DNA of 39,290 bases from Ignavibacteriaceae bacterium (GTDB lineage: Bacteria > Bacteroidota > Ignavibacteria > Ignavibacteriales > Ignavibacteriaceae). The notes under the pieces are model-generated. The model worked only from the letters and a program-made list of their open reading frames with translations, had not been told where the DNA came from and made no database searches. The translations under genes were made by a program, and so were the position numbers. Below, piece by piece: positions 1 to 39,290 of the stretch. The DNA is taken from contig JACZKK010000197.1 in NCBI GenBank assembly GCA_014860115.1, positions 1-39,290 on the forward strand, given 5' to 3'. The first letter of the stretch is position 1; each line of letters begins with the position of its first letter.

Positions 1-1551
1 GCTTGACGTAGCCTCATCGAGAATAAGAATTTTAGGATTGTAAGCAAGCGCTCTTGCAAAAGAAATCAACTGCTTCTGACCGACACTAAGTGTTGCACCT
101 CTTTCCTTAACTTCCTCCTTGTAGTTTTGCGGAAGGTCTGCAATAAATTTATCAGCGCCAACTACCCGAGCCGCTTCAATAACTCTCTCATCACTTATAG
201 TCTCATCATTAAGATTTATATTTGACTCAATACTTCCCAAGAACAAAAAGACATCCTGCAATACCATAGAAATGTGTTTTCTTAAATCCCGCTTATCAAG
301 CTTTTCAATGTTAACACCATCGAGCAAAATTTCTCCTTTACTTATATCGTAAAACCTTGTGAGAATATTGATGATGCTTGTTTTACCTGCACCAGTATGT
401 CCAACAATTGCAATTCTTTCGCCGGGATTTATGTTGAAGGATATATCCTTTAATACATAATCATCATCGTTGTAAGCAAACCATACATTTTTAAATTCGA
501 TTTTTCCCGTTACGGCTTCCAACTTAATAGGAATTTCAGGATTGCGGATCATCGTTTGATTATCCAGCAATTTAAATACTCTTTCTGAAGAAGCCATTGC
601 GGTCTGCATTATGTTGTACTTTTCTGAAAGATCACGAATTGGTCTGAAAAACATTTCGGTGTATTGTATGAAAGCGAAAAGAACTCCGATTGTAAGTGTC
701 CCTTGAATTACTTCACCACCGCCGTACCAAATGATCAATCCGATTGCAATTGAGCTGAGTAATTCAACACTGGGATAGAATACCGCATAATAGAAAATCG
801 ATTTTATGTTGACCTGCCGATAATCGCTGTTTATGTCAGCAAACTTTTTAAGCTCATCGTTTTCCTTATTAAAAATCTGAACTACACTCATTCCGGTTAC
901 GTGTTCCTGCATATAGGAGTTTAATCTTGCAAGATGAAGTCGTACGTCTCTGTAGCTTTCGCGGGCTTTCTTTCTGAAAAGAAATGTTCCATAAATCAAG
1001 ACTGGAAGTACCGAAAGTGTAACAAGTGAGAGGCTGAAATCCATAAAGAACATAAAACCAAGTATCCAGAAAATTATAAACACATCACTGAACACCATCA
1101 CTATTCCTGAAGAGAAAAGTTCGCCGAGAGCTTCAACATCATTCGTTGCGCGTGTAACAAGCCTGCCGATTGGTGTTCTGTCAAAGAATTTTAGCGCAAG
1201 TTTCTGAATATGATTGAAGATTTGAGTTCTAAGATCATATAAAGTTTTTTGTCCGAGGTATTGCGTGAAATAAGTGAGGAAGTATTGAATAACAGCTTGA
1301 AAAATAAGCGAGCCAAATAAGATCAAGCTGATTAAAAATAAACCATGGTAGTCCGAGTTTGCGATATAGTCATCAACTGCAATTTTGGTTAGGTAAGGAC
1401 GAATCGGACCGAGTGCAGCGACTACTATATTTAACAGTATGGCAAATATTACGAAGCGTTTATAAGGTTTAACGTAGCTAAGCAATCTTTTCATCAGCTT
1501 TGCGTCGTAGGCTTTACCTAATATTTCTTCTTCGCCTTTGTAATCACTCAT
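1..1551 (-). CDS. ABC exporter subunit with catalytic-Glu NBD, C-terminus cut by window edge
   Basis: Reads on the minus strand from ATG at 1551 and is still open at base 1 (517 codons visible; this class is usually about 590 residues, so roughly 70 are missing). The N-terminal part is a six-helix type 1 exporter membrane domain, followed by a nucleotide-binding domain with Walker A GHTGAGKTS, Q-loop VLQDVFLF, signature LSVGQKQ and Walker B ILILDEATSS. The catalytic glutamate is present, while the signature departs from LSGGQ. It lies 70 bases downstream of a second ABC half-transporter on the same strand, so the two should form one heterodimeric drug/lipid exporter of the BmrCD or TM287/288 type in the inner membrane. 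The substrate cannot be read from sequence. Confidence 0.93.
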   Translation of the reverse strand, partial: MSDYKGEEEILGKAYDAKLMKRLLSYVKPYKRFVIFAILLNIVVAALGPIRPYLTKIAVDDYIANSDYHGLFLISLILFGSLIFQAVIQYFLTYFTQYLGQKTLYDLRTQIFNHIQKLALKFFDRTPIGRLVTRATNDVEALGELFSSGIVMVFSDVFIIFWILGFMFFMDFSLSLVTLSVLPVLIYGTFLFRKKARESYRDVRLHLARLNSYMQEHVTGMSVVQIFNKENDELKKFADINSDYRQVNIKSIFYYAVFYPSVELLSSIAIGLIIWYGGGEVIQGTLTIGVLFAFIQYTEMFFRPIRDLSEKYNIMQTAMASSERVFKLLDNQTMIRNPEIPIKLEAVTGKIEFKNVWFAYNDDDYVLKDISFNINPGERIAIVGHTGAGKTSIINILTRFYDISKGEILLDGVNIEKLDKRDLRKHISMVLQDVFLFLGSIESNINLNDETISDERVIEAARVVGADKFIADLPQNYKEEVKERGATLSVGQKQLISFARALAYNPKILILDEATSS

Positions 1552-1587
1552 AAAATTTGTTTCATTATCATTTGCCTCTGTTTTAAC

Positions 1588-1620
1588 TCTCCTCTCCTTT
1601 GGAGAGGGGCAGGGGATGAG
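1588..1620. repeat. Palindromic GC-rich intergenic repeat
   Basis: The gap between the two ABC genes contains CCTCTCC-TTT-GGAGAGG (1591-1607), a perfect 7-bp inverted repeat followed by a G-rich tail. It stands out from the AT-rich surroundings and resembles the short palindromic repeats scattered in many Bacteroidota-group genomes. It could form a hairpin in the two-gene transcript. Confidence 0.5.
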
Positions 1621-1621
1621 G

Positions 1622-3370
1622 CTATTTTATCTCTTCAAGTTCCTGTTCAAGTAATTGTTTGTGATGCAAATCAGCATATATACCGCTTTTTGCAACAAGC
1701 TGTTCATGTGTTCCTTCTTCTGCAATTCTGCTATCTGAAAGAACTATAATTTTATCAGCATCTTTAACCGTAGAAATTCTGTGGCTAATTATAATGCTTG
1801 TTCTCTCTCTCATAAAGTTCTTTAGATTTTTCAGAATTGCTTCCTCTGTGCTTGTATCAACTGCTGAAAATGAATCATCAAGAATTAATATTTTAGGATC
1901 AATAGCTAAAGCACGAGCGAGACAAGCTCTTTGCTTTTGCCCGCCGGAAAATGTTACTCCTCTTTCTCCAATAATAGTTTCATACTTCATAGGAAATTCC
2001 TGCACATCTTTATCGAATTGTGCAATTTCTGCAACCTCGTCAACAAACGATCGATTAATTTCTCGTCTTCCATAAGAAATGTTATTTAATATTGTATCAG
2101 AAAATAAAAAAGATTCCTGTTGAACCAAACCAATATTAGGTCGTAATAAATTAAGAGGAATTTCCTTAACATTTACATCATCTACTAAAATTTCACCATC
2201 AGAACAATCATATAAACGAGGAATAAGGTTTACAAATGATGTTTTCCCTGAACCTGTGTACCCAATTATTGCAAGTGTTGAACCAGCACGAACTTTTAGA
2301 TTTATATTATTTAAGATATAAGGACTGTGCTCATTATAACGAAAGGAAACATTTCTGAATTCGATATTTCCCTTAACATCCTTGACTGAATAATCAGTTC
2401 TTTCTGTTTCTTTAATTTCATAAGGTTCTGAAAATATTTTATTCAACCTTTTCATACTTGCTTCAGCTTGCTGAATAATGTTGATTACCCAGCCGAAGGC
2501 AATCATTGGCCAAATTAATATTCCGAGGTAAACTATAAAAGCTGTGATTTCACCAAGAGTTAATTCACCGTTAATTACTTTTGTGCCGCCAAGCCAGATA
2601 ACAATAATTATTGATAAGCCTGTAATCAGAAATAGAATTGGCATTATCATCGCCTGAGTTTTTACAAGGTTCATATTTTTTTGAAGATAGTCCTGGCTAT
2701 GTTCTGCATATCTTTTCATTTCACTTTCTTCGCGAACATAGGATTTGATAACACGAATACCAGAGAAATTTTCCTGAGCAAGTGTTGTAAGCTGAGCAAA
2801 CTTTTCCTGGATGACAGTAAATTTTGAATGAATAAGTTTTCCTACTTTGTAAACGAGTATTGAAAGCAGCGGCAGTGGCAGCAATGCATAGATAGTTAAG
2901 CTTGAGTTCAGGGACAGCATTAAAATCAAAACCATAATCAATCTTACTGATGTATCTATGGAATACATTACAGCAGGACCAATAAACATTCTCACCGCAT
3001 TTATATCATTGGTTGCGTGGGCCATTATGTTGCCGGTTGAAGTATTCTGAAAATATCGCATTGGAAGCAATTGAATATGTTTCCAGAAATCGCCACGAAG
3101 ATCAAACTCAATTTCTCTTGAGACAACTATGATTGTCTGCCGTATCATAAATCTGAATATGCCGGCAAAAAGGGATGCACCAACTATCATCAAACCATAT
3201 TGAAGTAAAAGCGAATTGGTTGCATTAGATTGGAGAGCATCAATTGAATCTTTCATCAACATCGGAACATAAACGGTTCCAATGTTTGAAAGAAGTATAA
3301 AGATGAAACCGAGAATCAGTTTGCTCTTATATCGAATGAAATATTTTTTAAGGGTGTAGAGATTTTTCAA
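1622..3370 (-). CDS. ABC exporter subunit with degenerate Walker B
   Basis: 582 residues: six membrane helices over about residues 1-310, then a nucleotide-binding domain with Walker A GYTGSGKTS, Q-loop LVQQESFLF, signature FSGGQKQR, Walker B ILILDDSFSAVD and switch histidine IIISHR. The catalytic glutamate after Walker B is aspartate (LDD rather than LDE). This is the pattern of the weakly active subunit in heterodimeric exporters such as BmrC/YheI and TM287. Its own signature is near-canonical and would complete the active site of the neighbouring subunit. The start is TTG at 3370; no in-frame ATG lies early enough to keep the first helix, and no strong Shine-Dalgarno is visible. It is the first gene of the pair. 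Confidence 0.93.
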   Translation of the reverse strand: MKNLYTLKKYFIRYKSKLILGFIFILLSNIGTVYVPMLMKDSIDALQSNATNSLLLQYGLMIVGASLFAGIFRFMIRQTIIVVSREIEFDLRGDFWKHIQLLPMRYFQNTSTGNIMAHATNDINAVRMFIGPAVMYSIDTSVRLIMVLILMLSLNSSLTIYALLPLPLLSILVYKVGKLIHSKFTVIQEKFAQLTTLAQENFSGIRVIKSYVREESEMKRYAEHSQDYLQKNMNLVKTQAMIMPILFLITGLSIIIVIWLGGTKVINGELTLGEITAFIVYLGILIWPMIAFGWVINIIQQAEASMKRLNKIFSEPYEIKETERTDYSVKDVKGNIEFRNVSFRYNEHSPYILNNINLKVRAGSTLAIIGYTGSGKTSFVNLIPRLYDCSDGEILVDDVNVKEIPLNLLRPNIGLVQQESFLFSDTILNNISYGRREINRSFVDEVAEIAQFDKDVQEFPMKYETIIGERGVTFSGGQKQRACLARALAIDPKILILDDSFSAVDTSTEEAILKNLKNFMRERTSIIISHRISTVKDADKIIVLSDSRIAEEGTHEQLVAKSGIYADLHHKQLLEQELEEIK

Positions 3371-3436
3371 TTAAAATTCTTACTCTTTACTTTAATCTTG
3401 CACTAAAGTACGGCAATAGCAATAACGATTGGATAA

Positions 3437-3463
3437 ATTATACTTTAAGATTATGAAAGGCAA
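3437..3463 (-). promoter_or_regulatory. Possible promoter for the ABC pair
   Basis: Read on the minus strand, TTGCCT (3458-3463) and TATAAT (3437-3442) are 15 bp apart in the gap between serS and the ABC genes. The -10 match is perfect but the spacing is short, and the promoter consensus of this lineage is not certain, so this is tentative. Confidence 0.3.
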
Positions 3464-3468
3464 AATGG

Positions 3469-4746
3469 TTATTTAATCTCAGTGAATCCAGTGTATTTTT
3501 GTAACATCTCAGGCACTTTGATAGTTCCTTCACCTGTTTGGTAAGTTTCCAATAATGAAACCATCAATCTGCTTGTAGCCAGTCCGGAACCATTTAATGT
3601 GTGGACAAACTCTGGTTTCTTTTCGCCTTCTCTTTTAAATCTTATGCTCGCTCTTCTTGCCTGGAAATCTTCAAAGTTGCTGCAGGAAGATGCTTCGAGC
3701 CATCGTTGTTCTGCGGGTGACCACGTTTCAATGTCATAACATTTTGCAGCAGAGAAACTTAAATCGCCTGTGCAAAGCATTAGTATCCGATAAGGTATTT
3801 TTAGAGCTTTAAGAATATCTTCAGCATCACTAACGAGATTTTCTAATTCATCGTAAGAAGTTTCAGGTTTAACAATCTTCACCATCTCAACTTTGTTGAA
3901 TTGATGAACGCGTAAAAATCCTTTTGATTCTTTTCCATACGAACCAGCTTCTCTTCTAAAACAAGCTGAGTAACCGACGTATCGGATTGGCAAATCTTTC
4001 TCAGCTAACATTTCATCTCGATGAAGATTTGTTATCGGAACTTCTGCAGTTGGAATTGGATACAATCCGTCTTTTTCAATTGCATACATATCGTCTTCCA
4101 TTTTTGGAAGCTGACCTGTTCCAAGCATTGATTCTTTGTTAACAAGAAATGGTGGAAAGATTTCTTTGTAATTATGTTGGTTTAAATGATAATCCAGCAT
4201 AAAATTAATTAATGCTCTTTCAAGAGTTGCACCTTTGCCAACGTAAACAGGAAATCCTGAACCTGATACTTTTGCACCTCTTTCAAAATCGAGTATGTTT
4301 AACTTTTTACCAAGTTCGATATGATCAAGAGTCTTTTCTTTTTTCTCATATGAAAATCCTTCAGGTATCCATTTTCTTACTTCGACATTTTGTTCTGCAG
4401 TTTTTCCTACAGGAACAGACGAGTGAGGTAAGTTAGGAATGAACATCAGAATTGCGTTCAGCTCATTCTCAACATTCTTTAGTTGATTGTCGAGTTCAGA
4501 AATTTTATCTGAGACAGTTTTCATTTCGGCAAAGATTTGTGTCGTATCCTCACCAGCTTTTTTCATCTGCGGGATTTTTGCTGAAACCTGGTTCTTCTTT
4601 GCTTTCAGCTCTTCGACTTCTGAAATTATTTTCCTTCTCTTTTCATCCAGAGTAAGTATTTCATCAACACGATCTTTTTCGTTTTTGTTTTGGATCCCTT
4701 GCTTAACAAGGTCAGGATTTTCACGGATGTATTTTATATCGAGCAT
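3469..4746 (-). CDS. serS: Seryl-tRNA synthetase
   Basis: Charges tRNA-Ser with serine, via seryl-adenylate, in the cytoplasm. 425 residues is the normal bacterial length. The N-terminus ([17 protein letters not shown]) leads into the long antiparallel coiled-coil arm that binds tRNA (about residues 25-105). The class II core follows, with motif 2 around [17 protein letters not shown] and motif 3 [16 protein letters not shown] near the C-terminus. The ATG at 4746 is preceded on its strand by GAGGAAG, a good ribosome-binding site. It lies downstream of leuS on the same strand, separated by 89 bases that hold a palindromic repeat, so co-transcription is possible but could be attenuated there. 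Confidence 0.98.
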
Positions 4747-4763
4747 TAACTTCCTCTTTTTTT

Positions 4764-4830
4764 ACCACTCAGACACTTAGTGCACTAAGAACCACTAAGT
4801 GAAACTAAGTGTTCTTAGTGTCTTAGTGGT
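4764..4830. repeat. Imperfect 67-bp palindrome built from CACTAAG/CTTAGTG units
   Basis: Between leuS and serS. The outer 17 bases (from ACCACTCAGACACTTAG) pair with the far end (CTTAGTGTCTTAGTGGT) with two mismatches, and the interior repeats the heptamer CACTAAG or its complement several times. It fills almost the whole intergenic gap and would form a long hairpin in either transcript. It looks like a dispersed palindromic element rather than a simple terminator, because no T-run follows the stem. Confidence 0.6.
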
Positions 4831-4835
4831 GAAAT

Positions 4836-7307
4836 TTATTTTACTACAATGTTATAAATCTTATTCTTTACGTAAATCTCTTTAACAATTGTCTTCTCTG
4901 CTGTGTGCCTTGTCACCTTCTCCTCGTTGAAGATCAACTTCTTCACTGCTTCTTGCTCACTATTAAGTGGTGCATCAATTGTTGCTCTCAGTTTTCCATT
5001 AACCTGAACTGCAATGCTTACAGTATCTTCAATAAGTGCTGATTCATCAACTTGATACCAAAATGGTTTCTCAAAAATTGAAGTAGAATTACCAAGCAAG
5101 CTCCAGCACTCTTCTCCGAGGTGGGGTGCAAGTGGTGAAACCATAATCGCAAGTCTCTGCAATGCATACAATTGAATTTCTTTTGAACAAGTTGAAATAT
5201 CTTTAAAATTATTAAGTAACTCCATCAAAGATGCTATCGCTGTATTAAATCGGAAATGATTTATTTCTTCGCCGACTTTATGCAATGTCTGGTTTACTTT
5301 TCTGTAAACGAATTTGTCCTGATCTGATAATGAATTCAAATCATATTTTTCTTTCACAGTTGTTTCATTCTGCAAGTCTTTAAACTCATTGAATAAATCA
5401 TAAACACGGTTAACAAAACGATCAGTTCCGGAAATACCTTTATCACTCCAATCGCCGCCCATATCGTAAGGACCCATAAACATCAGGTAAAGTCGAAAAA
5501 CATCAGAACCAAACTTTGATGTGAACAAATCAGGATTGACAACGTTTCCTTTTGACTTTGACATCTTCGCACCAGCATTTGTAATTGTTCCCTGGTGAAC
5601 GAGAGTCTGAAATGGTTCATCACCTTTGGCAAGACCAAGATCACGTAAAAATTTGTGAATGAATCTGGCGTACAAAAGATGCATTGTTGCGTGCTCAGCA
5701 CCGCCAACATACATATCAACCGGAACCCAGTTATCGGAAACAGATTTATCAAATATTCCTTCTGAAAATTTTGGATTGAGGAATCTGAAATAGTACCACG
5801 AAGAATCAACAAAAGTATCCATAGTGTCAGGATCTCGTTTGGCACTCCCATTACAATTCGGGCATTTCACATTAATGAATTTTTCGTTGCGTGCGAGAGG
5901 TGATTCACCGCCCAACTTAAAATCAACATCATAAGGCAGTTCAACCGGCAGTTCGTCTTCGCTCACTGTTATTTCACCACATTTTTCACAGTGGATAATT
6001 GGAATTGGAGTGCCCCAATATCTCTGGCGAGAAATAAGCCAATCTCTCAAACGATAATTAACTGTTGCTTTCCCTATTCTGTTATCTTCAAGCCAATGAT
6101 TGATTTTCTTTTTTGCGTCTTCAACAAAAAGTCCATTCAGAAACTCACTGTTGATTGCAGGCCCATCTTCAAGATAAGCTTTTCCTGTAAAATCATCCGG
6201 TGGTTGTACTGTTCTGATTATTGGAAGATTAAACTTTTCAGCGAACTCCCAATCTCGTTCGTCCTGTCCGGGAACAGCCATTATTGCACCGGTTCCATAA
6301 GTCAGCAGAACATAATCCGCAATCCAGATAGGAATTTTTTTATTGTTAACCGGATTGATTGCAAAGGCACCTGTGAAAACTCCGGTCTTTTCTTTTACAG
6401 TAGATGTTCGCTCAATTTCAGTTAATGACTTAATTGATTCTTTATATTCTTCAACTTTAGTTTTTAATTCACGGGTTGTCAGCTTATCAACTAATGGATG
6501 CTCTGGTGCAAGAACCATATAAGTTGCACCGAAAAGAGTATCAGGTCTTGTTGTAAATATTTTAATTACCTCATTAAATCCGTCAACCGTGCCTAACGGC
6601 AGGTAAACTTTAAAATCTACTTCAGCTCCGATGCTTTTTCCAATCCAGTTACGCTGCATAAGTTTAGTTTTATCAGGCCAGTTGATTGTATCAAGACCTT
6701 GAAGTAATTCTTCCGCATATTCAGTTATCTTAAAAAACCATTGAGAAAGATTTTTCTGAATTACTTCTGTTCCGCATCTCTCACATTTTCCATCGTGGAC
6801 TTGCTCATTTGCAAGAACAGTCTGATCATTCGGACACCAATTAACCGGAGCTTTTTTTCTGTAAGCCAATCCTTTTTTGTAAAGCTGAAGGAACAGCCAT
6901 TGATTCCACTTGTAATATTCAGGAACACAAGTCATTAGTTCAGTATTCCAATCGTACATACAACCAATTTTCTTCAACTGAACTTTAATATCTTTTATAT
7001 TCTGAAGTGTATTCTCTAGTGGATGAATTCCGGTTTTGATTGCATTGTTTTCTGCGGGTAATCCGAAAGCATCATAACCCATCGGTTCAAAAACATTGTA
7101 ACCTCTAAGTCTTTTATATCGTGCCCAGGAATCTGAAGGACCGTAGTGATACCAATGGCCTGTATGAAGCTTTGCACCGGATGGATAGATGAACATATTT
7201 AAGTGATAAAGCTTTTTATCTATGTTGGAAAAATCGGTCTTATAAACCTGTTTTTCTTCCCAGAATCCTTGCCATTTAGATTCTATTTCTGCGTGCGGAT
7301 ATCTCAT
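4836..7307 (-). CDS. leuS: Leucyl-tRNA synthetase
   Basis: Class I synthetase that attaches leucine to tRNA-Leu. 823 residues, normal for bacterial LeuRS. The HIGH-type motif is HTGH at residues 48-51 and KMSKS is at 581-585. The CP1 editing domain is present (TTRPDTLFGATYMVLAPEH region), as are zinc-binding cysteine pairs (CEKCG and CPNCNG). The anticodon-binding helical domain and a short C-terminal domain complete the protein. The start ATG at 7307 has no clear Shine-Dalgarno. Nothing is truncated. Confidence 0.98.
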   Translation of the reverse strand: MRYPHAEIESKWQGFWEEKQVYKTDFSNIDKKLYHLNMFIYPSGAKLHTGHWYHYGPSDSWARYKRLRGYNVFEPMGYDAFGLPAENNAIKTGIHPLENTLQNIKDIKVQLKKIGCMYDWNTELMTCVPEYYKWNQWLFLQLYKKGLAYRKKAPVNWCPNDQTVLANEQVHDGKCERCGTEVIQKNLSQWFFKITEYAEELLQGLDTINWPDKTKLMQRNWIGKSIGAEVDFKVYLPLGTVDGFNEVIKIFTTRPDTLFGATYMVLAPEHPLVDKLTTRELKTKVEEYKESIKSLTEIERTSTVKEKTGVFTGAFAINPVNNKKIPIWIADYVLLTYGTGAIMAVPGQDERDWEFAEKFNLPIIRTVQPPDDFTGKAYLEDGPAINSEFLNGLFVEDAKKKINHWLEDNRIGKATVNYRLRDWLISRQRYWGTPIPIIHCEKCGEITVSEDELPVELPYDVDFKLGGESPLARNEKFINVKCPNCNGSAKRDPDTMDTFVDSSWYYFRFLNPKFSEGIFDKSVSDNWVPVDMYVGGAEHATMHLLYARFIHKFLRDLGLAKGDEPFQTLVHQGTITNAGAKMSKSKGNVVNPDLFTSKFGSDVFRLYLMFMGPYDMGGDWSDKGISGTDRFVNRVYDLFNEFKDLQNETTVKEKYDLNSLSDQDKFVYRKVNQTLHKVGEEINHFRFNTAIASLMELLNNFKDISTCSKEIQLYALQRLAIMVSPLAPHLGEECWSLLGNSTSIFEKPFWYQVDESALIEDTVSIAVQVNGKLRATIDAPLNSEQEAVKKLIFNEEKVTRHTAEKTIVKEIYVKNKIYNIVVK

Positions 7308-7371
7308 TAATGTTACGTTTTTCTAAAAAAATGAAGTCAAAAATAGCCAAAAGGGGAAGGAATTCAAATTT

Positions 7372-7426
7372 CAGTAGTTAGTAGTGAGTAGTGAGAAGTT
7401 AGTAGGGGCGAGACGCTGTCTCGCCC
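7372..7426. repeat. REP-like element: TAGTAG arm plus GGGCGAGAC hairpin
   Basis: A stretch of degenerate TTAGTAGT/GAGTAGTGAG units runs into a perfect 9-bp inverted repeat, GGGCGAGAC-GCT-GTCTCGCCC (7406-7426). A second copy with the same layout but different stem bases lies at 17157-17208. Stem conservation with changed sequence suggests a REP/MITE-like family. It sits between divergent leuS and the secreted-protein operon. Confidence 0.6.
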
Positions 7427-7434
7427 TCTATTTA

Positions 7435-7458
7435 TTGCCAATTACAAACCGATTGTTT
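7435..7458. repeat. 24-bp repeat, copy 1
   Basis: Begins TTGCCAATTACAAA and ends CGATTGTTT. It matches 15022-15045 at 23 of 24 positions. Both copies are upstream of T9SS-cargo genes. Here it directly abuts the TTGACT promoter-like box at 7459. The leaders at 36.1 and 38.4 kb have a looser version beginning ACTTGCYGAATA at the same relative place. Confidence 0.5.
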
Positions 7459-7488
7459 TTGACTTTGATTGAAAATTAACTCAAGTTG
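7459..7488 (+). promoter_or_regulatory. Probable promoter of the secreted-protein operon
   Basis: TTGACTTTG (from 7459) is followed 17-19 bases later by TCAAGTTG (7481-7488). The same arrangement occurs at 36074 and 38433, upstream of the two other genes that share the leader, where the second box is close to the Bacteroidota-type TAnnTTTG element. Conservation between the three upstream regions is the main support. Confidence 0.4.
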
Positions 7489-7504
7489 CACATAGAAATA
7501 TTTC

Positions 7505-7633
7505 TGAACCCCGAGAGGGCAATAATTTAGAGCCATCTGATTGTTAAACTCTGGACAGATGACACGCCGAAAATACTCTCCCGAAGCAGAAGTTTTGAAA
7601 TTAACTTTTTCAACTTCTAATAGGAGGCGCGAT
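7505..7633 (+). promoter_or_regulatory. Candidate structured leader RNA, copy 1
   Basis: 5' leader of the YCF48-like gene. CGAGAGGG (7512-7519) can pair with CTCTCCCG (7576-7583), enclosing 56 nt. Then come AAGCAGA, a hairpin from AGAAG (7588-7592) and CTTCT (7614-7618), and the Shine-Dalgarno AGGAGG (7622-7627). The block aligns with leaders at 36115-36244 and 38474-38605, with the same enclosed length and a helix-to-start distance of 58 nt here. An additional CATCTG/CAGATG helix is possible inside this copy. No known riboswitch consensus was recognised. Confidence 0.6.
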
Positions 7634-8908
7634 ATGTTTAGTTCTACGAAATCTAGCTTTGTGGGAAAAACTTTTCTTCACACCTTGTTTTTCTTTTTTT
7701 TCATTTCACAATTTTGTTTTGCACAGTGGTATTTACAAACACCACCACAATTCACTTCCCTCTGGGCTGTTATATTTACTGATTTAAATCATGGGGCAGC
7801 TGTCGGTGATTTCGGAGTTATTTTCCATACCTCAAATGGAGGTACAACCTGGATTGAACAACAAAGCGGAACTACCAGCTGGCTTGGCAGAGTATCTTTC
7901 AGTGATTCGATCTATGGGACTATTGTTGGCGATTTCGGAAAGATCTTAAGGACAACAAATGGTGGAGCTAACTGGGTTTCTAAAGCAAGTGGAACAACGG
8001 TCAGTCTTGAAGGAGTTTCTTTTACAGATCAATATCATGGTACTGTAGTTGGTGAAGGAGGTACAATATTAAGAACAACAGATGGATGTGAGACATGGGA
8101 TTCTCTGCAAAGCGGAACATCGGTGCTTTTCAGAGGTGTTTGTTTTACAGATATAAATAATGGAACAGTGGTAGGAGATGTCGGAACCATTTTAAGAACT
8201 ACAAATGGAGGTGAAAACTGGATTTCACAGATAAGCAATACAGTCAGTAATCTTATCGGTGTTTCTTTTACCGATTCAAGTAATGGAACAGTAGTAGGTA
8301 AAGATGGGACAATAGTTAGAACAACAGATGCAGGACAGAATTGGGAAACACAAACCAGCGGAACAACTGAGAGACTTTGGAGTGTTTCATTCACTGATAT
8401 AAATAATGGAACAACAGTAGGAGAGAATGGAACAATATTAAGAACAACAAATGGTGGTTTAAATTGGATAGCACAATCAGGTGGAACAACTGTTGGAATA
8501 AAAGGAGTTTCTTTTGCTGATGAGTACAATGGCTGGGCTGTGGGTGATAATGGTACGATTCTTCACACTACAAACGGTGGTGTTTCATTTGTTGAAGAAG
8601 AACAAATTGATGAAATACCAACCGAGTTTTTACTTTCACAGAATTACCCAAATCCATTCAATCCAAGCACAATTTTTAGGTACTCAATTCCAACTCAATC
8701 ACAAGTGGTGATAAAGGTTTACGATATACTCGTCAACGAAATAGAAACAATAGTTAACGAAGAAAAACCAGCAGGCACTTATGAAGTTGAGTTTAATGCA
8801 ACATCATTACCAAGTGGAGTATACTTTTATCAATTAAGAATTCTAGGTCTTGAAACGAGTTCAGGACAAGCAGTTGTTCAAACTAAAAAAATGTTACTAA
8901 TTAAATAA
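7634..8908 (+). CDS. Secreted YCF48-like beta-propeller with T9SS sorting domain
   Basis: 424 residues from ATG 7634. The frame is open to ATG 7541, but the upstream 93 bases are the conserved leader, and AGGAGG sits 6 bases before 7634, so the shorter start is chosen. Signal peptide ends near FCFAQ. Then come about seven repeats of roughly 42 residues of the type GVSFTDxxNGTVVGxxGTI followed by LRTTNGGxNW, the YCF48/HCF136 propeller repeat. The C-terminal 85 residues are a T9SS type A sorting domain (QNYPNPFNPSTI, YDIL, SGVYFYQL, KKMLLIK), with a loop insertion before the last strand. Expected location is the cell surface or outside. It is the first gene of a tightly spaced plus-strand series. 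Confidence 0.9.
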   Translation: MFSSTKSSFVGKTFLHTLFFFFFISQFCFAQWYLQTPPQFTSLWAVIFTDLNHGAAVGDFGVIFHTSNGGTTWIEQQSGTTSWLGRVSFSDSIYGTIVGDFGKILRTTNGGANWVSKASGTTVSLEGVSFTDQYHGTVVGEGGTILRTTDGCETWDSLQSGTSVLFRGVCFTDINNGTVVGDVGTILRTTNGGENWISQISNTVSNLIGVSFTDSSNGTVVGKDGTIVRTTDAGQNWETQTSGTTERLWSVSFTDINNGTTVGENGTILRTTNGGLNWIAQSGGTTVGIKGVSFADEYNGWAVGDNGTILHTTNGGVSFVEEEQIDEIPTEFLLSQNYPNPFNPSTIFRYSIPTQSQVVIKVYDILVNEIETIVNEEKPAGTYEVEFNATSLPSGVYFYQLRILGLETSSGQAVVQTKKMLLIK

Positions 8909-8936
8909 CCATTTCAATTAATACGGAGGTTCAATC

Positions 8937-9731
8937 ATGAAAAACATTTTTATCATTCTGTGCTCATTAGTTATTTTGTTTAGCTTTAAAAGCTTTCCGC
9001 AAGATATCGAAGGCAGCAAAGATCACCCGATGTTCAACAGGATGTCGGGATTTTACATAACTGATTATTCAGCTGAAGATTTTGGTACACATCAATTCTA
9101 TTACCTTGATAAGGATGATGTTGTTGAAGGGAAAAAAACTTCCATAAGCTATCTAAGTGATAATGAAGTTGGTGCGCTTAAAATTATCCGGAATTTTTCA
9201 AATGCTATTAAGAAAATAGGAGGACAGGCATTTGAGGAAGGTGAAAATAGGGTCGTTCTATTTGTGAAAAAAGGAAATGCTGAAACCTGGGCAGAGGTGT
9301 ATTCTTATAGCGACAGTTATAACCTTACGATAATTGAAAAGGGCGAAGTAGAACAGGAAATAACTGCCAATGCAATTCTCGAAGAACTTAATAAAACCGG
9401 AAAAGCTATACTCTACATCAATTTTGATTCCGGTAAATCGACAATTAAAAATGAATCAATGCCTGTTGTTGATCAGATAATTGAAATGTTGAATCAGGCA
9501 CCCGATATACAAATTAGTATTGAAGGGCATACTGATTCTGAAGGCAAGAACGAATCCAATTTAAAACTTTCTGAATCCCGTGCCAAAGCAGTTGTGGAAG
9601 CAATTACTAAAGGAGGTATAGACGCGGCACGATTAAGCTCCGCGGGCTTTGGAGAAGAAAAACCGATTGCCGATAATTCAACTCCCGAAGGTAAAGCAAA
9701 AAACAGAAGAGTAGAGCTAATTAAAAAGTAG
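8937..9731 (+). CDS. OmpA-family envelope protein
   Basis: 264 residues. Signal peptide about 1-22, ending SFKSFPQ. The N-terminal half (about 25-140) is an unassigned domain that looks like a small alpha/beta module. The C-terminal half (about 155-264) is an OmpA C-terminal peptidoglycan-binding domain: INFDSGKSTIKNES, ISIEGHTDSEGKNESNLKLS, SRAKAVV and the end motif GKAKNRRVELI. No beta-barrel is apparent, so it is probably a periplasmic or outer-membrane-associated anchor. A good RBS (ACGGAGG) precedes ATG. The 28-base gap from the preceding gene suggests one operon. Confidence 0.9.
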   Translation: MKNIFIILCSLVILFSFKSFPQDIEGSKDHPMFNRMSGFYITDYSAEDFGTHQFYYLDKDDVVEGKKTSISYLSDNEVGALKIIRNFSNAIKKIGGQAFEEGENRVVLFVKKGNAETWAEVYSYSDSYNLTIIEKGEVEQEITANAILEELNKTGKAILYINFDSGKSTIKNESMPVVDQIIEMLNQAPDIQISIEGHTDSEGKNESNLKLSESRAKAVVEAITKGGIDAARLSSAGFGEEKPIADNSTPEGKAKNRRVELIKK

Positions 9732-9791
9732 ATTAAAATTTTTCTATTAGAATTAAAATGCATTTTTACCAAAGAAAGGTAAGGTGTAACT

Positions 9792-10910
9792 ATGAAATTT
9801 TGCTATAATATTATATCCTGCGGCAGAGGTAACTATTTAATTTTGCTCTTACTTATTCCGCTTACATGTATTGTGAATAACTTTACTAAAGCTCAAAATA
9901 TGGTTGCAAAGCTTAGTGATGAAGAGATAGTGGTCGTAATTCCTATATTGAAAAATGAGATGGCGGGATATGAAAATGTTTTAAATGCAATGTCGAACGA
10001 ACAGGACAGGCGTTATCAACTATTCCTTGATATAAAGTCAGGAAAAACTGATCCTCTTGACTGGTTGAAACAACATTCGGAACATATCATAGTGCCACAG
10101 GGAGCTATATACGAATCAGACTGCTCAAGAGCTGTTTCTATAAAAGGCTGGGAATATCATCAGGATCCTGAATCAGTTATAAAACCAAGTGCAGTACCAA
10201 CAGCTGTCTTTTCTTTTGGAAAAGAGTTTCCTGCAATAAATAAACAACTTCTGGGGGAAAATATTTCGCACGAAAGCTATCAGAAGTTCCTGTATAATTC
10301 CGTTAATCAGAACGATCCCAGTTATAAAAAAATACATGAAATACTTGAAGAGGCACGCCTCTTTTATGTTAAAAATGGTCTCTCTGCAAGTTATGGACTG
10401 AGTGAAGGCAGAGTTGTAAGCTTCTATCATCCTGATGAAGAGGGGCTTATTTCAGGAATAGTGTGTGACATAGATGTAACACTTTTTGATCCTGCATATC
10501 CTGAATTGATAACAGAATGCAGGTCTCATCTGATGGAACCATGTATACAAATCAAAGCTGAGTACGAGTTACTGGATAAAATATTTAACACCGCCGAAAG
10601 CACTGATCAGGTTGATGAAAATATCAAAAATAGTTTAAAAAAAGTCAATATTACCGAAGAACGTTACGCTCTGATAAAAATTTCCTTGCTGCAAGCGCGA
10701 ATGGACAGCGAATTCCCTGATGCAATAGAAGTACCATCAATTGATTTCACTCCAACAACCGATGAGGAGAGAGAGACAGCAAAAATTATTGAAAATATGA
10801 AAGAGGATGCTCTTGCCAGAAAGAGCAATATTTTAATTTACAATAAATACAAATCAGAACTCGATCCTATTTGTGATGAACTCCGGAAGTATATGGGGGG
10901 ACCATATTGA
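9792..10910 (+). CDS. Secreted protein of unknown function
   Basis: 372 residues, not recognised. A long N-terminus with a hydrophobic segment (LILLLLIPLTCIVNNF) ending near TKAQN looks like a signal peptide. The mature part is soluble and mostly helical, with four scattered cysteines (near SDCSRA, GIVCDID, ITECRSH, MEPCIQ) and a charged helical C-terminus ending in CDELRKYMGGPY. There is no T9SS domain, so a periplasmic location is likely. It lies 60 bases after the OmpA-like gene and 40 bases before another orphan secreted gene, implying a shared role. Confidence 0.75.
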   Translation: MKFCYNIISCGRGNYLILLLLIPLTCIVNNFTKAQNMVAKLSDEEIVVVIPILKNEMAGYENVLNAMSNEQDRRYQLFLDIKSGKTDPLDWLKQHSEHIIVPQGAIYESDCSRAVSIKGWEYHQDPESVIKPSAVPTAVFSFGKEFPAINKQLLGENISHESYQKFLYNSVNQNDPSYKKIHEILEEARLFYVKNGLSASYGLSEGRVVSFYHPDEEGLISGIVCDIDVTLFDPAYPELITECRSHLMEPCIQIKAEYELLDKIFNTAESTDQVDENIKNSLKKVNITEERYALIKISLLQARMDSEFPDAIEVPSIDFTPTTDEERETAKIIENMKEDALARKSNILIYNKYKSELDPICDELRKYMGGPY

Positions 10911-10950
10911 ACGAGCGAAAACCTAATTAACAAAAAGGAGGAATTGAATT

Positions 10951-12573
10951 ATGCACGAATTCAGATTTTCACATTTGGTTTTGCGAAATGCTGCAGTGAC
11001 TTTCATTTTAGCGCTAACTCTGATAGTTACAACAAAGGCACAATGCAATAAATGTATCGATAATCGTATTATACTCTTTGATGCTGCGGTGAATGTCCCT
11101 CCTCCTCCTGATTCTGCAACTCAGGAAGCATTTGACTGGCTTTCACTCTTTCAGATGAGCAGGAATGTACGTTACTTCAGTCACTGGGAAGATCCATCAC
11201 AGGAATGTTTCATTTGGATAGATGGAGGGATGTATCTCGCCAACTCGGCACAGGGTGGGACATTAAAGTTTGGAAGTACTTATTCGAATACTGCTCCATC
11301 TGGTCCAATAAAAGCTACCCCCTATCTTATGACAGGATCAATAACGTCAACAGGAAAGAATAGAGAATATACTATAACCTGGCAGATAGAATGTGGAACT
11401 ACACGAGAAGTTGTTCGATCCTCAACTGCTAACTTTTCAGCAAATTTGTCTCCCGAACAGCTACGTCAGGTTGCAAAGCAGGTGGCTGCAAGGCTTCAAC
11501 CAGTTCATCAGACTATCCAAGACTTTGAAATAAAAAAGCGTGATGAAGATATGGGAGTTGCACGTAGTACATCAGGTTTCTTTAAAGTTACTCCAGAGAA
11601 AAAAAATCTTCAGCCGAATGATAGCACAAAAGTCGAGTTGGAATTGATAGACATCTGTGATAATTACGTATTAAAAAATCGTGAGATTATCCTTGAACCT
11701 TATACTGATCCTGAAACAGGTGAAAAACTATGTAACGGTCCAACCGGTGGGAGAGTAAGACCAACACGAATAACAACCGATGAAAACGGAAAAGCAACTA
11801 TTACGTTTATAGCCGGGAAAAGTGGAGGACTTGGAATAATTGATGCAGTATATCGTTATAAAAAACCTCATGGGTGGATTGATGCGATGTTTGGTGAAGC
11901 CAGTATCAATTTAGCAAAATCGATGTGGGACGTGAAAGTAGAGTTTCAACATTCAGCTAATTCCACAACTAATATGACTTCTATGGAAGGGGAAAACACT
12001 ACTCTGAGCACTGCTGATTCATACTTCTATGTTAATGCAAATATGAGTTTTGTCTTTGAAAATACAAATTCTGAAAATGCCGGAAAGGACAGGTTAATTA
12101 TCAGCGCTCCGGATGATGAATCATCAGGCATTGCGCACGGATTTAAATTTATGGGGAACTATCAGGAAGCTGGAATGTCACGTATAGAAAAAAAGGATGG
12201 TGAAGGTAATACATTCGGCTTATATAACAGTCAATCGAATTTCAGTGGTCAAGGAATTCGTTCAATGCATGATGCCGGTTTAAACTTCGAATATTCCAAA
12301 GATGGAATCTGTATGTTTTCATTTGGCGGTTCTGTTCGCCGCCAAGGATTTAGTCATACAAAAATCAGCAGTTTACCTGATGGTGGACCAGAGAAAATAG
12401 ATGATGAATTCTCCGTGGCAAATGTAATGTTTACAAGTTTTGAACCAGAAGCTAAATTCAAATATGATGGATCGGGTTACACTGTAGACTACATTAAGAG
12501 GAAGACTACGAATGAACAAGGTGTATCATCCACATATACTTTTAAGGTACATGCTCAAATCACAAAAAAATAA
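10951..12573 (+). CDS. Secreted protein with Ig-like (Big-type) region, function unknown
   Basis: 540 residues. Signal peptide ends about TTKAQ, followed by CNKC. The middle part (about 205-310) reads like a bacterial Ig-like repeat: VTPEKKNLQPNDSTKVELEL, a GRVRPTRITTDENGKATITF segment and a final SINLAK strand. The C-terminal third is beta-rich without a recognised domain. Strong RBS AAGGAGG. No sorting domain is present in frame, yet 3' of the stop a decayed T9SS domain is readable in another frame, so this protein may once have been longer, or may have had a neighbour that was deleted. It is probably the fourth gene of the operon. Confidence 0.75.
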   Translation: MHEFRFSHLVLRNAAVTFILALTLIVTTKAQCNKCIDNRIILFDAAVNVPPPPDSATQEAFDWLSLFQMSRNVRYFSHWEDPSQECFIWIDGGMYLANSAQGGTLKFGSTYSNTAPSGPIKATPYLMTGSITSTGKNREYTITWQIECGTTREVVRSSTANFSANLSPEQLRQVAKQVAARLQPVHQTIQDFEIKKRDEDMGVARSTSGFFKVTPEKKNLQPNDSTKVELELIDICDNYVLKNREIILEPYTDPETGEKLCNGPTGGRVRPTRITTDENGKATITFIAGKSGGLGIIDAVYRYKKPHGWIDAMFGEASINLAKSMWDVKVEFQHSANSTTNMTSMEGENTTLSTADSYFYVNANMSFVFENTNSENAGKDRLIISAPDDESSGIAHGFKFMGNYQEAGMSRIEKKDGEGNTFGLYNSQSNFSGQGIRSMHDAGLNFEYSKDGICMFSFGGSVRRQGFSHTKISSLPDGGPEKIDDEFSVANVMFTSFEPEAKFKYDGSGYTVDYIKRKTTNEQGVSSTYTFKVHAQITKK

Positions 12574-12574
12574 A

Positions 12575-12694
12575 ATATGTAACCCTTTCGGCTGTGGAAT
12601 TTATTTCTATCAGTTGCTTGTCTCGGCTTTACAAAGCAAAGACGGAAAGGCAGGAAATTTCGTTCAAACGAAAAAGATGATGCTATTGAAATAA
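12575..12694 (+). pseudogene. Remnant of a T9SS C-terminal sorting domain
   Basis: In a different frame from the preceding gene, the DNA encodes NPF directly joined to GCGIYFYQL, then a loop and FVQTKKMMLLK followed by a stop at 12692-12694. These are the first and last motifs of the sorting domain (NPFNPST and SGVYFYQL...KKMMLLK) with about 50 residues between them missing. No start codon with an RBS serves this piece. I read it as an internally deleted, out-of-frame domain left from a former T9SS cargo gene. Confidence 0.65.
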
Positions 12695-12741
12695 AACTTT
12701 AAAAACTATTAAATCAAATATTAACTAAAGGAATAAATATC

Positions 12742-14253
12742 ATGTCGAATTTTCGATTACTTCTTTTATCTTGTTTTCTCTGTTTGGTATCTGCGAATTT
12801 ATTGCAATGCCAATGGGAAAGAACGATGGAATTTTATGGTAATATTCTATCTTTTACAGTTTGTCCTGACGGTCCGTTCGAAACAGATATATTTGCCGGA
12901 ACTAATGGTAGTGGTGTATTTCTATCAACTGACTGTGGCTCAACCTGGAATATTAGTGGATTGGCAGATACCTCAATTCTATGCTTAGAATCCCGTTTAG
13001 ATGGCGAATATATTTTTGCCGGAACTTATGGAAGTGGTGTCTGTCGATCAATGAACAGAGGATTTACGTGGTCGGCAGCTAATATTGGATTAACAAATCT
13101 CGTTGTTCGTTCTATTTCTCTCATCTCTAACGGCGCACAGGGCTTATATCTGTTCGCTGGCACTGATGGTGGTCTATTTATTTCCTATGATTACGGCATA
13201 AATTGGACCTATCTTGATTTTTCTTCTTCTATATATGCTATAACAAGTACTTCCAATGGTACTAATATTTTTATTTCTCTTGCTGGTAATGGCGTCCTTC
13301 GGTCCACTGATCACGGCACAACCTGGACAAATATAAGTAACAACTTACCATATGGTACCATTTATTCTCTTGCCGTTTACAATGATGACGGCACTACAAA
13401 TCTCTTTGCAAGTGCTCCAGGTGGCGGAGTCTTCAGAACTACGGATTATGGTACGAATTGGGTTGAGGTTAATAATGGTTTAACGAACTTATATGTAAAT
13501 GATCTTACGTTTTATCCGGAAACGTCAGGCAATCTTTTCGCAGGTACAGATGGCGCCGGTGTATTTTTATCAACCGATAATGGGACAAACTGGTCTACAG
13601 TCAATGACGGCTTAGGTAGTATGAGTGTTAAATCTCTAGCCATTTGTCCCTCTGGCCCAGGTGGGATGTACCTCCTTGCCGGAACTATAAATACTGGCAC
13701 TGGTGGTGGCATTTGGAGGAGAGCATTATCGGAAATGATTTTGGTTACTACAACACTCACCGCGCAAGCACTTGCTGGCAGTCAAGCCCTGGAAGTTGAG
13801 AGTATAAATGGATTTAATATTGGCGATGATATAAAAATTAATCCCGGTGGGCCAAATGAAGAGACTAACACAATAACAGGCTTTGGTTCTCTTCTGCTTC
13901 AGACTCCTTTGCAGTTCGACCACTCAATTGGAGAGATTGTCTTAAACTTAACTCCAACTTCCGTCGAAGAAAATAACTCAAGTGTTCCTTTAGATTATGT
14001 TCTATTTAATAATTACCCGAATCCTTTTAATCCTTCAACAATAATAAGATACTCAATTCCAAATCAATCAAAAGTAGTTATAAAAGTTTACGACATACTT
14101 GGTAAAGAAATTGAAACATTAGTTAACGAAACAAAACCCGTAGGCATTTATGAGTTAACCTGGAATGCAGCATCGCTTCCAAGCGGAGTTTATTACTATC
14201 AATTAAGGGCAGGAGATTTTATACAAGTAAAAAAGATGATGTTGCTGAAATAA
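12742..14253 (+). CDS. Secreted beta-propeller (BNR-like) protein with T9SS sorting domain
   Basis: 503 residues. Signal peptide ends around LLQCQ. Residues about 25-335 hold repeats of the form DIFAGTNGSGVFLSTDCGSTW, i.e. Asp-box-like propeller blades (STDxGxxW) about 45 residues apart. A linker with an unassigned beta domain (ALAGSQALEVESINGFNIGD) follows, then the sorting domain (NNYPNPFNPSTIIRYSIP, YDILGKEIETLVNE, SGVYYYQLRAGDF, KKMMLLK). No catalytic residues of true sialidases were identified, so a binding or structural role is likely. AAAGGA precedes the ATG by about 10 bases. Surface or extracellular location expected. Confidence 0.9.
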   Translation: MSNFRLLLLSCFLCLVSANLLQCQWERTMEFYGNILSFTVCPDGPFETDIFAGTNGSGVFLSTDCGSTWNISGLADTSILCLESRLDGEYIFAGTYGSGVCRSMNRGFTWSAANIGLTNLVVRSISLISNGAQGLYLFAGTDGGLFISYDYGINWTYLDFSSSIYAITSTSNGTNIFISLAGNGVLRSTDHGTTWTNISNNLPYGTIYSLAVYNDDGTTNLFASAPGGGVFRTTDYGTNWVEVNNGLTNLYVNDLTFYPETSGNLFAGTDGAGVFLSTDNGTNWSTVNDGLGSMSVKSLAICPSGPGGMYLLAGTINTGTGGGIWRRALSEMILVTTTLTAQALAGSQALEVESINGFNIGDDIKINPGGPNEETNTITGFGSLLLQTPLQFDHSIGEIVLNLTPTSVEENNSSVPLDYVLFNNYPNPFNPSTIIRYSIPNQSKVVIKVYDILGKEIETLVNETKPVGIYELTWNAASLPSGVYYYQLRAGDFIQVKKMMLLK

Positions 14254-14282
14254 TAATTAATTTTATCAATCCGGAGGGCGAA

Positions 14283-14990
14283 ATGAAAATTCAAATCTCT
14301 TATATCATTCTGGTTCTGATCATATTCAGTTTTAATATCTCAGCACAGAAAAAACCGCTGGATCTTGCGATAATCGGTGAACCGCTAAAAGATTTAACTT
14401 TACCAGTTTATAATGGTGGTGAATTCAAACTTTCTGCTGAAACAGGAAAAAATTTATTATTGATTTTTCCCAGGGGTTATTACGATAAAGATATCTGGTG
14501 CGATATCTGTGCTTATGAATATTTTGACCTTGTTGATGAATTCTATAATCAACGTCTTGCAGAGAAGTATAACCTTGATCTTGTTTTCATCTTACCTTAT
14601 GACACAAGCACAATCCGGAAGTGGCTGGATGATTTACCGGAAGTATACGCCGGATTGGAAGCAGGCAAACATCTGGCAGATACTTTAACTAACGAAAAAT
14701 CAATGACCTGGGTACACTTTGCAAATAAACATTACCCGAAAACATTCAATATGAAAGAAGGGGAAACTCCGCAGCCATTCAGAATACTTTCAGATGCAGA
14801 TCACCAGGTTTCCGAACGGCTTGACATATTCAGAACAGAATGGTGGGGAACTAAAGTAGAACAAAATTTACCGACTTTTATTTTGCTGGATACAGAGAGA
14901 ACGGTAATATTCAAATATATAAGCCAGCATACGATAGACAGACCAACACCTTTCTATCTACAAAGGATCTTAGATGCTTTGATTTTATAA
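14283..14990 (+). CDS. Exported redoxin (AhpC/TSA, thioredoxin fold) with CxxC
   Basis: 235 residues. Signal peptide ends FNISAQ. The fold is peroxiredoxin/thioredoxin-like: IGEPLKDLTLPVYNGGEFKL, strand LLLIFPRGYYDKD, then WCDIC, a CxxC pair at the position of the active-site cysteines, and a later cis-Pro-like LPTFILLD strand. The spacing between strand and CxxC is longer than in typical thioredoxins. It could reduce or protect exported proteins in the periplasm; the substrate is unknown. GGAGG precedes the ATG, 29 bases after the propeller gene, so it likely ends the operon. Confidence 0.8.
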   Translation: MKIQISYIILVLIIFSFNISAQKKPLDLAIIGEPLKDLTLPVYNGGEFKLSAETGKNLLLIFPRGYYDKDIWCDICAYEYFDLVDEFYNQRLAEKYNLDLVFILPYDTSTIRKWLDDLPEVYAGLEAGKHLADTLTNEKSMTWVHFANKHYPKTFNMKEGETPQPFRILSDADHQVSERLDIFRTEWWGTKVEQNLPTFILLDTERTVIFKYISQHTIDRPTPFYLQRILDALIL

Positions 14991-15021
14991 TAAGTCGCTA
15001 ATTAGGCAATGAATATTATAC

Positions 15022-15045
15022 TTGCCAATTACAAATCGATTGTTT
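15022..15045. repeat. 24-bp repeat, copy 2
   Basis: Matches 7435-7458 with one difference (C to T in the middle). It lies in the 199-base gap before the sialidase-like gene. The rest of that gap shows no clear copy of the structured leader seen elsewhere. Confidence 0.5.
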
Positions 15046-15189
15046 AAAACATCTCATAAGTGGTTAAAGTATTACCCAGGTTGATTTGGCATTGCTTGAG
15101 TGTTCAATTTACCGCTGGATATATGTAAGTTTAAACACTATCAAAATAAAAATTTGCGAACCTCTTAAATCTATTACAGGAGATTTATT

Positions 15190-17160
15190 ATGAATAAAAT
15201 ATTTATTCTAATTGTGTTTACTATCCTTTCAACAAATTTTCTTTTTTCTCAAACAGACGAACAACATAAAGGCACTCCACCAGATCCAACTGCACATCAG
15301 GAAATTAAGGATGATGATTATATCCCGGATTTAAGGGATAGTCAGGGAAGATCGCCTGCATTCAATTATTCAATGAATAGTATCGTTACCACTCAGGTGA
15401 ATGTTGATGCAAACGGTCAAAACATAGTCGGCGATGCTGCCAATGAACCCTCAATTGCTGTTGATAGGCATAATCCAAACAGCATAGCAATCGGATGGAG
15501 ACAGTTCAATACAATCACTAATAATTTTCGTCAGGCGGGATATGGATTTACAACAAACGGCGGACAGATGTGGACATTCCCGGGTGTAATAGAGCCCGGC
15601 ATATTCCGGTCAGATCCTGTACTGGAAAGTGATGCTGATGGAAATTTTTATTATAACAGTCTGGCAGTAGACCCTGATTATTTTTGTGATGTATTCAAAT
15701 CAAGCACCGGAGGATCTGCATGGGGTGATAAGGTTTATGCACAGGGCGGGGATAAGCAATGGATGGAAATTGATAAAACAAATAATTCTGGAAATGGACA
15801 TTTCTATGCTTACTGGAATAGCTCCTACAGTGTTTGCCCTCCCGGTTCATTCACTCGTTCAACAAACGGAATAATATTCGAGGACTGTGTCACAATTCCA
15901 AATGATCCTTACTGGGGAACACTTGCAGTTGCACCAAATGGTGACCTTTATATTGGCGGAGCAACATGGCCAGAGGGTTTTCTGGTTGCTAGATCTTCAA
16001 ATGCAAAGATTGCCGGTCAGACTGTATTATGGGATATGACTACGATTGTAAGTCTGGATGGCAGTATTGAGAATGGGCAAGGACCAAATCCAGGTGGATT
16101 ACTTGGGCAGACAATAATTGCAATCGATACCTCAGGCGGACCTTATCATGATAATATTTACCTGTTATGTTCGGTTGATAGAAATTCTAACCCAGATCCT
16201 CTTGATGTGATGTTCACAAGAAGCACTGATGGGGGAGTAACCTTTAGTTCTCCAATTAAAATTAACGATGATCCTGGTACATCAGCCTGGCAATGGTTTG
16301 GAACAATGTCGGTTGCACCGAACGGACGGATTGATGTGATATGGTTGGATACTCGAGATAATCCCGGAACATACTTGTCAGCTTTATATTACTCAAACTC
16401 AAAAGATGGTGGAGTAACCTGGTCACCAAATCAGAGACTCTCAGAATTTTTTGATCCTCATGTTGGTTGGCCAAATCAAAATAAGATGGGTGATTATTTC
16501 GATATGGTTTCTGAAATCAACGGTGCACACTTAGCCTGGGCTGCAACCTTTACAGGTGGACAGGATGTCTACTATAGTTTCATCACTGATACGACAGTTA
16601 TTCCTGTAGAACTGCTTTCGTTTACAGGCACATCTAATGGTAAAGAAGTGATTCTCAGTTGGTCAACTGCAACGGAACTTAATAATCAGTTGTTTGAAAT
16701 TCAGAGGAGCTTCGAAGGAAGTGATTTCGCAACTGTTGGTTTCGTTAATGGAAAAGGAACTACAACTGAAAGACAGGATTATATTTATAAAGATGAAATT
16801 AACGTTGATGGAAAATACCTCTACCGATTGAAGCAGATTGATTACCTCGGAAGCTATCAGTACTCAGACATAATCGAAATAGATTTAAGAGTATTTAATT
16901 CTTACTTACTTGAGCAGAATTTTCCCAATCCATTCAATCCTGCAACAACAATCGGATATGGGATAAAAGAGAAGAGTGCAGTTAAAATTACAGTGCTTAA
17001 TGCCATAGGAGAAGAGATAGCGTTGTTAGTTAATGAAGAAAAAGAATCCGGATATCATACTGTAGAATTCAACGCAGCCAATTTCCCGAGTGGTGTTTAT
17101 TTTTACCAATTGAAAGCAGGAGATTTTGTAGAGCTGAAGAAGATGGTTTTGATGAAGTAG
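15190..17160 (+). CDS. Secreted sialidase-like/BNR protein with T9SS sorting domain
   Basis: 656 residues. Signal peptide ends FLFSQ. Residues about 70-470 form a propeller-like region with Asp-box motifs (FTTNGGQMW, STDGGVTF, SKDGGVTW) and NEPSIAVDRHNPNSIAIGWR, as in exo-alpha-sialidase-like proteins. A short FN3-like module follows (VIPVELLSFTG, ILSWSTATELNNQLFEIQRS, RLKQIDYLGSYQYSD), then the sorting domain (QNFPNPFNPATTIGYGI, SGVYFYQLKAGDF, LKKMVLMK). Sialidase activity is not established by the sequence. Clear RBS ACAGGAG. It has its own 199-base upstream gap. Confidence 0.88.
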   Translation: MNKIFILIVFTILSTNFLFSQTDEQHKGTPPDPTAHQEIKDDDYIPDLRDSQGRSPAFNYSMNSIVTTQVNVDANGQNIVGDAANEPSIAVDRHNPNSIAIGWRQFNTITNNFRQAGYGFTTNGGQMWTFPGVIEPGIFRSDPVLESDADGNFYYNSLAVDPDYFCDVFKSSTGGSAWGDKVYAQGGDKQWMEIDKTNNSGNGHFYAYWNSSYSVCPPGSFTRSTNGIIFEDCVTIPNDPYWGTLAVAPNGDLYIGGATWPEGFLVARSSNAKIAGQTVLWDMTTIVSLDGSIENGQGPNPGGLLGQTIIAIDTSGGPYHDNIYLLCSVDRNSNPDPLDVMFTRSTDGGVTFSSPIKINDDPGTSAWQWFGTMSVAPNGRIDVIWLDTRDNPGTYLSALYYSNSKDGGVTWSPNQRLSEFFDPHVGWPNQNKMGDYFDMVSEINGAHLAWAATFTGGQDVYYSFITDTTVIPVELLSFTGTSNGKEVILSWSTATELNNQLFEIQRSFEGSDFATVGFVNGKGTTTERQDYIYKDEINVDGKYLYRLKQIDYLGSYQYSDIIEIDLRVFNSYLLEQNFPNPFNPATTIGYGIKEKSAVKITVLNAIGEEIALLVNEEKESGYHTVEFNAANFPSGVYFYQLKAGDFVELKKMVLMK

Positions 17161-17208
17161 TTAGTAGTTGGTATTTAGAATTTAGTCGGGGCGTGATTTA
17201 TCACGCCC
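17157..17208. repeat. REP-like element, second copy (GGGCGTGA hairpin)
   Basis: TAGTTAGTAGTTGG and related units lead to GGGCGTGA-TTTA-TCACGCCC (17189-17208), a perfect 8-bp stem. It overlaps the stop codon of the sialidase-like gene and touches the 3' end of the convergent toxin pseudogene, so it may act as a bidirectional terminator. Compare 7372-7426. Confidence 0.6.
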
Positions 17209-17501
17209 TAGATTCTTTCAGCCCAATATAATGGTTCCCTTTTCTGATGCATCACTGCAAGAATATAAATAACATTTCCGTCCACACGATACAAGATAGA
17301 AAAAGGAAACTTTATGATTACAGCTTTGCGAACATTTTGTTTTGTAACTGGATATGCTAGCGGGTTAGTTTTAATTATGTTTAAACATCTTTCTATTTCA
17401 GTAACAAATTTTTCTCCGAGTCCAAAAACCAAATCATCCTAATAGTCCTTTACCTCCAGAAACTCTTTGCCTGCTAAATCGTGAAAAAGAATCTTGATCA
17501 C
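17208..17501 (-). pseudogene. RelE/ParE-type toxin interrupted by an amber codon
   Basis: A GTG start at 17501 overlaps the antitoxin stop (GTGA), the usual coupling in such pairs. The frame reads VIKILFHDLAGKEFLEVKDY, then TAG (17439-17441), then DDLVFGLGEKF and on to FPFSILYRV, VIYILAVMHQKREPLYW. Compared with the family pattern DYY...GLGEKF, the TAG replaces exactly one tyrosine codon, so a single base change explains it. The downstream piece is open from TTG 17432 (74 residues) but lacks the first beta-alpha element. The full product would be 97 residues. It is probably inactive unless read through or restarted. Confidence 0.75.
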
Positions 17502-17722
17502 TTATACTTTGACTTGGCTTCACGAATAATTAGTTCACTATCAATAGTAAACTTACCAGCCTTATAAATCTGATCGTACCTGCTGAGTGCTTCAGCTAGC
17601 CAGATATCTTCAACATCTGCTGATTCTTCATTTTCTAAACTATTTAAAAGCTTATATGTTACAATTGCTCTCTCTCTTGGTGTAAGCTTTAGTAGTTCAG
17701 ATTCTATTGATTTTAAGTCCAT
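17498..17722 (-). CDS. Antitoxin of a RelE/ParE-type module
   Basis: 74 residues, resembling the addiction-module component family that precedes RelE/ParE toxins: SIESELLKLTPRERAIVTYKLLNSL, then an acidic stretch ENEESADVEDIWLAEALSRY, and a C-terminal toxin-contacting segment. It would neutralise the toxin by direct binding. The gene is intact and overlaps the toxin by 4 bases. With the toxin carrying a nonsense codon, the antitoxin is under no obvious selection here, suggesting recent inactivation or a solitary antitoxin role. Confidence 0.8.
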   Translation of the reverse strand: MDLKSIESELLKLTPRERAIVTYKLLNSLENEESADVEDIWLAEALSRYDQIYKAGKFTIDSELIIREAKSKYK

Positions 17723-17853
17723 GTTTATCCCATCAGTTTTTATACAAATATATGAGTTGATGTACTAATCAGCAATTTATTTAATCAATTTCTGTGGATG
17801 TGAGTGTATATGAAAAAAATATTCACACATATAAAGTGTCCATACAGGTGAAG

Positions 17854-19143
<1,290 letters not shown>

Positions 19144-19170
19144 TCAGGATTGATTTTAGATTAAGCAAAT

Positions 19171-19200
19171 AAAAACTCCGAATTTTTCAATCCGGAGTTT
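19171..19200 (-). terminator. Rho-independent terminator of the STAS gene
   Basis: On the minus strand AAACTCCG pairs with CGGAGTTT across a 12-base loop and runs into TTTTTATTT. It lies about 27 bases after the STAS stop codon and before purA, so it separates the two minus-strand genes. Confidence 0.75.
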
Positions 19201-19226
19201 CTATTCAGAAATTAATTTTATTTGAT

Positions 19227-19568
19227 TTATTTTGGTAATGATTCGATTGCTTTATCAACAGATTCGTAGTGTTCAAAAATTGTTATCAGCTTAGTTATTA
19301 TGAGCAAGCTTTCAATTTTATCTGTAACATTCGCAAGCTTGTAAAAACCATTTGCCTTTTTCATTGTTGTTAAACCGCCAATTAACATACCTAGTCCGGA
19401 GCTGTTCATAAACTTAACATCGCTGAGATCTATGATTACTCTTATCTTATTTTCCTCAATTAATTTGTGCAATAAATCGTTGAATTCTTTGGTGTCATCA
19501 CCGCCCATCACATTTCCTTTTAATTCAACTATTACGGCTCCATATTTTTCGGTGGTTTTGATTTTCAT
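19227..19568 (-). CDS. STAS-domain anti-sigma factor antagonist
   Basis: 113 residues, a single STAS domain: GAVIVELKGNVMGGDD, VIIDLSDVKFMNSSGLGML, then a helix GGLTTMKKANG and a C-terminal helix. The serine pair in MNSSGLG includes the residue phosphorylated by RsbW-type kinases in SpoIIAA/RsbV. It is divergent from the ECF sigma gene (143-base gap) and about 4.5 kb from a second STAS gene and its kinase, so it may be another client of the same switch. AAGGAG precedes the ATG. A terminator follows. Confidence 0.92.
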   Translation of the reverse strand: MKIKTTEKYGAVIVELKGNVMGGDDTKEFNDLLHKLIEENKIRVIIDLSDVKFMNSSGLGMLIGGLTTMKKANGFYKLANVTDKIESLLIITKLITIFEHYESVDKAIESLPK

Positions 19569-19679
19569 TAATGTCTCCTTTAAATTTTCATCGAAATTTA
19601 ATCAGATAAGCATACTTTTGCAAACAGTACACATTATTTAAATCCAATGCTTTCTGATTAGATATATATTTAATAAATT

Positions 19680-19706
19680 GGAACAACACTGTAAATATTA
19701 CGTCTA
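19680..19706 (+). promoter_or_regulatory. ECF-type promoter, probably autoregulatory
   Basis: GGAAC (19680-19684) and CGTCTA (19701-19706) are separated by 16 bp, the classic ECF -35/-10 arrangement, directly upstream of an ECF sigma gene. The -10 ends only 5 bases before the ATG at 19712, so transcription would start at or within a couple of bases of the start codon, giving a leaderless message. Confidence 0.55.
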
Positions 19707-19711
19707 AAAAA

Positions 19712-20308
19712 ATGATTTCAAAAGAAGAAGAAAAGGACTTGCAGCAGCCTCAAATACTCTCAATAGATGATGATTATTCGATAATCAGGCAATTTGTTGA
19801 TGGTGATAAGTCTGCTTTTCAGATACTTATTAAAAGACATAAAGAAAAAGTAAGGAACATAATTTATATAACTATGAACAACAGTGCACTGGTTGATGAC
19901 ATCGCTCAGGACGTTTTCATTACAGTCTATAGAAATCTGAAGCATTTCAGGTTTGAGTCGCAGTTTACTACATGGCTTTACAGGATTACAGTTAACAGGT
20001 GCAAAGATTATTTAAGAAAGATGAACGTCAGAAAAATATTTTTCCCTATCGAAGATGGTTTCGAAGTATCTGAATACTCTTCACCTGTTGAAAATAATGA
20101 TATTTCCAGAATCGTAATGGATGCAATCTCAAAGCTGCCGGTAAAACTCAGAATGCCATTGATACTTAAAGACATCGAAGGGTTTAGTTATCAGGAAATT
20201 TCAGAAACACTGAAGTGTGAAATGGGTACGGTAAAATCAAGAATATTCAGAGGAAGAGAAAAGCTGAAAGAAATATTACAGCCGCTTGAGAAGGAGTTGA
20301 TGAATTGA
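19712..20308 (+). CDS. ECF-family RNA polymerase sigma factor
   Basis: 198 residues. Region 2 is IIRQFVDGDKSAFQILIKRH...DDIAQDVFITVYRNL with FTTWLYRITVNRCKDYLRK; region 4 is AISKLPVKLRMPLILKDIEGFSYQEISETLKCEMGTVKSRIFRGREKL. No sigma 1.1 or 3 domains, as expected for group 4. There is a 25-residue acidic N-terminal extension. No Shine-Dalgarno is visible before the ATG, consistent with the leaderless arrangement suggested by the promoter. The stop overlaps the start of the anti-sigma gene by 4 bases (TTGA), so the two are translationally coupled. Confidence 0.95.
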   Translation: MISKEEEKDLQQPQILSIDDDYSIIRQFVDGDKSAFQILIKRHKEKVRNIIYITMNNSALVDDIAQDVFITVYRNLKHFRFESQFTTWLYRITVNRCKDYLRKMNVRKIFFPIEDGFEVSEYSSPVENNDISRIVMDAISKLPVKLRMPLILKDIEGFSYQEISETLKCEMGTVKSRIFRGREKLKEILQPLEKELMN

Positions 20309-21840
20309 AAAAAGATTTACGAAATATGGAATTGCTCTCTGCTTATCTCGATGATGAACTGACTCAATCAGAAAAAACAGAAGTTGAGAAGCTTCTCGCC
20401 ACTTCACTTGAATTGCAAAAGAAGCTGAATGATCTGAAAAAAGTCAAACAACTTGGTAACAGGATAAAGCGAATTCCGGAATCTACTTTTTTTGAAACAC
20501 GGCTGAAGGCTGCAATTGAAGGACAAAAAAATGAACCTTCATTAATTAAGAGATGGATACCGGCGGCCGCATTAGCAGTTATTACAATTGTTATAATGTT
20601 TGTGTTAAAGTTTAACCTTGGTATAATAGATAAAATGTGGGAAGATCAAAAGGTTGCAATCGCCGGCTTCTATAAAGAAAATCTTCAACCTGTTTTACTT
20701 GCTGCTAACCTCACCAATGAAGATGTATTCAATTTTGCATTTAACAATGAGCTGCCGCTTGATAATACACGCCAGCAATATCTTCTTTTAGGATATGATG
20801 ATTCAGGAAAAGAATTTTTTGAGATTCGTTCGAGCCACGAAAGAGTGAAGAGAGAAAGTTATAATGAATTTATATCTGCAATGAATTTAGATGTTGAGCA
20901 AAAGCTAACTGTTGATTCAATCATTGGCAGCTATAGCAAAGCGCTTGAGTCACAAGTGCTTGTAAATGAAAAGAATACAATTGCAATTAATCCTAATTTA
21001 TGGAATTTAAGAAAAACCATCTTTGCTGACTTACTTGTTGCTTCCGAAAAATTAAATAAGGTAAAGTTTGATAGAATTGTCCCATCTGGAATTACTAATG
21101 CTGAAAAAATGATAGTAGTTAATACACTGGAAAAATTAAAAAATACATCCGGTGATCAATACATTTTTGTTACCCCGGATTCGATATTTGCTGAAGCATA
21201 TCAGTTTGACTCCCAGCAGTTTGAAAAAGAAATGAGAGAATTTGAGAAGCAAATGGAAATTAATGAAGAGAAAGTAAAGCAGCTTACACTTAATATCAGG
21301 TTTGACTCAACTTACAAATATTATACTGATGCTCAAAGAGTACACTCTTTCAGGATTCAGATAGACTCAAACATCTGCCGGGTTGATTTACCTGAACCGC
21401 AAATAGCAGAAATACCTATCCCCGGAATGGCAATCATAGATCCACTCGTTGAACAGGCTACGAATAACATTCATTTTTACGCTTACAAAATTCCCAAGAT
21501 TGAAAAATCAAAAACAGAAATTAAAATCGAATACTACAATGACGATTCAGTTTACAGCTACGTAGTAAACTATAATATGCTCAATATGGATTCGCTGGCC
21601 GAAGCTAACCCCGGATTGGATCTTTACAACCTTGAAAAATTAAAACCTGTCAAGCCTTCCGATGATACTATGCTAATTAAATATCAATTTAACCGTGATT
21701 ACTATAACAGATATTACTCCGATGACGAGTTCAAAAAGCAGATGGAAGAACTGCAGAAAGAACTTCAGCAAATGAGCGAAGAACTTAACAGGCAGAAAAT
21801 CAGAGTTAAGTCAGAAGTTACGAAGAGTCCTAAAAAATAG
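20305..21840 (+). CDS. Membrane anti-sigma factor, zinc-less, with large extracytoplasmic domain
   Basis: 511 residues starting with TTG, with AAGGAG at 20291. The N-terminal 60 residues resemble anti-sigma (ZAS/zf-HC2-like) domains, MELLSAYLDDELTQSEKTEVEKLL, but the H-C-C zinc ligands are absent. One transmembrane helix follows at about 86-104 (IPAAALAVITIVIMFVLKF). The remaining 400 residues are outside the cytoplasm, unrecognised, rich in charged coiled-coil stretches (FEKEMREFEKQM, and KKQMEELQKELQQMSEELNR near the end). The role is to hold the cognate ECF sigma until an envelope signal is sensed. The long sensor domain is unusual for this family. Confidence 0.8.
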   Translation: MKKDLRNMELLSAYLDDELTQSEKTEVEKLLATSLELQKKLNDLKKVKQLGNRIKRIPESTFFETRLKAAIEGQKNEPSLIKRWIPAAALAVITIVIMFVLKFNLGIIDKMWEDQKVAIAGFYKENLQPVLLAANLTNEDVFNFAFNNELPLDNTRQQYLLLGYDDSGKEFFEIRSSHERVKRESYNEFISAMNLDVEQKLTVDSIIGSYSKALESQVLVNEKNTIAINPNLWNLRKTIFADLLVASEKLNKVKFDRIVPSGITNAEKMIVVNTLEKLKNTSGDQYIFVTPDSIFAEAYQFDSQQFEKEMREFEKQMEINEEKVKQLTLNIRFDSTYKYYTDAQRVHSFRIQIDSNICRVDLPEPQIAEIPIPGMAIIDPLVEQATNNIHFYAYKIPKIEKSKTEIKIEYYNDDSVYSYVVNYNMLNMDSLAEANPGLDLYNLEKLKPVKPSDDTMLIKYQFNRDYYNRYYSDDEFKKQMEELQKELQQMSEELNRQKIRVKSEVTKSPKK

Positions 21841-22008
21841 GCTATATTGATGCCTGAGTATTAAATTTAGACTCGTTAATTTTTCAACCATCCCAAATAT
21901 TTTCCGTTCATACCTGAAATCTTTAACCATAATCCGGTTTCGCTTAATTTTCAGCAGTTGTATTTTAGACGGTAACAAATAAATTTATTTGCCAGTCAAA
22001 TTATTAAA

Positions 22009-24057
22009 ATGGTTAAAATCTCACGAAATATTGTAACCACTCAGTTGCAGCTTTTTTTTCTTGTTGCATTCTTGTTATTTATTTTCAAAATATTTTTTGG
22101 AAGCAGCGATTATGTTTATTTGAGAATTTTACTTGACCTGTTAATATCTGCCTCAATATTCTTTTTGCTTTTAGCTTTGGTAAGATTTGAAAACAGCCGT
22201 ACAACCGCCCCCTTGTCCCTGATAATGAATGTTGGAATTCTCAGTGCGATTATGTTCTTCATCATTACATTTTCCGATTATCTGATGCCGGGTATTTTTG
22301 ATAACATCAACCTCAAACTGAAAAACCCCGGTCTTGTTTACGATATTGTTTCTGTTTTTTATGTACTCGTATTTATAGGTTTTGTCTCGTACTTTTTATT
22401 AACACTCAGACATTTTTTCTTTTTGAACCAGGGAAGGAACGTCAGGATTTACTTTAATACAATGATGATCTTTTTCATTCTTGCCAGCCTTTCAGGTAAT
22501 TTTTTTCAGGCTGAAAACGTTTCGTTCCTAAGCAGCACTTTCTTAATCGTATCGGTTCTGCTGATGGTTTTTAATTCTATTCGGATCTCGTGGATTGCTT
22601 TTTTATCAAAGAAGGAAAAAATCTATTTACTGCTGCTGTCATTTGTAATAACAACTTTGTTTATTGTAAATATTAGTAATAGTTCAGGCGACAATATTCA
22701 CAGCCAGATGATAAATGCTTTCTCTCCTTCACTCAAACAGTTCAATGTAATTGTTATGGTTTATGGCTCGATTTATTTTTTAATTTTATTCTTTACAACA
22801 CTGTTTCACCTGCCAACTGCAGAAGCTTATGACAGGAAAGCCCAGGAAGTAACTTCACTTCAGTATTTCAGTAAGCTAATAACTGAAGTTCTGGACTTTA
22901 ATGATCTTGCAGAAACAGTAACTGATATTGCACAGAAGTTAAGCGGTTCAAAGGCTACTTGGATAATATGGAAGAATGGTGCAAAGCAGAATTCGTTAGC
23001 TGCGAAGAACATCGGGTTTGTAGAATCTGATAAAGTAACAAAACAGATACTCGAAAGAATCAGTTTCGAAAATCTTACGTCTACACGAACATTTAATATA
23101 AAAGAAAAAATTTCCGAAAACCCGGCTAGCAATTCACTAGCAGTCGTATCTGTATCTCCAATAAAAACCCGTGGAGATACTCAGGGAATATTGGTTGCTG
23201 CTAAAGGATCTGGCCAGATATTTACTCAGGATGATTTGAATGCAATGGAAACTTTTTCTGATTATGCTTCGGTTGCAATTGAAAATTCCAGGCTGCTCGA
23301 AGAATCGATCGAGAAAGAAAGACTTGAGAAGGAACTTGATGTAGCTAGGGAAATTCAAAGAAAAATTCTTCCACTTCAAGTACCTGTATATCCGAACTTG
23401 CAAGTTGCGTCAGTTTTTATTCCCGCTTTTGAGGTCGGTGGTGATTATTATGATTTCTTTAAGATAACTGAGACTAAGCTTGGATTTGTGATAGCAGATG
23501 TATCCGGCAAGGGAATTTCAGCTGCATTTATAATGGCTGAGGTAAAAGGAATATTTGAATCACTTTCGAAAACTATTGAAAGACCTAAAGAAATACTCAT
23601 CAAAGCAAATGAAATTTTAAAAGAAGCATTGGACAGTAAAACTTTTGTCAGCGCTGCATACGGATATTTTGATTTGGCGGAAAAGAAACTCGTATTTTCA
23701 CGGGCAGGGCACTGTCCATTATTTTTACTGAGAGGTGGCGATTCAAAACAAATCAGACCTTCAGGATTAGGATTAGGCTTAAGCGATACAGATTATTTTG
23801 AAAAGACTCTTGAAGAATACTCAATCGATCTAAATGAAAATGATACGATCGTTCTTTACACAGATGGAGTAACTGAAGCAAAGAATGAACTGCTGGAAGA
23901 TTTCGGCGATAAGCTTTTTTTGCAAGCACTTCAGTCAAACATAAATCTGACTGCAGAAGAACTTTCAAATACAATAATAAAAGAAATAACAGTTTTTTCC
24001 AGCGGTCATGAGCAGTATGATGATATAACTTTAGTTATTTTTAAGTGGCAACAATAA
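22009..24057 (+). CDS. Membrane GAF-SpoIIE (RsbU-like) serine phosphatase
   Basis: 682 residues. About 7-8 hydrophobic helices occupy residues 10-270, then a GAF domain (about 290-425), a coiled-coil linker EKERLEKELDVAREIQRKILP, and a PP2C/SpoIIE phosphatase domain. Metal ligands are visible: GGDYYD (D479), ADVSGKG (D497), YTDGVTEA (D619) and YDDIT (D671/D672). It is expected to dephosphorylate phospho-STAS proteins, releasing the RsbW-type kinase from its target. It is the first gene of five closely spaced genes (22009-29117), preceded by a 168-base gap in which I see no clear motif. Confidence 0.93.
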   Translation: MVKISRNIVTTQLQLFFLVAFLLFIFKIFFGSSDYVYLRILLDLLISASIFFLLLALVRFENSRTTAPLSLIMNVGILSAIMFFIITFSDYLMPGIFDNINLKLKNPGLVYDIVSVFYVLVFIGFVSYFLLTLRHFFFLNQGRNVRIYFNTMMIFFILASLSGNFFQAENVSFLSSTFLIVSVLLMVFNSIRISWIAFLSKKEKIYLLLLSFVITTLFIVNISNSSGDNIHSQMINAFSPSLKQFNVIVMVYGSIYFLILFFTTLFHLPTAEAYDRKAQEVTSLQYFSKLITEVLDFNDLAETVTDIAQKLSGSKATWIIWKNGAKQNSLAAKNIGFVESDKVTKQILERISFENLTSTRTFNIKEKISENPASNSLAVVSVSPIKTRGDTQGILVAAKGSGQIFTQDDLNAMETFSDYASVAIENSRLLEESIEKERLEKELDVAREIQRKILPLQVPVYPNLQVASVFIPAFEVGGDYYDFFKITETKLGFVIADVSGKGISAAFIMAEVKGIFESLSKTIERPKEILIKANEILKEALDSKTFVSAAYGYFDLAEKKLVFSRAGHCPLFLLRGGDSKQIRPSGLGLGLSDTDYFEKTLEEYSIDLNENDTIVLYTDGVTEAKNELLEDFGDKLFLQALQSNINLTAEELSNTIIKEITVFSSGHEQYDDITLVIFKWQQ

Positions 24058-24079
24058 TTAAAATTTTTGGAGTATAAGG

Positions 24080-24430
24080 ATGGCAGAATTTAGTACATCA
24101 GTAAGAGAAAACGGGGATATTAGTATTATTAATCTCAAGGGCTTCCTTGATGCGCACACTGCGCCGACTCTTGAGAGTAATTTTACTCAGCTGATAAATG
24201 ATAGCAAATTTAAAATAGTAGTAAACTTTGAAAACCTTGCCTACATAAGCAGTGCAGGTTTGGGGGTTTTTATGGCATACATAGAAAGCATCAGGGATAA
24301 TAAAGGTGATATTAAGCTTACTAATATGAGCGATAAGGTGTTCAACATTTTTGATTTGCTCGGGTTTCCATTGCTGTATGAAATCTACAAAAATGAAGAA
24401 GAAGCAATTAAAAAGTTTAGCGGGAGTTAA
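24080..24430 (+). CDS. STAS-domain anti-sigma factor antagonist (RsbV-like)
   Basis: 116 residues. Single STAS domain: ISIINLKGFLDAHTAPTLES, IVVNFENLAYISSAGLGVFM and a C-terminal FDLLGFPLLYEIY. The conserved serine in ISSAGLG is the expected phosphorylation site. Placed between a phosphatase and the kinase (22-base and 2-base gaps), which is the standard partner-switch order. Binding to the kinase when unphosphorylated is the family role. RBS TTGGAG-like before ATG. Confidence 0.94.
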   Translation: MAEFSTSVRENGDISIINLKGFLDAHTAPTLESNFTQLINDSKFKIVVNFENLAYISSAGLGVFMAYIESIRDNKGDIKLTNMSDKVFNIFDLLGFPLLYEIYKNEEEAIKKFSGS

Positions 24431-24432
24431 AA

Positions 24433-24873
24433 TTGTCTGTTCGTAGAAAAAATAGATCCGCTCAGCTAAAAGTAAAAAGCCGGACGGAAAACCTTTCCGA
24501 GATAAGGGATTTTGTCAGTGGAAATGCACGTACTGCGGATATTCCTGAAGCTACTGTTGAAAATATTATCCTTGCTGTCGATGAGGCTTGCACAAATATA
24601 ATTAAGCACGCATATAATTTATCTCCGGAAGGTGAAATAATAATTAAAATAGAATACGATGAAGAAAAATTTATGGTTACTATTATCGATTACGGAAAAT
24701 CTTTTGAACCTGACAGAGTTCCTCTTCCTGATCTTCAAAAATATTACCGCGAGCACAGAGTAGGTGGTCTTGGAATGTATTTGATGAAATCTTTGATGGA
24801 TGATGTGGAATATATCTCAGTTCCCGGCGAGTATAATCAGGTGCTCCTCTCAAAAAACATACGGAGCGGTTAA
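24433..24873 (+). CDS. RsbW-like anti-sigma serine kinase (HATPase)
   Basis: 146 residues, TTG start with GGGAG 8-12 bases upstream inside the end of the STAS gene. GHKL ATPase motifs are present: N-box AVDEACTNIIKHAY, G1 IIDYGKSFEP and G2 VGGLGMYLMKSLMDDVEY. This family phosphorylates STAS antagonists and binds a sigma factor or other target. No SigB/SigF-type sigma is encoded nearby; the only sigma in the window is ECF-type with its own anti-sigma, so the output target is unknown. Confidence 0.93.
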   Translation: MSVRRKNRSAQLKVKSRTENLSEIRDFVSGNARTADIPEATVENIILAVDEACTNIIKHAYNLSPEGEIIIKIEYDEEKFMVTIIDYGKSFEPDRVPLPDLQKYYREHRVGGLGMYLMKSLMDDVEYISVPGEYNQVLLSKNIRSG

Positions 24874-24877
24874 GCAA

Positions 24878-26557
24878 ATGCTGGAGGCTAAAAATTTAAA
24901 AGTAAAAAGAAACCTGACTGCTCTTATAGATTTCAGCAGGATAATTAATTCAAGCATCGATCTTGATTTCATACTTAACAATGTATTGCTTACCTGCCTT
25001 GGAAAATTTTTAGCAACACGCGGATTAATAGCTTTAAAAGAAAAAAATAAAATTGTTCTAAAAAGTTCAAAAGGGATTACCACCGAATTACTTCAGGAAT
25101 TTCCTGAACTGGAAGCCACTCGTGATTGCATTGACGATCCAAAGTTAAACTCATTTATGCACATTGCTAATTTGAAAGTAGTTGAAAAAATCAGCTCCTC
25201 TGACGATTGCATTGGATTGGTTTGTCTTGGTGAAAAACTTAACAAATCTGAATACACTGAAGACGATGTTGAGTTCCTTGGAACAATTTTGAATATCTCC
25301 GCAACTGCTGTTCAGAATTCGATGGTGATTAATGAATTGAGAAATGTAAACCGGCAGCTTGATTCAAGGGTCCAGAGGTTAAGTTCACTTTTTGAACTGA
25401 GCAAAGAGTTTGGTTCGTTTGCTGAATCATACCGGGTAGTTAAACTTCTGGTATTCTCAATACTTGGCCAATTCCTTGTTCAGAAATATGCCATTATTCT
25501 TTTTGAAAATGATGTGCCTGACATTCTTGATTCAAAATTTGATAATGAGAAATTACTTCAGTTAATAAAGAGATATGAGCTTCATAAAACCCCGGACTCG
25601 ATTAAAAAAGATTTTCTGAAAGTCAATCACAATGAGCTTCTGGAACTTGGAGTTGAGTTGATTGTACCGATGCAGCTTCAGAACAAAACGCGTGGAATAA
25701 TTTTGCTTGGCAGCAGGGCAGGTAACAGAGATTTTTTTAACAGCGATATTGAATATATTTACTCAGTTGGAAATCTTGCAATAATTTCGCTTGAAAATAA
25801 TCGTCTCTTCCTTGAAGCTCTTGAAAAACAAAAGATGGAAGAAGACCTTTTAATTGCAAGAGACATTCAGCGAAACCTTCTTCCTCAAACTCTACCTGAA
25901 TACGACAAATATGATATTGCCGCTTTGAATGTTTCATCCAAACAAGTTGGCGGAGATTATTACGATGTAATTCCAATCGTTGACGAAAAATTTTACATTG
26001 CCATTGCTGATGTATCCGGCAAAGGTGTCCCGGCTTCTCTGATGATGGCGAATATCCAGGCTTTTCTGCAGGTCATTTGCCAGCAAGGGATGAAAATTGA
26101 TGAAGCAACTGCTATGATAAACGACCTTGTTACCGGAAATACTTCTGAAGGTAGATTTATAACTTTTTTCTGGGGATATATTAACAATAAAACCAACACT
26201 TTAACTTATGTGAATGCCGGGCACAATCCTCCGTATATACTAAGAGGTGATAAAGTTATTAAGCTGACCAAAGGCGGGATAATTTTGGGTGTTGTAAAAA
26301 CTTTTACTCCTTATATTTTTGAAGAAGTGGAGTTAAAGAAAGATGATGTGATCTTACTTTACACTGATGGTGTTTCAGAAGCTCTGAATCTTGAATTTCA
26401 AGAATACTCAGAGGAAAGATTAGAAAGGATTGCAAAAAGTCTTGTGAAAAATTCGGCCGGAGAAATATTAAACGGAATAAAAGAAGATGTGCAGATTTTT
26501 ACTCAGGGTAACACACAATCGGATGATATTACTATGATTGTAATTAAAGTGAGATAG
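24878..26557 (+). CDS. Soluble GAF-GAF-SpoIIE serine phosphatase
   Basis: 559 residues from ATG 24878; the frame is open back to 24800, but that would overlap the kinase gene, and 24878 has a GGAG upstream and starts 4 bases after its stop. No membrane helices. Two GAF-like sensor regions (about 15-155 and 170-320), coiled linker EKQKMEEDLLIARDIQRNLLP, then a PP2C/SpoIIE domain with GGDYYD (D360), ADVSGKG (D378), YTDGVSEAL and SDDITM. Cytoplasmic signal input to the same partner switch is the likely role. The ligand of the GAF domains is unknown. Confidence 0.92.
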   Translation: MLEAKNLKVKRNLTALIDFSRIINSSIDLDFILNNVLLTCLGKFLATRGLIALKEKNKIVLKSSKGITTELLQEFPELEATRDCIDDPKLNSFMHIANLKVVEKISSSDDCIGLVCLGEKLNKSEYTEDDVEFLGTILNISATAVQNSMVINELRNVNRQLDSRVQRLSSLFELSKEFGSFAESYRVVKLLVFSILGQFLVQKYAIILFENDVPDILDSKFDNEKLLQLIKRYELHKTPDSIKKDFLKVNHNELLELGVELIVPMQLQNKTRGIILLGSRAGNRDFFNSDIEYIYSVGNLAIISLENNRLFLEALEKQKMEEDLLIARDIQRNLLPQTLPEYDKYDIAALNVSSKQVGGDYYDVIPIVDEKFYIAIADVSGKGVPASLMMANIQAFLQVICQQGMKIDEATAMINDLVTGNTSEGRFITFFWGYINNKTNTLTYVNAGHNPPYILRGDKVIKLTKGGIILGVVKTFTPYIFEEVELKKDDVILLYTDGVSEALNLEFQEYSEERLERIAKSLVKNSAGEILNGIKEDVQIFTQGNTQSDDITMIVIKVR

Positions 26558-26561
26558 AATT

Positions 26562-29117
26562 ATGAGAACATTAAAATCATTATTTCTGAAATACCGCTCA
26601 CCTCTGATTACAATCTTTTCAATAATTCTTATTGGTGTAGCAGTGTTGTGCATTTATTACTCTCTTGCAGTAAGAGTAACCAGCAATGATGAATGTCTTT
26701 GGGAACCAAAAACTGTATCAAAGGATAGCATTGCAATCTTTTTTGATTTGGTTAAAGTTGATGGTGTTACCTGGAATGCGGGAATACGAGACGGCGATCA
26801 GCTTTTGGAAATAGGCGGCAAACCGCTTCAAAATACTGTTCAGGCTACAATTATTTTTAATAGTTTCAAATCCGGTGAATATGCTGAGTATAAATACGCT
26901 CGGGATGGTGAAGTCTTTACTACAAAAGTTTATGTAAAAAAGCTTATAAGTTTCGAATGGCTTGCTAGCTCAATAAGCGCTCTATTCTGGATTTTAATTG
27001 GATTCATTGTCTTAAGTGCAAAGCCTGATGGTAAAGTTCAGAAAATATTTTACACTCTTGCCGTTTTGATCGTGCTGTCATCAATGACCGTTTTGATCCC
27101 ATTTCAAACAAATTTTTTCGGCTTTTTTAAAGAGAGTACATTCCTTGCAAGTTTAATAGGAATAAGCTGGATAATTGGACTATGTTTTACTCCATTCACT
27201 TTAATTTATTTCTTTTGGATTTTTCCGAAACCCTTCCAATTTGTAGCGAAGAGATGGATAAGAAGAGTAATGTTTATAATACCGGGGATTCTTACTATCG
27301 CTTTAACTCTTCTCGCAATATTAACAATCAATTTTGGGATGGTCTATTACAGCATATTTTACAGTGCTCTTGAAAATTTCAGATATTTTTCAATGGCAGG
27401 AAATCTAACTGCATTCGTTTTTTTGATAATTCAATACCGGAGACTTAAAACTAAAGCAGAAAAAAAACCTTTAATGCTTTTCATCATTGCTTTTATATTT
27501 ACAATAGTTATACCTGTTTATATTGGTCGAATTGCACCTGCAATATCAGATACAATATTTAATTCCCCTGAATACTACACGCCAATAATTTTAATAGTAA
27601 TTGTTCCCTTAATATTCGCATACTCAATCTTTAAATACCAGCTGATGGATGTAAGCGTTGTAGTTAAGAACACAATAATTTATGGAACAGCCACAGTAAC
27701 AGTAGCGGCAATCTATTTTTTTGTTATCTATGTTGCCGGGCAGAGCATCAGTTCATTTTTTGGTGTTGAGAACCAGGGAATCATTGCAGGAATTTTCTTT
27801 ATAATTTTTGCACTTGTCTTTCAGTCTTCAAAAAACAGGTTTCAGGATTTTCTTACAAAAAGATTTTATCCTGAACAATTTGCTTCTCAGAAAGTGTTAA
27901 TTGATTTAAGCAATGAGCTTTCAACTGTTGTAGGGCTGGATAATATTCTTCAATTGATGAAAAAAACTTTCGTTGATGCACTCAAGATAAAAACCTTCGG
28001 AATAATGATGCGGGATAAGGATGGAAATTTAGCACTGGTAGATAGTGTTGGTATGAACAATGACAAATGCCTGATAACTGAGTCACGGATCATTCAATTC
28101 TTAAAAGATAAATATCTTATCACAAAATACCCTTCGATTGAACAGTCAGATTATAAAGTTGTATTTCCTGATGACAAAGCTGAACGTCTGGTCTCTGAAG
28201 GAGTTTACACAATCATTCCGATGCTGGTAAAATCCAAAATTGTCGGGCTGCTTCTATTTGGACTCAAGCACTCGGGTTCGCATTTTGCGGGCAAAGATCT
28301 TGAACTATTATGGGCTGCTGCTAACCAGGCTGCAATTTCAATTGAGAATGCTCGTCTCTACAAATCTGAAGTTGAAAAACAAAAGATTGAGAGAGACCTC
28401 GACCTTGCAAGAAAAATTCAGCAGGGACTTCTCCCTCAGTGCATACCAGATATGAGTGGATTGGATATTTGCGGTGAGATGATTCCGGCGATGCAGGTTG
28501 GCGGTGATTATTTTGACCTGATACAGGTTTCTTATTCAAAATTATTCGTTGTTGTTGGTGATGTTTCCGGTAAAGGCCTTTCTGCATCACTTTATATGAC
28601 CAAACTGCAGACTATGATAAAGCTTAGCTGTATGGATAATAAATCGCCAAAAGAAATTCTGGTTGACATCAATAAGAGAATTTACGACGAACTGGACAGG
28701 AACTGGTTTGTAACTATTACACTCGCATTGTTTGATATGGAAACTAACAAGCTTACGTTTTGCCGTGCAGGACATATGCCTGTGTTGCAGGCAACAAACG
28801 GTACTGTGCAGGCTTACAGAACACAGGGTCTTGGTGTTGGAATGGAAAAAGGAATAGTCTTCGAAAAATCTCTCCTTGAAGAAGTGGTTAACATTGCATC
28901 TGGGCAAACCTATGCGTTCTTTACAGATGGGGTAACAGAAGCAATGAATGAACGCAACGAATTTTTCGGTGATGATAATCTTAATTCAATTTTAAAAAAC
29001 AAAACCAACTCACGTTCAGCGGAGATAGTGAACGAGATCTGGTCCTCAATTAAATCCTTCCGTGGTACTGCTGAAGTTAATGATGATATGACAATGGTTG
29101 TGGTGAAGGTGAAGTGA
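26562..29117 (+). CDS. PDZ-membrane-GAF-SpoIIE serine phosphatase
   Basis: 851 residues. One N-terminal helix, then a PDZ-like domain outside the membrane (about 50-125: VDGVTWNAGIRDGDQLLEIGG), then about 8 further helices (125-430), a GAF domain (about 445-600), coiled linker EKQKIERDLDLARKIQQGLLP and the PP2C/SpoIIE domain with GGDYFD (D649), GDVSGKG (D667), FTDGVTEAM and NDDMT. The PDZ at the N-terminus suggests sensing of peptide C-termini or misfolded envelope proteins. It starts 4 bases after the preceding gene and ends the five-gene cluster. Confidence 0.92.
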   Translation: MRTLKSLFLKYRSPLITIFSIILIGVAVLCIYYSLAVRVTSNDECLWEPKTVSKDSIAIFFDLVKVDGVTWNAGIRDGDQLLEIGGKPLQNTVQATIIFNSFKSGEYAEYKYARDGEVFTTKVYVKKLISFEWLASSISALFWILIGFIVLSAKPDGKVQKIFYTLAVLIVLSSMTVLIPFQTNFFGFFKESTFLASLIGISWIIGLCFTPFTLIYFFWIFPKPFQFVAKRWIRRVMFIIPGILTIALTLLAILTINFGMVYYSIFYSALENFRYFSMAGNLTAFVFLIIQYRRLKTKAEKKPLMLFIIAFIFTIVIPVYIGRIAPAISDTIFNSPEYYTPIILIVIVPLIFAYSIFKYQLMDVSVVVKNTIIYGTATVTVAAIYFFVIYVAGQSISSFFGVENQGIIAGIFFIIFALVFQSSKNRFQDFLTKRFYPEQFASQKVLIDLSNELSTVVGLDNILQLMKKTFVDALKIKTFGIMMRDKDGNLALVDSVGMNNDKCLITESRIIQFLKDKYLITKYPSIEQSDYKVVFPDDKAERLVSEGVYTIIPMLVKSKIVGLLLFGLKHSGSHFAGKDLELLWAAANQAAISIENARLYKSEVEKQKIERDLDLARKIQQGLLPQCIPDMSGLDICGEMIPAMQVGGDYFDLIQVSYSKLFVVVGDVSGKGLSASLYMTKLQTMIKLSCMDNKSPKEILVDINKRIYDELDRNWFVTITLALFDMETNKLTFCRAGHMPVLQATNGTVQAYRTQGLGVGMEKGIVFEKSLLEEVVNIASGQTYAFFTDGVTEAMNERNEFFGDDNLNSILKNKTNSRSAEIVNEIWSSIKSFRGTAEVNDDMTMVVVKVK

Positions 29118-29212
29118 TTCTTAGATTTTTTTAATCATTCCTCAATTAATCTTCTATAATTGCCCCAAACCGCTTAAAATCAATTATAAAATATTATAAT
29201 GGAGTTTATTGG

Positions 29213-29296
29213 CTTAAAGTAAAATAAGATTTGGGTAATTTTAAGGAAAACCGTTAAATTAAAATAAGCGAATAGCTAATTTTAAGTAAAATTAAG
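29213..29296 (+). repeat. Three AT-rich direct repeats upstream of the Fic gene
   Basis: CTTAAAGTAAAATAAG (29213-29228), GTTAAATTAAAATAAG (29253-29268) and TTTAAGTAAAATTAAG (29281-29296) lie in the 186-base gap before the fic start. The first two agree at 14 of 16 positions and are 40 bp apart. They could be operator sites for the Fic protein's own winged-helix tail, but low complexity makes chance similarity possible. Confidence 0.35.
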
Positions 29297-29303
29297 AAAA
29301 TTG

Positions 29304-30449
29304 ATGAAAATTGAAGAATTCAAAGCTGGGCACTATCAGCAGGAATACAAGTACAAAATCTTTATCCCAAATAAAGTAAACCACGAATGGGTATGGAGCA
29401 ATGCAAAGATAAATTCACTTTTATCGGAAGCAAATCTGAGCCTTGGCAACCTGAATGCGTTTTCACTTTACGTTCCGGATATTGATTTATTTATAAAAAT
29501 GCATATGGTAAAAGAAGCAACCAAGTCCAGCCAGATTGAAGGTACACGTACTGAAATGGAAGAAGTATTATTAAAGGATGAAGATATTCTGCCGGAAAAA
29601 AGAGGCGATTGGAAAGAAGTTCAGAATTACATTGAAGCGATGAACTACTCAATCTCAAAACTGAAAACACTTCCTTTATCAACAAGATTGTTAAAAGAAT
29701 CTCATAAAATATTAATGCAGGGAGTTAGAGGAGAAAAGAAAACTCCGGGTGAATTCAGAACGAGTCAGAACTGGATTGGCGGGGCAACGATTAATGATGC
29801 TGTATTTATTCCGCCACCACACACGCAGATAAATGAATTGATGGGTGACCTGGAAAATTTTCTGTATAATCAAAATATAAATGTGCCCTCCTTGATCAAA
29901 ACGGCAATCGGTCACTACCAATTCGAAACCATTCACCCGTTTCTGGATGGCAATGGAAGAATCGGAAGATTACTGATTACTTTGCAGTTAGTTGGTTCGG
30001 GCGTGCTGTCAAAACCAACTCTCTATCTCTCGGATTATTTTGAAAAGCACAGAACAATTTATTACGATAATCTTAACGTGGTAAGAGTTAAGAACGATCT
30101 TGCACAATGGATAAAGTTCTTTCTTGTTGCAGTAATTGAAACTAGCAAGCGAGGAACAGAAACATTTCAGGGAATATTAAAATTAAAAGATAAAATTGAG
30201 AATGAGAAAATAGTCAAGCTGGGGAAAAAGCTTTCGAAAGCAAAACAACTGATGAATAAACTTTATTCGAATCCGATGATTAATTCTAATGATGTAAAAG
30301 AATTTCTTAGAGTTGCTCCAGCCACTGCAAATTCTCTGATTCAGGATTTTATTAATCTTGGGATCCTAAAAGAGATTACCGGAGGTAAGAGATATCGTCT
30401 ATTTAGTTTTGAAGATTATCTGAATCTCTTTACTAAAAATAATTTTTAA
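29304..30449 (+). CDS. Fic-domain protein (AMPylase-type) with N-terminal inhibitory motif
   Basis: 381 residues from ATG 29304. The Fic active loop is HPFLDGNGRIGR, with the catalytic His at residue 211, matching HPFx(D/E)GNGRxxR. An inhibitory motif SSQIEG in the N-terminal part matches (S/T)xxxE(G/N), so this is an intramolecularly inhibited class Fic. The C-terminus carries a winged-helix-like region (SNDVKEFLRVAPATANSLI, LGILKEITGGKRYRLF). The family transfers AMP from ATP to hydroxyl groups of target proteins. The gene is followed by debris of restriction-modification genes, a locus type in which such Fic genes are often embedded. Confidence 0.93.
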   Translation: MKIEEFKAGHYQQEYKYKIFIPNKVNHEWVWSNAKINSLLSEANLSLGNLNAFSLYVPDIDLFIKMHMVKEATKSSQIEGTRTEMEEVLLKDEDILPEKRGDWKEVQNYIEAMNYSISKLKTLPLSTRLLKESHKILMQGVRGEKKTPGEFRTSQNWIGGATINDAVFIPPPHTQINELMGDLENFLYNQNINVPSLIKTAIGHYQFETIHPFLDGNGRIGRLLITLQLVGSGVLSKPTLYLSDYFEKHRTIYYDNLNVVRVKNDLAQWIKFFLVAVIETSKRGTETFQGILKLKDKIENEKIVKLGKKLSKAKQLMNKLYSNPMINSNDVKEFLRVAPATANSLIQDFINLGILKEITGGKRYRLFSFEDYLNLFTKNNF

Positions 30450-30475
30450 TTATTCATTTTTAATTTTTAATTAAA

Positions 30476-30589
30476 ATGATAGCAGCATAAATAGTTCAAA
30501 GAGTTTGGAATTACATTCACACGTTAAGAGATGACGGTGTAAAGCACGGCGGTTATTTACCAACTCTACAAACGCAGTTCCTCAAAACT
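30476..30589 (+). pseudogene. Fragment of a type I methyltransferase gene (hsdM)
   Basis: From ATG 30476 the frame reads MIAA, a TAA at 30488-30490, then IVQRVWNYIHTLRDDGV, KHGGYLPTL, QTQFLKT. This matches the start of the HsdM N-terminal helical domain (typical VWNYCHVLRDDGVSYGDYVEQLTYLLFLKM). About 32 residues remain, with the rest of the gene gone. The segment is cut off by the next fragment. Confidence 0.65.
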
Positions 30590-30591
30590 AA

Positions 30592-30681
30592 TTCGAAACG
30601 TTCTGTGCATTACTTAATCGTGAAGGTGGTTCAATTCTTCTTGGCGTTGATACTGAAGGTAAAGTAATTTTGTTTCCTTAA
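30592..30681 (+). pseudogene. Fragment of an AlbA_2/Schlafen-type DNA-binding domain gene
   Basis: FETFCALLNREGG then SILLGVDTEGKVI and a stop at 30679-30681, in a frame shifted from the hsdM fragment. This matches the core of AlbA_2 domains (typical ETVCAFANTxGGxLLIGVxDxG). Such genes are common accessory members of type I restriction-modification loci. From 30682 to 30995 I see no gene, only the inverted repeat listed next and AT-rich sequence. Confidence 0.55.
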
Positions 30682-30767
30682 CGATTTTAGCCAATATTTC
30701 CATTAATCGCTTTCCGTTCAGCAATTGATGCTTTTCATTTAAATAATAATTATCGATTTTTGCATAA

Positions 30768-30789
30768 CGGCTGCAATAGTTGTCAGCCG
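30768..30789. repeat. Inverted repeat CGGCTG-N10-CAGCCG
   Basis: A 6-bp perfect GC-rich stem in an otherwise AT-rich, gene-free stretch, preceded by GCATAA. It could be a terminator stem left from the deleted genes. There is only a superficial resemblance to integron attC ends. Confidence 0.35.
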
Positions 30790-30995
30790 CATTTAAACAT
30801 TTTATTGAATAAATAACTGCTGCTTACTTATTACTTGATTAAGAGCAAGTCTAAGATGCTAAAAATCTTCTCAGGGGACATACCGATATTTATTTCATTC
30901 AAAACACTCCTGTGCTCTGTAATAATTTGTAGGCATTCATTTTTCAATTAACTACATGCTGTTTGATACACAGTAAAAAAATCGTGGAGGTAATA

Positions 30996-33900
30996 ATGGA
31001 AAAAAAAATTTTCCAGCTTTTCGCAAGCAGTTTATATAAACTGTTAGTTTTATTTGCCGCGTTTTCATTTTCAAATATGAATTTGCATGCGCAGGTAATC
31101 AATTATTCCGATGGCTGGGGTACTCAGGGTTTCAGCACTGAAACTGAGAATGCATCGGGAGTAAAATTAAATTTTTCAATTCATCAATTTGAAATGCAGG
31201 AAGTAAATGTTAACGGTACTACGATGAAAACAGTTCATATCCCCGGTGTTTTCCTGCCTAATGATGAGGGTGCGCCAGATCTTGCAGGCACCTCGAGATT
31301 CATTGCAATACCTCAAGGTGCAAGAGCAAGCTTTAGGGTAACTGCAGCAAGAACCGAGTCATTTGAAAATATTGAAGTCGCACCTGCGTTCCGTATCCCA
31401 AAAGGAAATGAGGACGGTCCTCTCAGCTACATCAGGGATGATAGAATTTATAATACGGATGCATTTTATCCCGCTGAGCCTGTTTTGATTTCTGAGCCAA
31501 CTGAAATAAGAGGCGTAGATGTTGTTCAGCTTGGAATTACTCCCTTTCAATACAATCCTGTTACAAAGGAGCTGATTGTCTACCGGGACATAAAAGTTGA
31601 GGTTGATTTCATAGGAGGTACTGGAAACTTCGGTGATAATCGTTTGCGAAGCCGATGGTTTGATCCGATCCTGGATAACATTCTCATAAATTATAAATCA
31701 TTACCTGAAGTGGAATATCAATTTCAATCGGATGCTTTGACAGAAGATTTCGAATACATAATTATTTGTCCAAACGATGCAACATTTCTAGCCTGGGCGG
31801 ATTCAATAAAACAATTCAGAACTTTACAGGGAATAAGAACAGGTATAGTTACAACTACACAAATAGGTGGAAACAATTCTACTCAGATAGAGAATTACAT
31901 TAATAATGCTTACAACACCTGGAATATTCCTCCTGTGGCAGTGTTGTTTTTAGGTGACTATGGGACTACCGGAAACACAGTGCATAGTCCCACATGGAAT
32001 AGTTACTGTATTTCAGATCATATTTATGCAGATGTTAATGGTAACAACATGGCTGATATTATCACGGCACGTATGACTGCTCAGAATGCAACTCACTTGC
32101 AAACGATGATAAATAAATTTTTAGGCTATGAACGGACTCCTCCAACGAATCCTAATTACTATAACAAGCCAATTACTGCAATGGGCTGGCAGACGGAGAG
32201 ATGGTTCCAGATCTGTTCAGAAACAATTAACGGATTCTGGGAACATGAATTGGGAAAAACCCCTGTAAGAGAAAATGCTATTTACATTGGAACACCGCCG
32301 TTTACTAGTTGGTCATCTAACCAGAATACAAGCATGGTTGTGAACTATTTTGGACCTAACGGAGTAGGTTACATTCCGGCGACTGCACTTCACTTAACTG
32401 ATTGGGGAGGAAGTGCTACTCGGATAAATAACGATATAAATAGTGGTGCCTTTATGATTCAGCACCGCGACCATGGCGGCGAAACAGGCTGGGGTGAACC
32501 TGCATACAGCAATTCTAGTTTATCAGGGCTAAACAATAATGATTTAGTCTTTGTAATGTCGATTAATTGTCTGACCGGAAAATTCAACTGGAGCGGTGAA
32601 TGTTTTGCAGAAGCTTTTCACCGTCATCAAAAAGGCGCACTCGGGATTATCGCAGCAACCGAAGTCTCATATTCATTTGTTAACGATGCATATGTTTGGG
32701 GTATGTATGATGGGATGTGGCCTAACTTTATGCCTGATTATGGTAACCCGGGTCCTGATAGAATTCTTCCGGCATTCGGAAATGTTACTGGTAAATATTT
32801 TCTGCAATACTCCAACTGGCCATACAACACAAGCAACAAGATGGTTACATATTATCTTTTCCATCATCATGGTGATGCTTTTTCTACAGTTTATACTGAG
32901 ATGCCGCAGAATCTTACCGTGACTCACGATCCCGTTATTGTAAGCGGACTGCCGCAGTATGTTGTTACTGCAGATAACTATTCACTTATTTCTCTAACAC
33001 TTAACGGCGAGATAATCGGAGTTGCTGAGGGAACCGGTGCTCCTGTTACAATCACAATTCCATTTATAACTCCGGCGAACACAGTTGTGCTTACAGTTAC
33101 AAAGCAAAACTATTACAGATACACAGCAAATATTCCTGTTGTTCCTGCCAGTGGTGCTTATGTAGTTGCAGATTCATGTATAATCAATGATGCTTCCGGT
33201 AACGGAAATGGTCTTCTTGATTATGGTGAATCTCCATTATTATCTATCAGAGTTAGAAATGTTGGAGTAGCGAATGCAAGCAATGTTAATGTGAAATTGC
33301 GAAGCGAGGATAGTTATGTTATAATTACTGATTCAACTGAATTTTACGGAAACATCTTAGCTGGCGAACAAAAATTAATTAACAATGGATTCGCAATTAG
33401 TGTTGATCCACTCGTTCCGGATGGTCACTTTATTAATTTCCAGGTTGCTGCTGCTGATGGTGTCAATAACTGGACTAGTAATTTTTCGCTGCAGGCACAT
33501 GCGCCTTCACTAGCTCTTGGTACATTCAGTGTTTCTGATCCACTAGGGAACAATAATAATGCACTCGATCCCGGTGAGACTGCTGATGTGATTATCGAAA
33601 TTAAAAATGATGGTTCTTCCGGTGCGGTTAGTGTAATTGGCGAATTACTCTCAAGCGATCCATACATTACCATAAATACAAGTTCTCAAGCTTATGGTAA
33701 TATTGGAGCTGGTGGTGCCATAACGAAGTCATTCAGTGTCACCGCTGGAGCCAGCACTCCAACCGGTCATTCTGCTGATTTCAATTTTAATATTACAGCA
33801 ACACCCGGATTAACAGCCAGTGGAAGTTTCTATCTCATCGTTGGACAAATTCCGGCACTGATACTTTGTATGGACACAAACCATAACTCTAGTCCGGCCA

Positions 33901-35018
33901 TCCAGGCAGCACTGGATTCCAACAACGTGACTTATGATTATTCAATGACTTTCCCTGCTGATCTAAGTCTGTATAGATCTATCTTTATCTGTTTGGGAAT
34001 TTACAGCAGCAACTACGAACTTAGTTCAACTGATGGACAACAGTTAGCAGATTATCTTAATAATGGTGGAATGATTTATATGGAAGGCGGCGATACCTGG
34101 TATTATGATACCCAAACTGCTGTGCATCCAATGTTTAACATAAATGGAACTGCTGATGGCAGCGGTGACCTTGGAACAATTCTCGGACAAACCGGCACTT
34201 TTGCAGAGGGAATGACCTTCACATATACAGGAGAGAATTCCTGGATTGATCATCTTGCAAATATTCCACCGGCTGTGTTAATCTTTAAAAACCAGACGCC
34301 TGAATATGGTTGTGCAGTTGCATATAATGCAGGAACATATAAAACTATCGGTGCGTCTTTTGAGTTTGGCGGATTAAGCAATGGAACAGCACCGTCAAAC
34401 AGAAAAGTATTAATGCAAAAAATAGTTGAGTTCTTTGGTTTAGGAATTGTACCTGTTGAACTAGTTTCTTTCAATGCAGAGATAGAGCAGAATATAATCA
34501 TGCTTAAATGGGAAACAGCAACTGAAACTAATAACCAGGCATTTATGATTGAGCGAAGCAGTGATAATTTTAATTTTGACAAGATTGGTGAGATTGAAGG
34601 AAAAGGTACTACAACTGAAAAGCAGGAATATATTTTCAGAGATGCAAGTATTTCTTCCGGCAAAGGCAAAGTCTATTACAGATTAAGACAAGTTGACTTT
34701 GATGGAACTGAAAATCTTTCAGATGTTATTGAAGTAGATTACTCAATGATACCAACAGTGTTTAATCTTTCACAGAACTATCCGAATCCATTTAATCCAA
34801 TGACAACGATAAGGTTTGACATTCCGAATGAAGTAAAAGTAACTTTGAAAATGTATGATATGCTCGGTGCAGAAGTTGAAACACTAATAGATGAAGTTAT
34901 GGAACCGGGTTATTATAAATACGAATGGAACGCTTCACAATTTTCAAGTGGAGTTTATTTCTATCGAATAACTGCGGGCAACTTTGTTAGCGCTAAAAAA
35001 CTTATCCTTCTTCGCTAG
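30996..35018 (+). CDS. Gingipain-like cysteine protease (peptidase family C25) with T9SS sorting domain
   Basis: 1340 residues from ATG 30996, chosen because GTGGAGG lies just upstream (the frame is open to a TTG at 30963). Signal peptide ends NLHAQ. A C25-type propeptide (about 30-215) precedes the caspase-like catalytic domain (about 240-620) with catalytic pair H493 (HRDHGGETGW) and C525 (MSINCLTG), 32 apart, close to the 33 in RgpB. Then come tandem Ig/CARDB-like domains (SINDASGNGNGLLDYGES and DPLGNNNNALDPGET), a glutamine-amidotransferase-like Rossmann region (about 965-1145, LADYLNNGGMIYMEGGD), an FN3-like module and the sorting domain (QNYPNPFNPMTTIRF, SGVYFYRITAGNF, KKLILLR). It should be exported by T9SS and activated outside. 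Confidence 0.92.
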   Translation: MEKKIFQLFASSLYKLLVLFAAFSFSNMNLHAQVINYSDGWGTQGFSTETENASGVKLNFSIHQFEMQEVNVNGTTMKTVHIPGVFLPNDEGAPDLAGTSRFIAIPQGARASFRVTAARTESFENIEVAPAFRIPKGNEDGPLSYIRDDRIYNTDAFYPAEPVLISEPTEIRGVDVVQLGITPFQYNPVTKELIVYRDIKVEVDFIGGTGNFGDNRLRSRWFDPILDNILINYKSLPEVEYQFQSDALTEDFEYIIICPNDATFLAWADSIKQFRTLQGIRTGIVTTTQIGGNNSTQIENYINNAYNTWNIPPVAVLFLGDYGTTGNTVHSPTWNSYCISDHIYADVNGNNMADIITARMTAQNATHLQTMINKFLGYERTPPTNPNYYNKPITAMGWQTERWFQICSETINGFWEHELGKTPVRENAIYIGTPPFTSWSSNQNTSMVVNYFGPNGVGYIPATALHLTDWGGSATRINNDINSGAFMIQHRDHGGETGWGEPAYSNSSLSGLNNNDLVFVMSINCLTGKFNWSGECFAEAFHRHQKGALGIIAATEVSYSFVNDAYVWGMYDGMWPNFMPDYGNPGPDRILPAFGNVTGKYFLQYSNWPYNTSNKMVTYYLFHHHGDAFSTVYTEMPQNLTVTHDPVIVSGLPQYVVTADNYSLISLTLNGEIIGVAEGTGAPVTITIPFITPANTVVLTVTKQNYYRYTANIPVVPASGAYVVADSCIINDASGNGNGLLDYGESPLLSIRVRNVGVANASNVNVKLRSEDSYVIITDSTEFYGNILAGEQKLINNGFAISVDPLVPDGHFINFQVAAADGVNNWTSNFSLQAHAPSLALGTFSVSDPLGNNNNALDPGETADVIIEIKNDGSSGAVSVIGELLSSDPYITINTSSQAYGNIGAGGAITKSFSVTAGASTPTGHSADFNFNITATPGLTASGSFYLIVGQIPALILCMDTNHNSSPAIQAALDSNNVTYDYSMTFPADLSLYRSIFICLGIYSSNYELSSTDGQQLADYLNNGGMIYMEGGDTWYYDTQTAVHPMFNINGTADGSGDLGTILGQTGTFAEGMTFTYTGENSWIDHLANIPPAVLIFKNQTPEYGCAVAYNAGTYKTIGASFEFGGLSNGTAPSNRKVLMQKIVEFFGLGIVPVELVSFNAEIEQNIIMLKWETATETNNQAFMIERSSDNFNFDKIGEIEGKGTTTEKQEYIFRDASISSGKGKVYYRLRQVDFDGTENLSDVIEVDYSMIPTVFNLSQNYPNPFNPMTTIRFDIPNEVKVTLKMYDMLGAEVETLIDEVMEPGYYKYEWNASQFSSGVYFYRITAGNFVSAKKLILLR

Positions 35019-35068
35019 GACTATGGCGGGCAAGTACTCCTGAAACAATTCCGCATATAGTTTCTTGC

Positions 35069-35104
35069 AAACCCCTGTCACTGAATGACGGGGGTTTTTT
35101 ATTT
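35069..35104 (+). terminator. Rho-independent terminator of the protease gene
   Basis: AACCCCTGTCA-CTGAA-TGACGGGGGTT followed by TTTT and AT-rich sequence, 50 bases after the stop codon. The stem is nearly perfect, with one internal T/G apposition. Confidence 0.85.
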
Positions 35105-35240
35105 TAAACCAAAACTTATGCTGGGCAAAAAAAGCACAAAATCATCTTAAATAAAGAAGATCGAGGTTATAAATTCACTAATGAAAATGAATTTTTAGTT
35201 AAATTTGAAACCATCAAATCAATCATTTATAGGGAGTAGT

Positions 35241-35963
35241 ATGAAAAACTTATTTTTCTTTTTATCAATTACATTATTATTTATTCCATCCTATTTGTTC
35301 TCGCAGGATGATGAGCACTCATCTGAAGTTAACAGCTCGGTGCCTGAACTCTTTGCATTTCACGAAGTTATTTATCCAATCTGGCATACTGCATATCCGG
35401 AAAAAAATTATGCAATGCTTAAAGAAATGGTTACTGACGTGAATTCAGGTGCAGAAAAAATATTCTCAGCACAGCTGCCCGGAATTTTACGCGATAAGCA
35501 AGAAGAATGGGATAAAGCAGTTGCAAAGCTTCGTTCATCAGTTGAGAAATACAATAAGGCTATTCAAGGAACAGATGAACCGGAAATGTTGTTAGCTGCT
35601 GAAGATCTTCACTCAGACTATGAAATGCTTGTTCGAATAATCAGACCTGTTACAAAGGAAGTTGATGAATTTCACAAAGTGCTGTATATGATCTATCATC
35701 ATTACTGGCCAAATAAAAATATGGAAGAGTTCGGCAAAGCAGTGGATGATCTGGCAATGAGAGCTGATGAACTGGCAAATTGTGTATTACCGAAATGGGC
35801 ATCAGACAAATCAGATTCATTTAAGGAGCAGTCGCAAAAATTATATGATGCAACTAAGAAGCTTAAAGAGTTGAAGGATTCCGACGCAGATGAAACTCAA
35901 CTTAACAAGGCTATTGAAGATGTTCATGATAATTATGTTGCACTGGAAGGATTGTTCGGTTAA
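35241..35963 (+). CDS. Secreted two-repeat helical protein with conserved histidines
   Basis: 240 residues from ATG 35241, which has AGGGAG 6 bases upstream; the longer frame from 35205 lacks an RBS. Signal peptide ends YLFSQ. The mature protein is two tandem repeats of about 95 residues. Repeat 1 starts FHEVIYPIWHTAYPEKN and ends EDLHSDYEMLVRII; repeat 2 starts FHKVLYMIYHHYWPNKN and ends EDVHDNYVALEGLF. Three histidines and aromatic residues are kept in both. A four-helix-type fold that binds metal or heme is possible but not proven. No known family recognised. It lies alone between two terminators. Confidence 0.8.
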   Translation: MKNLFFFLSITLLFIPSYLFSQDDEHSSEVNSSVPELFAFHEVIYPIWHTAYPEKNYAMLKEMVTDVNSGAEKIFSAQLPGILRDKQEEWDKAVAKLRSSVEKYNKAIQGTDEPEMLLAAEDLHSDYEMLVRIIRPVTKEVDEFHKVLYMIYHHYWPNKNMEEFGKAVDDLAMRADELANCVLPKWASDKSDSFKEQSQKLYDATKKLKELKDSDADETQLNKAIEDVHDNYVALEGLFG

Positions 35964-36000
35964 ATCTTAAATCAAATTTAAAATCCATTTTATTTACCAT

Positions 36001-36034
36001 CCCTGTTGCAAACCAGCAGGGGTTATTTATTTTA
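36001..36034 (+). terminator. Rho-independent terminator
   Basis: CCCTGTTG-CAAAC-CAGCAGGG with one G-U pair, followed by GTTATTTATTTT, 37 bases after the stop of the two-repeat protein. Confidence 0.8.
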
Positions 36035-36240
36035 CTTCCACCTTCAACAATACTTGCCGAATATGTAACAAAGTTGACTTTGTGAAAAATTAATTGCAGT
36101 TTAAGACAAGAAAATCGCATCTGCTATGGAAGAGCTAGAAATACAGGTCTAAATAATGAATAACTTTCTGAGATAAGCTCGTAGATTACTCTTCCGAAGC
36201 AGATATTTTGAAAATAACTCTTTCAATTTCTATCAGGAGG
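36029..36240 (+). repeat. Long upstream direct repeat, copy A
   Basis: About 210 bases from ATTTTAC to the Shine-Dalgarno that align almost end to end with 38394-38598. Stretches such as TCAACAATACTTGC, CAAAGTTGACTTT and GAATAACTT are identical. Both copies begin directly after a terminator and end at a start codon, so the repeated unit is a whole promoter-leader cassette. Confidence 0.75.
36074..36102 (+). promoter_or_regulatory. Probable promoter, copy A
   Basis: TTGACT (36074-36079) and, 15-17 bases on, TTGCAGTTT (36094-36102), matching the positions of the boxes at 7459 and 38433. A transcript would carry a leader of roughly 130 nt. Confidence 0.4.
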
Positions 36241-36244
36241 CATT
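36115..36244 (+). promoter_or_regulatory. Candidate structured leader RNA, copy 2
   Basis: TGGAAGAG (36127-36134) pairs fully with CTCTTCCG (36189-36196), 8 pairs including a terminal U-G, enclosing 54 nt. The G-C pair seen at the fifth position of the helix in copies 1 and 3 is A-U here, a compensatory change. It is followed by AAGCAGA, a weaker hairpin (arm TTTCT at 36227-36231) and AGGAGG (36235-36240). The helix-to-start distance is 56 nt. Confidence 0.65.
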
Positions 36245-38344
36245 ATGAAATCTATTGTTTCTGTTCTTCTCGCCTTTTTCTTTTTCACTTCATTTTTATT
36301 TTCACAAACAATTCAATGGCAGCAGCTAAGTGGTCCACACGGTGGTGCAATTTATTCCATCGTTAAAGATAACAGCGGAAATATTTATGCAAACACTATG
36401 TGGGGTGCAGGTCCATTCAAATCTACCGATAATGGAGAAAGCTGGTTTTCGATAAAAAACGGATTAACACCATATAATGGTGAGTTTCACCCGATGAACA
36501 TAAACTCAAGCGGTGATCTGTTTATTGGCGGTGCTCATAACACGGCTTATCTTTGTCGTTCTACAGATGGAGCAAATACCTGGGAACCATTAAATAATTT
36601 AAATACAAATCAGGGAAGCGTTATTTGTATCTCATTTGATGCTAGCGATAATGTTTACGTTGGAACAGGTACGGGTATTTATAAATCAACGGACAACGGC
36701 GACAACTGGGCTTTGTATGGTAACTTCACCAGCCAGACAGAGGCAATAGCATTTAATGATAGTGGGCACGTTTTCGCCGGAACCTCTTATGCAGTTTACC
36801 GCTCAGCAGATGACGGTGCGAACTGGACACAACTACCAACTGGTGGTGGTACGCGAACAGTTTGGATAACGCCCAACGGATATATATTTGCGGGTTGCTG
36901 GGAAAATGGTGGTATCTTACTTTCAACAGATAATGGAGATAGCTGGAATTATTCGTACCCTCAAACGGTTCAAGTAAGGTCTGCATCAACGCCTTTCTTT
37001 GATGATTATAATTATATCTATTTCCCAACTCAAGGTAAAGGAGTTTTGTTTTCCTCTGATTATGGTAATAGCTGGACTGAATTTAATGATGGATTAGGTA
37101 ATAATAATGTTAGAGCTGTAACTAAAACACTTAATCAGTTTTTGTTTGCTGGTGGTGATTATGGTCTCTTCAAATGTAACAGCTGGGCAGGTTATCCATA
37201 TTGGTACTCGACCGGACTTCCCGTATGCGGTGTGAAAAAAATAGAAATAGATCAGTATGATAACGTCTTTACAGGAGTATGGGGAGTTAACCGTTCACTC
37301 GATGAAGGACAATCTTGGGAAACTATAAATAATGGCTTATCCAATTTAGAAGTAAAAGAAATGACTATTAAAAATGATGGGACAATTTTTATAGGTTGTG
37401 GAATTAATGGTCCCTGTATTTTCCGCTCGACAGATAATGGAAATACGTGGATAGTTATAGAAAACGAGATTCAAAGACACGATGTTGAGGCAATTACTGT
37501 TGATGCTGCGGGAAATATTTATGCAGGAAATTATTATGGCGTTTATAAATCAACCAACAATGGAGATAACTGGGTAAATATTGGCGGAGTTGGGGGGGCA
37601 AGAGCTCTTCAATTCAATTCTTCCGGAGATTTATTTTTAGCAAGTTATGGACAAGGTTTATGGCAACTACCAGCGGGAGATACAAACTGGGTTAATCTGA
37701 CCTCAAATATCGGCGCAAGCTGGATAACCTGCATGCTCATCTCTGCTAATGGATATATATATGCAGCTGGTAAAAAATCTACTGACAATGGAATTACCTG
37801 GACAGATATGGGAACCTCTGGAAGCTGGCTTTCTTGTTATGCAGAAAACTCAATCGGACATCTGTTTGGAGGAGATTATTATACCGGTGTGTACCGCTCA
37901 ACAGATTATGGTGATAACTGGCAACAAATAAATACAGGATTAACAATAACTGATATTCGGTCTCTTGCCTTTGATTCAGACGATTATCTCTATGCAGGTA
38001 CAAATGGTAAGTCTATTTTTAAAACTACCACATCAACTGTAACATCTGTTAAAGATAAAGAATTCAAACCAACATCATTTACTTTAGAACAGAATTATCC
38101 TAATCCGTTTAATCCAAGCACCAAAATAAGTTGGCAGTCGCCAATAGGCATTCATCAAACAATAAAAGTATTTGATGTTTTGGGAAATGAAATCATTACA
38201 CTGGTTGATGAATACAAACCCGCAGGAAGATATGAAGTTGAGTTCAACTCATCCAGTATTCGGAATCTGGCATCCGGAATATATTTCTATCAACTGCGTG
38301 CAGGTGAATATAAAGCAGTGAAGAAGATGTTGTTAATTAAGTAA
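36245..38344 (+). CDS. Secreted beta-propeller (BNR-like) protein with T9SS sorting domain
   Basis: 699 residues. Signal peptide ends SFLFSQ. Residues about 25-600 are a long series of propeller repeats with Asp-box motifs (STDNGESW, STDGANTW, STDNGDNW, SADDGANW, STNNGDNW, STDYGDNW) and the strand INSSGDLFIGG. This is enough for two propellers. The sorting domain follows (QNYPNPFNPSTKISWQ, VFDVLGNEIITLVDE, ASGIYFYQLRAGEY, KKMLLIK). Probably a cell-surface or released binding/hydrolase-like protein; no catalytic triad was identified. The gene has its own promoter, leader and terminator, so it is likely monocistronic. Confidence 0.92.
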   Translation: MKSIVSVLLAFFFFTSFLFSQTIQWQQLSGPHGGAIYSIVKDNSGNIYANTMWGAGPFKSTDNGESWFSIKNGLTPYNGEFHPMNINSSGDLFIGGAHNTAYLCRSTDGANTWEPLNNLNTNQGSVICISFDASDNVYVGTGTGIYKSTDNGDNWALYGNFTSQTEAIAFNDSGHVFAGTSYAVYRSADDGANWTQLPTGGGTRTVWITPNGYIFAGCWENGGILLSTDNGDSWNYSYPQTVQVRSASTPFFDDYNYIYFPTQGKGVLFSSDYGNSWTEFNDGLGNNNVRAVTKTLNQFLFAGGDYGLFKCNSWAGYPYWYSTGLPVCGVKKIEIDQYDNVFTGVWGVNRSLDEGQSWETINNGLSNLEVKEMTIKNDGTIFIGCGINGPCIFRSTDNGNTWIVIENEIQRHDVEAITVDAAGNIYAGNYYGVYKSTNNGDNWVNIGGVGGARALQFNSSGDLFLASYGQGLWQLPAGDTNWVNLTSNIGASWITCMLISANGYIYAAGKKSTDNGITWTDMGTSGSWLSCYAENSIGHLFGGDYYTGVYRSTDYGDNWQQINTGLTITDIRSLAFDSDDYLYAGTNGKSIFKTTTSTVTSVKDKEFKPTSFTLEQNYPNPFNPSTKISWQSPIGIHQTIKVFDVLGNEIITLVDEYKPAGRYEVEFNSSSIRNLASGIYFYQLRAGEYKAVKKMLLIK

Positions 38345-38362
38345 AAAATGTTTTTCATCTAG

Positions 38363-38394
38363 CCCTATCAATGATAGTTGGTAGGGATTTTTAA
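38363..38394 (+). terminator. Rho-independent terminator
   Basis: CCCTATCAA-TGATAG-TTGGTAGGG with one wobble pair, followed by ATTTTTAATTTT, about 20 bases after the propeller gene stop. Confidence 0.82.
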
Positions 38395-38598
38395 TTTTAC
38401 TTTCAACAATACTTGCTGAATAGGTAGCAAAGTTGACTTTATGAAAAATTATTTACAGTTTAAAATAGGAAAATCCTATCTACTACGAGAGAGCAAGAAT
38501 TACAGAAAATAAATACTGAATAACTTGCTGAGATAAAACCGCGGATTACTCTCCCGAAGCAGAAGATTTGAAATTAACTTTTTCAACTTCTTAAGGAG
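38394..38598 (+). repeat. Long upstream direct repeat, copy B
   Basis: Aligns with 36029-36240 along its whole length, with scattered substitutions and small indels. It ends at the Shine-Dalgarno of an unrelated gene. See copy A. Confidence 0.75.
38433..38461 (+). promoter_or_regulatory. Probable promoter, copy B
   Basis: TTGACT (38433-38438) and TACAGTTT (38454-38461); the second box resembles the Bacteroidota TAnnTTTG element with one extra base. Confidence 0.4.
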
Positions 38599-38605
38599 TA
38601 CCGAA
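38474..38605 (+). promoter_or_regulatory. Candidate structured leader RNA, copy 3
   Basis: CGAGAGAG (38486-38493) pairs with CTCTCCCG (38549-38556), with one A-C mismatch, enclosing 55 nt. An inner helix AGCAAG/CTTGCT is also possible. The conserved AAGCAG, hairpin AGAAG (38561-38565)/CTTCT (38587-38591) and AAGGAG (38593-38598) follow. The helix-to-start distance is 57 nt. Confidence 0.65.
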
Positions 38606-39290
38606 ATGTATTACACAAAACTTTTTTCGCTGTTTTTACTCATTTTGATCGCAAATTCATTTTCACAATCTTTTATTCCTCCCGGTGATGTTAGTGGCAG
38701 CTGGACTTATGCTAATTCACCTTATTACATAATGGGAGAAATTACTATACCAAATGGTGAATTATTGACCATTGAACCAGGAGTGGATATTATTTTTTCC
38801 GGGCATTTCAAATTCAATGTTCAAGGGCGACTACTTGCTGTTGGTACACAACTGGACTCAGTAAACTTTTTTGCTGAGGATACGCAAACTGGCTGGCATG
38901 GAATCAGATTTAATTACACTCCAAATACTAATGACACGTCGAAATTAATTTATTGTTCATTTAGATACGGAAATGCTAATACGGGAGTTAGCTCAAGTTG
39001 GGATAGATGTGGTGGCGCAATCTTAATTGGTTCATTTGATAAAGTTTTTGTATCTGATTGTCTTTTTGAATACAACATGACTAATGGTGATATTTCTCCA
39101 ACAATCGGTGGTGCTGCGATTTTCATTAAATCGTCTTCACCAATTATAGCAAATAGTACTTTCAGAAATAATACAGGCACTACTGATTGTGCTATCTTAT
39201 GTAGCTATGGCTCCATTTACAATTCAGACGCAAATCCAATCATAACGAATAATTTATTTTTAAATAATAGTGGACCGCACGGTCCTGTTA
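38606..39290 (+). CDS. Secreted parallel beta-helix protein, C-terminus beyond window
   Basis: 228 codons visible from ATG 38606, still open at the right edge. Signal peptide ends ANSFSQ. The region after it (PPGDVSGSWTYANSPYYI, GELLTIEPGVDIIFSGH) is the entry motif common to right-handed parallel beta-helix proteins of this lineage. Coils such as LIYCSFRYGNA, VSDCLFEYNMTNG, IIANSTFRNNT and IITNNLFLNNSG follow. The missing part probably ends with a T9SS sorting domain. AAGGAG precedes the start, and the conserved leader lies directly upstream. Confidence 0.85.
   Translation, partial: MYYTKLFSLFLLILIANSFSQSFIPPGDVSGSWTYANSPYYIMGEITIPNGELLTIEPGVDIIFSGHFKFNVQGRLLAVGTQLDSVNFFAEDTQTGWHGIRFNYTPNTNDTSKLIYCSFRYGNANTGVSSSWDRCGGAILIGSFDKVFVSDCLFEYNMTNGDISPTIGGAAIFIKSSSPIIANSTFRNNTGTTDCAILCSYGSIYNSDANPIITNNLFLNNSGPHGPV

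Follow-up and report, generated by a model that had tools for sequence, protein, structure and literature searches.

Which protein does the kinase of a partner switch control when no SigB or SigF gene accompanies it? We took up this question with a 39,290-nucleotide stretch of DNA (the window; GenBank assembly GCA_014860115.1, contig JACZKK010000197.1) from an Ignavibacteriaceae bacterium with a 3.9 Mb, 99% complete genome. A preliminary description of the window had seen five adjacent genes for three SpoIIE phosphatases, one STAS protein and one RsbW-like kinase, with no visible sigma target. The five genes are real (plus-strand open reading frames at 22009-24057, 24080-24430, 24433-24873, 24800-26557 and 26562-29117), and the gene families assigned to them held up; two parts of the description did not, namely the start at 24800 and the supposed absence of a sigma target. 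(In our search, the closest named relative of this genome was an Ignavibacteriaceae metagenome, with a kinase 90% identical.)

The STAS protein (24080-24430, + strand), an anti-anti-sigma factor by family, matches the Pfam STAS domain at 2.1e-16 and scores 71.3 bits with TIGR00377 (cut-off 53.45). Its phosphosite motif, YISSAGLG, is matched by 107 of 108 homologues; as to which serine of the motif takes the phosphate, we assume that the assignment carries over from RsbV. The RsbW/SpoIIAB-like kinase (24433-24873, + strand, TTG start) matches PF13581 (HATPase_c_2) at 2e-30, and its profile retrieves the RsbW structure 6m36 at 5.7e-26. The Glu and Asn of its N-box are found as DEA..N in 107/108 homologues and as DEVCTN in the remaining one, and a stricter N-box pattern is matched by 83/108. 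The three phosphatases, here PPA, PPB and PPC, all lie on the + strand and match PF07228. PPA (22009-24057; 8.8e-43) has membrane helices, a GAF-like domain and a PP2C domain; PPB (24878-26557; 6.2e-45) is soluble, with two GAF-like domains and PP2C; PPC (26562-29117; 1.9e-40) runs from a transmembrane helix through a PDZ-like domain, a transmembrane bundle and a GAF-like domain to PP2C. Their metal ligands are intact, as had been claimed: GGDY(Y/F)D, DVSGKG, TDGV.E and DD.T are present in all three window proteins. Among relatives (89 PPA, 94 PPB and 44 PPC homologues, scanned together with 108 of the STAS protein, 108 of the kinase and 60 of a second STAS protein described below), the GGD motif is found in 86/89, 92/94 and 43/44, respectively, the SGKG pattern in 82/89, 79/94 and 44/44, TDG.E in 86/89, 92/94 and 43/44, and DD.T in 89/89, 94/94 and 42/44. 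With a STAS protein that has a phosphosite serine, a GHKL kinase with an N-box and SpoIIE-type PP2C phosphatases, the module is apparently an intact one of the RsbU/V/W (SpoIIAA/AB) kind, judged by its sequences.

Note that the soluble phosphatase had been drawn from 24800. Because this position falls inside the kinase gene and the orthologues within the order are about 560 amino acids long, its start is most likely the ATG at 24878, which gives a protein of 559 amino acids. The proposed input domains received divided support: matches to Pfam GAF and PDZ models fall below the cut-offs in the window proteins (for PPB there is no Pfam GAF match at E ≤ 0.001), whereas structure models favour them. 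The PPA orthologue of one related locus (L042) exceeds the Pfam GAF cut-off. The AlphaFold model of PPB (mean pLDDT 88.8) contains two alpha/beta domains that resemble the tandem-GAF structures of PDE5A and PDE2A among PDB matches, and thus supports the presence of two GAF-like domains. In the model of PPC (mean pLDDT 79.2) a beta domain, the proposed PDZ, sits between membrane helices 1 and 2; a helix bundle, partly of low confidence, and then an alpha/beta domain follow ahead of the phosphatase. The suggested convergence of several inputs onto one STAS/kinase pair fits this anatomy. (As a separate observation, a conserved block lies upstream of PPA in the window's family.)

That SigB or SigF is not encoded here proved right for the window, and none was found in the rest of the genome or in our sample of the class. 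A SigB-type sigma elsewhere in the genome would have made this a standard system, and such a protein was sought there. At E ≤ 0.001 the genome has three proteins with a sigma region 3, all of them RpoD-like by best model; because all three carry region 1.2 and score 117-128 bits with SigB/F/G models that have a cut-off of 234 bits, we rejected them as SigB-type sigmas. The class sample comprised 197 genomes, and a SigB/F/G sigma was found in 0/197 at E ≤ 1e-40, in a search that gave matches in 3/14 control genomes, Bacillus subtilis included, one of them over the cut-off. By comparison, the kinase is matched in 164/197 genomes at E ≤ 1e-20 and in 151 at E ≤ 1e-33, the latter being the safer count because second kinases within the order reach 1e-29. 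As the sigma factor that we did find at the locus is not of the SigB/F/G class, the locus falls outside the SigB/SigF systems.

This sigma factor had been overlooked, so the earlier interpretation was right about the absence of a SigB/SigF type and wrong about the absence of a sigma in view. A comparison of gene order among related genomes, recommended earlier as a search for a consistent extra gene, brought out an ECF sigma gene 1.7 kb upstream of the switch, a membrane anti-sigma gene and a gene for a second STAS protein. The ECF sigma (19712-20308, + strand, 198 aa) has region 2 (Sigma70_r2, 2.1e-16) and region 4 (Sigma70_r4_2, 4.5e-16), lacks region 3 and scores 97.9 bits with TIGR02937 (cut-off 42.9); we consider it a candidate target of the kinase. 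The gene for the membrane anti-sigma (20305-21840, + strand, 511 aa) overlaps it by 4 bases. This protein has an N-terminal domain (residues 1-89) fused to a single transmembrane helix, beyond which it is presumably periplasmic, and matches of the domain to known models are weak (zf-HC2 at 19.9 bits with a cut-off of 22.2; PRK13920/antisigma models at 4e-4 and 9e-4, below cut-off). The second STAS gene (STASm; 19227-19568, - strand; PF01740 4.4e-13) points away from the ECF gene, and its product carries the phosphosite motif NS[ST]GLG in 60/60 homologues; it is a candidate second substrate of the kinase and likely a second antagonist. Next to it is purA (17854-19128, - strand; adenylosuccinate synthase, PF00709 1.8e-186), which probably stands outside the switch and served as a syntenic anchor.

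Upstream of the ECF gene is a putative promoter, GGAAC-N16-CGTCTAA (19680-19707, + strand), which we take to be of the kind that ECF sigmas use at their own genes. Because just 4 bases separate the motif from the start codon, the ECF mRNA is probably leaderless. A strict form of the promoter is present at the ECF gene in 39/57 ECF-bearing genomes of the order, with both of the clades described below represented. Away from the ECF gene, the 59 order genomes hold 13 strict sites, including one at a broken ECF gene, compared with 26 for the reversed control motif, and a 9-base motif gave 5 sites in the window's own genome compared with 14 for its control. Neither motif thus pointed to members of a wider regulon. 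Because the strict motif is not enriched away from the ECF gene relative to its reversed control, the ECF sigma probably acts on its own operon and on few other genes within reach of this strict motif. It is therefore probably self-activating, as far as a putative promoter can indicate.

If ECF and switch work together, they might be expected to stay together. Among the 59 order genomes sampled, the ECF sigma is found in 57 (E ≤ 1e-60) and the kinase in all 59, so that the ECF is always accompanied by the kinase (57/57). In 54/57 the kinase lies downstream of the ECF gene, on the same strand and within 7 kb; in the other 3/57 the two are on different contigs, and in the one split case that was fetched (L137) the contig ends about 300 bases past the anti-sigma gene. 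The two genomes without an ECF match both belong to the window's family and have lost ECF and anti-sigma with the whole switch kept; one still has fragments of the ECF gene, and in the other it is wholly absent. We also retrieved 38 named loci through the kinase search. The ECF, the second STAS and purA occupy the same positions in 14 of these; one further contig (L060) begins inside the membrane gene, four loci (L043, L044, L045 and L048) lack the ECF and have PPA, STAS and kinase, twelve (L047 and eleven Balneolaceae-type loci, L049-L059) have just STAS, kinase and soluble phosphatase, and seven (L061-L067) are distant, at 27-38% identity. Among the loci read, PPC adjoins the switch in this order alone: it is present in 8/9 in-order loci of the neighbourhood comparison (the ninth ends before PPC) and in 0/31 outside the order. 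PPC was not seen in the in-order loci L036, L037, L038 and L041 (the L041 sequence stops within PPB and that of L038 soon after PPB), and in one genome of the window's family (G135) PPA is missing at its place.

The membrane anti-sigma divides the order. In a search of whole genomes, the anti-sigma domain is found beside the ECF at E ≤ 4e-20 in 26/26 ECF-bearing genomes of the window's family and in 0/31 of a sister clade, where the best match to the domain anywhere in the 31 genomes (1e-9) is at another locus. A first reading of individual loci gave 80-89 residues ahead of the membrane helix in the window's family (12/12) and 7-18 in the sister clade (18/20), with the membrane gene missing in the other 2/20. 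For all 45 loci read, the domain is present in 18/18 of the window's family and in 0/27 of the sister clade; hence an anti-sigma domain fused to a transmembrane helix adjoins the ECF in the window and not in the sister clade. Relocation of the domain to another frame or open reading frame at the locus was considered and rejected, since none was found among the open reading frames of at least 25 amino acids in the 20 + 7 sister-clade loci. With a gene overlap of 4 bases, a cytoplasmic N-terminal domain and one transmembrane helix, the window's ECF and 511-aa protein resemble ECF/anti-sigma pairs of the RseA or RsiW type; the sister clade differs from them in lacking the domain while usually keeping the helix and the remainder (25/27 loci read, the other 2 having no membrane gene).

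In a tree of the soluble phosphatase PPB (66 rows), the two domain states fall into two sister clades (support 96/96 and 100/98), so that the state changes once. Named rows for Ignavibacterium and Ignavibacteriaceae are in the domain-bearing clade and those for Melioribacter in the domain-less clade. As the outgroups do not have the locus, the tree gives no direction to this change; we assume loss because the shortened protein retains the helix and the part that follows. On three separate branches (L042, L107 and L109, all draft assemblies) the shortened gene itself is absent and the ECF retained. The genes are also packed differently. In the sister clade, the gap between the ECF and membrane genes is -4 to 18 bp in 17/18 loci of the first reading (272 bp in G173), and in seven further loci it is -1 to 50 bp, except for two with 110 and 161 bp; the gap between the membrane gene and PPA is -4 to 105 bp in 17/18 (487 bp in G145, whose PPA frame is short), and where the membrane gene is missing, ECF and phosphatase are 3, 29 or 151 bp apart. 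In the window's family, the gap between the anti-sigma gene and the switch is mostly 122-261 bp (outliers 374, 1314 and 2483 bp), so that the two may or may not be co-transcribed there.

Outside the order the switch stands without this ECF. We read 31 outside loci, chosen from other families; beside STAS and kinase, PPA was recognised in 26, PPB in 22 and PPC in none, and an ECF lies nearby in 1/31, at 27% identity. The kinase is matched in 132/165 class genomes outside the order, 119 of them at E ≤ 1e-33 (weaker matches may be paralogues). An ECF match, at a threshold of E ≤ 1e-45, is found in 43/165, the best of which (6.8e-65) is weaker than the weakest in the order (9.3e-80); of the 40/43 in which both genes were listed, 38 have them on different contigs and 2 have them more than 150 kb apart. 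Because no ECF orthologue adjoins the switch outside the order, the link with the ECF appears to have been added within this order. Among the neighbour groups listed for 41 loci, of which 31 lie outside the order, there was no clear class-wide target beside the module; recurring neighbours, named by eye, were a MATE-type transporter, an ABC ATPase, sugar transferases and leuS, and secD/secF neighbour the switch in L043. A second STAS gene lies near the module even where the ECF is lacking (in L043, whose contig is also that of L093, and in L045 and L095).

We propose that the kinase is an anti-sigma factor, or a co-anti-sigma factor, for the ECF sigma, in a loop like that of SigB with the ECF in SigB's place, a reading drawn from sequence comparison that we consider quite possible, if short of probable. 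The kinase (24433-24873) would bind the ECF sigma and phosphorylate the STAS protein, a step that each of the three phosphatases, two in the membrane and one cytoplasmic, would reverse; dephosphorylated STAS would then remove the kinase and free the ECF to transcribe its own operon. Control would be double in the window's family, where the membrane anti-sigma would hold the ECF as well, and in the sister clade, where the anti-sigma domain is gone, the kinase would likely be the sole brake. With more reserve, we suggest that in the Melioribacteraceae-type clade the RsbW-type kinase has possibly replaced the membrane anti-sigma domain on the ECF, with both brakes kept in the window's family. Several lines of evidence point towards control of the ECF by the kinase. 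A self-activating ECF with no anti-sigma domain at its locus would need some other brake; the kinase, encoded downstream on the same strand, is the only known anti-sigma-type protein left in the gene run of the sister clade. In addition, the linkage is order-wide and the ECF does not occur without the kinase in our sample; the domain is split between the clades by a single change on the PPB tree; where the domain is gone, the ECF gene mostly lies close to the switch genes; and no SigB/F/G sigma in the class sample competes for the kinase.

Other observations speak against control of the ECF by the kinase. The window's ECF already has an anti-sigma, and a gap separates that gene from the switch in the window's family. 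The rate covariation between ECF and kinase (0.67) lies within the range for all pairs (0.62-0.84) and gives the two no prominence; because all pairs correlate after correction for purA, the measure is uninformative. Such kinases are known to bind SigB and SigF, both of which have a region 3 that the ECF lacks. In Rhodobacter capsulatus, a similar kinase was tried with several sigmas, including two ECFs, without a cognate one being found (PMC3999984). Finally, because two ECF-less genomes of the order keep the switch and no ECF orthologue adjoins it outside the order, the kinase has, or had, another target. The earlier suggestion of another type of output was not supported: the ECF is the prime candidate in the window, and a further target is needed for the relatives that lack it, with the RpoD-like sigmas as the next candidates.

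The last point is where a one-way wiring gains its force. The ECF might sense the envelope through its anti-sigma and do no more than raise expression of the switch operon, the kinase having its target elsewhere, most plausibly an RpoD-like (group 2) sigma; we regard this as a real possibility, if a somewhat doubtful one. It would account for the operon looking like the main target of the ECF, given the dearth of strict motifs elsewhere, and for switches without an ECF in 2/59 order genomes and in other families of the class, and the genome offers three RpoD-like sigmas with region 1.2. The Chlamydia system RsbU/V1/V2/W, which likewise combines two STAS proteins with one kinase, is reported to regulate the availability of the housekeeping sigma66, according to the part of that report available (PMC11619594). 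What one-way wiring leaves unexplained is the sister clade, where the domain is absent in 31/31 genomes and yet ECF and promoter are kept, with no local brake.

It is unlikely that the output is no sigma at all, with unphosphorylated STAS or STASm acting as an effector on an enzyme or other protein and the ECF a mere neighbour. Such an effector role would sit well with the higher conservation of the STAS protein than of the kinase, seen in almost every locus, and with the second STAS genes near ECF-less modules. There are also precedents: RbaVWY of Rhodobacter capsulatus, SypA/SypE of Vibrio fischeri and SiaABCD of Pseudomonas share RsbU/V/W-like parts in Gram-negative bacteria, and in the portions available of the reports on them either a cognate sigma was not found or the STAS protein is thought to be the output, as for SypA, RbaV and SiaC with a diguanylate cyclase (PMC8256260, PMC3999984, PMC9239204). 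Those portions mention no adjacent ECF/anti-sigma pair, unlike the situation here; no cyclase or known effector was recognised by eye among the neighbour groups listed, and the close linkage of ECF and kinase within the order is left over. Lastly, it is very unlikely that the ECF pair adjoins the switch by chance, hitch-hiking in a region that rearranges slowly: gene order here is stable in general, since purA too is in place in all 14 named ECF-bearing loci, but the domain state changed once, the domain-less clade packs its genes closer to the switch, and in the two genomes where the ECF is broken or missing, the anti-sigma is lacking too and the switch is kept.

Among known systems, the locus would, by analogy, work most like the Bacillus SigB operon (rsbV-rsbW-sigB-rsbX, with RsbU/RsbP), with which it shares a STAS protein, an RsbW kinase and alternative phosphatases as separate inputs. 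The SigB operon has a promoter read by SigB itself, according to the part of the source available (PMC7522486), and the ECF gene here likewise carries an ECF-type promoter. The two differ in their sigma, which here is of the ECF type (regions 2 and 4 only), stands first in the gene run and, in half of the order, is accompanied by a membrane anti-sigma. The nearest gene set is the btr locus of Bordetella, with the ECF BtrS, the anti-sigma BtrA and the switch BtrU/BtrW/BtrV. As far as the available part of that account goes, all three btr switch proteins are required for type III secretion and none acts negatively, the mechanism being unsolved; btr has one phosphatase, and BtrA is secreted, whereas the anti-sigma here is a membrane protein (PMC7498569). 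A search of the open-access literature found nothing on partner switching in Ignavibacter*, no title on this theme for Melioribacter and sigma factors and, judged by titles, no ECF shown to be held by an RsbW-type kinase. The locus is an unusual conserved combination of ordinary parts.

Many bacteria without SigB have partner switches, and, as far as the partial sources tell, the target is missing for several of those studied. Comparative genomics here names a candidate target, and the sister clades with and without the anti-sigma domain amount to a natural experiment. If our reading is right, RsbW-type control would reach to ECF sigmas as well, and the case would show how one sigma factor can pass from membrane control to a phospho-switch.

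Two genomes of the window's family, that is, of the clade whose membrane anti-sigma factor keeps its N-terminal sigma-binding domain, lack an intact ECF sigma gene (G209, locus L135, 2616-2917; and G201, locus L136). In one of these genomes fragments of the ECF gene remain and the anti-sigma gene has been lost, and in the other both genes have been lost; the genes of the partner switch are kept in both despite the absence of an intact ECF gene. In two relatives without the ECF gene (L043 and L045, about 3900-7100) the second STAS gene is still found near the module, where it adjoins a pair of genes; in L043 these were identified as secD and secF.

Among the matches listed, a conserved block around CCGTTCATA occurs in members of the window's family in the gap 5' of the phosphatase gene PPA (window 21860-22008), and this block is perhaps a promoter of the switch itself. 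At the ECF gene, only 4 bases lie between the end of the promoter -10 element and the start codon (window 19680-19714). This short distance, which is similar in many of the aligned relatives, suggests that the ECF message is leaderless.

Directly downstream of the switch lies a gene for a Fic-domain protein (29301-30449), which matches the PADLOC SoFic model at 1.2e-118. Four window proteins, one of them a C25-family peptidase, match the Por secretion C-terminal sorting domain (15190-17160, 30963-35018, 36245-38344 and, slightly under the cut-off, 7541-8908).

The organism's own genome contains another partner-switch cluster (L150, C136:11000-30000, at about 2424-18989), with a kinase of 138 aa, a STAS protein of 110 aa, a SpoIIE protein of 535 aa and a series of very large frames, which measure 1211, 1251 and 1253 aa and, in one case, at least 917 aa. 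Both of the large frames scanned encode Reg_prop/Y_Y_Y sensor repeats followed by a terminal SpoIIE phosphatase. The same genome encodes three sigma factors that are RpoD-like (L016, L017 and L018); they are 284-287 aa long, all carry region 1.2, and are possible alternative targets of the window's RsbW-like kinase.
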